DNA of 64,000 nucleotides from Branchiostoma floridae (taxonomy: Eukaryota; Chordata; Leptocardii; Amphioxiformes; Branchiostomatidae), in NCBI RefSeq assembly GCF_000003815.2, contig NC_049995.1, positions 8,119,897-8,183,896 on the forward strand, in the 5' to 3' direction. Below the pieces are notes generated by a model that worked only from the letters and a program-made list of their open reading frames with translations, was not told the DNA's origin and searched no databases. The number at the start of each line of letters is the position of its first letter. The stretch's first letter is position 1. A program made the position numbers and the translations under genes. Below are positions 1 to 64,000 of this stretch, piece by piece.

Positions 1-61
1 TTCTCTCTCTCACACACACACACTCTCTCTCTCTCTCTCTGTGTCTCTCCCTCTCTCTCTC
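1..61. repeat. CT/CA simple repeat at the window edge
   Basis: Pure pyrimidine-rich (TC)n with an internal (CA)n block. It is cut by the window boundary, so its true length is unknown. No coding or regulatory signal is visible in it. Confidence 0.9.
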
Positions 62-1127
62 AATACTGTCAAAGCTATCTATGACATCCATTTAAATGTT
101 TGTCTCTATAAGTTTGTCCGGATCCAGGCCGACCAACACGTGGAAGTCCGCATGTCCTAGTGCCCAGAAAATGAGGTCACTGGCTGACCTTTTATCATTG
201 CTGTTCGAATCTGACCAGGCTTTCTAGTTTAACAGGTTTTCATTTTTATATATAGTCTGGTGGACGAAAGAATACCTGGCCCTTTGCTCTCTGCTGGTTG
301 TCCATTGAGTAGGGATGTGTCTATATATAGTTTCATGTTTGCCATCCAGTGGACGTAGATTCAAACATTTATCATTTCATTCACTTCAGAAAAGTGTATA
401 GTTTAAAATGAGATAATCCAAGCAATGGATGTGGTGATCTTTTGGAGTTCTTCTTATCAATTCTTTTTTTTTTAATGACAAAAATATATCTATCTCATTT
501 TTCATCAGAGTGAAATTCAAGCATTTTTCTTGTAGTCGGAAAATGGGAAAAATCATTTTCTTTTCACCTACAGAAAATTAAAGGAGTCTTGAATCTCATT
601 CTGAAAGAAACATAATGAAGTATAAGAGGTGTATAAGTATAAGGCAACAAAACACAAGCAAAACGTACATGAAACCATGGGCGATATCTCCGTATATTTC
701 TTGATAAGTATCTTTATTTTTCCTTGGCCTGACTGTTCCATGGTCTGGAAATGTGACTGTAACATTGGGTAAGACCACCCATAAAGGTACGTTTTGCAGC
801 CGCCGTGCTAAAGCGAAAATTGTCATCGGACGATAGACTAAGAGACGCTTCATAATTGTGCAGTTAGTGTAGTTTTACCAATTATCCAGCCAGACCACTG
901 GGGCATACCGTTGAGTGACCATTTAGTGACCAAATATCTCATTAAAATCAGTAGTTCAATATATTTCATTTAATGATTGATCAGTATTAGTGTTCTCGTA
1001 TTGTATAAGTATTGTGTACTTTTGTCCCTTTGAAATGATATGGATCTTCATCATTTTGTAGAATTTGTCTCACCATCAATTTTTGTAAGAGAACAAGAAG
1101 TCTTGGAAACTGTAGCTTTGGGTGTAA
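62..1127. other. Intergenic, no gene seen
   Basis: AT-rich sequence with short unsupported reading frames on both strands. I see no splice-site-bounded exon, domain motif or RNA gene here. Confidence 0.5.
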
Positions 1128-1425
1128 TGTCTCTGTCTCTGTCTGTCTGCCTGTGTCTTTGTCTGTCTCTATGTCTGCCTCTACGCCTGTCTGTCTTTTT
1201 GTTTCTCTGTCTCTGTCTCTCTGTCTCTTCTTAGTCTCTCTGTCTCTTCTATGTCTCTCTCTGTCTCTCTTTGTCTCTCTGTCTCTCCGTCTTTCTGTCT
1301 CTCTGTCTCTCTGTCTCTTTGTCTCTCTCCTATGTCTTTGTCTCTCCCTGCCCAGTCTGTCTGTCTGTCTGTCTATCTGTCTGTCTGCCTGTCTGTCTCT
1401 CTGTCTCTCTCTCCCTCTCTCTCTT
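1128..1425. repeat. (TCTGTCTC)n microsatellite, about 300 bp
   Basis: A long, slightly interrupted TCTG/TCTC array. It opens reading frames in all three forward frames that would encode low-complexity Ser/Leu/Cys/Val peptides. Those frames are a consequence of the repeat, not genes. Confidence 0.95.
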
Positions 1426-1428
1426 CAA

Positions 1429-1629
1429 GCCTCTATCAGGCTCCACAGGTTGCTGGAAAATAAAAATTGGACAGATATAAGGGTAACATGCCAGAGGAGT
1501 TAGCTAGGTCGTGGACCATACTCCTCGGCCAGCTAATTCCTTTTCTCAGGCTCTTGCGTGTTATCTGCCTAGATTTGTCTAATTTTTACCGTTTTTTTCA
1601 AGCCACCTATAAAGCCCGGTAGAGGTTTA
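1429..1629. mobile_element. Foldback MITE, family 1 (copy 1)
   Basis: The left end (CCTCTATCAGGCTCCACAGG) is roughly the reverse complement of the right end near 1595-1629, and the inner part is also palindromic (GAGTTAGCTAGGTCG against CGGCCAGCTAATTCC). A second copy lies at 13,770-13,960, so this is a dispersed non-autonomous DNA element. It carries no coding sequence. Confidence 0.7.
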
Positions 1630-3650
1630 TAGAACTCCATACGGACCTCATACGGAGTTGCATTTATTCATTGACACAACAAAGTACACGTAAATTCTTT
1701 GTCATTTACAAAATACATTGTCAAAATGTTGGATAATGATTCTCTTCCTATTTCAGGCAGAAAGAATCGGGTGTCTGACTTCCAGCAGCGCAAGTTGACC
1801 CGCACACCTCAGGTCGCAGCTCAATTGTCCACGTTTTTTTCCTTCTCCCTTACCTAACGTTACTGGGTGTCACCCGCAAAGTAATGATCACACTAATCAA
1901 AATTTTGGTACACATCCATATAAGACTTTATACTTGACATCTATGCTTCGAAATCTGAGCTGTGCTTATTATTTCTGGGTGAGGCCGAGGACTTATTGAC
2001 CACCGCACATGTGACCCCCACCCCCCAAAACTAACTAGGATGGCACTAGTACTAGTGCACAGGCTGTACTGTGACACAACCATGCTGCAAAGATGCCATA
2101 ATTGTTGTTGTCGGATGTTCGCTTCAGTCGAGAGTAATTCGATCTATTCAATCAGGTTTTCACACGTCGTCTCTTCTAACAACATCGGGAACCTACGTCA
2201 TAACTTGTGAACCAATCAGAGAACACCTTGACCACCAAGCAGCGTCATCATGACCACCACCTGTTTTGCGTTGTTTTTCTGACGAACAATGATTTTACTT
2301 TATGTGCTTGTTTATCATATTCCAGCGCACCTTACTCCGCCAAAAAATAGTGTGCATTGAACTAATTTTTGTTAAGGTATATATATAGCCAGCCGAAAGT
2401 TTGAATAATTAAGTGTTCTTCTGTTTGAAACTACATACAGTTTAAATATTGCTTCAAAATGAATCCTACCAAAACAGATCACCTTTCCGTGGATATGAAG
2501 GTCAAATCTCTGACGTCAACTACCACTCACATGTTAGCCTAGGTATCAATATCTTCTGTCAATAGTTACTTTAATTCATTATTTATTTTAGAAAAAAAGC
2601 AGATATCATAAAAACAAAACCAACATTCAGTGGGGTCGAATTCAAGTCCGCTGATTTTGTTGCTGCGGTTTGGACCTAGTCTCAGACGTGTCAGCTGGAT
2701 TAAAAAAAGAGAAGAATTTGGCCAGCTATAGACAAATAAGTTGCTATAGGTTTTAAGTCAGTCTTTTGCAGTGTATCCAGCTCCCGCCACCGGTCAGTTC
2801 ACTCCAAGGCCAAATAAATCCTACTAGGCTTTTCTTCCTAACTAGTACTGGCTCAAAGTCCCCTATTACTATTCGGTCAGGCCGGAGTCTGGTAGAGACT
2901 ACATGTATTTGGACGGTCCCTTGGATATATATTTAAGAGGAGCCACACGTCGAGTACGCAAAAGAACCTAGAGAGTTCCAGGGTGGGTCAAATACAGGTC
3001 TGAATATGCAGCTTGTACTCATCAGTACAAACCTGGTGTGTTACGCCATAAGGCGGTTTACACATGTACAAATGAAGAATAAAATCCTGAAGGCACATAT
3101 CATAACAATTTTGAACAGTATTCCGTCTTTGAACAAACAGGCTCTAGTGTGCAAGTTTGGCACGGCAGAATGTTTGAGGGAAGGGCTTAGGAATCACAAT
3201 GTAGTAGAAACATTGGAAATTGTGTCAATTACTTGATTCAGTGACCGGATTTTCTTCATTCCGCGGCTGTGATTTTTTCAAACTTCGTCACACCTTTTCC
3301 CACGGCCCTTCCTGTTCCGACCCATAAATGACACATAAAAGTGGACCCGTTCTGAAAGAAAATTGGTCAACAATTTTCTTGGAATCCGTGTACTGTTCGA
3401 CAGTAGATTATTGGCTTATGTTCTTACACATAATCAGTGTACGTCAAGACAGGGCGGAAACTTTTGTTACGGCCAACACGTGTACAAGAGAAGGAAGCCA
3501 CGATTGTGTGTAGTTTTTCAAAACAAAAATATATGTTTGAGTTGATAGTACTGTTGTATTGAGAAGTCTATAAATCGTCTTCATTATGTCGAACTATGTA
3601 CCATAGCTACGTCGATGAAGGTTAGACATACAGAATACAACACGGTGTAT
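1630..3650. other. Intergenic with scattered repeat pieces
   Basis: No gene is supported. Near 2,875-2,965 there is an inverted piece of the SINE-like repeat seen at 8,440-9,060 (GAGGAGCCACACGT... is the reverse complement of ...ACGTGTGGCTCTCC). CCAAT-type strings occur at about 2,211 without an associated exon. Confidence 0.4.
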
Positions 3651-3652
3651 TC

Positions 3653-3830
3653 CACACGGTGTATTCCGTATCACCCGAGGTACCAGCCCGACCGCAGGAA
3701 GGATCGCCTGACGGACGAAGGCCGGAGAGTGATCCGACCTGCGGGAGGGCTGAAATAATTCGATTTACTCGAATGAAGCCTGTGTGATACAACTTTAGAA
3801 CCCGTGTGATACGGAAGTTATCACACGGTC
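3653..3830. mobile_element. Foldback MITE with CCGTATCAC/GTGATACGG arms
   Basis: Outer arms CCGTATCAC (3,666-3,674) and GTGATACGG (3,806-3,814) are perfect inverted repeats. The GC-rich centre is itself an imperfect palindrome (AGCCCGACCGCAGGAAGGATC against GATCCGACCTGCGGGAGGGCT). It is non-coding and looks like a non-autonomous DNA transposon. Confidence 0.65.
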
Positions 3831-4204
3831 CGGAACACCCGTATCGAACGTTTTTGTGTCACAGTATGACATAAAATCAGGTACATGCCAGAAAGCACTG
3901 ACAAAAGATAGTGAATGCTATTAGAAACGTCTGACTGTTTTCAAAATCATATCCAGTTGCTCGAGTAACTTTTTGGCATGTACCATTGATAGTTCCTAGT
4001 GAAAGGTAATGATAGCAATCTTGAAACGAAAAACTACTCAGGGCATCGCTGTTGATACCCTCTGACTATGATTTTAAAACATTACTGTACTTGCTCACTG
4101 TTACATGGAAGACACAACTCGTTTTAGCTCTGTTTGACTAATACACACGATAGTCGAATAGTCAAAGCATTTCATGAGGTATGCTATAGCTACGTTCACA
4201 CTTA

Positions 4205-4385
4205 CAAACTGGGACCCGGCCGGGTAGCTTTCGGGAACGAAAAGTGGTGTAAGAAAGGAAATAAAACACATAGAACGTAAAAAAAATGTCAGAATTATAA
4301 TTTGTTTATATTACTAGTACTTGATAAACAATTTTATTTTTCGTTTTCAGAAACATCCCGGTCGGGCCCCGGTTTGGAAATGTGG
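4205..4385. mobile_element. Foldback MITE with AAACTGGGACCCGGCCGGG ends
   Basis: The left end AAACTGGGACCCGGCCGGG pairs with the right end CCCGGTCGGGCCCCGGTTT. The inner GAACGAAAAG also pairs with CTTTTCGTTTTC. A related end fragment lies at about 14,036-14,080, which supports a dispersed family. Confidence 0.7.
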
Positions 4386-7070
4386 CCGTATTATTAGGTG
4401 CTTAGGATGTTGGCATACTATGTTATCACCTTCGCAAGAAGAACATATTTTGAGAAGCGTATGTCTGTCTAGCTATCAAGCTGTCTGCAAACAAAACTCG
4501 AGAATGCCTGAATTATACTATATATTGATATTAAGTATGTGAATAGGTCTTTAAAACATCTTGAATTGGTCAGATTTTGGTTCCCCTGGTGTTTGGTAAT
4601 ATTTTGTGTATCGGACAAGCTGTGGTCAGGAATTTTGGTTGGCAAACAGTTCTTGCAGTGGGGAAGAAGTGACAGTATTGGCCCCTATATGTTCAGTGTT
4701 CTCGTTGTATTTGTTAACTTGATGATTTTTTGTCATTTGTAAGTGGCCCTGTTAAAATAAGTGATTGACTTGAGTGTGGTGCCATAACGAGCTTTTTCAT
4801 GCCCAAAAGCAAATAAAGTTGTATATAGTCATGTAAAGTAATGTCAAACGTAAAGCGGTCAACTTCAGACTGGTACAAAGTTCCATCGGACCATTAAAAT
4901 CGTGACAACTAGACTCAAACACAACAAATACATAAGCCAGTGCGAGTTCTATGGTTTGGCTTTTTATCGTTCCTTTGTAATAAAAGAAAATTGAATGCAA
5001 GGAAGGTTTTCTGGCCAAGTTTTCTGACTATGGGCGAATGTTTTCTGACTAAGCGCATATATAAGAAATCCGAATTTGTATATATACTAAAATGCCAAAG
5101 TCACATGGATACTAAAATGCCAAAGCCAGTTCCCAAATCAAGGAGCAAGCTCAGAAAGACAAAAAATCCATCATTCTGCATACCATGCTTTGTGTTTTAG
5201 TGTTATGTGCAATTTTCCTCGGCCGGCCAATTAGATTTTATAATGAAGTTTTGTTTCTGAACTTTTTATTATCATTTGTAAGTTTTGGGGTTCCCAGTGG
5301 ATATCCTATCAGAGTTAGGCTTAGGGGTTCTTTTAAACTTAGAAATGTTACAATTTTGTCTGCCGTAAATGTTTACTTCGGTGGACAGACGTCCGAGGTG
5401 TTCTCTGACGTCATCTATGCCGCTAGAATGCAAAATTACGTCATTGGCCTTGAACCAATCAGGTAAGTGCGTGATTGCGCAGCCACCTGTTAATGTTATA
5501 CGCACTGTTAGATGCTTCCTGTAGATAACGAACATCATGGCCATGACTCAAATAAAGGGACTAAAACAAATTCAAAGCAGTGAAAAAAACAGATTGGAAT
5601 TCTTTTCATTATGATATAATAAACTTTTATTAACACACAAAATTGTAAGGTCTACCACATTTACACATGTAAACAAATCAATGGATGAAAATGGAGCAAC
5701 TTACAGGCATCTGAATATACATCAACATGCCTAGTAAATAATCTTCACCGATTGTGTGTTTATTTGTGTGTGCGCGCGTGTGTGTGTGTGCTTGTATATG
5801 TGCGTGCGTGTTTTTTTTTTGTGTGGACAGGACAACTCGAGTAGTTGTGGATGTATCTTTATTATACTAAATTTATCATTTATATTATGTGTCAATAGTT
5901 GTCAGAAACCGAATGGAAAGCTATTTCGTGGGATATTTCTAAAATTTCCTAATGTATTAATTGAAAAGTGGTCCATAAAAATCAAAATGTCATTGAAAAG
6001 ATCTTGTTATTCAGATATATTTCTGTCATGTTAAACTTGTATATTGTTTGTATATGATATGATATGTCTGCTCAGGGCCTCTAAATATCAGTGATAAAAG
6101 TTACAAGAAAGTGTTTCATAGAAATAAAACTGACCGTGAGAAATTGACAAGATTTTGTTGTTCGATGTTCAGATAAATTCTGGCAAAATAGAAAGCCCGA
6201 CAAGACTGAAATAAACAAACAAGTAAAAGATACTATATAGAAACTTACCAACTTACAGCAACTAAACTTCCCTTGCAGCTATGACGTAATAGATTTACAC
6301 ACAAGAATATCGGACGTAAGAGTCCATGGAAACTACCAGTGAGTTTCTCATGCAGTGAAGCTGAAAAATAATTTCGACCAACTAGAACCGTTGTGGACAA
6401 CAAGATTGTTGAAAAGATCAAGGATACAGACGCGTAAGCTTTAAATGGGGTGAAAAATCCGGCTTTCAGCTTCTTATCTTCTTAGTGAACAGGGCGATTT
6501 TCTTTGGGGGCACACAGGACTGTGACGTTTTGAGTGACATTTGATCGTTCCGTTGTGCGTAGTTAGCACTCAAGGCCAGAGTACAGCTATAATTATTGTA
6601 CATCACACCTGTTCTTATTCAAGCATGAGACACCAGGACGAAACAATTTTGGGGGAGGGGGGTATAATCTATGCAGAGTTTCGTCCCCGGCTGTGTTTTG
6701 ACGTGTTACTGTTGTCTTTTAAAAATGTAGAAAAGGAGGAAAGATATCAAAAGCTTACACGCATATCTTTTTGCTTTATTCCTGTATCTATACACAATCT
6801 ATATTTCTAAGAAAAAGAATTCCATATCATTTTTTATACTATCTTGCGATCCATTGTTTACAAGTGCGCCCTTGATCACTTCGCTCGTAGCGATTTTTCG
6901 CGGGCTTTTCTATGCAAATGACCTTCGGTATGACGTCATCACAAGTACGTAGACAGCATGGCGGTAAAGTAGAGGTAAAATCACTGGACTCAAGAAATCA
7001 CTCAACAACAGATACGTCTTTTCAATCTGACGTCATCCATACACCATGCCATGTTGAAATCGGACACGTT
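4386..7070. other. Intergenic, no gene seen
   Basis: Apart from a (TG)n microsatellite at about 5,752-5,830 I see only short AT-rich reading frames lacking recognisable domains or splice context. A GACAGCATGGCGG string occurs near 6,951 but no exon follows it. Confidence 0.4.
5752..5830. repeat. (TG)n microsatellite with poly-T end
   Basis: Alternating TG with TGCG interruptions, followed by a run of T. Confidence 0.9.
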
Positions 7071-7075
7071 TATCA

Positions 7076-7620
7076 AATGAATGAATGAATGAATGAATGA
7101 ATGAATGAATGAAAGACCTTTATTGTACATTTGTGCTCAAACAAGCTACGTACAGGTCGTAGCAATAAGGTGCAGTATGATATAAGAAAATGGTATCATA
7201 CTGCATCTAACGTTATAGAGACTACATGTACTACATGCTTGTATGTATGTACAGGTTCAACTTCTTCTCGCGTCTTAAGACAGGTGTAAGCATAAGGACA
7301 GATGTAATCAACAATATATGGTTTATCTAACTGCTTAAGGAGTATGATTTTTTGCTATGGCCGAAATGTGGAACATATATCTTGCATATAATCAAAGAGA
7401 ACATTTCTCTCTTCGGCGTATATAGTACAGTCAACAATAAAGTGATACACATCCTCTATCTTATTCACGTTGCAATATTGGCAAGTTCTTTGTTCTAGAG
7501 GAATGCGGTTATGTCTGCCTTTTTCAAAATGGAATTTATGTGAACTAATCCAAAGTTTTGTGACGGCTGTTCTATGTCGAATGTTTGCAAATTCCAAGTA
7601 TTCCTCCTCCTTGTAAGTAG
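7076..7620 (-). mobile_element. LINE 3' end with (TTCA)n tail (decayed)
   Basis: On the minus strand, 7,597 down to 7,355 encodes a peptide of the type found C-terminal to the reverse transcriptase of CR1/L2/jockey-like non-LTR elements: ISSHKFHFEKGRHNRIP, a CQYC pair, then IEDVYHF, a Cys and a Tyr-x4-Arg motif. The minus-strand 3' end runs into an (ATGA)n/(TTCA)n simple repeat at 7,076-7,113, typical of LINE tails. Only the last part of the element is present, so it is 5'-truncated. A related fragment is at 29,844-30,190. Confidence 0.75.
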
Positions 7621-7833
7621 TCTTAAGTGATCTGTATCGTGATTGAATTAATTAAATGAAATAAAACGTGCGGGGACAAGGACAAGTATTATTGTGGCTC
7701 GGCGAAGCAAATAATTGCATCCAAGGTGACAGTTACTCATGCAAAAGAGTGGATAGAGATTTTGTAAACTGATGAAAGGGAGTGGATGCAACCTGTAAGA
7801 TATAACCATTTATAAAACCTAGACAATTTTTAG

Positions 7834-8038
7834 CTTCCATAGCAGACTCTCTGGGTTCCTTTTTTTTCGTCTTTTTGTGGCTCATAATACACTTTTGTAG
7901 GCCATTTCTTTTTGTACTAGGTCGCTGGATAGCCGGCCCCGTAGAATCAAGCGACAAAAAGAAATGACATACAAAAGTGTATTATGAGCCAAGAAAAACG
8001 GGAAAAAGCCCCAGAGAGCCCGCTATGGAGGCTAGCTA
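7834..8038. mobile_element. Foldback MITE, about 205 bp, long arms
   Basis: The two arms, about 85 bp each, are near-perfect reverse complements. They run from TAGCTTCCATAGC through TGGCTCATAATACACTTTTG on the left to CAAAAGTGTATTATGAGCCA and GCTATGGAGGCTA on the right. The centre is GC-rich. It is non-coding and would form a strong hairpin if transcribed. Confidence 0.85.
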
Positions 8039-8439
8039 GTTTCTTGAGTAAATCTCACCTTGCGGACCGTATCACATGGATGTCTAACCTTCATTTACAG
8101 TACAAACATAAGATATTAGTATAAGGTTGTTAAATATAAGCGTTTGGTATCTGGCAAAAACTTCTGGACTCTTGTTACACTAGTTCATTCTCAAAGCGAT
8201 TAAGAACATTACAAGTTTAAGTGGAAAGAAATCCTATGAGAAACAAAGTCGACTTCAAGTTTCATTAGATCAGTTTAAAATCGTATTATTGTTACAACAA
8301 TGCATGCAGGATTTTGTCCTCCTTCAAAAAGTGCACAAGTGCTAGACAGGTGGTGTTTGTTTACATTGGATACCATGTAAACTTTCTGATGGTGTAACAC
8401 ACCAGGTTTGTAATAGCTGCATATCCGGACATATTTATT

Positions 8440-8545
8440 TGAACCACTCACACAGGGAAGGACCCCTACTCTTTTCGATAAGTGTGGTGGGTTCTTTTAC
8501 GTGCTTGAGGTGTGGCTCTCCTCAAATATATACCACCATGCATGG
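8440..8545. mobile_element. SINE-like repeat fragment (body)
   Basis: Shares the block CCCCTACTCTTTT...GTGGTGGGTTCTTT-ACGTGC...GTGTGGCTCTCC with 8,730-9,060 and 14,650-14,955. Only the body of the repeat is present. Confidence 0.6.
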
Positions 8546-8729
8546 CCATACGAAATGGACTCTGAGCTAAACATAGTACGTAGTGGTAGAGAAGAGAGTC
8601 ATATACGGTGTATTACTGCGCCTTTCTAGCTGAATACAAGACGGGGATGTGCCAGGTGTCCCGTCCGGGTGAATGATGTAAATCACCGTGTGGCTGATAC
8701 GGTATCAAAGCTTCCATACGGGTGAATTG

Positions 8730-9060
8730 CGCAATTGCAGTGAATCATGATCACCAACTCCAGACAGAAGGATTTGTACCATCGCACACCGGGACATGCC
8801 CCTACTCTTTTTTCAAAAGATGTGGTGGGTTCTTTAACGTGCGTGGTGTGTTAAAAACACGGAACCTCCGTTTAGCGTCTTATCCGTGGGACGTCCCTAT
8901 ACCGAAGCTAGATACTCATTTTCACCTGAGTGAAGTGGGGAAAGTCGTGTAAAGCGTCTTTCCCAAGCGCACAAAATCGGTTCCACAGCAGGATTCGAGC
9001 TAGACATATAGTAGCTAACACGGTGACAGTATTCAACTGCACTTTCCAACACACAAAGCA
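8730..9060 (-). mobile_element. SINE-like repeat (minus orientation, damaged head)
   Basis: Same body as at 14,650-14,955, including GTGGTGGGTTCTTTAACGTG, an ATACTCATTTTCACCTGAGTGA block and a CTTTCCCAAGCGCACAA block. The tRNA-like head expected at the right-hand end is only partly recognisable (GATTCGAGCTAGACA). Confidence 0.6.
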
Positions 9061-10382
9061 ATAAATGGGGTTCAGTGCCCTCAGCAGCTTTTGTTAAGTA
9101 ACGAGCAACCCACCGGTACTATGTGATCAGTGGATCAAAAGTGTATCCTATTTTCCTTTGTGTGGGAAATTACAGTAAAACCTTGTTACAGAACTAATTC
9201 CTGCATGGAACAGGGCGTACATGCAGACGATGTAGACTTAGTGCAGTTACTATAATTAAAGGCGTATCTCACTGTGGTATGTTGGCGGTGCCTCTACCTT
9301 CTAAATTGAATTTCTGTTACCCTTGACTTTATATTGATAATATCATAAAGTATAAGTAAAAGACAACATAACACACAACGCGTAAGAGAACTCGTTTTCA
9401 TTGATGAAATTCCTTGAGCCGCAGTAAGGTCGACAACACACCGCAGCATAAGTGAGATAATATCTTATATCCTGTTCTCTATTTCTCTCTTTACACATTT
9501 GCAGAACTATTCCACAAAAGACGCTATTATCATTGTGCACAAACTTAACAATTTATTCAGGTGTCACTCATCATTCATTTGGACCTATTTTCCGATCGAT
9601 AATTTAATTCGACAAACATACTACTGCACGTGCTTTCTGCGAAATGGAACGCAAACCAGGCCAAGGATATGCACTAGTGCTATACGGCACTATAGTAGTT
9701 TTCGCCGGAAAATATCGTTATGTTTGTGCCTGGGTTGGTGCGTGCTTTGGGGTAGTAGTTTAGCTGAAGAATGCCTCCGTAGATTGTGTTTCTATTTGAC
9801 ATGAAGTTAGTTCTTAATGAGACCACGAAATCGTTTTATTGGAGGCCCTTAAGTTGTGTATATTCTTGCAACATACACTTCCAAACGAGCTGGCGATACG
9901 TTCAAGTCGTTGACCTGTTTTCTTGCTAACAAAGCGCAACACGAGATGAAAGTCAAGTCACATGAGGACACGTTGTTTGTCGTCGACAATCGTACGATTT
10001 TATAATAGATGTCGTAGAATTTTCAAGACTGTGACAGAAACGACGGCCAACAAGAATCTAAGACAACATTTTTCGTAACAAGACGACTAAACTGTACGCA
10101 CGACATATGTGCGACTATCGCTAGTAGTACTGTACCATCGTGGGACGGTCGTACGGCGAAAGCCCCCGAGTCGAAATGTCTGGCACTAGATGAAGACACG
10201 TACGCATGGCACTTGAAGGACGCTTAAAAGGGTGCTGACCAAAAGAAATGTTGAAAATTACAAAATTGACATGTTTTTACACTTACTTGGAGATGAAACG
10301 GCGACATCTCAGCTTGGAGCAAGTGCGCATGCGCGTCCACTTATTCCCCTTGTTGAAGGCGTTGATTACTGCGGATGGGGCG
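9061..10382. other. Intergenic upstream of gene A
   Basis: No gene is supported. The stretch from about 9,900 becomes richer in CG dinucleotides toward the proposed gene A promoter. Confidence 0.4.
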
Positions 10383-10440
10383 TGACGTCATATGACGCAT
10401 TGCGGCCGCCGCACCTCATTTGATAGTCATCTATAATAAA
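10383..10440 (+). promoter_or_regulatory. Candidate gene A promoter: CRE plus TATA-like box
   Basis: A perfect cAMP-response-element palindrome TGACGTCA lies at 10,383-10,390, directly followed by a second half site. A TATA-like CTATAATAAA is at 10,431-10,440. The ATG of gene A follows about 90 bp downstream, leaving room for a 5' UTR of roughly 60 nt. The assignment rests on motif order and spacing only; no transcript evidence is available. Confidence 0.4.
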
Positions 10441-10527
10441 GACTAACCAGCTAAAGATTTCATTTCAAACGTTGACTCCAGTGGATAAACACCCAGACCA
10501 ACCGAGCTCCTGTCATAAGTCTGAAAA

Positions 10528-10535
10528 ATGTCGAG
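10528..10535 (+). CDS. Gene A exon 1 (coding part, 8 nt)
   Basis: ATGTCGAG followed by the donor GTATGT. It supplies Met-Ser and two bases of the third codon, completed by the first base of exon 2 to give Arg. Too short to be found by reading-frame scans; it is supported by phase agreement with exon 2 and by the analogous start exon of gene B. Confidence 0.7.
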
Positions 10536-13500
10536 GTATGTTTGATTTTTTTTCTTTTCTTTTTATTCTCGTCTCTGTCAAATGTGAACGAGTGTTGTAT
10601 CCCCGTGATTCTTTCTCGTGAACAAGTTGGGACCTATTTTTGGAACTAGAGATCGTAATTCACGGCTTGGGGAAGCTTACGCTGCGATCTGGCTCAGTCA
10701 GTATGTGGGCGGGAAAGGGAAGGGGGGCTCGTCTTTTTGTACGTTTTAGTAAGTTTCAAGGACTGAAGTGCAAGTCTTAGACTTCCTCTGTTCGGACTTA
10801 GTGCTGTTTTGGTGGAGGAATAGGAAATGTATGGGTAACGGTGCAAAAATTACTGGCCACGGGGCACAGTGCACGCGTGGCGGGACATGACGGACGGGGC
10901 GGGACCAGTCGGGTGTAAGGGCCCGCCGTGCTGTCTTCAAGGTCTCCTGCCTTTTCGTAAACAGCTCGCGGGCGACTTGCGTGTAACGTTACTACTTCAG
11001 AAACCCTGAAAATTTGAGCCAGTTGAAAAAGTCTCCACCACAATAACTACGCTGGTTGAAATTTAGTGAAATTTAGCTAAAATAAGGAGAATTATTTGTC
11101 AGGATCTTTGGCCAGCATAGGATATCTTTTGTCGGCCTAGTTTCCCACGGCCTTTTCGTAAACAGCTCGCGGGCGACTTACATGTACTACCTCAGAAAAC
11201 CTGAAAAAATGGAACCGGTTGGAAAAGTTAACCCCACATAAACTACGCTGGTTAGATTTTAAAGAAATTAGCTAAAATAAGGAGAATAATTTGCCAGGGA
11301 GTTCGGCAACCACATGGTACGGTTTGCCGGCTTAGTTTCCAACGGGAAATCTTCCCCTTGCCTCGGGCTCTCCGTCCAGGCCGAATTCTGTTAGCCATAC
11401 CCCGTAGGAACATGCTGTGGGCAGCATGGTACATCCCCTTTTTCTTTCCCTTTTTCTCTTGTATATTCTTTGAAAATGTTGGCCCAAAAAAGGAAAAAAA
11501 AAAACTTTTTGTCTCTCTTGTTTAGTTTTCCTCCCTTTTTGATTTTGTTATACCCCAACTTAAAACAGAAGGCTGGTTGTAGGCTAGAAAATGATAACTG
11601 CCACTAGGAATACCGACTCTCCAGTGAATCATTGTGTGGCCTCATCATGTAGTAGAAATTAGACAAACTGGAAAGCCAACATCATTCGGAAGTTGGCCAA
11701 TTTCTGATCCCAACCACTATAGCCAACAACCCTCATTTATGATGTTTCCCCGTGTTTGGACAATTGTGACCATTTTTCAACGCTAAGAAGAAAGGTTACA
11801 GTTCGATGGAGACTATAAGCCAAACGGACAGTGTTCGTATAAAAAGCGTAAAAAATAGTTTTTTCCCCTTTTCCTTGAGAAATCTGTCAAAAGGTAGGTC
11901 GCTAAGAGAGGGGGCCGCCGTCCTTGTGGAAAAAGGGATAAAAAAGCCCAGAAAACAACCAGCCGGCTAGCCAGCAAAATAACTCTTAGCTATTCAAAAT
12001 GTAATGTACACCCTCGAGACTTGGACCATCAATTTGGTTCTTGAATTGCTTTTTAATGTGAAGATATAATCCGTTTCAAAATTAACCGTAGACAAAAACG
12101 TAGATGCCTCTCTTGTTCAGTCACAAAACTGCATACGATAAAGAACATGTCTACTTGTTCCTTTTTTTTATTACTTACCAAGGAAGTAGCCTACATGAAA
12201 AGCTTCACAATTTCACATGGTTAGTTTTGTGGAACACATTTTTGACCAACTTTGGATAACAGTGGATAACAACCCACTGTCCTTACGGTCTTAAAAATAC
12301 TATTTTCACCTGACCAAACTTCGTTATCAAAAGCTTGTCCCTTGTTACAAATGGCGAATAATTTTCGAGTGAAAGAAGTTCGAATGGGTCCATTAAGATA
12401 AGCGCAGAGTGGTCACAACCCAAGTGAAAGTGTTAAATTTACCAGATACGCACAACGATAGACACGGGGGCTTCACTTTCTCAAAAGGGAGAGTTTAGTT
12501 TACACGAGTAGACATCAAAAATTACCTATCGCAAAACTCAATCAACTATCTCAATTGTCGAAAGATTCTACAGTCACCGACTTACAAAAGCGGCAGGGCA
12601 TTTAGTTAATCTCTGTTTGGTTAAGTTTTCTTTGTCACGCGTCTTTCCCCGAGCGTAGTGCTTCACTAAAATGCAAACAGGTTTTGAATTCCAACATGGC
12701 GCCATGTCGGCTGTATCGTGCGACAGTTGAATTTACTTCACAATCTACTGCAGTCCAAACTAGATTTTTATCTTTCCCGTGTTATCAACCAAGAGATCTG
12801 GGGGAATATGTTCTCAACAAATAGTCTAACTTGTAGCAAAACGGTACACGGTATGGCGTCAGGAATTTGACAGAAGATTTTTGTTCCCACAATAAGAAAT
12901 CATGTTTTTATGTCATGTTTTGGGGTTGTTTTCTACTTGAAGTGATTCCCACCCTGACTGGTAGTCAGGCACACCTACAATCACAAAGGTGTGCTAACTT
13001 AGCCGAAAGGTCACTCTTGTAATTACCGAACAAAACAACCACGCACAGCTATTGTAGATGGACCGGTTCCCGTTGTGTTTGACGTGGGTAGTGGTTATTA
13101 GACGCAAAGCAGAGCTTTGAACAATTAGTTTTCGCCTATTAACCACCGTGGGGACGATCATTTGTAAGGTGACATCTCACTGCACTTGGGACACAAGTGC
13201 GGCACTGCGGGGTTCGTTCACTGCGGCTGTGTTATTTTCGCCATATTTTCTATAGTTCAGATATTGCGTAGTACGTAAAAGTATGAACTAGGAGACCAAA
13301 AAATACAAAAAAACGTAAGAAAATTCGTTCTTTATCTCTCTGAAACTCATTGAGTAATCTTTCAAACCCCGCAGTCACGTACCGGTGCTCCAAGTGCAGA
13401 GAGATACCACTAGCTTGTTACAAGCCCTTTATGTTGTCTTCACTTCTTTTAAATGTGATAGAAGAACTCTTCCTTATTCCGAGGAAGATATTTTGTAGGA

Positions 13501-16500
13501 TATAATTATGACTGATGAAAACATTACTGATCCACTATTAGCTTAATTATCAATGTACAACTACGTATATACGCCCTTGAATTGTCGTCAGTTGAGTCAC
13601 GAAGCCGCACCGATTCCCAGTAAAACTTCTCTCCGACAGCTGGTACAGAGTGGCACCGGCCCACCTTTTCCTGAATTGCGCAACCATGACATTCTAGATT
13701 TTAATCGAAAGGTGGGGGCACACCTGCGTATATATCTTAGTCCGTATGTGGCGCGCATGGGAGTATTTACCTCCACCAGGCTCCACAGGTCGTTGGAAAA
13801 ATAATAGAAATTGGACAAACGTAAACAGGTAACATGTCAAACGAGTTAGCTGGGTCGCTAACCATACTTCTCGGTCAGCTAACTCATCTAGCATGATATG
13901 TATCTACATTTGTCCAATTTGTACTATTTTTCCCACAACCTGCAGAGCCTGGTAGAGACTAAGGGCTTCATACGCACCTCAAACGGACTTGAATATATAC
14001 GCATGTGTGACCCCACCTTAAGGCTAACGTCCCATTTCCAAACCGGGGCCCGGCCGGGCTGTTTGTGGAAACGAAGAAAAGACATGTATACTTAAAAATA
14101 TACACAAATAATTCCCCAACAATAACCAAAATCTACCATTTGAAAACTGATGCAAATTGTTAGAATATGCTCTAACAGTGTAAGAATCACATATCTGTTC
14201 AGAAATTGTTCCAGATATATGAAAACATATCTTGTGCAGTTACTTCCAAAATACATAGATATGCTTAAACATGTTCAAACTTTCATTAAGTATTGTTATA
14301 TTTGAATTCATGTTTATACTTTCCTCTGGTTGGAAAACTTTCTGCTACACAAGATTTGAATGTCTGTTGACATTATTTGCGTTGGGGATGGTTCCCGAAT
14401 TTTGTTATTTTTCTATGAAAAACTCAATTAAAAACACCTCCATTTTCATAATTTTTTCCATGATTTGGTTTGGTTTGATACAGATTTCTATTAGTGACTG
14501 ATATGCCACTATTCTTCCCGTTTTTTATATGGGGGTATAAAGAAATAAAAAATGAAAATAAAGAAAACTAGACAAGAGGGACAAGACGTTTTTTCTTTGT
14601 TTTCATTTTTTTGTTAACATCATTTCAAAGAACTTACAAGAGAAGAAGGAATGGAGTCCGGGTGATTTGTAGAGAATCACCAAGTCTGGACGGAAGGCTC
14701 GCACCGCACCATCACACGTGTGGTGGGTTCTTTAACGTGCGTGGGGTGTGGCTCTCCCCAAACACGGGACCTCCATTTAAGAGCCCTATCCGAGTGACGG
14801 CCCTAGCCTAACCGAAGCTAGGTACTCATTCTCACATGAGTGAGAAAAGACGCGTAAAGTGCATTTCCCAAGGGCACGGCAGGAAACAGCAGTATTCGAA
14901 CTCAAGACCTCTCTGTCCCGAGCCAAACACGCTGCCGCTGCGCCACGTGATATCATATCGGTTTGTTGTAGCTGTTGATGTTTCATATGTTACTTTTTCA
15001 TGTTCCAGACTGCTGTTGATCTCCCTCGTGTTGGTAGCTGCAATCTTCACCTTTTCAGAAGCAAGGAGGAGAAAGAGTGAGTTCTTTTTTATGACTGGCA
15101 TAATTATGTTTTGTCATCAGACAGCATCAGGCATGAATTATGCAAATTATGCTCTCATTTACATCATTAATGAGAATTTTCTGCAATAGCCTTCTTTTCT
15201 TAGACTTTCATACTTTGAACAAATGCTGTCATTTAGGTAGAGAATATGATTGACCGATGTAATCTATGTAAATGATGGCCTTATAATCATAATTAATGAG
15301 AAAGATTTATATATAATGGCCACTCAGCCCTCACAAAAGAGTTTTGTTGTTGTCGACAAACAAACATTCATCACGTGAAACATTCTCTATAAATACAGCC
15401 AGGCTAAAGGATAGAGTACAACACGACAACAACAAATGTACATTGATAGATATAAACAATAATTTTTAACTGTCGCCATGGCAATTTTTCATCATTTCAG
15501 CCCCTTCGTGTGACAATTCGATGCCAGGCAACACAGAACGCACGTGCAACAAAAATCTCGTCAATGGAAGGTTCCCCAAAAATACCGAGTGCACCTGGTC
15601 CTGCCTCCATGGGTGTGTACGCTCAGCTAAAAAGGGAGGGGCAAGGACAAGGACCTGCAAGGGCCGTCCAGGAGTATGGAAAAAGCTAGCAGGCAAAAAA
15701 TACCAAAAAGCAAAGGGACTTCAATGTAACTGTAAGTATGACATTTTCGAATTATTAGAACACTCTCGGAGTAACATAGCATGTTGTTCGAGTCAGTGTT
15801 CAAAACTCCTTTTTCAAGTCGACTCATTTACAAGAAGTCTAAACAGAGAGCCAATTGATTTTAACTGATACAAATAATGCATGACATTGGCTAGTGCACG
15901 AGATGTAGTTGAGCTATACGTTACTTTATTTTGGCGACGCCTCAGGGGCTAGCCTTATAGGCCACTCGTCACTGGAGATCGCTTTTCTTGGTTACAGCTA
16001 GCAATGCCCTAAAAGCATTTGTCGCTTGAAACAATCTTCATGCATACAACCAGGCGAATGGATCCATAGGACATAAATACAACACACCTACAGCAACAAT
16101 CATTAATATCATCATAAACAATAAAATCGTCGCCATAGTTTTTAATTCATTGTCATTTTTTTTTGGCCGAAAGCGAAGATAATTTCTGACTAATGCTCTG
16201 ATTCGGGTCTTGATTTGCAGGCGCCTCTTGTTCTCATGACTTCGGAAGTTTTCCCGTCTCCGGAATCGCCGGACATACTTGTGATCCAGCGGCGGCCCCG
16301 TTCCCTTTCGGTTCCCATTGCGTATTTTCCTGCCTTTCCGGGTACGCTCTTGGTGATGACCCTGAAATGCTCTGCCTAAACGGTAGATGGGTGGCTGAAA
16401 ACGCTGATCCATGTACAGGTATGTACCCCTACAATCGAATGTATTGTTTTCGTTGGGTGTGTTTTGAAATTATGCAAATGTGAAAGTCATTTGCAAATTT

Positions 16501-18425
16501 TGTGCAAATGACTTTAACATTTGTATGATTATAAAGTGCATTTGTAGAAAAGCTGCTAGGAGGCCCGGGCCTCAGTTGCCTTTTAATCAACCCATAATCA
16601 ATCTATAACTCAAATTTGGTGACTGTATCATACTCAGATAAAAATATGCAAAACCTGGAAGTTACGAAATACCAGTATCATAACAAGCCGCCGGAGAGCC
16701 AAAAATGTAATCCTTTGAGGTCTCATCGGGAACTAGCCACATATACTAAACATTAACACAACTCATGTTTGTTATAGACATCAAATCGCACACCAAATGT
16801 AGCATAAACATAACAGTCTTACATTCTGAAAAACATGTATTATAAGAAAAGTTTAGGATTCTGTTAGATGTAAAGTGTTTATGTTAGCAATGGCCATTTC
16901 TTTACTATCTGTGTTGCACTGATTGTGGTAGCTCTCTGAAAGTTTGATGTGCGTTTTTTCTTTTCATTTTAGATATCGACGAGTGTGCCACTAACGATGG
17001 TGGTTGTGCCCACTCTTGCACCAACACTATCGGAAGTTTCGAATGTTCCTGTCCGGATGGCTTCATTTTGTCCGACAACAACTTAGACTGTGAACGTAAG
17101 TTGCTTCTGATTGCAGCTATTATTGTAAATCTTAGTTTGCTAATGTATAGGCAGACTTAGCACTGTTTTACTTTTTAGAAACTGTCATACACGACATCGC
17201 ACTCTCGTAGACTACAGTGTTGAGTGTAAAGAGAAATGCCGTGAGTGTACCCTTCTGTAGTAAACCCTTCTCTCAACACCCAGAAAAGGTGGAACAGAAA
17301 CGTTGACTACGATGTCTAGTAAGACAGGCTCAAAAACCAAGTGTAAAGCCTATCTATTAAAGTTGGTGTATGAATAAAGCCTCTTGAACTTGGAAATGCT
17401 ATCCACGCATTTCAGTAAAAAAATTACATGCTTGTCATATATATACATACAGTATGGAATGTACTTGGCTTGTTTATCATCAACTATCATTGTAGTAAAA
17501 TGGTTCAGGATATGAGATAGTACCCTGTTTGGTGGCGAGATGTTATAACAAACAGAACGTCATATGCAAACAGTTTCAAACCTGATTCAAACAGAATTCA
17601 CTTTACACGATGATACTACCGACAGACACTCTCAACATTATCAACTCACAAGTTGTTTGGGCTCTTCTAAATTGATTGTGTTGAGGATAGAAGCAATATC
17701 ATTAGCATGGAAACTATTGTATTCAGATATCAATACCAGGATATGACATTTACTGACATCTCTTTCTTCTCCAACCTACACAGCTGAACCGACCGGAGAA
17801 ATGCCAACCGTGATGCCTACTGATGGTAAGCACAAGTTTTGTCTTTAACAGTAGAAGTCACATTTACTCGGACTACTATAGCAATACTATTCCAGTAGGC
17901 TTGCTCCCTGAGAGCGTGGCCAAAAACTACCTACACCATGTCACGCGTCAATTCTGTAATTTGTTTGTCTTGTGAATCATGTCAGATATTTGAGAAAAGC
18001 CGGGAATATATGGTGCATCCAATGGTAGCGGTTGCATCCATATTGCCTGGCAAGGTCTAAGATTTGATGAAATTTGTGGAGTGAACAGAAAGGTAGAAAG
18101 TCGCTTCGCTACAATGCCATTTCGCAACAGTTGTCCCACTACAGAAATCGTTTCGCCATGTTTAGCATGCAATGACTTCTCTAGATATGTAAGTGGTTGC
18201 TGGGAAGCGATCTCTTATTCAATTAGTCTATTTAATTATATAAAGCAATAACATTCAAATGTAGCGAAACGACTCCTACCATGTGGCGAAACGACTTGCC
18301 ATGTAGCGAAACGTACTGCCATAGCACACTGACAATATAGCAAAGCGACCTATAGCCAAGAGAAAGTATCATATTCAAGACTTTAACAGTCAATGTTTCC
18401 GCATCTTCCAGAACCCCCTGTTTAA
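10528..18425 (+). CDS. Gene A: secreted sushi-like/sushi/EGF modular protein, 227 aa (7 exons)
   Basis: Joining 10,528-10,535, 15,009-15,076, 15,501-15,731, 16,221-16,418, 16,973-17,095, 17,784-17,825 and 18,412-18,425 gives one 684-nt frame from ATG to TAA. Residues 1-20 form a signal peptide ([18 protein letters not shown]). A basic RRRK stretch follows, then a cysteine-rich degenerate sushi-like module (26-102), a sushi/CCP module (103-168), a calcium-binding EGF domain (169-209) and a short Pro/Thr tail. The product should be secreted; there is no membrane segment. After a phase-2 first intron, all introns are phase 1, as in shuffled extracellular modules. Gene B downstream is a paralogue. 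I do not recognise a named orthologue. Domain calls are confident; function (matrix, or recognition/immune) is open. Confidence 0.82.
10949..11346. repeat. Direct tandem duplication, 201-bp period
   Basis: Two adjacent copies, starting at 10,949 and 11,150, share GCCTTTTCGTAAACAGCTCG, then CTACGCTGGTT and AGCTAAAATAAGGAGAA. They diverge moderately. They lie in the first intron of gene A. Confidence 0.85.
11347..13769. other. Gene A intron 1, no further gene seen
   Basis: Non-coding by eye. Around 11,430-11,565 is a block (CTTGTATATTCTTTGAAAAT...TTTAGTTTTCCTCC...GATTTTGTTATACCC) found again at about 24,965-25,085 and, inverted, at 14,530-14,642. It is therefore a dispersed repeat of unknown class. 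Confidence 0.45.
13770..13960. mobile_element. Foldback MITE, family 1 (copy 2)
   Basis: Matches 1,429-1,629: CCTCCACCAGGCTCCACAGG on the left, AGAGCCTGGTAGAG on the right, and the same central palindrome around GAGTTAGCTGGGTCGC. It lies within gene A intron 1. Confidence 0.75.
14530..14642 (-). repeat. Dispersed repeat, inverted copy of 11,430-11,565
   Basis: The reverse complement reads CTTGTAAGTTCTTTGAAATG, then TCTTGTCTAGTTTTC and TTATACCCC. This matches the plus-strand copies at about 11,430-11,565 and 24,965-25,085. Confidence 0.6.
14650..14955 (-). mobile_element. tRNA-derived SINE (minus orientation)
   Basis: On the minus strand the element begins near 14,946 with a tRNA-like head. 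It has GTGGCGCAGCGGCAGCG as a box-A-like segment and GGTCTTGAGTTCGAATAC as a box-B-like segment. A GTGCCCTTGGGAAATGCAC block and the body shared with 8,440-9,060 follow. The head lacks a tRNA acceptor fold, so this is a retroposon rather than a tRNA gene. It sits just upstream of gene A exon 2. A DeuSINE-type assignment is possible but unproved. Confidence 0.7.
15009..15076 (+). CDS. Gene A exon 2: signal-peptide exon
   Basis: Acceptor TGTTCCAG, donor GTGAGT. It encodes [18 protein letters not shown] and a basic RRRK, i.e. the hydrophobic core of the secretion signal. It enters in phase 2 and leaves in phase 1. Confidence 0.8.
15501..15731 (+). CDS. Gene A exon 3: degenerate sushi-like module
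   Basis: Acceptor TCATTTCAG, donor GTAAGT, phase 1 at both ends, 231 nt. The Cys pattern is C-x10-C-x17-C-x3-C-x3-C-x15-C and a final Cys near the exon end. The second half (GCVRS..., then Cys, then a Trp, then Cys) is the part most like a sushi domain and matches gene B exon 3, which has GCVRSSGKA at the same place. It is rich in Lys and Arg. Confidence 0.85.
16221..16418 (+). CDS. Gene A exon 4: sushi (CCP) module
   Basis: Acceptor TGATTTGCAG, donor GTATGT, phase 1-1, 198 nt. It contains the sushi signature [16 protein letters not shown], then Cys, then GRW and a terminal Cys. Extra cysteines near its start (CASC) are shared in position with gene B exon 4 (CRSC), which also has exactly 198 nt. 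Confidence 0.9.
16973..17095 (+). CDS. Gene A exon 5: calcium-binding EGF module
   Basis: Acceptor CATTTTAG, donor GTAAGT, phase 1-1, 123 nt. It begins DIDEC and has six cysteines. It holds the consensus C-x-N-x4-F-x-C for Asp/Asn beta-hydroxylation ([10 protein letters not shown]) and ends with the CPDGF turn. It is a complete cbEGF domain. Confidence 0.92.
17096..17783. other. Gene A intron 5, nothing coding seen
   Basis: AT-rich intron; no exon or mobile element recognised. Short reading frames here lack support. Confidence 0.5.
17784..17825 (+). CDS. Gene A exon 6: Pro/Thr linker micro-exon (42 nt)
   Basis: Acceptor CTACACAG, donor GTAAGC, phase 1-1. Encodes [14 protein letters not shown]. 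The core [11 protein letters not shown] is matched by PTGE-V-PTV-L-PT at the end of gene B exon 5, which supports both the exon call and common descent. Confidence 0.75.
18259..18360. repeat. Short tandem repeat (ATGTAGCGAAACGACT unit)
   Basis: Three to four imperfect copies of a unit of about 21-23 bp in gene A intron 6. Inverted versions of the same motif (TCGCTTCGCTACAATGCC, GTTTCGCCATG) occur at 18,100-18,165. Confidence 0.65.
18412..18425 (+). CDS. Gene A exon 7 (coding part, 14 nt, stop)
   Basis: Acceptor ATCTTCCAG; completes a Glu codon and adds Pro-Pro-Val before TAA. Phase agrees with exon 6. It rests on a good acceptor and frame closure only. Confidence 0.6.
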
Positions 18426-18778
18426 TGATGATACGACACCAACGATCGAAAAGACGACAAAGAAGACGATGTTATAGTCCACCTGGAAGAATGCCATAGC
18501 GACCTGTACTTCACACTAGAAGTTTGCAACCACCAGTAGGTGTTAGATATATACCATCGCTGCTAACACGCATGGTCTGCTTCCAACAACAAATTAGGCT
18601 CGCCTCTGAGGCGTCACCAAAATAAGAGATACCATACGTATCGTGAATTGTATATAGCTCATAGAGTTGCGCCTTAGATCCTCCAGGGAAGGGAAACTGA
18701 AGAACGATTAGACTGAAACAACCAGCCAGAGTCGATTATGTTGCATAGCGTACGAAACAAATAGGTTTCAGTACTTCT
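18426..18778. other. Probable gene A 3' UTR
   Basis: Non-coding sequence after the stop. A string near 18,597-18,630 is the inverted match of 15,926-15,950 (TTATTTTGGCGACGCCTCAG), so repeat pieces are present. Confidence 0.4.
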
Positions 18779-18970
18779 GACTACGCATGTGCAGCAACAG
18801 GAATTGTGGGTAATATGTCAAATATGGAGGCCCCTGAGACACAAACAAAACAGATCCGAACGCACATTGTTTTGCAAATTGAGACACTGGTCGAGACGAG
18901 AACTGTTTACAAGTCATGGTCAGGGGCCTTAACCATTACCCACAATTCCTGTCACTGCACATGCGTAGTC
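18779..18970. mobile_element. Foldback MITE with about 36-bp inverted ends, 192 bp
   Basis: The left arm GACTACGCATGTGCAG...GGAATTGTGGGTAAT pairs with the right arm ATTACCCACAATTCC...CTGCACATGCGTAGTC. A CCCCTGA/TCAGGGG pair lies inside. It has no coding capacity. Confidence 0.85.
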
Positions 18971-19536
18971 TGAAAGAGCTTATTATCAGATTTATATACA
19001 GTAATGAAGGACAAAATAATTGAATAGCGAATTAGCTGACTAACTGTGAAACTAAGGATTCGGCATGAGAATATGTCTTCTGATTGCTCCCTATCCTTTT
19101 CGTCGAATTCGACTCGGCTCTATTTCAAACCAATAATATCAGAAATATCATTAATAATCATGCATATCCCACCATATCCAACATATGCTTCCTATATCCA
19201 GCCTTAAATTGTATAGACGAATAATTATTTGACAATATGTACTTATAGGACTCGTATTATTCATGTATTTATTGAAAAGTGCAAATTTCTAAGCTGCTAG
19301 AAAATATATATAAGATTATTTGCAACATTTGCATCTAATGTTGGCTTGCAACAACAAAGAAATCTATATTCTTAAACAGCATTAACCAAAGAATTATTGC
19401 CTTATAAGTATATGTTATCTATTTTGTCATCTTAAAAATCTTGGTTTTAGAATAAAAAAGATATAAAAATCTTTAGTACAGTTCATGCTTCTTACAAAGT
19501 GAGTTAGCAAGCTATCTGTACCTCAGTGATACGAGC
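18971..19536. other. AT-rich spacer, nothing recognised
   Basis: No exon, RNA gene or repeat family identified by eye. Confidence 0.45.
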
Positions 19537-19710
19537 AACGCTCTTAAACCTTTATCCGCGGGGTAACCTATATACGTTGCTTTCTAATTGCAGCATTTTC
19601 AAACTATTTCAGTTTTAAACCACTGTCCTCCGACTTGTTGTCCTAAATATACCGTTTTAATAAACACAACGATTATAGGTTGCCCACGGATAAAGGGGAA
19701 CCACCGTTAC
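19537..19710. mobile_element. 'TTTATCCGCGGGGTAACC' foldback MITE, copy 1
   Basis: Left end CCTTTATCCGCGGGGTAACC..., right end ...TTATAGGTTGCCCACGGATAAAGG. The inverted arms are degraded in the middle. It is one of at least eight copies in this window (others from 27,864, 30,432, 31,799, 33,631, 43,885, 49,964 and 61,162). Confidence 0.85.
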
Positions 19711-21209
19711 AAATCTTATTATTCTGTGTATGAAAAAAAATTCCTTGTAATCATATTGTTCAAGTTAAAGCGTTAGCAAGGTCTGTGAAGGTATAGTTAT
19801 CATTCTAAAGTAAAGTTGAACTGTGATTATCTAAAACGTACCCAAATTTTTGACTGACCAAATCCAGTCTTCGTCATAAACAAGCAAATCACCACTTCTG
19901 TGACGTCACGATATGCAGACCAATCGGGTGCCTCCAATTTCTGTGCTGCCAATCACAGGTCACCTTTCCATCAGAAGTTATAGAATTGTATTTAACCGGC
20001 TATGATTTATGAATTATGACAATGTAACAACATTCAACAGTACGTCAGTACAAAATGTCAGTAGCACGTACTAGTGACAGCATGTTGTTGACGTTATACG
20101 CATAGCTTTGTGTGACCTTTGACATTGCCCGTTTGGTAAGTTATTCAGCTGTACAGAGACAAAGTACTGTAGTCTGATTCTCTTTCTTTCGACAAAAACA
20201 AAAAATTGTGACAGAAAATGACACCCCAGAGATTTACATTTGATTCGACTTGTACCAATTAAGCCTTACGTAATCACGCAGTTATGTTGTTTTAGTCATG
20301 CGCACTTGGATTTTTAATGATCTGTGTGACGTGCAAAACAACGCCAATTACTTCCATCATCGGATATTGCGCAATCACTCCCGCCAACCTATACAATGGT
20401 TGGATAATTACCAATTTAACACATGGTCGACTTTCAGACAATTTTAAACATTGAGACTTGTATCATAAGCAAAATCTGTCAATTTCACTGTGACAAGTAT
20501 TGCGATGTCCTAAAAGATAAATTGTGTTGATTATATTTTGTGAAATTTTCCCCACAATAAAATTTTGCGTGATCTAGAACTTGACGTTTTTTGTTATTTT
20601 TGTGTGTGTATGTGTTTGAGTGTCAGCCGTAGAATAAACAAAAAACTAAACAAACAACAAAGACAAAACAACAAACAAACAAGCAAAAAGGTGTATGTAC
20701 GTATGTGTTTATCCCTCTGTGTATACGTGACATAACCGGATGATCGGGTTAGCGCCTGCGGCCAATAGTGTACCCTAGGCGCATAAAGGGTGTTCTGTGA
20801 CGTGCAATATATGACCTTTGTTAAATCGTCCTCTCATTGGCTGGCCTGACTCGTTTCTTGGACTGTACCTAAAGCTATTGAATGCCAGGGGGTCGACTTT
20901 TCAATTTTATTTATTTTTTACCACAACAAAAGTGTTAAATCTAGCTTTTTGGCGGCCGTACAACTTGGGTTTGAATACAAGATACATGTGTTATAAAGTG
21001 ATTGTGTTGGATGGTTTCACAAAGTGTTTAAAAGATAGGCCCTTCGTCCCCTCCCCCCTGTAGTATAATGTCGAGGTCCTTGCTCTGAAGGTTACATCTG
21101 ACGTCTCGATACCCGCCCCGACAAGGTATAGTTGCACCGCACCCAGTTAATCACTGCAGAAAGGTAGCAGAGGATTTGAGAAATACACGTATCGGAAGAA
21201 CACACCATC
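19711..21209. other. Gene A to gene B spacer
   Basis: No gene seen. It contains an A/C-rich simple stretch (AAACAAACAACAAA) at about 20,637-20,690 and a possible polyadenylation site at 20,556. Upstream of the gene B start there are TATA-like (GGTATAG, about 21,125) and TGACGTC-like (about 21,099) strings that are too weak to call. Confidence 0.4.
20556..20561 (+). terminator. Possible polyadenylation signal AATAAA
   Basis: AATAAA followed 30-60 nt downstream by a T/GT-rich tract (TTTTTGTGTGTGTATGTG), the usual arrangement for 3'-end cleavage. It is 2.1 kb beyond the gene A stop, so use by gene A is uncertain. Confidence 0.25.
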
Positions 21210-21214
21210 ATGAG
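21210..21214 (+). CDS. Gene B exon 1 (coding part, 5 nt)
   Basis: ATGAG followed by the donor GTAAGT. The AG is completed by the first base of exon 2 to an Arg codon (Met-Arg-Thr-Tyr...). The same phase-2 split after a minimal start exon occurs in gene A. The distance to exon 2 (7.8 kb) makes this the least certain junction of the gene. Confidence 0.6.
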
Positions 21215-24200
21215 GTAAGTACTGTTCCCTATCTTGGCTACAACTAGGGTTCTTTCAACTATCTATGGGGCCAGCTTTCTAAGAACTTCACAAAGACCTT
21301 ATCATGCATAGAATATGGATCGTAAACGTAGGAAAAAAGCACTAAACATCTTTACAATAGCTTCTTCAAACAGTGTCAGACGGAAAGAGTCACTACTTCT
21401 TGAGTTTAAGATCTGAAGAGTTAAACAGGGTGTTGATGTCAATCTATCAATCGACCTACTTGTTCATGTGTACCTTAAACCAAGGTCCTTGCTTAAACTC
21501 GTTCCTAACCGGTAAAAAGGAGAAAGAGAAAGACGCGACCTTCAAACTATCATTGTGAGGGCCAGCCGGCCACGTAGGCGTAGCATAAGGAAATGGCCGA
21601 GAATTACCGAATTCTAGATCTATACCAAGATATCTACCGAGATTCAGAACGAGTTGCGACGAACTATTCGTATTATCAATCCTTCAAGAACAAAGGGTAA
21701 TACTGTGCCGCAATCAGTTATAATTTGGATGGAAGATTAGTTGGGACTTAGAGCTCCAGTAGGGATAACTTTTATCATGGCCTGGCGGACAAAAGTTACC
21801 CTATTGTTACCAAAATCCCCTGGTAAATTCTTCACCCTAGTTGACCAAATCTTAACAACTTTAAAGTCAGTGTAGATTGTATGTTGTTGGAGAATACGGA
21901 GTCTCAATTTTTGGGTCAATGGGAAAAATTATACTAATCTGTATGGTAATTTTGCCCTAGTTTAGCTGTATGAGGAAACGATATGGGTTAGAGTCGCCCG
22001 GTCACTAACAATTCGGACAAATTTTTACGTTATGATCGTATTTGAAGAAATGCTATTTCTTGTATGTTTATCAGAAGTTTGACGGCGATATGTATTGGAT
22101 TTTTCTGTCAAAAGGTTTTTTGGGACCTCTGGGTACCTCCAGGCTGTTTGAACAAACTGTCTAAACTGGTCTCTAACCAAGGCAAAAATAAAATGTTGGT
22201 TTAGAGTTCTCGAAAGATCAAAAATTTGATCTCAACTCTAGGTTTGACCGAGAGAAGGGCGCAAGGAATCTACTATGTCTATGAGTATGTTCCCCACAAT
22301 CTCCAAACAGATCTTGCGGTGTCATAAGATAGCCAGTATCCTAAGCTGGGGAATTAGAGTTTAGCCGGCAGAGGAGTTTCATTGCACCCCGGTGAAGTTT
22401 TGAGGGACAAAATCTCAAAATTTTGAGGGACAAACTTCAAATGAGTTTTGTGCCACACTCTTGATGATACAATAGAAAAGGTAAAAAAGTTTCAATTTTC
22501 ATTATCAAGAAGGGCGAAAAACGGTTCGAGATTTTGTCCACGTGTCGAAAAGCAAAATTCTAGGCGACACTGAAAATGTTGTCCGCTTTCACCTCGCATA
22601 TCTGGGGGAAATTGTACTCTATCTTGCCAATCAAAAAACACATCTTCAACATGAATTTAGTCCGTCAATAGGTCTTTTAGGGACTATCTTTAAAGTATGG
22701 CGGTTTGATATTGTGTCTATCATGAAGTCACAGGCGGAAATTCCAGGGCCGACGATCTTTAACAAAAGAACCGATCGTCAGAGTAGATAAGAAGATAAAG
22801 GCACGGCCAAAACTTTTCTATGAACACCACTGTGCGCGGATTGTGCTTTATTCTGCCTTTTTTGGGGGCAAGTTTTAGAACTTGGTTGTCGAACTGCTTG
22901 GTCACATTGATACACCCGGACGATAGAAATGTACAAATCAGACAAACAAAAAAACACCATAAAAAACAAACGGGTGATTTCTAAAAGATATCTACTAGCG
23001 TCTCTGCCGACTGAAATGTAGTTGCCTCCTTCACAGACTTAAAAAAAGCGTTGGAGATTGTGTTTTGGGGAGATCCTGATTTTCAATGTGGGGCAGAGTT
23101 TCTAATACTGGGAAAGGAACTTTGGTCGGTCCAAGCAGGACCTGGCCATTGCTAGGAGGAGTACAGATTTGTTAGGCTAAGGTTTTTGCAAAGTAGCCAT
23201 GTTCACAGCCAAGTGGTGAAGAAAACAAAGGCCTTCCATTGAATAATTGAATGAAGAACTTTAATGTACAAAATGTCTACTGGATTCAGTAAAGTTCTCA
23301 AGAAAAGAATAGTTTACAGACACATCTGTGCAGGGTTGTAGCCAGCCTGAAATCATTTTCAGTCCCATTGATTTTGAATGGAATCCTATCGAGCACCGAA
23401 GGCATGGCGTGACGTTGCGCGTCATTTCTAGGGGTCTGGGTCCCAGAAAATGTTTAAATCAAGACCCTCTGAAATACTATTTCCTGCATTTTGAGGTGCA
23501 AATTTTGCTTGTAGACTAAGCTGTTCAATGGCATCTGTTTTGATGAGGAAGAACACATGGGTTTCAGTTTTTTTATATCTTTACATATCAATTTTTGGGG
23601 CCTCCCAGAGGCCTCCAGGGGACAGAATGGGGAGGATTTTTTTCCAGTCCCCAGCTGCAAAATTCCTTCAAAGGACTGAAGGACAGGTGCTGGCTACAAC
23701 CATGCATCTGTGCATTGGCTGTGCACATATTACCGTTTTTAGTCCAGTACATGTAGATGAACCAAGGAGGTTAAAATAGTAAACTCAACTTATTCAAGCT
23801 TTTCTGTGACGGTGGAAATTTAAGAAAAAAATCTGCACTTCTTTAACAGGACATATTTTTCTAGAATATCCACAGATTTTTGGCCAATTTCCGTCATGTT
23901 CTATCGAATCTATTCTGACCGATTTCTACAACTTTTCAAGTCGGTTAGAATGTCGCGAAACTCAAATGTCAGAAATTTCATGTCTAGTTAGACTGTTACA
24001 TCATTCCCTTTCTTCTTGACGCGCTTCATTTCGCACTGTGTAATTTCATAGGTCGCTGGTGTAGATCATTGCAATTGTCGGCATGTTATGGGTGGGGTTA
24101 ATTGTCACTTCACACGAAGACTGTCAACGCAAAAGGCCAGGGACAGTCATCGCCCTTGTGAAGCCGGCTTTACGATTCATGGGAAAGCCGGCCGAATTTG

Positions 24201-27200
24201 TAGATCGGTCGGAGCTCGCCGAATTCCAACATCGCCCGAGCTTCGGCTGTAATTTTCGCTGAAAAACTGCCCCTTCACAAATTGGTTGGGGCTTGGACGA
24301 CATCTATCCGACACTAATGATTATATATCCCCGATGGGGTAGCGTGTCTTTGACATTGGCTGAGATGATCATGAAAATCGACGAACCGGTAAAAAGCTAA
24401 TATTTGGATAAGCTTTAACTTCTGACTTTTGGGAAATATGTAGGGCATGAGTGAGTTGGACGGGCACCCTAAAAACTATCATTTTGCGATGGACCAATTT
24501 GCAATCCAAAATCTCATAAAAACTTCAAAAATCGTCGCCGAGTCCTGGCTGAAGTTAACGCAGCGCCCCGCATCGTCCGAAGCCCACGTAGTCGCCCAAA
24601 CTCCGACCATTCTCCGGCTGAAAATGCCCATTCGGAGCTCGTCGACAAGACGGCCAAGCTAAATTCTTGATTTGTGACTCCACTGAAGAGTAAAGCTTGA
24701 CTTTGTACGTCTGAAGGAAACAACTTTTTTTTTAATATGTCTCTGTGGTGCTCAGTGCAGTGGACGAGGGTCGACGGGCGAAAACTGCGCCTGCGTTTTT
24801 TAAAGATCCCCTGCTTCCCTGTAGTCGTATCAGTCTACTGGTATAAACTGTTTGTCTTGTACGTTTCGTATGTCTTTATTTTCATTGGATGTGTCAAGTT
24901 GGCAGGAGTGGGTTGGTGGGAGCTCGGCGGACAAGTAACCTGTCGTTGGTAGCTTGACACATATCTTTTTCATTCCTTTCTCTCTTGTATATTCTTTGAA
25001 ATGTTGACAAAACAAATGAAGAAAAAATCTCAGGTCTCTTTTGTCTAGTTTTCCTTCTTTTGTGATTTTGTTATACCCACTAGGTTAAGTGCAGGTAGTA
25101 CAAAATAATAGTTGACAAATGTAAACATACATTCAATGTTCAAAGATGGGGTATGTGTTCAATTTGTGCTTTGTATCTAATATTCACCGTAGCAGGCGCC
25201 TCTAATACTGTGCAATGGTTAAGTACGAACATGTAGCTCTTAGACAAGGAGGAAGGCGGGCATAATACAGAAGAAAAATTTTGGCGCGGTATTATTTTTG
25301 AGTTCGTGGTGAAAAAAACAACAACGGCGAAAATAAAACGAACGGGAATATTTTGTGCATTTACAGTAAATGCAGCAAGGACAAACCGCATTTTACTGAT
25401 CCGGCGACGGATCCTTTGATCTTCTTCGAGATTATGAGATTAAGTTCTTAAGAAACAGAGATCGTGTAGCCATGTAACTATCTACCGGTCTTGTATGATT
25501 GTGTTTTGCCGGTCTGTTAAACATTGACCTTTTTCTGACAACCGATCTTTCTGAAAGTCCACCCCCACCCCATAGACCCCGTAAAAACTCCAACAGTGTG
25601 CACCAGTTGAGCTGGGCGGGCAAGCAAAGCGTCTATCACCGCGAAGCTTCCTGTGAGTTCACGGTGAGAGTTGTTACCGGGCTGAGTTCACCAGCCCCAC
25701 ATAATTCGCGGTTCGGCTGCCATGCAGTTGTCTCGTCGGGTTGGGCGGGTCTTAATTACCAGTTCACACGAAAGTCGTCAACGCCAAAGGCCATGCACTC
25801 AATCGGCCACTTTGTGTCTCTGATCACTTGAAGATAACAACAACACTGGAGGCTTAGAAAAAAAGACTGCAATGATTTGTCTGATAGTGGTCTAACTAAC
25901 TGTACGTAGAATTTGATCAGTTCTAACATATTCTGTACCTTGAAATTGATAAGGAAACCCCTACTAAAGAAATAAGAACGCGAAAAAAGTTAGCTACGTA
26001 ACTTGATTAATAACAAATATTTGATAATTTGGCCTAATTATCGAGGGGATGTGCCTTTTGGGTGGTTTCTGTGCCCTTTGTGTCCTTTTCCATTGTTTTG
26101 AAATTGTTTTAAATTTTCTAAATGATATTAGATCGTTTGCATTTGGTAGCGAGGTGAAAAGCGTTCTGCTTCCTGAAATTAGCGTAATTTGTGGGCGGTT
26201 TTATAGGCTTTGACGTGTTAAGTGTCGTCGGAACCCCCTTGAAGCCCCTCCTTAATACGCAAGTGAGGAAGCAAGGTCACTTGTTGCCGGGCTAGGTTGA
26301 TCTGGTGCACAAAATTACAGCTTGACCTTTTTATGTCACCTTTCAGACAACACACCCTCCCACTCCACCTCTATTGTTATGTGTTCTCCTGTCTTAAATT
26401 GGTAGAGATATACGGGCGCTGGCGTAGGAAGACAAAAAATGATAGGGGGCACTTGTGTCTCAAAACAAACAAAAAATATTTTTGATCAAGAGCACGTTTA
26501 CTAAATACCAAACATACCGAACAATACAAGCTCTGTTGTCTGTCACGAAAAAGGTCATAAAATTCTTGTCGACGGTCGTGTTTTTTTGTAGTCAAAATCA
26601 AAGCCCAGTAGTTAAAATTCTACGACCAAAACGACTGAACTACTGATGTGACCATACCCTGGCTTCTTTTTAGAATCCGGAGGGTTGTTTTAGAAGCAAA
26701 CTGGTTTCTTGTAGAATCTAGGGGGTTCTTTTTAGAATCTAGAGGGTTCTGTTAAAATCTAGATCATTTTACAATCAAGGGGTACTTTTGGAATCTAGAG
26801 GGTTCTTTAAGAATCTAGAGGGTTCTTTTGAATTTTTTAAAAACAAAGTTGCTTGTTTTAGAATCTAGACGGTTCTTTCTTGAATCTAGAGGGTTCTTTT
26901 AAGAATCTTCAGGGTCCTTTTGGAACCTAGAGAGTTCTTTTAGAAACAAACCAGTAACTTTTAGAATGTAGAGGGTTTTTCTCTAGAATCTAGAGGGTTC
27001 TGTTAAAATCTGTGTGGTTCTTTTTAGAATCTTGAGGGTATTTTTAGTATGTAGGGCGTTCTTTTTAAACTTAAGAAAAATGGTTGATTTTAGAATCGAA
27101 TTGACTCGTTCCTGTGGAAGGTTCTTGTAGAATGTATCGAGCGTTATCTTAGAATCTAGAGTGTTTGTTTATAGTTAAGAGGTTTATTTTAGAATTTCGA

Positions 27201-30200
27201 GGGCTTTTTAGAATATCTACAGTTTTCTTTAGCATCAAAAAGCTTTTGCTTATTAGATATGTAGCTACAACACCACCCCTAAGGGCCAAAATGCAAAGTA
27301 CGTAGTATTTGAGTAGCATTAAGTCCACATGTACAGTGATCTGTTCTTGCGGATGTCACATTGTCTTTGGTATTCTCGTTGTGCATTTACCGTATGATGA
27401 TTAGGGCACGTTTACACCTGATGAGTTTTGTTTCGCATATTCTGTCTCATTCAAAGTTTGCGGTCATTTTTTTTTGTAGGGTAGGTCAAAACTGAAAAGT
27501 AATTTCTTTGCCGCAAACTTTAGTAATTACCAAAGCTAAAGAATGATATTACGCAACTCGATTTGAATATACGTACACGTGTGGACGGGCCCCAACGCAA
27601 TGACGCATGTACCCTGAAGGTACACATTCCTCGGTAAACGTTCTCTGTCCAGAGACGCTACCTTAGCATGGCTGCAACCTATCCTTCATAAAAAAAGTCC
27701 ATCATTTATGAAATAAGTTATAAAAACTTTGCATAACTGTCATATTTGTGTTGACGTGACCTCCTTTGAGTCCTATATTCACTAATGCGTAACAATTGTT
27801 TTGCTCGTTTTGTTCATGTCACTTGATGGGCAAACTTTTATTTTCACTGGCTGGGGGGGGGGCGGCGCTAGTACGCCTTTATCCGTTGGGTAACCTATAT
27901 CCGTTGCTTTTAAAAACAGGGTATTTGGGGACACGTAGACAGATGTTGGTTTAGATTTAACAATATTTTCAGGATATTGCAGTTTAATACTTCCACCCGT
28001 CAAGTTGATATCATAAATACTTTTTAAAAACAACGGATATAGGTTACCCCGCGGATAAAGGTGAACTAGTGTTACCAGGACAGTAGTAACAAACCGTTTT
28101 AGAGAAAATTCGCGCCACAAAAAAATAAAGAAGATGTTGGCGATAACAACCTTGTCAACAGTAGGGCCAGCCGTCGAACTGGTTCATTACGATATGACCT
28201 TTCGATCATAATTATTTTGGGGAGGGGGGCATTGTTCGTGTAACGCCATTTACAAAAGCTGAAAATGATGCGCTTATTTTTTTTGTAAATAATGGAAATT
28301 CTATGGAAAGTGTGTACTGAAATCGACAAAAGTTATGAGAGAGGGTAGCGTGACTTCTCGGAACCAATCAGCGCCTTTCTGAGAATACACGTCACACAAG
28401 GTGCAGCCTACGTCATCCAAATGGGGGGGGGGGGGGGTCAGTTATTCCTCTATTAGTTCTAACTTTATTTTCATATCTTCTAACGCCCTCCGGGAAGTTA
28501 TTGTGTAAACTAACCTATTTGTGACGTCTCAGAGTATCCCATGATCACTTTTCTCCATGCCTTCATCAATTACTAAGATTTGTGTCTTTTTTCTTCTAAA
28601 ATCATGCTATTTATCTTATGGATCATATTCAATTGGTAGAGTCTTTGGTCATACAAATCAAAATTTCGTCGCAGTGTTTTCCATTCAATGGAAAGTGGGC
28701 TTGGAACTAGATAACGATACGTACCCCGCTCAAATGCCATGAGGAATATGGGTGGAGCTTTTTGCTTAAATCGACAGAGGGTGCTCTTGCACCGTCCAAT
28801 TTGAGTCGGTCTGCATTTCGCGGAAGAAGACGGAGTGTACGTACCTTTAACGTCAGCACCCAAACAAGGGATAGGCGGGGCAAGGCAGTACACACATTTT
28901 CGAATGTTTCGAATGTAATGAAAACCACCGCGAACATTTCTGTATTAACGTATTATAATTTATGATGACAATGAATTGACGTTGCTTTCTTGCTACGTTT
29001 TTTTCAGGACTTACGTTGGTTTTGCTCTTGCTCTTGCTGTCCTGTTCATCGCAAGTCCAGTGGAAGGAGGAAAGAAACGTACGTTGGCGCTATTTCTATT
29101 TATCGCACTGTTTCATGTATTCTCTCTTTGCTTACGTGGATAATATATGTGACGTTATATGTTGACGAAAATGTGTACCAAGAACTAAACTTTGGAGTCT
29201 AGGGGGTTGTCTTTAGAATACAGAGATATCGTTTAAGAATGCAGAGGGTTCCTTGTAGAATGTGGTGGGTTCTTTCTAGAATCTAATTATTTGTCAGAAT
29301 CTAGAGATGTATTTCAGAGGTTAACGTTGTTTTTATTATCTAAAATGGACTCCGTTTCTTAGAATCAAGAGGGTTCTGTTATTTGGGAAGGGGTTCTTTT
29401 TAGTTCGGTTTTTTAGGATGCAGTGTATTATCTTTAGAATCTTGTTCTTTTCTTATAATCGAGAGAATAAGGTCTTTTCAGACAGTAAATGGCTCTTTTT
29501 ATGATCTGAAAGATTCTTTTTAGGATGTAAAATGCTATTTTTAGATCAACATAGTTCTTTTCTGGATTTATAAATGGCTTTTTTTAAAAATCTAATGGGT
29601 TCTTTTTAGAATCTAAAGGGTTTCTTTTGGGTTCTAATAGGAATATACTAGCCTGGGTACCATCCGGATAGTAGTTCGCTCCTATGTTCGCTTCACAGAG
29701 AAGCGACTGTATATAGTGTATAATGAATGTCAGAGCTAGAAGCGACTGTATATAGTATATAATGAACGTCGGAGCGAACTACTTTCCGGATGGTACCCAG
29801 GCTCGGAATATACAGGGTCCTATTAGGAATATAATTGAATGATTGTACACTTTCGCCCAACCGATCGAGCTAAGTACAGGTCACAACAAGTCAAAACATA
29901 TATACATATAAAAGTATCACAAATCTAGTCTAACACAAAAGTTCGGCTTCTTCTCGCTTCTTGGTAATAGTGAAAATGTAGGACTGTATGGGTTTAGCTA
30001 TGGTTGGTTTGTCAAAACGCATGAAGAATATAAACTTGTCAGTGCTACTCATGTGTCTAAAATGAGGGAATCTACTTTCTATGTAACTAAATAAAGTATT
30101 TCTATCATTGACATACATATCACAATCAACAGTGAAGTGCACTTCATCTTCTACTATGTATAGAGGGTTCCTCATACATGCCAATGTTGATAATGATATT

Positions 30201-32114
30201 TTCCCCCATACAGCACAATGCAGTGCTATGGTTTATCCTAATGTTGACTGCACCAGCTGCACGTACAATAATGCTCCTGTAGCAACGGCTTCAACGTACA
30301 AGAAGAAGACCATCTGCACCTGTGAATGCGATTTTGGCTGCGTGAGAAGCAGCGGCAAAGCAGTGAGGGAGTGTAAAATCAGGCCTAGGCGTTGGAGCCC
30401 CTCCCCCAGACTTGAGTGCAGTTGTAAGTAAAACTAGTTAATTCTCCTTCATCCGCGGGGTAACCTATATCCGTTGTTGGATTAACTCCGGTCTTTGGGC
30501 GCTACCATTTTGTGTATGATGGGAAGGGATGTTGCGAAATCTGATATGTTAAAGATGACGTGGGATGTTATGAGCATGTTGCTGCGGTCTTGTGAACTTT
30601 TGTTATACACCGAAAACCTCATGTGCATTGTATACTACACTGAACGACCTGTCACACCTAACCTTTACATGTCTCGTTGTAAGCGTCGAGGATGGCTCTA
30701 CCGTATGTGGTGGTGCAACACTGTTATTAAATACCATTTTATTACTCTGTTCATTAGGCAGGTCTTGTGCCGGTCCACCGACACCACCCTTCGACTACAC
30801 ATCTAGTGACTGCACCGGGGGACCATTTGGTTTCGGCACTATCTGTACGTTCGAATGTCCGGCCACCCACACTGTTACAGTCCCAGACGAAAACAGGCAG
30901 CACTACTGTGAGGACGGTAGATGGGTGCCTCATGGGAACGTACTAGATGGATGCGGTGAGTACTGTACCTTATTTATAGCTAAATGATGATCATAAAATG
31001 CACCTAGGTAGCCAGTGAAACGCTCCACCTTACTACTCCAGGTCCAGTATATGACCGGCCTCCTAGAAGAGAGGTCAGTTATTATTTTACAACCCCAGAC
31101 AGCAGAGTTTGTTACACAGACTACTACAATGCTTTTGAAAGAAAATACTCCATAGAGGTCGAAATGACTTTTTTTTTATTATTCTAAATAACACTTGTTC
31201 TCCATTTCATAGCTCTAAATGGAGGATGGTCTGACTGGGTGGATGGCGGATGTAGCGTGACCTGCGGCAGCGGCACCCAGACCCAGACCCGTACCTGCGA
31301 CAACCCGACACCCGAAGCAGGAGGCGCTGAGTGCACCCGGGAGGACAGCACAATGACGACATCGGCAGACAGGGTTGAGACCAAATCGGGCGTCGCATGC
31401 GATTTGGCTCCCTGTCCTCCGGTGGATGGAGGATGGTCCGACTGGGTGGATGGCGCATGTAGCGTGACCTGCGGCGGCGGCATGTACACCCGTACCCGTG
31501 ACTGCAACAACCCCGCACCCGCAAACGGAGGCGCTGAGTGCACGCTGGAGGACGGCACAATGACGGCAGAGGGTGACAGGACTGAGACCGTGGAATCCGG
31601 ATGCAACGAGGACGCCTGCCCGACCGGAGAAGTGCCTACGGTGTTGCCGACAGGAAGTGAGAAAGAATTTTGTCTTCGAATTCAGTCAGGCCCCTTTTCA
31701 CTGGACATCATATATTAGGCCCATTTTCTATCCTTGAGCGATAATTTGCATGGCATATATATATATTGTATCAGAAATCTGAAATCATTAACGATCCAAC
31801 GCTAGTTTACCTTTAACCTCGGGGTAACTTTTATCCGTTGCATTTAAAAACACGGTGTTTAGGGATACACACGGTAGTTTTAAATACGCACAGTAGTTTT
31901 AAATAGCAATATTCTCAAAATATAACAGTTTGAAACCAAGAACCATGTTTTTAAATACAACGGATATTGGTTACCCCATGGTTTAAGGTGAGCTAGGGTT
32001 ACATGCAATGAGATATCTTTCCAACATTGTCACGCTTAAAGGTGAAGGAGATTTTGGTGAAATGCAACTCTCGTTACTATCATTTGTTCGTTTTTTTTTC
32101 TTCCAGGCGCTTGA
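21210..32114 (+). CDS. Gene B: secreted sushi-like/sushi/TSP1-TSP1 modular protein, 311 aa (6 exons)
   Basis: Joining 21,210-21,214, 29,008-29,078, 30,214-30,423, 30,758-30,955, 31,213-31,656 and 32,107-32,114 gives a 936-nt frame from ATG to TGA. Residues 1-22 are a signal peptide (MRTYVGFALALAVLFIASP). Modules follow: degenerate sushi-like (26-95), sushi (96-161) and two thrombospondin type 1 repeats (about 163-305), then a Pro/Thr tail. Each TSP1 repeat has WSDW, a tryptophan C-mannosylation context, and CSVTCG, the O-fucosylation consensus; both are known properties of the family. No membrane span, so secreted. It shares exon plan, intron phases and tail motif with gene A. Candidate roles are matrix binding or humoral recognition; neither is shown by the sequence. 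Confidence 0.83.
21215..23240. other. Gene B intron 1, left part
   Basis: No exon recognised. Short local palindromes occur (for example TTTTGAGGGACAAAATCTC around 22,395-22,435). Confidence 0.4.
23335..23702. mobile_element. Non-autonomous DNA element with AGGGTTGTAGCCAGC ends
   Basis: The left end AGGGTTGTAGCCAGC and right end GCTGGCTACAACC are inverted repeats. The internal stretch ACTATTTCCTGCATTTTGAGG is close to GCTATTTCCTGCTTTTTGAGG inside the element at 62,459-62,743, so the two belong to one family. Confidence 0.75.
23703..26660. other. Gene B intron 1, central part
   Basis: Contains the dispersed repeat copy at about 24,965-25,085 and two related blocks (TTCACACGAAGACTGTCAACG near 24,110 and TTCACACGAAAGTCGTCAACG near 25,762). 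No exon is supported; reading frames here have no domain features. Confidence 0.4.
26661..27240. repeat. TTTTAGAATCTAGAGGGTTCT minisatellite, block 1
   Basis: Degenerate tandem array with a unit of about 20-21 bp. Many units carry the palindrome TCTAGA followed by GGGTTCTTT. It lies in gene B intron 1. A second block of the same unit lies in intron 2, on the other side of exon 2. Confidence 0.85.
27241..27863. other. Gene B intron 1, between satellite and MITE
   Basis: Unique-looking sequence with no exon or repeat recognised. Confidence 0.4.
27864..28075. mobile_element. 'TTTATCCGCGGGGTAACC' foldback MITE, copy 2
   Basis: Good copy with both ends: GCCTTTATCCGTTGGGTAAC at left, ACGGATATAGGTTACCCCGC and GGATAAAGGTGAACTAG at right. 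A long inner palindrome (CAATATTTTCAGGATATTG) marks its centre. Confidence 0.88.
28076..29007. other. Gene B intron 1, right end
   Basis: Includes a run of 16 G at 28,423-28,438. Reading frames on both strands around 28,570-28,960 have no recognisable domain and no matching splice context, so no gene is called. Confidence 0.4.
29008..29078 (+). CDS. Gene B exon 2: signal-peptide exon
   Basis: Acceptor TTTTTTTCAG, donor GTACGT. Encodes the rest of the signal peptide (TYVGFALALAVLFIASPVEG) and GKK. Phase 2 in, phase 1 out, as in gene A exon 2. Confidence 0.82.
29193..29648. repeat. TAGAATCTAGAGGGTTCTTT minisatellite, block 2
   Basis: Same degenerate 20-21-bp unit as 26,661-27,240, here in gene B intron 2. 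The array is interrupted by the foldback element at 29,649-29,804 and resumes for a short stretch to about 29,836. Confidence 0.8.
29649..29804. mobile_element. Foldback MITE (AGCCTGGGTACCATCCGG ends), 156 bp, with target duplication
   Basis: The left arm AGCCTGGGTACCATCCGGA...GTAGTTCGCTCC pairs with the right arm GGAGCGAACTACTTTCCGGATGG...CCCAGGCT. The direct repeat GGAATATAC flanks it at 29,640-29,648 and 29,805-29,813, a likely target-site duplication of 8-9 bp as made by hAT-type elements. An AGAAGCGACTGTATATAGT unit is repeated in its middle. Confidence 0.88.
29844..30190 (-). mobile_element. LINE reverse-transcriptase C-terminal fragment (minus strand)
   Basis: On the minus strand, 30,184 down to 29,930 encodes VEDEVHFTVDCDMYVNDRN and a downstream Lys/Arg-rich tail. 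This is the same post-RT zinc-knuckle-like region as at 7,355-7,597 (IEDVYHFIVDC...). Only the end of the element is present. Its 5' side stops about 25 bp before the acceptor of gene B exon 3. Confidence 0.75.
30214..30423 (+). CDS. Gene B exon 3: degenerate sushi-like module
   Basis: Acceptor CCCCATACAG, donor GTAAGT, phase 1-1, 210 nt. Cysteine-rich (CTSC, then CTCECDFGC, then Cys and a terminal Cys after a Trp). GCVRSSGKA matches GCVRSAKKG of gene A exon 3. Confidence 0.85.
30432..30478. mobile_element. 'TTTATCCGCGGGGTAACC' MITE, end fragment
   Basis: Only one terminal arm (CATCCGCGGGGTAACCTATA and CCGTTG) survives, 8 bp after the donor of gene B exon 3. Confidence 0.75.
30758..30955 (+). 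CDS. Gene B exon 4: sushi (CCP) module
   Basis: Acceptor TTCATTAG, donor GTGAGT, phase 1-1, 198 nt, the same length as gene A exon 4. Key residues: CRSC at the start, FGTICTFEC in the middle, then Cys, DGRW and a final Cys. The acceptor was chosen over a CAG 4 nt downstream because it restores Cys-Arg-Ser-Cys and keeps the phase. Confidence 0.88.
31213..31656 (+). CDS. Gene B exon 5: two thrombospondin type 1 repeats
   Basis: Acceptor TTTCATAG, donor GTGAGA, phase 1-1, 444 nt. Two TSP1 repeats begin at about 31,221 and 31,425. Each has GGWSDWVDG, CSVTCG and six cysteines ending in APC or DAC. They are very similar to each other (a recent internal duplication) and GC-rich compared with the flanking introns. 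PTGEVPTVLPTG follows. Confidence 0.93.
31799..32002. mobile_element. 'TTTATCCGCGGGGTAACC' foldback MITE, copy in gene B intron 5
   Basis: ACGCTAGTTTACCTTTAACC at left, ACGGATATTGGTTACCCC and GGTGAGCTAGGGTTAC at right, with ACGGTAGTTTTAAATA repeated near the centre. It ends about 100 bp upstream of the last exon. Confidence 0.82.
32107..32114 (+). CDS. Gene B exon 6 (coding part, 8 nt, stop)
   Basis: Acceptor TCTTCCAG after a long T-run; completes Ser, adds Ala, then TGA. Phase agrees with exon 5. An alternative is read-through past 31,656 to the stop near 31,716, which would add about 20 residues. Confidence 0.6.
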
Positions 32115-33630
32115 GCGGTATGACTGCTTGACTGACCAAACGAGCACCAAGAGGACGAGTGTCATATTCAACCAGAAGAAACAGTAGAACCCTTTCCCTC
32201 AAGCTAAGAGTTAACAAAAGTATCTGTCGCTACTACGGACGAACAGATCATCCTTTTGCATAGTTTGTTTCGCATCTTCAAAATATGATTAGGGGGGCTA
32301 TTCAAATAGTTTATAAAATAAGATGCAACTCATAGCTACACTAAAGCGATGTAATCGTATTCTATCATATAATCTTTTCTTTCATATGACGTTCTTTGAG
32401 TATTATGACGTAGAAATGTCATAAGGGTTATAAATGTTAATGCACTTTTTTAGATATCTCTGTTAATTGTGCAATGAATGGCAAGAACTCGAAATAACGC
32501 TTGTTGATAACAGTGATAGAATAGAAGTTTATAGTAAACTATACGCTCAGCCTCCTTAGTGCAATCTCTCACTCCTTTGTCCGTCCCTTATATGGTCATT
32601 TTGACCTCGCCGTTTTCGGTCACGTTTGCTTTACCTCCAGCGTTTTTTTTCCTGTTAGCATATCAATTCTTATCATAACCACTACCAAATACCATTTGTT
32701 TATGGTCAATAGACCAACTCCAGAGCCCCACTGTCCTTCGTCAAAACGTAACATGCAAATTACGAACTTAGAAAATGCAAATATTTCATTGGTCATACCG
32801 CAGATTGGCATTCCCATGAATCTGTTAGACTGCTTTCGGTGATGAGGATATCAGTATTCATAATAATTTACATAATATAAGTATAAAAATATATGTAGAT
32901 CCTTACATATAAAGATATATAACGTTATAGAAATATATAGCAATGATCACAGTGAATTTGTTACTTGCGAATTGGTTCTCTAGTACAGTTTTTACGTCCA
33001 AATTATCAGGCCGAATGGAAAGAAAAGAATGATTATTCAAATTCATATTCAAGATGTCATTTTGAAAGGAAACAAAAACAGTCAAGAAAACAAACCGAAG
33101 ACACAAAAAGTCAGATTTATGAACTGTTTGATCTTGCATTAGGCTGGTTCGCACCAAATCATCCAATGGGCACGACTCATGTAGGTCATTTGCATAGTTG
33201 TGGCCTAATTTGCATGTTCAGGACACGTCACCCTAAGCGACATCTTTGCTCAAACCTAGGAGGCCATTATAACTTTATAACTCCCTTCAGAGAAAACAAA
33301 TTATCCCTAAAGCACTATGAAATGTTCAACCATTTGGCAAAAAAATGATTAAGAAAACATCCACCCATTGTCTTTGGACTCATATCTAAATTCAAGAACG
33401 ACAAAATTTATGTTGAACCAACTATTATTTCGAAACTATATTATACCGTTAGAGATGCTATTACCGAATTATAGTAATATTTTTTTGCAATATATACAAC
33501 ATATATTAGAAATACAATACAAATAGTATATGATATACAGGTGCGCTTGGCATGCTTCGAAATCATAGCAATGAAATTATTATCATCGGTACCAAAGAAT
33601 AAAACTGCAATAACAGAGTCATATTATATC
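32115..33630. other. Probable gene B 3' UTR and spacer
   Basis: AT-rich, no further exon. AATAAA at 33,599-33,604 is a possible polyadenylation signal. Two ATTTGCAT octamers lie near 33,187 and 33,209. Confidence 0.35.
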
Positions 33631-33845
33631 TAACGCTAGTTCACCTTTATCTGCGAGGTGACCTATATCCCTTGTATTTAAAGACAGGGTTTTTAGGGAT
33701 ATCAAGTCGATGGACGGTGGTTTAAAACTGAAATATTGTGAAAATATTGTAATTTGAAACCACCCATAAACTTCATATTCCTAAATACCCTGTTTTTAAA
33801 TACAACGGACATAAGTTACCCCGCGGATAAAGGTGAAGTAGGTTG
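33631..33845. mobile_element. 'TTTATCCGCGGGGTAACC' foldback MITE, near-complete copy
   Basis: AACGCTAGTTCACCTTTATC at left and TTACCCCGCGGATAAAGGTG at right. The arms continue inward (CAGGGTTTTTAGGGATATCA against the matching right arm) to a palindromic AAATATTGTGAAAATATTGT centre. Confidence 0.9.
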
Positions 33846-36342
33846 TCACTGAAAATTTAGAGTTATATGTGTAGAATTGAAAGTAAAATGTATGCTTTGA
33901 GGCCGAATTTTGATTGTAGAGACTGCTTTCTGTAGATGAAAACACTGCATATTATTTGGGCCTTTCTTGGTACACCTTTTTTCCTAGAGAACTCTCCACC
34001 CTACATTCAATAAATATGTAACGCTGTAGGCTATATAGCCAATGTGGAAATATTTATTAAGACATACTAGTATATAGCATTGCATAGATAAACATATTCA
34101 CCTAGCTACCAGGTACTAGTAATATATTTTTACAAGGCCCAGGCATAGTAAACATATTTACCTGCCTTGGCCTTGTATAAATATGAGAGAACGTATAATA
34201 GAAATATTTACGGAATTTGCACTTTTATAGATCACATATTGGTGTAAGAATCGTGCAAACACTTCGATTTTGCAACAGAAAAAAATGATTCAAACCTGAC
34301 ATGCTGATATTATGATGCACCTAAATGTGATACAAGATATCTCTTCTTGAAATAGACGCATGCGCTCTGTCATGTTTCTACTATGTAGATTAAACTTTAC
34401 TTTCCTGATCTGTTGTGTCGGCTTGTTTGACTCATTGACTCTATATATATAGTTTACATAATCATACTTTCTATAGCGACAGGCAATAAGTCTCACTTAA
34501 TGACAGACACGTCGATTCAAAAACATAAAAAGAATTCGAAACGACACACATGTGGAAATATCAGAGACAGCAGACGTCACCCAATGACAGTGTGAGTTGA
34601 GGACTGTCAGAAAAGCCGACCGGTCTAAAACACCAACATCTGCTTAATTGGAGATTCGGTCTGGTTCAAGTACTATACAACAACGCCCTCTGTCAGAATG
34701 TGGTGGTATTGTACTACCAACAAGGGACCATTCATTGAAGCAGTATCTTATCTCCCAAGTATATCTTTGTGGGCAAATTTGTTGTGGTTTGTGACTGCAA
34801 ATGCATCCCTCTCCAAGATCCGATCGCTTTTACAGATAAATGGCCGAAAGAACAAAATAACCCCCCAAAATACTTCTGATCGAATATTATACAGTAATAA
34901 TCTTTATTGCGCATCCATGCCCGAAGGCTAAATGCACAAAAGGACCACATGCGGTCTTATGATGCAGAGTAAAAACTAGGCTGAATGGAAAGAGAACTAA
35001 GACACTATGTGTTACTACAGGTAATATCGTATACTATCACTATATCATATACTATCGCTATAAAATATAACGTTAACCTCCTTGTCACAAATAAACTCCA
35101 AAGTACTATCGACTAGTGAAGGCAGTTTTGTGACGACTCTACTTCATCCAATATAATGAAGAAAATCTATTGTACAGAAGCCAGAGTCTTCTTGTATATT
35201 TGTTTGTTTGTTTGTCTGTTTGAGTCTTTATTCATCCATGCTCGCAATGTTTGGCTCCATCCGGGTTGCATGCTCTAAAATTGAACACGTCATGCGTCAG
35301 CAGTCGTCACCAGATCATGCGATCTGCGTATGATGCAACCACTGTCCAGTGACAAACCACCACTGTCCAAATGTCTCCGGGACACGATATTGCGTCACCA
35401 GCACCCTGTCAACCGACAAACCTTACTGCGTCACAGGCGATTGATCGAGTAGCCGACCTGTGCCCACTGCAGGCCTTTCGCACGCCTTACGTTATCCACC
35501 AATCAGAGCGCGGCACGTTCTTTCCCGCTTTGTTATGGTACCAAACCATTCATGTTGGATAGGGGTCCACATAATTTAAAGTCCCCATTTTTGGAGCTGA
35601 TAGAATATAAAAACATCATAAATACATTATAAACGATTTTTTTTTTGCTTTTGAAAACTTGTTGATATGAAGAAAATAATACTCATGAATAATAAAACAA
35701 AGATTTCACCCGTTTTATACCTTGGTATAGCCCGCCATTTTCGCGCGCGATGTTGCAACCGCAGCCCAGTCAATGGCCTAATATGGGAGAAGCCCGCCAA
35801 ATAAAACGACAGAAGATTCCAAGAAGGAAAAGGGTGTAGATAATGACTATTTTGTAACACTTAGCTTTAAAATAGCACTATTCACTACAATCAACATCTA
35901 TTGAGTATCAAATATAAAATATTCATTAAAAACCAAGTTTAAAATTTTATTATTGATATAAAAAATATTATTTCTAAAAAAAAAGTCACGAAAAGACACC
36001 CCCATAGACAGTTTCAGTACGACTACCCCAGACGCTTTCAATCTTTGTCATTGCGTCATCACTGTGATGATGCAAGAGCCGAGCATTTGGCGCGCCTTTT
36101 TACTCACTCCACAGCCTTCCGCTGGCAGAAAATAGGCCCAAAAGGAAGTACTTCAACATATGACTCAGTATTATATAAACGTTACTAATTCTCTAAGACA
36201 AATACGGCCAAACAACACGTGGAAGCTTTAACGTTGCCTTCCCTTTTTGCCAGTATAAACAAATGCTTTTATGATGGCTCAGCCGTTCCTTTAGATTTTG
36301 CGGAAGCAAAATACAATCAAAATTTTATTTATTTCAGAAAAA
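33846..36342. other. Intergenic spacer upstream of the Tribbles gene
   Basis: No gene seen. A (TTTG)n stretch at about 35,200-35,220 next to GAGTCTTTATTCATCC may be a LINE or SINE tail. A CCAATCAGAGCG box near 35,499 in a CG-richer stretch (35,280-35,530) could be regulatory, but no exon follows it. Confidence 0.4.
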
Positions 36343-36428
36343 TAACGTTAGTTATTCGTTCTTTTTAATTGGTTTATTGTTTTATTAACGTTAGTTATTC
36401 GTTCTTTTTAATTGGTTTATTGTTTTAT
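36343..36428. repeat. Exact 43-bp tandem duplication
   Basis: A 43-bp AT-rich unit beginning TAACGTTAGTTATTCG is present twice in direct contact (36,343 and 36,386) with no visible difference, indicating a recent duplication. Confidence 0.9.
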
Positions 36429-36965
36429 TAACTCCTTTATTTGCCGCATGTACAGTTATGCGTATTTTGCTTCTTTGCATACTTTTTACCTAGGTTAGAA
36501 AACTAGATAGTATATAACGTTGCTTGTTCACTCACGAGATGTGGGCCTTTTTTTGTTTGTTTGTGAGCTTCTTGGTAGTTTTGATACTCCAATGAATTAT
36601 TTTAACTATCTTATTTTAATTTGGAATAAATTATTTTAACCCACTTGGATGCTCGAAGCGATGAGTGTTCTTTTTTTTTTAAAGAAATCTAATGCGAAAT
36701 CGCGAAGATTCTTGAAATTTTATTCATAGACATAACGTGTTAGAGGAAAATTATTGACAATGTTTTTTAATGTCTGTGAAGTTAAAAAAAAAGATTCAGT
36801 GTGATGACCAGGATTATAGGCTTGACATTGTATCAAACTTCCTTGATATACTAAATGATAGGACGAAAACACAACGACTCGTGCCGTAATAATTTTTTTT
36901 TTTCACAAGAGAATTGAATTTGAAGGTGCAGAAAAAAATTGGCGCCCGACACTTGCCATGCGGAG

Positions 36966-37907
36966 TGATATAAGTTGACGTGTATCTGTGAGTCGGTGCC
37001 GTGTGGCGAAGGGGAGGGGAGTTTCAGACCAGGCAGGACACGCAGGTAGCGCCATGGAAGGACGTACTTTTCGCCATTTCTGCCTCTAATTCGGGGTCGG
37101 CCGGGAAGATCGGGCCAGCCCGGTTAGTTCGGCTAGCTCAACTCAAGCCTGCGGAGCCGCGTGGAGCTTCAGAGCGTCGCCGATCCCGAAATAAAGGCAT
37201 CCAGAGCCGAAAGGAAGAGAGAGAGTTGGGGGCCTACCCTGGTCTGCGGTCCGGCCATCTTGCGAAGGACGTTACGCTATAAGCAGCACGTATAGGGTGA
37301 TTCACGTCTTGCGCAACGCCTTCCGATCTTGAGACATAGTCATTGTTGCCACTGTGGATCGCAATTCCTCCCAGGACTTTTTCCATTGCAGCTGGACTCG
37401 CCACATTGCGACAAAGAGCCAAGGTTCGTCACAATCATATCTGGTCTTTTCTCGTGGCATCAATTTTTAGCCACGTTGCGTTGCCAACAAAGACATCGTG
37501 TGTTTGGCGTAAACCGTACACACGGAACGAGCTTCGAGAACTCTCGATTCCCGAGGAATTTTTGATTCCTTTCCAACTGGAAAAACAGAGAACTGCAACG
37601 ATCAAGACTCGATGTTCGAATCATCGTGACTTTTCTTCAGTGTTTTTGCTATTTTGCTGCTACGCACAACAAAAAATAGAGCCTCGCGGGGACTGACTGT
37701 TGTCTATTGTATATTGTGATTGTGAAATCGACACACAACGAGGGAAAAATCCCGAAAACTCGACCTTTTTTCAACATTCCAACGATTTTTTGTAGCATCC
37801 AGCACTAACTCCTGAGCATTTTCTTGCTCGTAATTTTGTTGCAATATATTTCCTAGACTCGTACTTGTAGCCGATTTTCCACAAAGGAGGAAAAGGGAAG
37901 GCTCCAT
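36966..37907 (+). promoter_or_regulatory. Tribbles core promoter and long GC-rich 5' leader (candidate)
   Basis: A TTGGCGCC string (about 36,939) and a TATA-like GATATAAG (about 36,967) precede a CG-rich stretch running into the Tribbles ATG. If transcription starts near 37,000 the leader is about 0.9 kb and contains several upstream reading frames, the longest 93 codons from 37,001. Long leaders with upstream frames fit a tightly controlled regulator. The start site itself is inferred. Confidence 0.4.
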
Positions 37908-38156
37908 ATGAACATATACCGCTCGAATCCCATCCCTATCAACGATGAGAACTATAAGACGGTTCCGTTCGACCCACCACCCGATCTAAGTTGTTCACCT
38001 TCTAGTCCAGTTCTCAGTCCAAGCAGTCCACCATGCTTTCCACAAGAACAGGAGGAAAGTGTGTCTGTCATTGGGCAGTACCTGCTGACCAAGCAGCTGG
38101 ACGGAGGCCTGTTCGAGGCTATTCACACACTCACAGAAGAAGAGTTTGTGTGTAAG
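37908..38156 (+). CDS. TRIB: TRIB exon 1
   Basis: 83 codons from ATG to the VCK lysine, donor GTGAGT, phase 0. Encodes the Ser/Pro-rich N-terminal extension ([17 protein letters not shown]) and the start of the N-lobe ([18 protein letters not shown]). The glycine-rich nucleotide loop is not recognisable. Confidence 0.92.
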
Positions 38157-41100
38157 GTGAGTTCTAGGCTAAAATTTTACCATCATCATTGTGGAGTGTG
38201 TTTTTATGTCGAGGTTTTACGACGACAAGCATTTTTATCAAATTTGACTTTTCTAGTGATGTGACTTGGGTGACTGCTGCGTCGAAACACTTCAAACTTG
38301 AAGTTGAATCCTACAAAAAATTAAAGAAAATTGTAAGAGTGGATACCAAATTACAGTATTGTTGCATCATCATAGTTACATGTAGATGCACATCGACGTA
38401 GTCTGCAAAATTTAATGTTCGCTGTTTTGAAGCTAATGTAATACTTCGGTATGGTTTGGGTTATGTGTGAAACTGAAAGTGCTTTCTCGTGCGTCCTCTA
38501 CTTCAAAATAAAGAAATTACGAAAATAACTCAAAACCTGAAGATTTCAGTAGTTAGCTAGCTCTTTCCTTGTAACCGTAATATGTTCGGAACTACTCTTG
38601 GTAGCTTTGCCAGCATTTGCGCAGCTGGAAAGTTTGGATACGATATCAAATTTCCAATTGTTTTTTCCACAACACTATAGTACCTGCTCTCTGTATCCAT
38701 TTTTCTGGGCATGTTGGTACATTACGACAAATGCGTCGAAGTTTTCGACTGTTTTCCAGTACGTGATGAAATATAGCACCCAGTGATGCAAGGTGTCTTG
38801 TCCCATCCCTTCTTTAATTGAACAGTCAACAACTCAGCGCTCTTTTAGGGAAGCCAAACGACATGCAGTTTTCACTGGGCAAACATGCGGCACAGTCGAG
38901 TCTTTGTCTCGCCCCTATTGGTCACCTTTTGTTGATGCGTTCCCGCTTCTTACACCATGAATGGACCACTGAAACGTTAGTAGTGCAAACAGAACTCGCT
39001 ACGCACCAGTTTTTAGAGGAAGAGAGCCTCTGTGTGTGGTTGGCTGTTTTAGGTCAGTTGTTTTAGGGAAAAAAAAGACAAATCTCTCAAAGTACTACAA
39101 GAGGACATGCGCATGATGCTGGTATTGTGAGATAGAAAAGAGCATCAATTTCACCTATAAACAAAATGCAAAGACAAAGTCTTTCATATGGTGATGAAAT
39201 CATTTTTTTCGTATGAACGATGTAATATCTTTGCAGGGCAAGGTGTAGAAATGCGACATTTTTTTTCGGACAATGCAAGCTGCTTTTTTTAACAGGAAAA
39301 AAAGATGCACATGTTACCTTATGAATATTCAACCCAAGTGTTGAATAAAAGATTCACTTACAGAGGAAGCACCTGCCCATATACTGTCTTTTCATTAGGA
39401 AAAAAAGGAGGGAAAAAATATGATGAATCTAAAATCTTTAGGAAAAGGAAAATGCAAGTGCTAAAAAGCTAAATATGTGGGTTTTTTTAGTGCTTTTATG
39501 GGCTTTGTGTTTGTTTTTGGAAGTAAATTGAGTCTGAAATTGTACAATTCACACCTAGTTAAGAACTGGTGCCCCCAATTCACAGCTTCCAGCCCCCTTT
39601 TGAAGTGAAAATACAAGCCCTTGTGCCAGTAACAAAATTCATTTAGCACCCTTACACAAAATGGATTGTTGTGTATTGTAAAACTTCAACCTTGCCAAAC
39701 CCACATCCTAAACTAGCACCTTACATAGCACCTATAACTGTAGTAAAGTCAAAAAAAAGAACAGTTACAGAAACAGAAAAATCGTAGCTTTGAAATTTTG
39801 TTTTTGCTCGTCATGCCTTTGGAACCAGCTTTGACACAAATCTTTGGTAGACTCCTTAGAAATTAGGACTCAAGAAAGTTATTGTGTTGGGATATTTCAA
39901 GTCAGAGTTGAGGGATTTAAAGGTGTACGCATGTCACGATTTTGCCTTTAGGGCCGGAAGCTCTGTTTCTGGCTGGAAACCTTCCATTGTTGTGTAGTAT
40001 TTGCCGCAATCCAGAAAACCCCAGATGATGCCAGTTGCAGCTGGTTTCCTTTCTTCAAGCACAAGATTTCTACTATTTGATGTGTCAAAACCTCTTGTAT
40101 CTTTAAAGTTCGTCAAAGGAAAAGAACTTCGTATGAACAATTCTCTCGTTAGGCTACCAACGGAAACGTAAATTCAATAGAGCATTTTGGTTTGAGTCTA
40201 TAGCAAATCAATTACGACGGAATCTAAGAAAAGACTGCGCAGTAGAACTGGGAATGCAACAGTTGAAACGGAAAGGTAGAAGAATTGCGTACGAGTGGTA
40301 AATGTAGACCATATTTTTACCGTATAGTGAAGAATAGCTGCTTGAGCCGTCAATTACTAAGTTCCCTGCAATGAAAACCACCTTTTGTATGTGTCAAGCG
40401 CAGGTGACTGTACCTGTCCAAAGTGTTTGGTACTACCATCACTAGATGAGTCATAGAATAATCATCTGACTCTTTAGACTTAGAACAAGACACCGTATTC
40501 CTCGTGATTGTGAACAAAAGACAAGTAGAAGTTGGTGCCAAGACGTCTTTTTTGTCAAGACGTTTTGGCAACGACTTCACAAAAGAAGTCTTACGCATAG
40601 GCTAGATTTCTAAGGAGGAAGTCTCACGACATTCCTTTAGTTAGTCATGTGCAGTCGTGTGTGTACTAATACTACTGAGAAGAATTTGAACAAATCTCTC
40701 CCAACGTTTTTATCGTCTTTGATTGTGTAAGTCGTGACGAAGATCACGACAAAACGGCGTAAAATATGCAGCCTTTTTAGGATGTATATGAAAAGTTGTG
40801 GGATACTGCCAAACCTATATAACCGACTACCACTACACAAGGACTACTTGGCCAGTGCGACCACTTTTTTTAGCTTTAGCAAGCATTAAACTTAAAGTTC
40901 CTGTCTATACTAGTATAGTGACCACCTGTCCACATAGTCATTAGACCAGATTTTTTCTGTCTCAACTTCAAGTGATTTTTTGGGCAGTTTTGATTTTCTT
41001 CTCTAAGTAGGCACAGAAAATAGTGTAGAACAAGTTGCAGAAAATGTCTAGTGTAAAAAAAGAAAGACGCAACACCAAAAATTTTAAAAGTTGTACAATC

Positions 41101-44100
41101 TAAGTCTGTATTGGGCGTGTTACAAAGCTAAAAACGGTGCTACTCTCGTGGTTGTGCAATCTTTCCGTATGTGCCGCAACACCTACGATGACCTGAGCAC
41201 GCGGCGGTGGCGTATTGTTTACTTTGAGTCACGCCGTGCGACAAGCGGACTGAAGTCTTCTTAATGACCAACGGCTGGAATGAGTCACACATCTCGTTTT
41301 ACACCTAGGCTAGAACAAACAATGTTGGTCAGGTGACAATTGTGTACACTTGTGTGGATTTCAAAGGGTTGCATCATACCCTGTGCATAACAGTTGGAGC
41401 AGTGCCATGGGGAAATAAGGGGGAAATCTTTGCAACACAAAATCATCACAATAGTTCATCTGTGTTCGTAGTCAGTTAAATGTAGTACAGGGCTCTTTTT
41501 CAACAATGAATTGTAGTGAATTTTTGCCAGTCTTTTTTTGCAGTGTTCTTCAAAATTCAAATGGTTCAATTTCAGCTTTACCCAATTTTTTGTGCTTTTA
41601 CAACTAAGACCTTTTTTGTGCTTTTGAGAACTTTTTACACGAGTGTATCCAATGTAATTGCAAAATGTCTTTATATATAGCAGCATGTATGTATAAAATC
41701 ATGTGTAGCAATAAACAATGATCTTAATGTTGCGATAATTCAAGTTTTTAACTGCCAAATCATCCTTACTTAGAAAGATGCATGAATTTTTCCAGTTTTA
41801 GAAGTTGTTCAACACCAAAAGTGTGTGTCACGATATCATACCCAGCTGTTACACACACAAGTTACTCATGCTCACACCCTACATTGTGATGTGGCAATGT
41901 GGATACAATGACATCATGTAGTGGAAAAACTTCACACCAACTCGCTACATACTCCCCTCTCTCCTTACCTCTGTGATAATTAAAACCTAATTGATTTGTT
42001 TAATTTGGATGTGTTAATTGGATTCTACTGCAGCTTGGCTTCCAAAAATCAAGCCAATTTTTGTTGGTTAACTGGTTCACAATGAGTTGTACTACTGCAT
42101 GCTTGTATAAATTGCTTTCTGTTAAATTTACTCATTATAATGGTATAGTATATACAAACCATTACCCAATTCTGGTTATTCTGTTCCAAAATTATCACAG
42201 TTGTCCTAGCTAGCTTATATGTCGCTTAGGAAATTTCCATGAGATTGCTACGCGATTTCCTGCGAGCATTAGGCCTCGGATAATCGGGTTAAACCGCCAC
42301 GAAGGTCGCATACTCCAGTATGCAAATGAGGTGGGCGTGACCGGTGGCACGAAGGGGTGGGTTGTTGCATCACTCCGTGTGTAATAGGGGGGCAATTTCT
42401 GGTCATAGGACCAGTATGTACACAAACAGCATGTGATTCTGTTTTGAACTGAAGTCTGATGTAATTCTGCATTGCAAAACTGTTTTGTATTTCATTCAAC
42501 AAATTATCTTGTGACCATCTTGAAATACTGGTGACACTATGTACATGTACAAGTAAACATTGCCTTGTGTTGCATCATGTGTGTTAGTGTTATAGTCTCT
42601 TCAGTGTCTTGGTATTTTCAGTATCCTTGATTCTTGAACTGGAGTCATAACATAGCTTATGATTTAATATCCAGAACATTCTAGAACATTCTGTTTACAA
42701 CTAGATGCTTAGCTTTTTTTGTTGTTGCAAAATCACTGACTGGTGAATAATGAAAACATTTTTTTGTGTGTGTGAATTCTGTCTATTAACTTGGTATAGT
42801 ATGCAGAAGAAAAAGATGAAAATATGAATAAAATGAGAATCCAATTTTTTTCTATGTTTGGGACTTAAATTCTTATGTATATATTGTATGCAGATTCGAA
42901 ATGCAGTCAAAAGCAATGGCAAAAAATGATGTTGAAATTTTTTGGTGTTGACAATTTTTTGTTGTTGTGTTTCCGCGCAGGTTTTAGAGATCAGTCGTTA
43001 CCGTGAGGCCATGGCAGCTAACTTCAACGTACTACCTCACGACAATGTCAACCAGATCGTAGAAGTCATCCTCGGCAACAAGAACGCTTACGTTTTCTTC
43101 GAGCGTAGTCACGGCGACATGCACTCGTACGTGCGGAACAAGCGCCGGCTGAAGGAAGAAGAGGCCGTGTGGTTGTTCTTCCAGATCGTGTCCGCGGTCG
43201 CTCACTGTCACGATAACGGGGTCGTGCTACGAGACCTCAAGCTGCGAAAGTTCGTCTTCCAAGACCCAGAAAAGTAAGTTTCCCCATTTCTAAGACAACC
43301 ATAATGTTTTTACTCATAAGATGAAACACCTGTTTTGTAAAAAGCCCTATTGCAAAATACTGCAGTCTTGTGAAAAAAGACTTACTGCAAAATACTGCAG
43401 TCTTATAAAAAGCCTTACTGCAAAATACTGCAGTCTTGGGAAAAAAAGAGTTGCTGCAGTAAGGTTTTTTACAAGGCTGCAGTATTTTGCAATAAGGCTT
43501 TTAACAAAACAAGTGTTTTGAAAAGATCGAAATCCATCCACGGTGGTAAAAAAATACGCGGGTGATGTTGACAGAACCTTTTGAGCCGCGGAAGTGTCCA
43601 CTTCCCGCATGTTTAGATTACCTCAGGTTAGAAGGAAGTTGTTTGTTGGATGAGACGGGGTTTTAGGTTTCTGTGTCAGTACAAGAGCTAACTGTACAGT
43701 ATAGTAGGCGTTTGTTTTGTAGGCTGGGTCTTAGATAGTTATCCGAACCAGAATCTCAAGTGTTTTGAGTAAGGGTCAGTTAGTGAAGTCTTTTCCCATG
43801 ATGGTGTGTTGTTCAGTGCTTTTACTAATTTAGCTACAGTGCTCTTCAACTTTTTTGTCTTTCTTTTTAGTTCTTTTTAATGTTGGTTCACCTTTATCTG
43901 TGGGGTGACCTATATCTGTTGCTTCCCCTAAAAACGTGGTTTTTAGGAATATCAAGTCAACGGACTTGGTTTCAAATTGTAAGATTTTAATACATATTTC
44001 AGTTTGAAACCACTGTCCACCGATTTCATATCCCTTTAAACTCTCTGTTTTTAGATACAACAGATATAGGTTACCCCACGGATAAAGGTGAACTAGTGTT

Positions 44101-47100
44101 ACATATTGTTATATTTTTATAAATATTGCAAAAAAAGGTAAATAGAAAAAGAAATATAGGGTAGGGTTTTACCGTTACAAGGTCTATATTTCATATCTCC
44201 TGAAGTTCCAGGAAATATTCTACATGCCTTTAAGCTTTGCATATCTTTGCCTGACAGAGTTCAAAGCCCCTTTAAAGAAAGATATTCCTGGCACATATAT
44301 ATGACTGGGAATCCATTATCAGGGTTTGGGGCACAAAGGCATGCGGAGAAATTAATGGATATAGAGGGAAGTCGGATTCCGCTGACGGGTCCCGCAGTGA
44401 CGTCAATCGCTCATTAACGGGAATAGCTCGGGCGAGATTGCGTGGAAATTTGAATTCGGTCGACGAGGTTATGTGTAAATGTCTGTGGTGGCGTCTTCTT
44501 TGCCCTTGAGCAAGCTTCCATGTTGTAAGGTACTTTTGTGTGCAGAAATACTGCATTGAGAAGTTGGTGCCAAAATTACAAGTACCCTTGGCTATGCTAT
44601 CCTTTTATGTGTTGAAGAGCAATTTTATGAAGATTAATGCTTTTTATGTTTGCCAGGAAGGTTATGCTTTTTTGAGACATAACTTTCCAGGAAAATTCTT
44701 TAATATCATTTTTCATCCTTATGACGACTTGTGTTATTTGAGTAGAGAGGGTTGTCAGCTGATATAGCTATGCAAATGAGGACCTTATTTGCATAATCAA
44801 TTAGAAACCTTGCAGATGCATTATTTTGTGAAGTCACAGAAATCTAGTTGACAGATTTTTTTACTGCTGAATTTACACGAAACAAGGTACACGTCCTTGA
44901 TATTGGCCGTGTGATCTTGTTAGCTGCCCACAGTAGAACTAAGGTTGATATTCTCCACCCAGACAAACGTCTTGAAAGACGTGCCGAATGTACAGAACAG
45001 ACAGACTTGGAGTCAGCAATAATGACTGTTTGCGTATCCCTTACCGTTGGCATGGGCCCAGGACTTGGTGCATTGAAGTCTGTCTGCCCTGTTGGCAGGT
45101 GGAAGCCAGCCAAAATGTGGTACACAATCCTATCTTATGTCTGGAGCTAGACATGCCGACAAACCAATTCATACCGGGTCCAGGGTTCTAGCCAGGATTT
45201 TATTTTAGCATAGTGGGAATGGCATAGCAGCCAAGCAACAAATCAGGAGATTGTGTGGAAGGGGCATCTTGGCTCCTCCACGGTGAGATTTTGACAAGGT
45301 AGAGTTAAAAGTTGGCACTCTGTTAACATCACATGTAATGTGAGGGATTTTTTGGTCAGTTTTGAATGGCATATCATCATTTTTCATTGTTCAGACATTG
45401 ATTAGACATTGTTGAACAAGCAAATGACAGCAAAGCACCAATACACTGGTTAAAAATAAGCATAGTGGCCCTTATGTTAGCGTAGTGGTCCCAAATTTTA
45501 GCGTAGTGGCCCACTACGCTAAGATGCACTAGCTAGAACCCTGTACCCTTCAATGTCTCTCTGTACAGTCCCTACCAGGTTGCATGTAACACTGTCGAAA
45601 CTGCGCAAGAAAGCCGCTCATTGGATTGCTAAACTGTTGATAAAATGTCTGGAGCTAGAATTAGTAGAAATGCCGACGAACCAATTTGTTGTACCCTTCA
45701 ATCTCTCTTGAAAAGCATGATGTAACATTATAACAATGTAACAGTAGTCTATGTTTACGTGTGCGGATTTAGAGCAACTTCACAAGTGTCTCTTTTCGCT
45801 GCGGAAGGGACCGCGTATCCGGTCTTGGGTCCGTTCCAGCGATAGACCAAGGAGAAATATTTGCTCTGTCTGGGTTGGTAGACTTTTTGGCAAGTCTCCC
45901 ATCTTTATTGCGCAACTTTTTTAATGCCCCTCGGCTTTGGACACTGTATACAAAAGTTTGTACAAAAAGGCTATGTTGTTGTTTTTCAAAGGTATTTGGG
46001 TTCAAATGTTAGAATATATGCAACCATGCTACAAAGTATATTGAAACTGCAGGGTTAGTGCATTTTTAGCGTAAAGGGACCACTACACTATATTCTCAAC
46101 CACCATACTAAAATAAGGACCACTACGCTAATTTTCGACATTCACTTGTGGAACAATGTCAATCCAATATGATGATATGTCACTCCGAAAATTCTTCAAA
46201 TTACATGTCATCCTGGCTAGAACCCTTAACTGATAGTCATACTTGCACAATGTTTAAAAAAGCCGCATGTTTTACCACAAATAAAATACCACATCCGTCT
46301 TCAAATACAGCTCTTTCATTTCGCTATATGAAAATTTCTATAAGTCTTTCTGTATACTCTCATATGCACAAATGGGAATGTCTTGCTATGCATAATTCAT
46401 GGCTCAGTTTGACGCAGGCACGCGGGAAGACGAAGGAATGCTTAACGTTCCTTGCAATTTCCGACTGACAAATGACCTTGCCGCGTGACGCCCTTGGTTG
46501 GATCCGTCTGCTGAGATTGTGTGTAGCGATAATTAACTTGAGGAATTCACCTTATTGGGGCATGCATGTTGGAATACGTACTCTGTTTTGGTTAGTAATT
46601 GTTGAGTCTTCCAGTAGGATATTAAGGGGTCCAGAAAGATGACATAGAAAAAAGAAATTTAGAAATCGTGGCTATGTTTTAACAAAGAAACAAAATGGGG
46701 AAAGATCATTTTCCTTTGCAGATCATCTCACCATCATAATTTTATTTCTTGCAATACTATATGAAGGTTTTGTACACCATTGATCTAAATGAAATAAACA
46801 TTCGCCAATAGTTCCCTGTCACTACCCGGGGCTTGTTATTGATAACTGGCAGAAGGTTTTCAAAGTGCCAACATGAAATGATGCAACTGCCACTCACATG
46901 AAATCACATGAGTTCCCAGAATCACGGCTAAAAGTAGAGAAATCAATACTGATGGCTTGTTCAAAACCAGACTGATAGTATAGCATACGCTGTACAAAAA
47001 GATAGAGGTGACAATTAGAAATGTATGTAAATTTTTAGATTTGTATATCGTTTTACTTTAGACTGACAAGCTATTAAAACTGTGGCCTACATACATGCAT

Positions 47101-50100
47101 AGTCCAATGGTCAGTGTCCCTGACTCTTGACCAAGACAAGAGGTCTGGAGTTCAAATCTTCGTCTTATGACTGAATGTTAATTTCTATTTGTGTACCCAT
47201 GCATTGTACAAAATATGCAAGACATGGTGTAAAGACAACTTGGCAAACTGAACATATAGAGAATTGTGTCAAAATTTGTAGTTTTCCCCAACATCAAATT
47301 GACTGAACAAAACTGTAGCACTGTACAGCCTGAAAAATCGACTACACGCCCCCTTTTATATCACAGGTCGTTGCTCCCTTTGTCATGTGTCCTTGTGCGT
47401 GCCATTGCGCAAGATTGAATAGACAGATCTGCCAAAATGACTAACAATTTTACCAGTCGGAAAGCCTTGGGCAATGGTTCTGCATAATCAGTGTACACAA
47501 CCAGGTTTCCAAATACTTTCCTTCTTATTACTTAAATATTAGTTTCTTTAACTTTGTAGCTTATTGGTGAACAGAATTTTACACCTTAACACCGGTACTA
47601 CAAACAGTTAGCTATTTATTTAATTGTCAAATGCTTATGTAAAATTCAGAATGTAATACAGTGAAACCTGTCTATAGGGGTCACTCAAGGGACTGGCCAA
47701 ATTTGGCCCCTATGGGCAGGTGGCCCCTATAGGCAGTATGGCAAAAAAAGGTACATTTCACCACAAGCAATAAGTGACAAGGCATTCAGCTTCCACTGAC
47801 ATTTATTGACAATATTATTAAGGTTATACATTTAAACTAAATATGAGTTTAAAACAAACAGTTTAATGAAATACATTTGAATTACTACGACTGCTACAGC
47901 ACTGTAGCTGTTCCCTTATTTCTGTATAGTAAAATGTATGCCAATCATGACATTAACGATTTAGAGAGAAGACATACATGTACTCTACTATTATTAGACA
48001 CTGAGAATTAGAATCTGAGTCCGACACTAATCTGAGTCTTGCCGTTCTCGGAATCTGCCGAATTACCAACGTCAATGCGTGTCCCTCGGGAGTCGAAGCC
48101 TTCGACATCGTACGTCTGAGTCAAAACTGACAGACATTTGCTTGGTTCTCTTGTCTTTTATCCAGTTGGAATTGTCTGAACACGAAGTCAGCGCCGCCAT
48201 TTTCCTTTGTTCTTCGATCTCACTTTTTCTGAGCTTGGGTCACAGCGCGAGTCTCCGGCAACTTTGCCAATCGAATAGACAAATCTTGTAAATGCCGCTA
48301 GTTGCCGGCAAAAATTAGACGTTCAGTCACTACTGATGACAAGTTCATAATCATTTCTAAGCATCAAAACACCACAAAAACTTTCATTTGTTCACGAAGG
48401 CTTGGCTTGACTTGTCTGCATGTGCCATTATGCCGAGATGGTCACGTCGCAATAAAACTTTCTCTACGTAGGCTTATTTCTTTGACAAAAATCCAACTAA
48501 GTCTAGTTCTCGCATAAATAATGGTGATTTAATTGATTTTAATCATTTCTATACCATAATTACTGTATTTTATGCTATACATCAGAATTCTTGTTGTGAA
48601 ATTTTACCTTGGCAAAAATGGAGTCGTCCACTGACCCCAATTGAACTTGTTCATTTGCTGCAGCGACGCCATCTTGGAAAATCACGCAAATAAAATGCCG
48701 ATATTTTTGGCCCGCGGAATACGAAAATTAGACCAGCGTACATGGATTTCAAGAACATATAACATCAGATACATGAACGGATGGTCTACTTGTAAAATCT
48801 GTCCATATAGTCTTCCAGTCTGCACAGAAATGACGATGTAGAGAAGGGTACAGTGCAAAGAGTCTGGGGCGAGAAAAAACGCCAACAACTTGGGTGGAAA
48901 AACTTCGCATAAAATCACATAATTTTGTATGCTGTTTCTTTATTCAATGTTTCCTTCGTAAATCGTCCAAGTTGAGCCTACATTTTGCTGATATATTGCA
49001 GAAATTGAAAAAAAAAGTGAACCCCGCGTGGGTTTAGCGCGGCGTAACGCGGACGGCCAGGTGACCGCTATCGGCAGTGTTCGCATAGCGGCCGGACCGA
49101 AAATCGTCTGGCCGCGACCGCATTCGACAGGTGACCGCTATAGACTATTTCTTAATGCTTAGGTCAATGGGAAAAATCCAAGGGACCGACAAAAAGTGAC
49201 CGCAATGGCCAGGTGGCCCCTATACTCAGGTGACCCCTAAGGCAGGTTTCACTGTATGTATGTTTCTTCTTTTTATGTGCAATATCTGATTCGTTATGCC
49301 AAGCTTGTGTTCTTCTTGGTTATGAAATTGCAAGTAGTTAATTTATTTTTCTGTGATGCAACCGAAATCGCAAAAATTTTATCTGTAATTTGTAGGTGAA
49401 TAGTTTGAGCTCTGAAGTTCCTTTTAAAGGTAGACTACACATATTTTTGACTTGTAAACGGTAAATAATAAACTGAGATGCTTTCTCTTTAAAACTTTGA
49501 ACTGTGAAGGCTATCTCTGGTATACATATCAGTCTGCTATGGTAAGAGTCCCATTTAAAATGTCAACACCAAACATGCTTTCTTGTCATCATTTCTGGAT
49601 CGGCCATTTTAAAAACCCATTCATGTTCAATGACACGGAAATAAGTCATCTCCGGGGCATGACTGACAGAAATGTAAAGTTATTATCCTTGCATAGCGTT
49701 GCATAATAATGAGATGTGCACATTGTTGAACATTTGAATGTGATCGTGTAGGAATGTATGAACCTGTGTATAGGAATGTGTGCGTGTTTGTTGTCAATTT
49801 TTAAGTTTATGACAAATTCCTCATTAGTCAATGAATTTTAGACATCCAGGTAGATAATTGTCCGTCACATATTGTCGTAAGAGCCACTAAAGAAACATAA
49901 AATTAGTGGATGCTATCTTGATTTTCTGAATCTGAAAGAATTTATCCAGTTGATTCATTGTTAGAAAATAAAACTGTATCTAGGGATTAATGGACACGGG
50001 TTTCAAATTGAGGCACTTTAAGTCTTTATGTTATTGCAGCTTGAAACTACTGTCTTTCGACTTGACGATCCCAAAATCGATCCCCATTTTTAAACACAAT

Positions 50101-53100
50101 GGATATAGGTTACCAGCCTTGTCAAAACAAGGCGGCAGGCGGCGATTTTAGCCACCTACTTACATTTTTCCAGCCGGCTACTTTGGGGTAGAATTTAAAA
50201 AAATAAAAGTTTAAATCCAGTGCTCCCAGTTACAAAATCCCCCAGCAATTTGTTTTGATAAACCTCTGGCAGTTTTCTGATAGTTGGCCCCCGGTTAGGG
50301 GTCTTAGCGGGGAACCTATGCCAAATTTTTTTGAAATTCAGGATTTTTTTGTTAATTCAAAGTTTAAAGATAACAATAAAAGTTACCCAAAATACACCCC
50401 CAAACCATATTTAGGGGTCTAAATTCAAAAATTTTCCCAGGCCCCCCAGACCCCCCCTACGGGAAGGGGGGACACCCCACTCCCGTACCCACCCCCCGCT
50501 CGCCACTTCGTGGCTCGCCGCAAGCCGCTATGCGCCTTGCCTGCTACTTTCATATATTAGCCCCCTACTCTAAAAGTTTGTGACAAGGCTGGGTTACCCA
50601 ACGGATAAAGGTGACCTAACGTTATATACCTCAGGATTACTAATACTGCATTGGTACATCTCTTTGAATTACTGTTAATTCATATATTTTTTGTATTAAT
50701 TTATGGGATCTGGTGTAGTTATTAGAGTTAATGTTATATTTAGGAGAATGCATTGGTTTGGAAATTCGACGTTTCTCTCTCATATTGCCCCACAAGATTT
50801 TCCCTGACAAGGCCACTAACATGGTTGCTTGGCGTCGGGGAAACTCTGGTCCCTTGGGCTGTACTTCAAACACGAGCAGACGGAGTTTGGCGTTTTGCCA
50901 AGTGTATCACGCAGTAGGAAAATGTCTGCCTGCCAGCGCCTCATTTGCATTGGACGTATTCCAATCGGTCTGCCTGTGTGGGTTTTGAAAATAGGGTGGG
51001 CCATTTTCCGCTGCGTCTTTTTTTGGATGCCGCGAAATTTCTAGCGCTGAAAGAGATGTTAAAGGTGGATGTGGGAAGATGGATACAGTTTTGGTGTTTT
51101 GCTCATTTTCTTACCAACAATGACTTGGACTGTTCCATTTTTGGATGTGGATAGGGGTGGTAGGATGTTCCTTTTGAAATGAATTAGGATGGCCAAAAAT
51201 CCAGTCGCTTTCAATGATTAGTAAATGAAAGGTATTGGAGGAAGAGAGATCACAATAGTAAGTTGATACATCAAAAGTTCAAGTTGAATTCATTTTTATA
51301 CAGAAAAGAAACATGCAAAGCAAATTGTACAACTAAGTGTGAACAAGGGTCATTCTCCAATTGTCATAAAAATCTAATTATCTAATCGACCAATCAATGC
51401 CTTTGTCTATAAAAAGACTGACACTAGAACAATCTAAAGTTGACTATAACCTTCATAGCCATAGAAGCTTCTTACCAAAATCAAACTATAAAAAAAACAC
51501 AGTATGAACTGTAAAAAAAAGATCTTGACACATTTATTTGCTGTCTGACCCTGTCGTATATGTAGGTGGCCCTGAACCACATATTTGTGCCTACGTGTGC
51601 GTTTTGTTCGTTGCTTAGTCCTTGCTGGACGCTGTTACCTTCGACCTACGGTCACAGGAAGTGGGCAGTCTCCAGAACAAATATTTACACACGATATAAA
51701 GTCCGCCTAAACGCATGATGGTGACCTAACGTCCTCCAATCGGATGGCAGCGTTCTCTAGGTAAAGGGGGGTTTGCCAAAGGTGGGGTTGTGTGTGGCGT
51801 CTGATGTACTGTAAATTTGTTTAAAGTTTGCTCGACTCAAATTTCATAGCACAGTGAAAATCTTAGCATTTGTGGTATTTTTGAGCTCTTTGTTGCAACA
51901 ATTGCAATAGTAGTATGGAAAATTCATTGTATATTTGCTTGTAGGTGATTGAGAAAAGAAATCAAACTTAAAGATGCGGCAAAAGTTTCAGACTTTACAG
52001 TACATAGGTCAGCTTGTACCCTAAGGTCATCGACCTTGTGGCATTTGCTTACTGGGCTTGTCCATATTTGATAAGGGCCAGAATCCAGGTGAAAGATCAT
52101 TAGGGCCTGTAGTGACATGTAAAATTTATTGTAGGTCTTAGAAGTCAGGAAAATGCATGAAAGCTGAATATTATTGTGTGGCTTAGACTCTGAGTTAGAG
52201 TTTGGTCCTGAAGACATTCTAAATAGGAAAGCATAGAACATGCAATTTGATACAAGAAATCTACGAGTTATGCAGTCAAAACTTGTCATGCTTGTGATGC
52301 TTGTCATGTGACTTAACAGGCTAAGATCCTTCCCAAGTTCCTATGCTGTAAAAAAATCCTTATGGAAACCCTGCAGGAGTATTTTACAAGTGAAGCAATC
52401 CAAAGGCCAGATTTCAAAAAGTAGGACTCTGGGAGACTGGAATTACATATTGCCTCTTGCGTAACTTGCAAGTTTGTCACAGTGAGTCAGATCTCTGGTT
52501 CGTCAGCAAGTTTTATTTATGAAGCTATTTTAGCCCACCCCTCCCAAATGTGTCGGTGTGAAAAGGCCATGTTATATATAGGAAGACATGTGAGTGACTG
52601 ACATGCGCGTTATGTCACTGTGTACTGATGACTACTCCGACGGATGTAGCTAAAGAGTGACATACATTGTAGGCTAAAGAAAGGGACACAGTCAGTTTTT
52701 GGCCATGTACAAAAATAAGCAAAGTTTATCAATTAGTTTTGGGGTTAAGTCTAGAATAGAACCTAAGATATGTTACAAACTATTATTTATTAGTATTTTT
52801 ACAATAATTTCAATTCCATGAGGCCAACATTGCTGTGTTTTTTAAAACTTTGGTGCACTTTTTGTCAGTAAATCTGGAAGGGTTTCAAAGCATTTATATA
52901 TAAGGGAGTGAAGTTTGTCATTTCAGATTACCTTGTTTGATTACGAAGTTTTTCACTCTTTGCTATGTGGGAATGAAGAGTTGCTTTTCTTTCTTGTTTT
53001 TAAATGTGTCTCTTTTCTTTCTTGTCATTAAATGTGTCTCTTTTCTTTCTTGTTTTTCCTGCAGAACTCAGCTGAAACTCGAGAGTCTGGAGGACACGTA

Positions 53101-53536
53101 CCTCCTGCAGGACCCTCGCGACGACCGGCTCAACGACAAGCACGGCTGTCCCGCGTACGTCAGCCCCGAGATCCTCAGCACGCAGGGGAGCTACTCAGGA
53201 AAGGCGGCCGACGTCTGGAGCCTCGGAGTCATGCTGTACACCATGCTCGTGGGGCGATACCCGTTCCACGACACCGAACCCCAGGCGCTGTTCACCAAGA
53301 TCCGCCGCGGGATTTTCACGGTCCCGGAGGGGATATCGTCGAAGGCGAAGTGTCTGATTCGCAGCTTGCTGCGACGAGAACCGTCGGAGAGAATGACCGC
53401 GAGAGAAGCGTTAGAGCATCCGTGGTTCAAGGCTAACTTCCCCATTAGTGTAAGCGGGAAGGCGGAGCCGAAAGTACCTGACCAGATTGTTCCTGATTGG
53501 TGTATGGAGGAGGATGAAGCCTCCTTATTCAGCTGA
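37908..53536 (+). CDS. TRIB: Tribbles pseudokinase, 337 aa (3 coding exons)
   Basis: Exons 37,908-38,156, 42,981-43,273 and 53,065-53,536 give a 1,014-nt frame. The product is a scaffold that links substrates to the COP1 ubiquitin ligase and to MAPK kinases. Residues 1-50 are a Pro/Ser-rich N-terminus; the pseudokinase domain spans about 52-302. The glycine-rich loop is lost, Lys83 of VCK is kept, the HRD motif is LRDLK (166-170), and DFG is replaced by SLE (188-190), a family hallmark. The APE region (YVSPEI) and [11 protein letters not shown] are intact. AxEHPWF (296-302) corresponds to the MEK-binding motif and DQIVPDW (320-326) to the COP1-binding motif. It is probably the single pre-duplication orthologue of TRIB1/2/3. 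NSMCE2 lies downstream, as in human. Confidence 0.95.
38157..42980. other. TRIB intron 1 (4.8 kb)
   Basis: No exon or complete mobile element recognised. At 42,270-42,420 a CG-richer stretch contains ATGCAAATGAGG (octamer, about 42,319), a possible regulatory block. Confidence 0.5.
42981..43273 (+). CDS. TRIB: TRIB exon 2
   Basis: Acceptor TTCCGCGCAG, donor GTAAGT, phase 0 in, phase 2 out. Contains the Tribbles-specific stretch [17 protein letters not shown], then [12 protein letters not shown] and the catalytic-loop remnant [12 protein letters not shown]. Strong GC bias compared with the flanking intron. Confidence 0.96.
43325..43517. repeat. Strong foldback in TRIB intron 2
   Basis: Three direct copies of an ACTGCAAAATACTGCAGTCTT unit are followed by inverted copies (CTGCAGTATTTTGC). 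The outermost arms ACACCTGTTTTGTAAAAAGC and GCTTTTAACAAAACAAGTGT pair over about 40 bp with few mismatches. It begins some 50 nt after the exon 2 donor, so the pre-mRNA would fold into a hairpin there. Confidence 0.85.
43885..44102. mobile_element. 'TTTATCCGCGGGGTAACC' foldback MITE in TRIB intron 2
   Basis: GGTTCACCTTTATCTGTGGG at left, TTACCCCACGGATAAAGGTG and AACTAGTGTTAC at right; a central palindrome of the GTTTCAAA/TTTGAAAC type. Both termini are present. Confidence 0.88.
44370..44480. promoter_or_regulatory. Candidate CRE-containing element in TRIB intron 2
   Basis: A non-repetitive, CG-richer stretch with a perfect TGACGTCA at 44,398-44,405, embedded in otherwise AT-rich intron. Motif evidence only. 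Confidence 0.25.
44770..44804. promoter_or_regulatory. Inverted pair of octamer motifs with homeodomain core
   Basis: ATGCAAAT (44,770-44,777) and ATTTGCAT (44,787-44,794) face each other with a 9-bp gap, followed by a CAATTAG homeodomain-type core. It resembles a POU-factor binding site but could also be a remnant of a palindromic repeat. Confidence 0.3.
45180..45543. mobile_element. AGGGTTCTAGCCAGG-family DNA element
   Basis: CAGGGTTCTAGCCAGG at the left and CTAGCTAGAACCCTG at the right are inverted ends. The inside repeats TTAGCATAGTGG/TTAGCGTAGTGGCC. Flanks on both sides are homologous to the uninterrupted stretch 45,648-45,712, so the element inserted into one copy of a local duplication. 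Related copies: 23,335, 46,049, 60,416 and 62,459. Confidence 0.75.
46049..46229. mobile_element. AGGGTTCTAGCCAGG-family element, short copy
   Basis: Left CAGGGTTAGTGCATTTTTAG, right CCTGGCTAGAACCCTTA, with internal GGACCACTACGCTA strings as in the neighbouring copy at 45,180-45,543. Confidence 0.6.
46230..47658. other. TRIB intron 2, nothing coding seen
   Basis: At about 47,095-47,170 a tRNA-like string (TAGTCCAATGGTCAGTGTCC, then GGTCTGGAGTTCAAATCTTC) looks like the head of a SINE. There is no acceptor stem, so it is not a tRNA gene. The remainder is unremarkable. Confidence 0.4.
47659..49254. mobile_element. Pogo/Tigger-like DNA transposon, 1.6 kb, non-autonomous
   Basis: Terminal inverted repeats CAGTGAAACCTGTCTATAGG (left) and ...CTAAGGCAGGTTTCACTG (right) are bounded by TA on each side, the target of Tc1/mariner and pogo elements. 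CAGTGAAACC termini are characteristic of the pogo/Tigger branch. Sub-terminal blocks repeat GTGGCCCCTATA and GTGACCGCTAT. No transposase frame is seen, so it is internally rearranged or deleted. It lies in TRIB intron 2. Confidence 0.85.
49255..49963. other. TRIB intron 2, nothing coding seen
   Basis: AT-rich, no exon or repeat family recognised. Confidence 0.4.
49964..50625. mobile_element. 'TTTATCCGCGGGGTAACC' MITE split by a later insertion
   Basis: The left part (to 50,113) ends ...ATGGATATAGGTTAC and the right part resumes at 50,592 with GGTTACCCAACGGATAAAGG, so the right arm is split within its own end sequence. The left terminus is truncated. Confidence 0.85.
50114..50591. mobile_element. 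Nested 478-bp DNA element with 11-bp inverted ends
   Basis: CAGCCTTGTCA (50,114-50,124) and TGACAAGGCTG (50,581-50,591) are perfect inverted repeats. GGTTAC is duplicated at both sides (50,108-50,113 and 50,592-50,597), a 6-bp target-site duplication inside the older MITE. The interior is C-rich (runs of CCCCCC) and has no coding capacity. It is the younger of the two elements. Confidence 0.88.
50730..51060. other. CG-richer unique block in TRIB intron 2
   Basis: Stands out from its AT-rich surroundings by base composition and lacks repeat signatures. It contains ATTTGCAT (about 50,943) within CCTCATTTGCATTGG. The reading frames on both strands show no domain. It may be a cis-regulatory block. 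Confidence 0.3.
51061..53064. other. TRIB intron 2, right end
   Basis: AT-rich intron; a TTTTCTTTCTTG-type pyrimidine repeat at 52,985-53,055 forms an extended polypyrimidine tract before exon 3. No gene seen. Confidence 0.45.
53065..53536 (+). CDS. TRIB: TRIB exon 3
   Basis: Acceptor TTTTCCTGCAG; the first base completes a Lys codon. Encodes LESLEDTYL (SLE in place of DFG), [55 protein letters not shown] and the DQIVPDW tail, then TGA. Very GC-rich compared with the intron. Confidence 0.97.
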
Positions 53537-55982
53537 CTCAGATTCGAAGCTAGAAAATTGCACACCGAAGGTAGTTTCACATTCAGAGCCGTAATGGGCA
53601 TTCATTCACTTTTAAGTTTTTTTTCTTTCAAGTCAAGGAGAAAGCAGTCGCTTCTGTAAAGCAAAAAAAGGATATAGTAGCAGTGAACATGTTCTCTTGG
53701 TTATTTGAACACAACTTCAGCAGGTTCGAAAACTCACAAGCCAACTGATCAAATTTTACTTTTTTTTCTACTTCAGGTCTACTTTACAGTCTCAGAGGGT
53801 TGCTATAACTGCCATCATTTTAAACGTAAATTATTGAATTTGAGTCATAAACATTTCATTTTATTTTTAAGAAAATTGAAATCGAAATAATCTAATTAAT
53901 TTATAAAGCCGATGCGGCCAATTCCTGAAAAAGTATAAGGGGGGTGACGAAAAATGTAGAGGATTGACGTGACAAACAGCTTATTCCCACTGCCAAGTGA
54001 AATAAGATGTAACAAAATCATGTATAGTTTGTACCAAAACGTAAAAACGTTGTGTATTTACCTGTGAAATCTGTGAAATAACGACAGACAATATCGGCTT
54101 GTAAAATGCACAGAAATGTTCAAACTACAGCAAGGGTACAAACTTCCCAACGACATGAGCCATTAACCATTTATTTGTATTAGGTTGGGAACATACCACT
54201 CAAGCCTAGAGGGGTGACCAGCTTTTGACAATGCAAGCAAACTTGACAAGGCAATACAAAGGCTTAACACTTGAGGACCACAATATCAATTTTAAGAACA
54301 AACACCCCTGTTACATATCAAGAGTGGCATGTTCTGCCCATTGCTTTTGTGTTATGGAACCTTAAACCATTCTTATAGGAAGGGGTGTTATTACAACTGA
54401 CAACCTCTCTACACTATGTGTAAGAATTTTAAGGCAAATGGTTGTCCCCATTTTCTGTCCATTCTTGGATGGGTTTACAACTTTGGAAGTAAAAACAGCT
54501 ACTTGTGCAAGGAAATTAGTCAAAAGATGTCCCAATTTTGCCAGCCAGCAAAAACATAAAAAAAGAACAGAAAACCTCAACATATGTGCCCCCCTCCTTC
54601 TATAGTCGAAACAGCTTTTTCTTCTGAAGGCTATACCTGGTGCCCCCCTCCCACACATCGCATTCTTGTACTGAAGACAAGAGATGGGGGAGGGGGGCAG
54701 GTTACACTACTAGTATATGGAAGATTGTACAGTTACTTGTCAGCACAAATATTGTGTGATGTGAACAGCAAGAAGTTACATGTCAACCTGCAACAATAGA
54801 TGTACAAAATATGACAGATTTTTTAAATTGTATTCCGCAATGCTGGACTGTGCACTGTGATTTGGGCGAAAGAAGGACAATTTTTAAGTGTTACTGTATC
54901 ATTGGTGACACCCTAAAAGAGAAACAAAGTATCAGCAAAATTTATGGATCCTTTTTTTCTTGTTGCATCTCGCAAAAAGTTGTTCCCCTCAAATAAAGTT
55001 GTCCATTGAATACCTCTGAACCACATTGTGCAATCCAGCAGTTTAGCCATGTGAAACAAATGCCACTTGACTGTGAAGTGCTATCCAGCTGCGGTGTCTG
55101 CTAGCCGTCGTGCTTGCCCTACCCAGTTGAACAGGGAAGGGCTGACCACGGCAGGCTAGCAAGCAGTTCAGCCTGCTGCTCTAATGCGAAATTGTACAGT
55201 GATGTAACTGTGTGACTTGGGATGTACAGCTTGTTTATAAGGACTTTTTCACCGGTGAACCGTCCAGTCTTCAGCAGGAAAAAAAGAAACTGCTTCTGCC
55301 CTGTTTTGGTCATATTCAAACTACCTCTATGGATCGACTAGCAATAAGATCCTGAAGAAAATTTGACCAAGGTAAAAATATAAGATTTCCTCATTTCTTG
55401 TAGAATTGGAGGAAACTTCAAAAGTGTGTTTTTCTGAGAAACATATTGAAACATGAGGTTCTAAGGCTGTAAGGACAAAACCCGGTGAAATGGTCTGGTC
55501 ACACTTTTCCTACTCAGTATAAAATCCTGTCCCTTCTATCATGAATGTAAATGTGATACCGTACCTCCTTGCAAATGTACAAAAACATCCAAACTTTCCG
55601 TTTTCTGTGCCAAACGCTTTGTTTGTTACTGCCAGAAAACCTTTGTGGGTACGAATATGTCAATCGTCAGTCGCTATGAAAAGCGACTTTTGATTTCAGG
55701 GTAACAGCCCCTATAAACTAGTGATATGACCTAAAAGAGATATCGTTTCTGTGCAAAAGAAAATGGACTGTAACAGTTGAAAAGTGGGTTAATTGGATGC
55801 AGAGGTTTGTAGGTATAAGTGGCAGCTTTGTGTAAAAAATGTGAATTTTATGTAAAGGTTATTTTTCTTTTATACAAGCCACTGTACATTGAAAACATGT
55901 TGACCGAGAAATTGTACATTTGCAATGGATGAATGCAGTGAGCAGTTGTGAAAGTTGACCTGTGCAAGGTTTGGTGGCGTGG
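53537..55982 (+). other. Probable TRIB 3' UTR (about 2.4 kb)
   Basis: AT-rich, no further exon. AATAAA strings at 54,992-54,997 and 55,983-55,988 suggest short and long forms. Two C-runs with a common CCCCCCTCC core occur at 54,590-54,655. Confidence 0.45.
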
Positions 55983-55988
55983 AATAAA
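55983..55988 (+). terminator. TRIB: Likely TRIB polyadenylation signal AATAAA
   Basis: AATAAA followed within about 30 nt by TTTGTGGTGTTTTT, a good GU/U-rich downstream element. It is the best 3'-end candidate after the TRIB stop. Confidence 0.5.
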
Positions 55989-57083
55989 ACATGAAAAAAG
56001 GATGATCTTTGTGGTGTTTTTACTGTTTGCTTCTCACATTTGCAATAGAAGAATGATTAGGACAAGAATGGAAGTAAAAAATCATTACATTTTAGAAAGT
56101 CATTAAAATTAGTATGCTGAATAGTAACTGGTAAGGTAGCAACGTTAGGCAGTAACGTTATCCAACCTATCGTTTTAGTTGTTAGTCTCTTTCGCAATCA
56201 CACCTAACAGTACATAGACTCGGTGGGCTGCTGATGGAAAAAATTAGTCATGGTAGTTGTCAGTGGTGGTCAAAAAGCGCCACCTTTTATCGAGTTGTAG
56301 TACTGCAGTAAACTCTGGATGCGTGATTTAAAATAATGATTATGTTATCATTCAACGGTTATGGCGCTGAATGATGTATTAAACTCAGAAAAATAACGTA
56401 TATGCATGTTTCAGTTGATTTCTAAGACAAAACAAAATCGTAAGGGTATAAATTAACAGTATAGGAGGAAATAATGCTTTTTTCAGTATTTTATAGACGC
56501 AACAACAAAATCTGAAAATATTTGTTCTCTCAGAGGTTTCATAACTTACCAACTCATAAGTTATAATTTAGATGGTAGATTAGTTGTACTTTTTATGTGT
56601 TTAGTAAAAACATTGTGGCTCAAACACGCACAGACGCCGGAAACTGCAACATCACGGTCTCACAGCGTCACCTAGCGATTACTATTTCAACTGCAGTGTC
56701 ATAATCTGCTAGTCTCGTTTGTTCTCGTGAGATAGACATGGTAGTGATTTTACCGCGAAAGTATATCATAGCAAGATTAATCAGGCTAAATATGTTAACG
56801 TCTAACAGAGCTGTTTGGAAAGCCTGTTTGGAACATCTTGGAAGCAGCTCGCAATATTCAAATCAATGCGAAGTGTAAATGTATGTCTGTGTTGGCACCC
56901 AACATCATCTAAGCTGCCTGGGTTTGCCATGTATTGCATGATATCGGCAATTTCAATGAATCTAACGGTAATTTTATATAACGGACTTGACCTTCCTATC
57001 CATGTATGTTTCATCGGACACCGTGCATGAGCGCCCTCTTACGGTTTGCCTCATAAGTGCAACAAAAGCTGATCTCGTAAAAA
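55989..57083. other. TRIB-NSMCE2 spacer
   Basis: About 1.1 kb, AT-rich with no gene. The two genes are close neighbours in the same orientation. Confidence 0.45.
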
Positions 57084-57105
57084 CTCGCGAGATGCCGCCA
57101 TTTTG
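57084..57105 (+). promoter_or_regulatory. NSMCE2: Candidate NSMCE2 housekeeping promoter motifs
   Basis: CTCGCGAGAT, a match to the TCTCGCGAGA promoter palindrome, is directly followed by GCCGCCATTTTG, a YY1-type initiator-proximal site. Both are known motifs of broadly expressed TATA-less genes. They lie 0.8 kb before the ATG, so a non-coding first exon is implied, probably spliced to an acceptor shortly before 57,893. Confidence 0.45.
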
Positions 57106-57892
57106 CCGCGAAATTCAGTGCTCTGGCTTGGGAAAGTCACAACTTCCCGAAATCATAAATTTTCTACCGTTTTCTGTGTTTCTGTGAACAGATTGAGTGT
57201 CTTGAGGGTCATTCTATCTTCATAACTTTCTCAAGATCACACAGGACCTTTGGGGCAGCAGAGTGAGCGCCATAGAGAGAGAAATCGGCAAAAAAACAAA
57301 GGTAAACTTGTGCTTGTTTTTTGCAGGAAATAATTTTTGGCCCCCTACCAGCTTTTATGCAACTGCAGTGGTTTCCTTTGTCACAGCTTTGCAATCTTTC
57401 TTGTGGGTGATACTAGTAATTACCTTTTTTTTCATTCAATCTTTATAGTGGTCATAGTTATAAGAGGTGGCCTGTGTGTCTTTTCTCTGCAAGTAATAGA
57501 AGGCATAAATAATTTATGATTGTCAAGCATAATTGTCATAAATTGAATTCTGCAGCATTTAAAATGCTTGATTATATCTATAATATTACTGTTTCAAAGT
57601 ATGTTAAGGCTACTCAGGGGTTTTGACTTACTAGTACATAGCTTCCTTTACCGAATGGCATGCCACTGGAACACAGTTACTAAATGAACTTGTTTTTCTC
57701 TCAGTTGTATAGTTTGCAATGTACATATTATGTTTTGTATGTATGTAATGTTGTGCGTGTATTCATGTATTTTATGTAGACCACTGGCAGAATAACCGGC
57801 AGCATAATGTTGTAATAGCTAAAAGTGGATCTGAATAAAGTCAAAGTACATGTTATTGTGTTTCTTATTTTTCTTATGCATCATAAAGTGTC

Positions 57893-58094
57893 ATGTCTGA
57901 TGAGCACCAAGAATTCATCATAACTTGTGATGTGCTATCCCCCATGCAGACCCTCATCAGTATGGCGGTGAGCGCGGCCCACTTCCGTAACCTGGACGTT
58001 TCTCTGAACAGTCTGAAGGAATACAGTAAAAAATATGTCCTGACCGGGATGGAGTTTGCCTCTGAGGTTGCGCTGGATGTGCAGGAGATGTCTG
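57893..58094 (+). CDS. NSMCE2: NSMCE2 exon 1 (first coding)
   Basis: Starts at the first ATG after an in-frame stop. The donor is weak: G|GTTGGT rather than GTRAGT. It is preferred because it gives phase 1, which exon 2 needs (G+CC = Ala). The C-terminal part GMEFASEVALDVQEM matches the start of the human helical region. Confidence 0.8.
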
Positions 58095-61000
58095 GTTGGT
58101 TGATTTTGAATAACTTTGCAGACTTATGGTTTTTATGGAGCATCGGTGTTTGTTTATTTTTTGGGAGAGCTTCATTTTTTGTATTCTCAACATGGTCGAA
58201 GGTCAGGGCATGGTTGGACAAGTCCACTAGCCCGATTGTCCAGGGCAAGTGAAAGTGTCCATCGGGCAAGTGAATGTCCTTCCCCACTTGTCTGATCGGG
58301 CAAGTAAGATTTTTCCATGAGATTTTTATATACATGTTGCTTATCACAGTTACTGCATCAAGCATTGGTCAACACAGAAAAAATAGAGCCAATGATAAAA
58401 GAATTCCATTGCTGCATGTGTAAATACATAGTGAAAATTGTTAGTTAAATTTTTGGGCAAGCAGAAAGCTGGTTCGGGCAAGTAAATTTTGCATGTATTT
58501 GCCCGATAGGACAAGTACCGATACTACTAGTACACACACCTATACAGTCTGTAGTATCATGTTTCAAAATCTTAAGACCTCGTGGGTTTAATTTAATTCA
58601 TAGTCAAGTTCAACCATCTTGTTGCCTCCACAGCCAATGAGGAGCAGGTACAGCAGCTGGAAGACGTGATGGTGGAGTACGCGGCGATGGAACGAGACCT
58701 GAACCAGTTTGTACTGGCTGTGGAGACTGTCAAACAACAGGTGAGACCTGAACCAGTTTGTACTGGCTGTGGAGACTGTCAAACAACAGGGGAGACCTGA
58801 ACCAGTTTGTACTGGCTGTAGAGGCGGTCAAACAACAGGTGAGACCTGAACCAGTTTGTACTGGCTGTGGAGACTGTCAAACAACAGGTAAGACCTGAAT
58901 CAGTTTGTACTGGCTGTGGAGACTGTCAAACAACAGGGGAGACCTGAACCAGTTTGTACTGGCTGTGGAGACTGTCAAACAACAGGTGAGACCTGAACCA
59001 GTTTGTACTGGCTGTGGAGACTGTCAAACAACAGGTAAGACCTGAATCAGTTTGTACTGGCTGTGGAGATGGTCAAACAATAGGTGAGACCTGAACCAGT
59101 TTGTACTGGCTCTGAAGACTGTCAAACAATAGGTGAGACCTGAACCAGTTTGTACAGGCTGTGGAGACAGTCAAACAACAGGTGAGACCTGAACCAGTTT
59201 GTACTGGCTGTGGAGACTGTCAAACAATAGGTGAGACCTGAACCAGTTTGTACAGGCTGTGGAGACAGTCAAACAACAGGTGAGACCTGAACCAGTTTGT
59301 ACTGGCTGTGGAGACTGTCAAACAACAGGTTAGGCCTGAACCAGTTTGTACTGGCAGTGGAAACGGTCAAACAACATGTGAGACCTGAACCAGTTTGTAC
59401 AGGCTGTGGAGACGGTCAAACAACAGGTGAGACCTGAACCAGTTTGTACTGGCTCTGAAGACTGTCAAACAATAGGTGAGACCTGAACCAGTTTGTACAG
59501 GCTGTGGAGACAGTCAAACAACAGGTGAGACCTGAACCAGTTTGTACTGGCTGTGGAGACTGTCAAACAACAGGTTAGGCCTGAACCAGTTTGTACTGGC
59601 AGTGGAAACGGTCAAACAACATGTGAGACCTGAACCAGTTTGTACAGGCTGTGGAGACAGTCAAACAACAGGTTCAGTCTCTTCTTGATACAGTTCATGT
59701 TGATATTATTACATTGTCAGGGCTCGAAAGATTTATTTCTGCATCCCTGCAGTGGTGTAGGTAACATTGAAACTTTTCTGCACCAGACAAACTCTACCTG
59801 CACCACTATGAGCTTAGGAGGTATGGATCATACTTAAGTTGTTCAGAAACCATTCCTTTTTTTTTCGTCTACTTTTTAGGTGGTAACAGTCAATGCAGCT
59901 AATAACAATCCATATACATGTACACATACATTTACATCATATGACATTTATGTATAAAACTCAGTACATGGACCAGTGCAGGTTAGGAGCAGGTAGACAT
60001 CATAGATACCTGCACAGGTCCAATTTTTAGCTGCACTAACCTGCATATGCAGATGGTATTTCGAGCCCTGATTGTTGTTATTTCACTGCAAAAATTTGAA
60101 TTATCAATTTAAATAATGATGATTAATACAATTTACAAATTGACTGTTTCAAAGTTGTTAAAGAAATGGCACATTTTTGTTAATTTCTGTTTTTCTTTCT
60201 TTGTTATTTTAGGTGAAAGATGGGGAGCTGTCCGACCGTGTAGCTGTGGAGAAGGCTCTGAGTGAACAGCTGGAGGCTGGACAGCAAGGGAACAGCAAGG
60301 AACAGCTGCTACAGCATGAGATGATCGCTGGGCTACAGGAGAAACTTCGGGAACTCAAGGGTAGGCTGTTATGCTGTTTGTGTTAGCGTTATAACATAAT
60401 AGTGTTGTTTTTATGCAGGGTTCTTCCCAGAATTGCTTAGTATAGTGGATCCGGAGGGGCTGGCAAAAATAACCTGAACCAACGCGCTGCATTTTCATGA
60501 AAATGGGTTCATTTTGCAATGACAGAGGGTGTCAAATACTATAAGTATAATATAATATTATACTGATTCCTTTGTTGTGAAGTGGCAAAACCACTATTTT
60601 TTTTATCATCACCCATTCACAAGTTTTTGCAGACAATGCCCACTGGAAAAATGATGGCGCAAAAATCTGTGAATTTTCATTAATTTCAGCAACACTAACC
60701 AAGAAAATAGGGAAGAAACAAACTAAAGTTTAAAAGTAGTATAGTGGAGCTGGGCTAGGAGTATAGTGGAGGGCCTACGTTATTCCATTCTCTCTGGAAA
60801 ACTCTGTTTTATGGTTGAAGGGTTTGAAAGTCGAATCAACAGAATTTGTTGCCCAATTTGCAAGGGCAAAACAAGACATCAACCTGTATATGCATAGGCT
60901 TGTCATAACAGTATTCTCAAATAGGATTTTATGCAGATTAACATAGTATGATATCCTTCTGAACTGAAAACAAAAAAATGTGCACATCTGTACATCCAAA

Positions 61001-62196
61001 ATATTCCAACAAGTCTACAGAAAGAGTTTAACACACAGGCTGCATAAGACTGAACTGTAAGGTTTGATCAACTTTAAGACTTGTTGGCTGTGATACTATC
61101 AGTATGTTTTATCACTTCAATTCTTGTTACAATATTTATGGTGTCTGTCGGTTACTGAATATAATGCTAGTTCGCCTTTATCCTGTTAACCTATATCCAT
61201 GGTATTTCAAATTACAATATTTTCAAAATATTACAGTTTGAAACCACCATAAAATTTGCTTAAATCTTTGCCAACCACAAAACCGCCATGCTATCTTTTA
61301 GGTGAAGAAGAATCGGAGCCCTCCCCTCAGCCAGGCGGGTCCCAGGCGGGAGGCGACGATGATGATGACCTTGAGATCGAGATGACCCAGACAGAGGTCA
61401 ACATGAAGTGCCCTTTGACCCAGCAGGAGTTCAAGGAACCCGTGAAGAACAAGAAGTGCGGGCACGTGTACGACAAGGGTCCCATCCTACAGCACATACG
61501 CAGGAAGAGGGGAGTCAAGGGCGGGGTCAAGTAAGGAGTTATTCTATCATGATGTAACATCCATTATCATAATATCGCCACGTTTACGACGATATCTCAA
61601 GCCATACTGATTTGACAAATTGTCAATGCATCATTTTCTCCAGTTACATGTTGCTGTTACAGCTTGCCTTTGCCATTTCTTCTGTGTATCTTATTTTGTC
61701 CTGCCATAAACTTAATATCGATGAACGTGACAGTGTGTTCGTCCCACGACGAGCTCGCCTGCCCTGAAAAAGAACTGAAAACTTTTGGCCTTGTTGTCTT
61801 CGAACGCATCATTATCGAAGCCTTTTTAAAAATGCATTGAACATATGAATGTCTTAAGTGTTCATACCTAAAAAAAAACTGTATAATGTACTAGTAGATC
61901 TCATTGAAATCATCTCTAATTTATTTGTCGTTAATATGATCAGTGGCGGTATTATAATACTGGAAGTCCTCTTTCCCGCTACCGTGAAATTAATCCCCGC
62001 GAAATTAAATGCATTCACAGTATTCAGAGTATTATGTCTTATTCCGTTGTTCAGATGTCCCGTTGGAGCGTGTGCGAATAACGACCCCGTCACGGAGCAA
62101 GACTTGGAAGACGATGTGGAGATGAGAAAAAAGATCCAGAAGAAGAACAGACAGGCAGGGAGGAAGGATGCACGCAACAGGGACATGCCCTTCTAG
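57893..62196 (+). CDS. NSMCE2: NSMCE2/MMS21 SUMO E3 ligase, 275 aa (5 coding exons)
   Basis: Exons 57,893-58,094, 58,634-58,740, 60,213-60,360, 61,302-61,530 and 62,055-62,196 give an 828-nt frame. The product is the SUMO ligase subunit of the SMC5/6 complex in DNA repair. The N-terminal half is helical (GMEFASEVALD; VEYAAMERDLNQFVLAVE) and in this family packs on the SMC5 coiled coil. An acidic patch of five Asp (171-175) precedes the SP-RING. The zinc ligands are visible as Cys205 and His207 in KKCGHVY and Cys230 and Cys235 in KCPVGAC; Cys189 in KCPL is also kept. The tail is basic (MRKKIQKKNRQAGRK). Length is close to the human protein (about 250 aa). TRIB is the upstream neighbour. In-frame TAA at 57,884 supports the chosen ATG. 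Confidence 0.92.
58211..58526. mobile_element. CGGGCAAGT-rich dispersed element in NSMCE2 intron 1
   Basis: Multiple GGGCAAGT and GGACAAGT motifs in both halves (GCCCGATTGTCC, ATCGGGCAAGTGAA, TGCCCGATAGGACAAGTACC). The arrangement suggests a decayed DNA element, but I do not see clean inverted ends. Confidence 0.45.
58634..58740 (+). CDS. NSMCE2: NSMCE2 exon 2
   Basis: Acceptor TGCCTCCACAG, donor GTGAGA, phase 1 in, phase 0 out. Encodes the heptad-like helix NEEQVQQLEDVMVEYAAMER and DLNQFVLAVETVKQQ. The last 45 nt plus the first 4 intron nt form unit 0 of the 49-bp array that follows. Confidence 0.93.
58745..59673. repeat. 49-bp minisatellite made from the exon 2 end and its splice donor
   Basis: Nineteen further head-to-tail copies of the unit at 58,696-58,744 (exon 2 coding end GACCTGAACCAG...CAACAG plus intron GTGA), all exactly 49 bp with no indels; the last is cut short. 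Variants form higher-order units: a 3-unit (147 bp) pattern at 58,745-59,087 and a 5-unit (245 bp) pattern in 59,186-59,673. Most copies keep a potential donor (GTGAGA or GTAAGA). Units 1 and 4 have GGGGAG and units 13 and 18 have CATGTG instead. A unit of 49 bp shifts frame, and reading on from exon 2 meets TGA in the next copy but one, so the array cannot be translated as a longer repeat domain. Confidence 0.97.
59718..60072. mobile_element. DNA element with CAGGGCTCGAAA ends
   Basis: CAGGGCTCGAAAGATTT (left) and TATTTCGAGCCCTG (right) are inverted repeats, flanked by ATTGT on both sides as a short target duplication. The inside contains CCTGCAGTGG and ACCTGCATATGCAG palindromes and no coding sequence. 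It lies in NSMCE2 intron 2, 45 bp after the minisatellite. Confidence 0.85.
60213..60360 (+). CDS. NSMCE2: NSMCE2 exon 3
   Basis: Acceptor TTATTTTAG, donor G|GTAGGC, phase 0 in, phase 1 out. Encodes a charged, glutamine-rich helical stretch (KALSEQLEAGQQGNSKEQLL) that links the SMC5-binding helices to the SP-RING. Confidence 0.85.
60416..60772. mobile_element. AGGGTTCT-family element, decayed, NSMCE2 intron 3
   Basis: Starts GCAGGGTTCTTCCCAGAATT with TTAGTATAGTGGATCC inside and GAGTATAGTGGAGGGCC near its right side, as in the element at 45,180-45,543. The right terminus is not clear. Confidence 0.5.
61162..61257. mobile_element. 'TTTATCCGCGGGGTAACC' MITE, left half
   Basis: AATGCTAGTTCGCCTTTATC at left, then the CAATATTTTCAAAATATTAC centre and TTTGAAACCACC; the right arm is missing. 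It stops about 45 bp before the acceptor of NSMCE2 exon 4. Confidence 0.8.
61302..61530 (+). CDS. NSMCE2: NSMCE2 exon 4: acidic linker and SP-RING start
   Basis: Acceptor CTATCTTTTAG, donor AA|GTAAGG, phase 1 in, phase 2 out. Encodes EEESEPSPQPGG, five Asp, then MKCPLTQQEFKEPVKNKKC and GHVYDKGPILQHI, which is the first half of the SP-RING and is nearly identical in layout to the human sequence. Confidence 0.96.
62055..62196 (+). CDS. NSMCE2: NSMCE2 exon 5: SP-RING end and basic tail
   Basis: Acceptor CCGTTGTTCAG; the first base completes Lys. Encodes CPVGAC (the last two zinc ligands), DPVTEQDLEDDVEMRKKIQ and a basic tail ending RDMPF, then TAG. Confidence 0.93.
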
Positions 62197-62457
62197 AGTT
62201 TATTTTGTCATTCTAAACAAAAAGAGACAGAAAAAGAAACTGTGAGACAAAAAAATCAAAGTTTGACAAAACGATACAATGGTACAAAAGATCCAGAAAA
62301 AGGACAGATAGGCAGGGAGGAAGGATGCACGGAACAGAGACATGCCCTTCTAGAGTTGGCCTTGTCTATCTTGGTTTTATTTTTTTTCATTCTAGACAAA
62401 AAGAGACAGAAAAAGAAAGTTTGAGACCAAAAAAGTCAAAGTTTTACAAAACGATAC
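62129..62457. repeat. Tandem duplication of the NSMCE2 coding end plus 3' UTR
   Basis: Two copies of about 160 bp. The first (from 62,129) is the end of exon 5 with its TAG. The second (from about 62,286) repeats AAAGATCCAGAAAAAGGACAG through ACATGCCCTTCTAGAG and continues with the same 3' UTR block (AAAAAGAGACAGAAAAAGAAA, then CAAAACGATAC). The second copy lies after the stop and is not translated. Confidence 0.9.
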
Positions 62458-62458
62458 C

Positions 62459-62743
62459 TAGGTTCTCACCAGGATTTTTTCACAGCATATGGCAAGCGTT
62501 GCAAGCATGAGTTTTGTAGGGGTTTAGAGGAATCTTTCCCCTGAAAATTTTTTAGATTTGTAAGCCTCAGAAATGCTATTTCCTGCTTTTTGAGGGCCAA
62601 GTTTGATTAACGCCAACCTTTGTTACAAGACAACAGAAAAGCCCCCTAATGGGCCTATACTGGTTGAAGCACAGCATACGGGCCCAACAGCATAGGGGAT
62701 ACAAATCACAGCGTGTGCTCAATTGCACTGGCGAGAACCCTAG
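62459..62743. mobile_element. AGGGTTCT-family element in the NSMCE2 3' region
   Basis: CCTAGGTTCTCACCAGG at left and CTGGCGAGAACCCTAGG at right are inverted ends. The internal GCTATTTCCTGCTTTTTGAGG matches the element at 23,335-23,702. Confidence 0.85.
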
Positions 62744-63096
62744 GTACATTGTACATGTAACAGACACTTCTTACTAAAATACATGCATACATCTACAAAC
62801 ATGTTCAAGAAATGTAGGACTGTGAGTACAGGACAAGAAGCTATACAGACTATGTTATGTAAAAAGCTATGAAATATAAAGACATAACGACACTCTACTG
62901 TAACAGTTATTTATTGTCAACATGCAAGAATGTTGTACAGTTTTATACAAAAGTCTGTATTCTTCATTATTGATGAAAGTCAAGTTTATATTGTGGGATC
63001 ACAAGAGTCAAGCTTGTTTAGGCAGAAGACTTTTGATAGCGATGGTCACAACAACAGTGTAAAAACAAATTGTAAAGAACAAGTTCATAGCCAGAT

Positions 63097-63102
63097 AATA
63101 AA
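63097..63102 (+). terminator. NSMCE2: Possible NSMCE2 polyadenylation signal AATAAA
   Basis: AATAAA 0.9 kb after the stop, with a T-rich stretch about 35 nt downstream. Weak support; ATATAAA at about 62,874 is an alternative. Confidence 0.25.
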
Positions 63103-63482
63103 ACATAAGTAAGTAGAAAGGGTATTTACGTTTTTAGTTGAGTAGAAATTGTTCTTTAGCATAAAGATGTTCGACTGTAGAGTAGACACTACCCATAAGG
63201 TAGTTGTTGTTTTTTCCTTCTGTTTTTAGTTCAATTTCTGTTTATTTGCTTAACCAGATAAAGTATCTATCTGAAACCTTGTACATTTTTGTATTAGATG
63301 TTTTCTTAGGCTTATGTACATTCCATTAAACATACAGCATTGAAAATGGCTTGTTTTATGTCTTATTGTTCCTCTATTCCTTTTCATGATTAGAATTGGA
63401 AACCAGAAATAACTGCCAATGATTGGTAAAGGTAAGGTTAAGCTGGCAACCTCAAACTGAGAACAAAGCATGACCCTTTCTA

Positions 63483-63765
63483 CTAGTACATGTCACAAGT
63501 GCACTGTCCCCTGCTGCAAATGCTGTCCGCAGCCGAAGATTGCGTTTGGCAGGGCGCGTGGTGCGCCATGAGGAAATGGCAGGAGAGGTCTAGCTTGCTT
63601 TGGGAACCGGGAGATCTGCGCAGGCGTGGTCGTCCTTCGGTCACACTCAGGAAACTACTGCTGGAGGATACAGCTTTGCAGGCCAACGAGCTCTGTTCAA
63701 TCATGCTGGACAGGAACATGTGGAGACACTGGTGTCACCCCTCCGAGGATGAACTGAACTGAACT
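63483..63765 (+). pseudogene. Decayed LINE reverse-transcriptase C-terminus
   Basis: The plus strand encodes RRRGRPSVTLRKLLLEDTAL, then a conserved LDRNMWRH and a stop, a common C-terminal signature of non-LTR endonuclease/reverse-transcriptase proteins. Upstream, the homologous part (RLRLAGRVVRHEEMAGEV) is in a different frame and followed by TAG, so at least one frameshift has occurred. It is a 5'-truncated dead copy. Confidence 0.75.
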
Positions 63766-64000
63766 GTGGGTTCACTACAGCTCGTGTGTGTTAGCTATGC
63801 ACACTGAGTCACCCTACTCTTCTTGATAAGATGTACAGAGGTTTGATGCCATAAGCTCCTTCATACATTGGGCTTTACTTCCCCATCCGAAAGGACTCTG
63901 CGACTTTTCCAGTCACTTCTAGGGCACAAACCATGTGTGTCACCATTGCAGGCCATAAGCAAATCCTACGGTAGCATAAGATGGTATCAAAAGCTGACAG
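63766..64000. other. Window end, probable LINE 3' UTR or flanking repeat
   Basis: A CACCCTACTCTTCTTGATAA string resembles the CCCCTACTCTTTTCGATAAG block of the SINE-like repeats at 8,440-9,060. Shared 3' ends of a SINE and its partner LINE would explain this. The sequence is cut by the window end. Confidence 0.3.

Follow-up and report, generated by a model that had tools for sequence, protein, structure and literature searches.

The window, by which we mean the whole 64,000-nucleotide stretch of Branchiostoma floridae DNA analyzed here (C17:8119897-8183896), carries on its + strand what appears to be the gene for the DNA-repair SUMO ligase NSMCE2. This identification, already made in a first-pass annotation of the sequence, is upheld by homology: the predicted 252-aa product matches Pfam zf-Nse (9e-20), and its residues 7-242 match the human E3 SUMO-protein ligase NSE2 (chain 9lwj_J, 7.7e-30). 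The exons are those of a putative gene model placed by eye. The exon of interest, previously called exon 2, is the second coding exon, and a possible 5′UTR exon would make it exon 3. A 49-bp minisatellite begins within this exon and continues into the intron behind it. The features referred to below are listed here by window position, with a slash marking the exon-intron border.

57962..62196, + strand: NSMCE2 coding region, 252 aa
57962-58094, 58634-58740, 60213-60360, 61302-61530 and 62055-62196, + strand: NSMCE2 coding exons
58634..58740, + strand: second coding exon, 107 nt long and ending in phase 0, whose final 47 nt make up the exonic portion of the repeat unit
58694..59673, + strand: minisatellite of 49 bp in 20 copies, exonic over the first 47 nt of copy 1 and intronic thereafter
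58741..58742, + strand: 5′ splice site taken as authentic, CAG/GTGAGA; computed U1 duplex -11.6 kcal/mol
58741..60212, + strand: intron holding the array, 1,472 nt, or 541 nt without the 19 extra units
58790..58791, + strand: GG in place of GT in copy 2, a dead donor; copy 5 is changed likewise at 58937-58938
58798..58800, + strand: in-frame TGA, reached by using a donor beyond copy 2
59672..59673, + strand: last-copy GT with TCAG behind it; CAG/GTTCAG, U1 duplex -7.4 kcal/mol

Upstream of NSMCE2, also on the + strand, lies a tribbles-family kinase gene with one exon at 42982-43273, read by eye, and another at about 53065-53536, which matches TRIB1 at 7.6e-63. The human genes are likewise neighbours, and the pairing may be ancient. 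Just behind the array, in the same intron, the element at 59717-60071 has perfect 13-bp terminal inverted repeats (TCAGGGCTCGAAA) and looks like a small non-autonomous DNA transposon. Elsewhere in the window, a 20-21 bp repeat (TTTTAGAATCTAGAGGGTTC) occupies 26668-27069 in about 17-20 copies and has relatives scattered around 29236 and 29600, and an open frame at 31188-31718 (+ strand) contains GGWSDWVDG..CSVTCG, which we take to represent two thrombospondin type-1-like repeats. No exon boundary was seen when the units of the tandem repeats at 10949-11345, 29699-29775 and 43339-43458 were read by eye.

Tandem Repeats Finder reported a period of 49, 20.0 copies, 91% matches and 0% indels (score 1673) at 58694-59673, confirming that the 20-copy, indel-free array described in the first-pass annotation is real and far beyond chance. 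Its unit had been given as 45 exonic and 4 intronic nucleotides. However, the C before copy 1, where the other units end in T or G, and the TCAG behind the last copy set the phase at 47 exonic nucleotides (58694-58740) plus GT. The unit is therefore exon-derived, as had been proposed, consisting of the final 47 nt of that second coding exon together with GT, and it spans the exon-intron boundary as placed by the putative gene model. Copy 1 is itself the consensus, shared without change by copies 4, 6, 7, 13 and 18. The exon segment present in the repeat encodes RDLNQFVLAVETVKQQ, which falls inside the stretch aligned to human NSE2; we therefore take the exon as the source and the intronic copies as derived. 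Copies of the repeat elsewhere in the genome had been named as evidence against an origin at NSMCE2. A search of the assembly (513,431,437 bases in 431 contigs; only the best candidates were scored) returned 19 matches to the unit, all within the array, and the locus is present once in this one assembly.

The copies fall into 10 unit types. Variation affects 15 columns and comprises 17 minor alleles, of which 9 are transitions and 8 transversions. Copies 11-15 recur as copies 16-20, with 2, 0, 0, 0 and 1 differences, in agreement with the multi-unit expansion suggested earlier. Both a 5-unit and a 3-unit higher-order pattern had been proposed. The former is supported: when the units were shuffled 20,000 times, a fraction of only 0.00465 was as good as the observed order at a lag of five, a modest result after correction for the ten lags tested. 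The latter was rejected as not significant, the corresponding fraction at a lag of three being 0.16. The absence of indels, which had been read as a sign of recent growth, appears only mildly informative because substitution events are few.

GT is kept in 18 of the 20 copies and AG/GT in 16; copies 2 and 5 read GG, and copies 14 and 19 read CAT/GT. Decoy 5′ splice sites are thus present as first described, although instead of about 15 there are 17 with GT, 12 of which fit [C/T]AG/GTRAG. Pairing energies with the U1 end were computed with ViennaRNA. They are -11.6 kcal/mol for copies 1, 3, 6, 10, 12, 15 and 17, -11.5 for copies 4 and 7 (GTAAGA), -9.8 for copies 8, 9, 11 and 16 (TAG/GTGAGA), -8.1 for copies 13 and 18, -5.0 for copies 14 and 19, and -7.4 for the last copy. 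The GAGA after the first GT derives from the exon copy behind it, so that the strong donor lies on the duplication junction, and the donor of the last copy (59672-59673) is probably the one that was in use before duplication. Frame analysis bears out the claim that only the first donor yields full-length NSMCE2. None of the 19 downstream donors gives the 252-aa protein: donor 2 (GG) would give 113 aa, and the other 18, 17 of them with GT, would all give the same 99 aa. The TGA reported in the second downstream copy was located at 58798-58800. The cell most likely splices NSMCE2 from the first donor, and some nonsense-mediated decay may occur. In addition, the repeated exon has a 3′ splice site (CCTCCACAGCC, 58623-58635) that is complementary over at least 10 nt to GGCTGTGGAG in many units, with four units listed as 13-nt pairs; array units could pair with this site and mask it, and the complementarity may also be due to chance.

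Arrays of this kind are widespread in the genome. A pattern of three CAGGTRAG motifs at 41-71 bp spacing gave 5,309 matches (2,799 + 2,510) versus 20 (8 + 12) for the reversed control, and at 72-102 bp spacing it gave 4,276 (1,989 + 2,287) versus 32 (20 + 12). These counts overlap, many arrays being in both, and each match is one of a series of overlapping unit triplets rather than an array. Spacings of exactly 49 bp gave 26 matches in 9 places and of exactly 44 bp 91 matches in 11 places, with no control match in either case; a period-44 donor array of about 3 kb, with dozens of units, lies at C15:16547681-16550736. The NSMCE2 array itself lacks three consecutive CAGGTRAG motifs, so strict patterns undercount. 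The roughly 100 matches listed for the 41-71 bp search fall in 13 places within the first 2.4 Mb of C1. Scaling these gives about 700 places genome-wide by rows of matches or about 2,800 by length, crude figures because the matches listed cover only the start of one chromosome.

The excess is polarized, although part of it is not donor-specific: three copies of the poor donor CAGGTYAG, in which one position is changed, also exceed their own reversed control (656 versus 208). Arrays of the acceptor TTTGCAGG numbered 55 versus 21 in the control, and those of the far looser acceptor YYYNCAGG 5,317 versus 2,203, a 2.4-fold excess compared with about 265-fold for the donor; since the motifs are not equally representative, this ratio may differ from the true ratio of donor to acceptor arrays. 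As single motifs in two samples of 62,900 and 57,912 bases, CAGGTRAG occurred 1 and 9 times, CAGGTYAG 3 and 23 times, and TTTGCAGG 4 and 7 times. These samples are small and biased, and all they show is that the donor motif has no unusual abundance in them.

Thirty-three arrays, including that of NSMCE2, were examined individually. Their units are unrelated between loci, with similarity at E<=1e-3 in just 2 of 528 pairs. The exon ends that could be tagged by eye recur over at least 15 nt in the neighbouring array in 18 of 21 cases; those at L041 and L064 recur over only 6 and 7 nt, which is weak, and that at L039 not at all. For the remaining 12 arrays no coding exon end was tagged on the donor strand (the second array of L040, the minus strand of L041, L045, L046, L047, which lies beside unread bases (N), L049, L050, L053, L054, L059, L060 and L061). 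For 20 of the 32 arrays other than NSMCE2, the neighbouring frame was submitted to Pfam or PDB. Eight of these showed homology in the frame upstream of the first donor, with the matching stretch stopping 0 to about 33 codons short of it:

L040: axonemal dynein, PDB 6.9e-8, without Pfam support; homology stops about 33 codons before the donor
L041, plus strand: AAA_7, Pfam 3.4e-6
L042: AAA_8, Pfam 9.8e-11; homology stops about 12 codons before the donor
L043: TALPID3, Pfam 6.3e-8
L051: Na_Ca_ex, Pfam 3.7e-7; homology stops 9 codons before the donor
L063: KIF9, 2.9e-6, below the Pfam cut-off
L064: GH16 glucanase, PDB 7.1e-6, without Pfam support
L067: MAP4K3, PDB 5.7e-12, without Pfam support

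The frames at the other 12 found no such support (in Pfam, L044, L048, the minus strand of L041, L052, L053, L055, L056, L057, L058, L065, L066 and L068). A Rep_1 match at L056 (Pfam, 0.088) was discarded, and PDB also gave no support there. L040, L041, L042 and L060 fall in an apparent axonemal dynein heavy-chain region (C1:218000-246000) with at least 5 separate arrays. Read by eye, the opposite strand of L041 is perhaps an acceptor array; as an acceptor array of a dynein exon it found no backing, the open frame behind it having no PDB match and an AAA_16 score of 0.016, below the cut-off. A lancelet-derived fluorescent protein has 68 exon matches on C4, C17, C14 and C3, with identities reaching 88%, in which we see the signature of a lancelet genome. 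The same part of one exon matches twice, 98 bp apart (C17:14896751-14896834 and 14896849-14896932), and this may represent a further exon-end duplication.

Of 13 exon-end arrays, some of whose frames were taken solely from open reading frames, 11 have an in-frame stop ahead of the first [C/T]AGGTRAG decoy; L043 and L040 are the exceptions. The phases 0, 1 and 2 are represented 4, 3 and 6 times, and in phase 2 a stop is provided by the donor's own GTRA, so that this pattern is partly automatic.

Repeats of this type have been described in lancelets under the name mirages (passages of PMC3087553). The examples published there and in PMC3902484 include Adh3, the globins BflGb6 and BflGb9 and troponin C, with similar 60- and 108-bp repeats in PGBD5. 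As these passages report, AG/GT occurs in many but not all units, BflGb6 has 6 and 3 units in two haplotypes and provides an example of an acceptor array, somatic instability was detected for Adh3, and the Adh3 data together with globin RT-PCR suggest that regular splicing is undisturbed (PMC3087553). The NSMCE2 array, in a B. floridae gene and with AG/GT in 16 of its 20 units, is a new and long member of this class. It is not the singular structure it first appeared to be: exon-boundary arrays are a described class, and donor arrays recur across the genome with units that are nearly all unrelated. The scale of independent amplification and its donor polarity go beyond the published passages. 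No title in the literature listed, which covers few subscription journals, announces a genome-wide survey of lancelet exon-boundary arrays.

These observations provide the basis for a model in which we have considerable confidence. We infer that a 49-bp segment (47 exonic nucleotides and GT) was duplicated in tandem at NSMCE2. The copy junction, CAG/GTGAGA, would form a stronger donor than the flank now behind the array, CAG/GTTCAG, so that in copy 1 the reading frame would have stayed exactly as it was while a good donor was acquired. The array would later have grown to 20 copies through exchanges involving from one to several units. The donor first made by the polymerase would pair with the 3′ splice site belonging to the same 107-nt exon, which is nearby, and the remaining array would be removed as intron, with a near-neutral effect on the protein. 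Transcription reaches the true site of a donor array before its decoys, whereas in an acceptor array the decoys would come first and disrupt the exon; the same filter would explain the donor polarity seen genome-wide. We do not extend the stronger junction donor to a general rule, since the search pattern by its nature picks out arrays with strong internal donors, and state it for NSMCE2 only. With in vitro globin constructs carrying duplicated donors, the intron-proximal of identical donors was reportedly favoured, the opposite of what the model assumes. As a broader proposal, which we put forward tentatively and hold at somewhat below even chances, lancelet genomes would independently amplify 5′ splice sites over acceptors at several hundred or more exon ends, with splicing consistently taking the first donor.

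Donor polarity could stem from selection sparing those arrays in which the true site is transcribed first, or from a mutational bias, and both fit the data. In the latter case the donor sequence, a factor bound to it or to the nascent RNA would promote tandem duplication. The contrasts between donor and acceptor and between CAGGTRAG and CAGGTYAG are as this predicts, but selection alone predicts the same bias, and breakpoints vary: in the 12 clearest cases the exonic part measures 15-57 nt and the intronic part 2-46 nt, on which ground we rejected a breakpoint pinned to the donor. We consider a mutational bias unlikely. Less probable still is the suggestion, made in the first-pass annotation, that copy number controls the output of this SUMO ligase, more copies causing more mis-splicing and nonsense-mediated decay and hence less NSMCE2. 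The 17 GT-bearing decoys, 12 of them [C/T]AG/GTRAG and each leading to the same early-stop 99-aa product, would suit such control. However, GT is lost in the nearest downstream copy (copy 2) and in copy 5, donor arrays adjoin exons of unrelated genes, and published passages report lancelet mirages without disturbance of splicing (PMC3087553, PMC3902484); the suggestion is not sustained.

It is very improbable that a shorter array was inflated by mis-assembly. Such errors have precedent, since an aberrantly assembled globin mirage was reported in the draft genome (PMC3087553) and PGBD5 repeat copy numbers are reported to differ between two B. floridae sequence versions (PMC3902484). Yet the flanks on both sides of the NSMCE2 array are unique, ten unit types with a 5-unit order are unlikely by shuffling (the mixture of types argues only weakly), and there are independent published examples, including PGBD5, whose original sequence was confirmed by re-examined reads according to the same passages (PMC3902484). 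There is little to recommend recursive splicing, in which each AG/GT unit would serve as a zero-length-exon site for stepwise removal of the intron: AG/GT does end 16 of 20 units, but no pyrimidine tract precedes AG (the consensus has CAAACAACAG there) and an animal intron of 49 nt would be very short. Least credible as the source of the genome-wide arrays is a dispersed CAGGTRAG-bearing satellite or transposon, which the high total of motif triples might suggest; it is already largely refuted for the 33 examined by the unrelatedness of their units and the local recurrence of the tagged exon ends.

The preferred model, of duplication at exon ends with use of the first donor, has consequences beyond one gene. 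Choice among identical splice donors has been addressed mainly with artificial constructs. While one mirage is a curiosity, perhaps hundreds of independent donor arrays would constitute a ready-made experiment on this choice, and the asymmetry of donors over acceptors leads to the direct prediction that the first-transcribed site wins. If this is true, donor arrays offer a natural test of first-come, and perhaps also of frame-aware, donor choice.

Among known systems, the amphioxus mirages are closest: their units likewise lie across an exon-intron boundary with AG/GT in many but not all of them, and the 49-bp unit compares with 10-160 bp in the cases given. NSMCE2 differs in its 20 copies, against 6 and 3 for BflGb6, and is not among the genes named in the passages of PMC3087553 and PMC3902484. 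In the Rogers model of intron gain, tandem duplication occurs across an AGGT proto-splice site (as cited in PMC3087553), and NSMCE2 shares with it a duplicated segment containing AG/GT. In contrast, the NSMCE2 exon and the intron downstream form one ordinary junction in our gene model, with the array inside that single intron, and the protein needs no extra intron. Ordinary intronic VNTR minisatellites, as generally understood, are likewise multi-unit repeats, presumably generated by unequal exchange, whereas the NSMCE2 unit holds coding exon together with a 5′ splice site.
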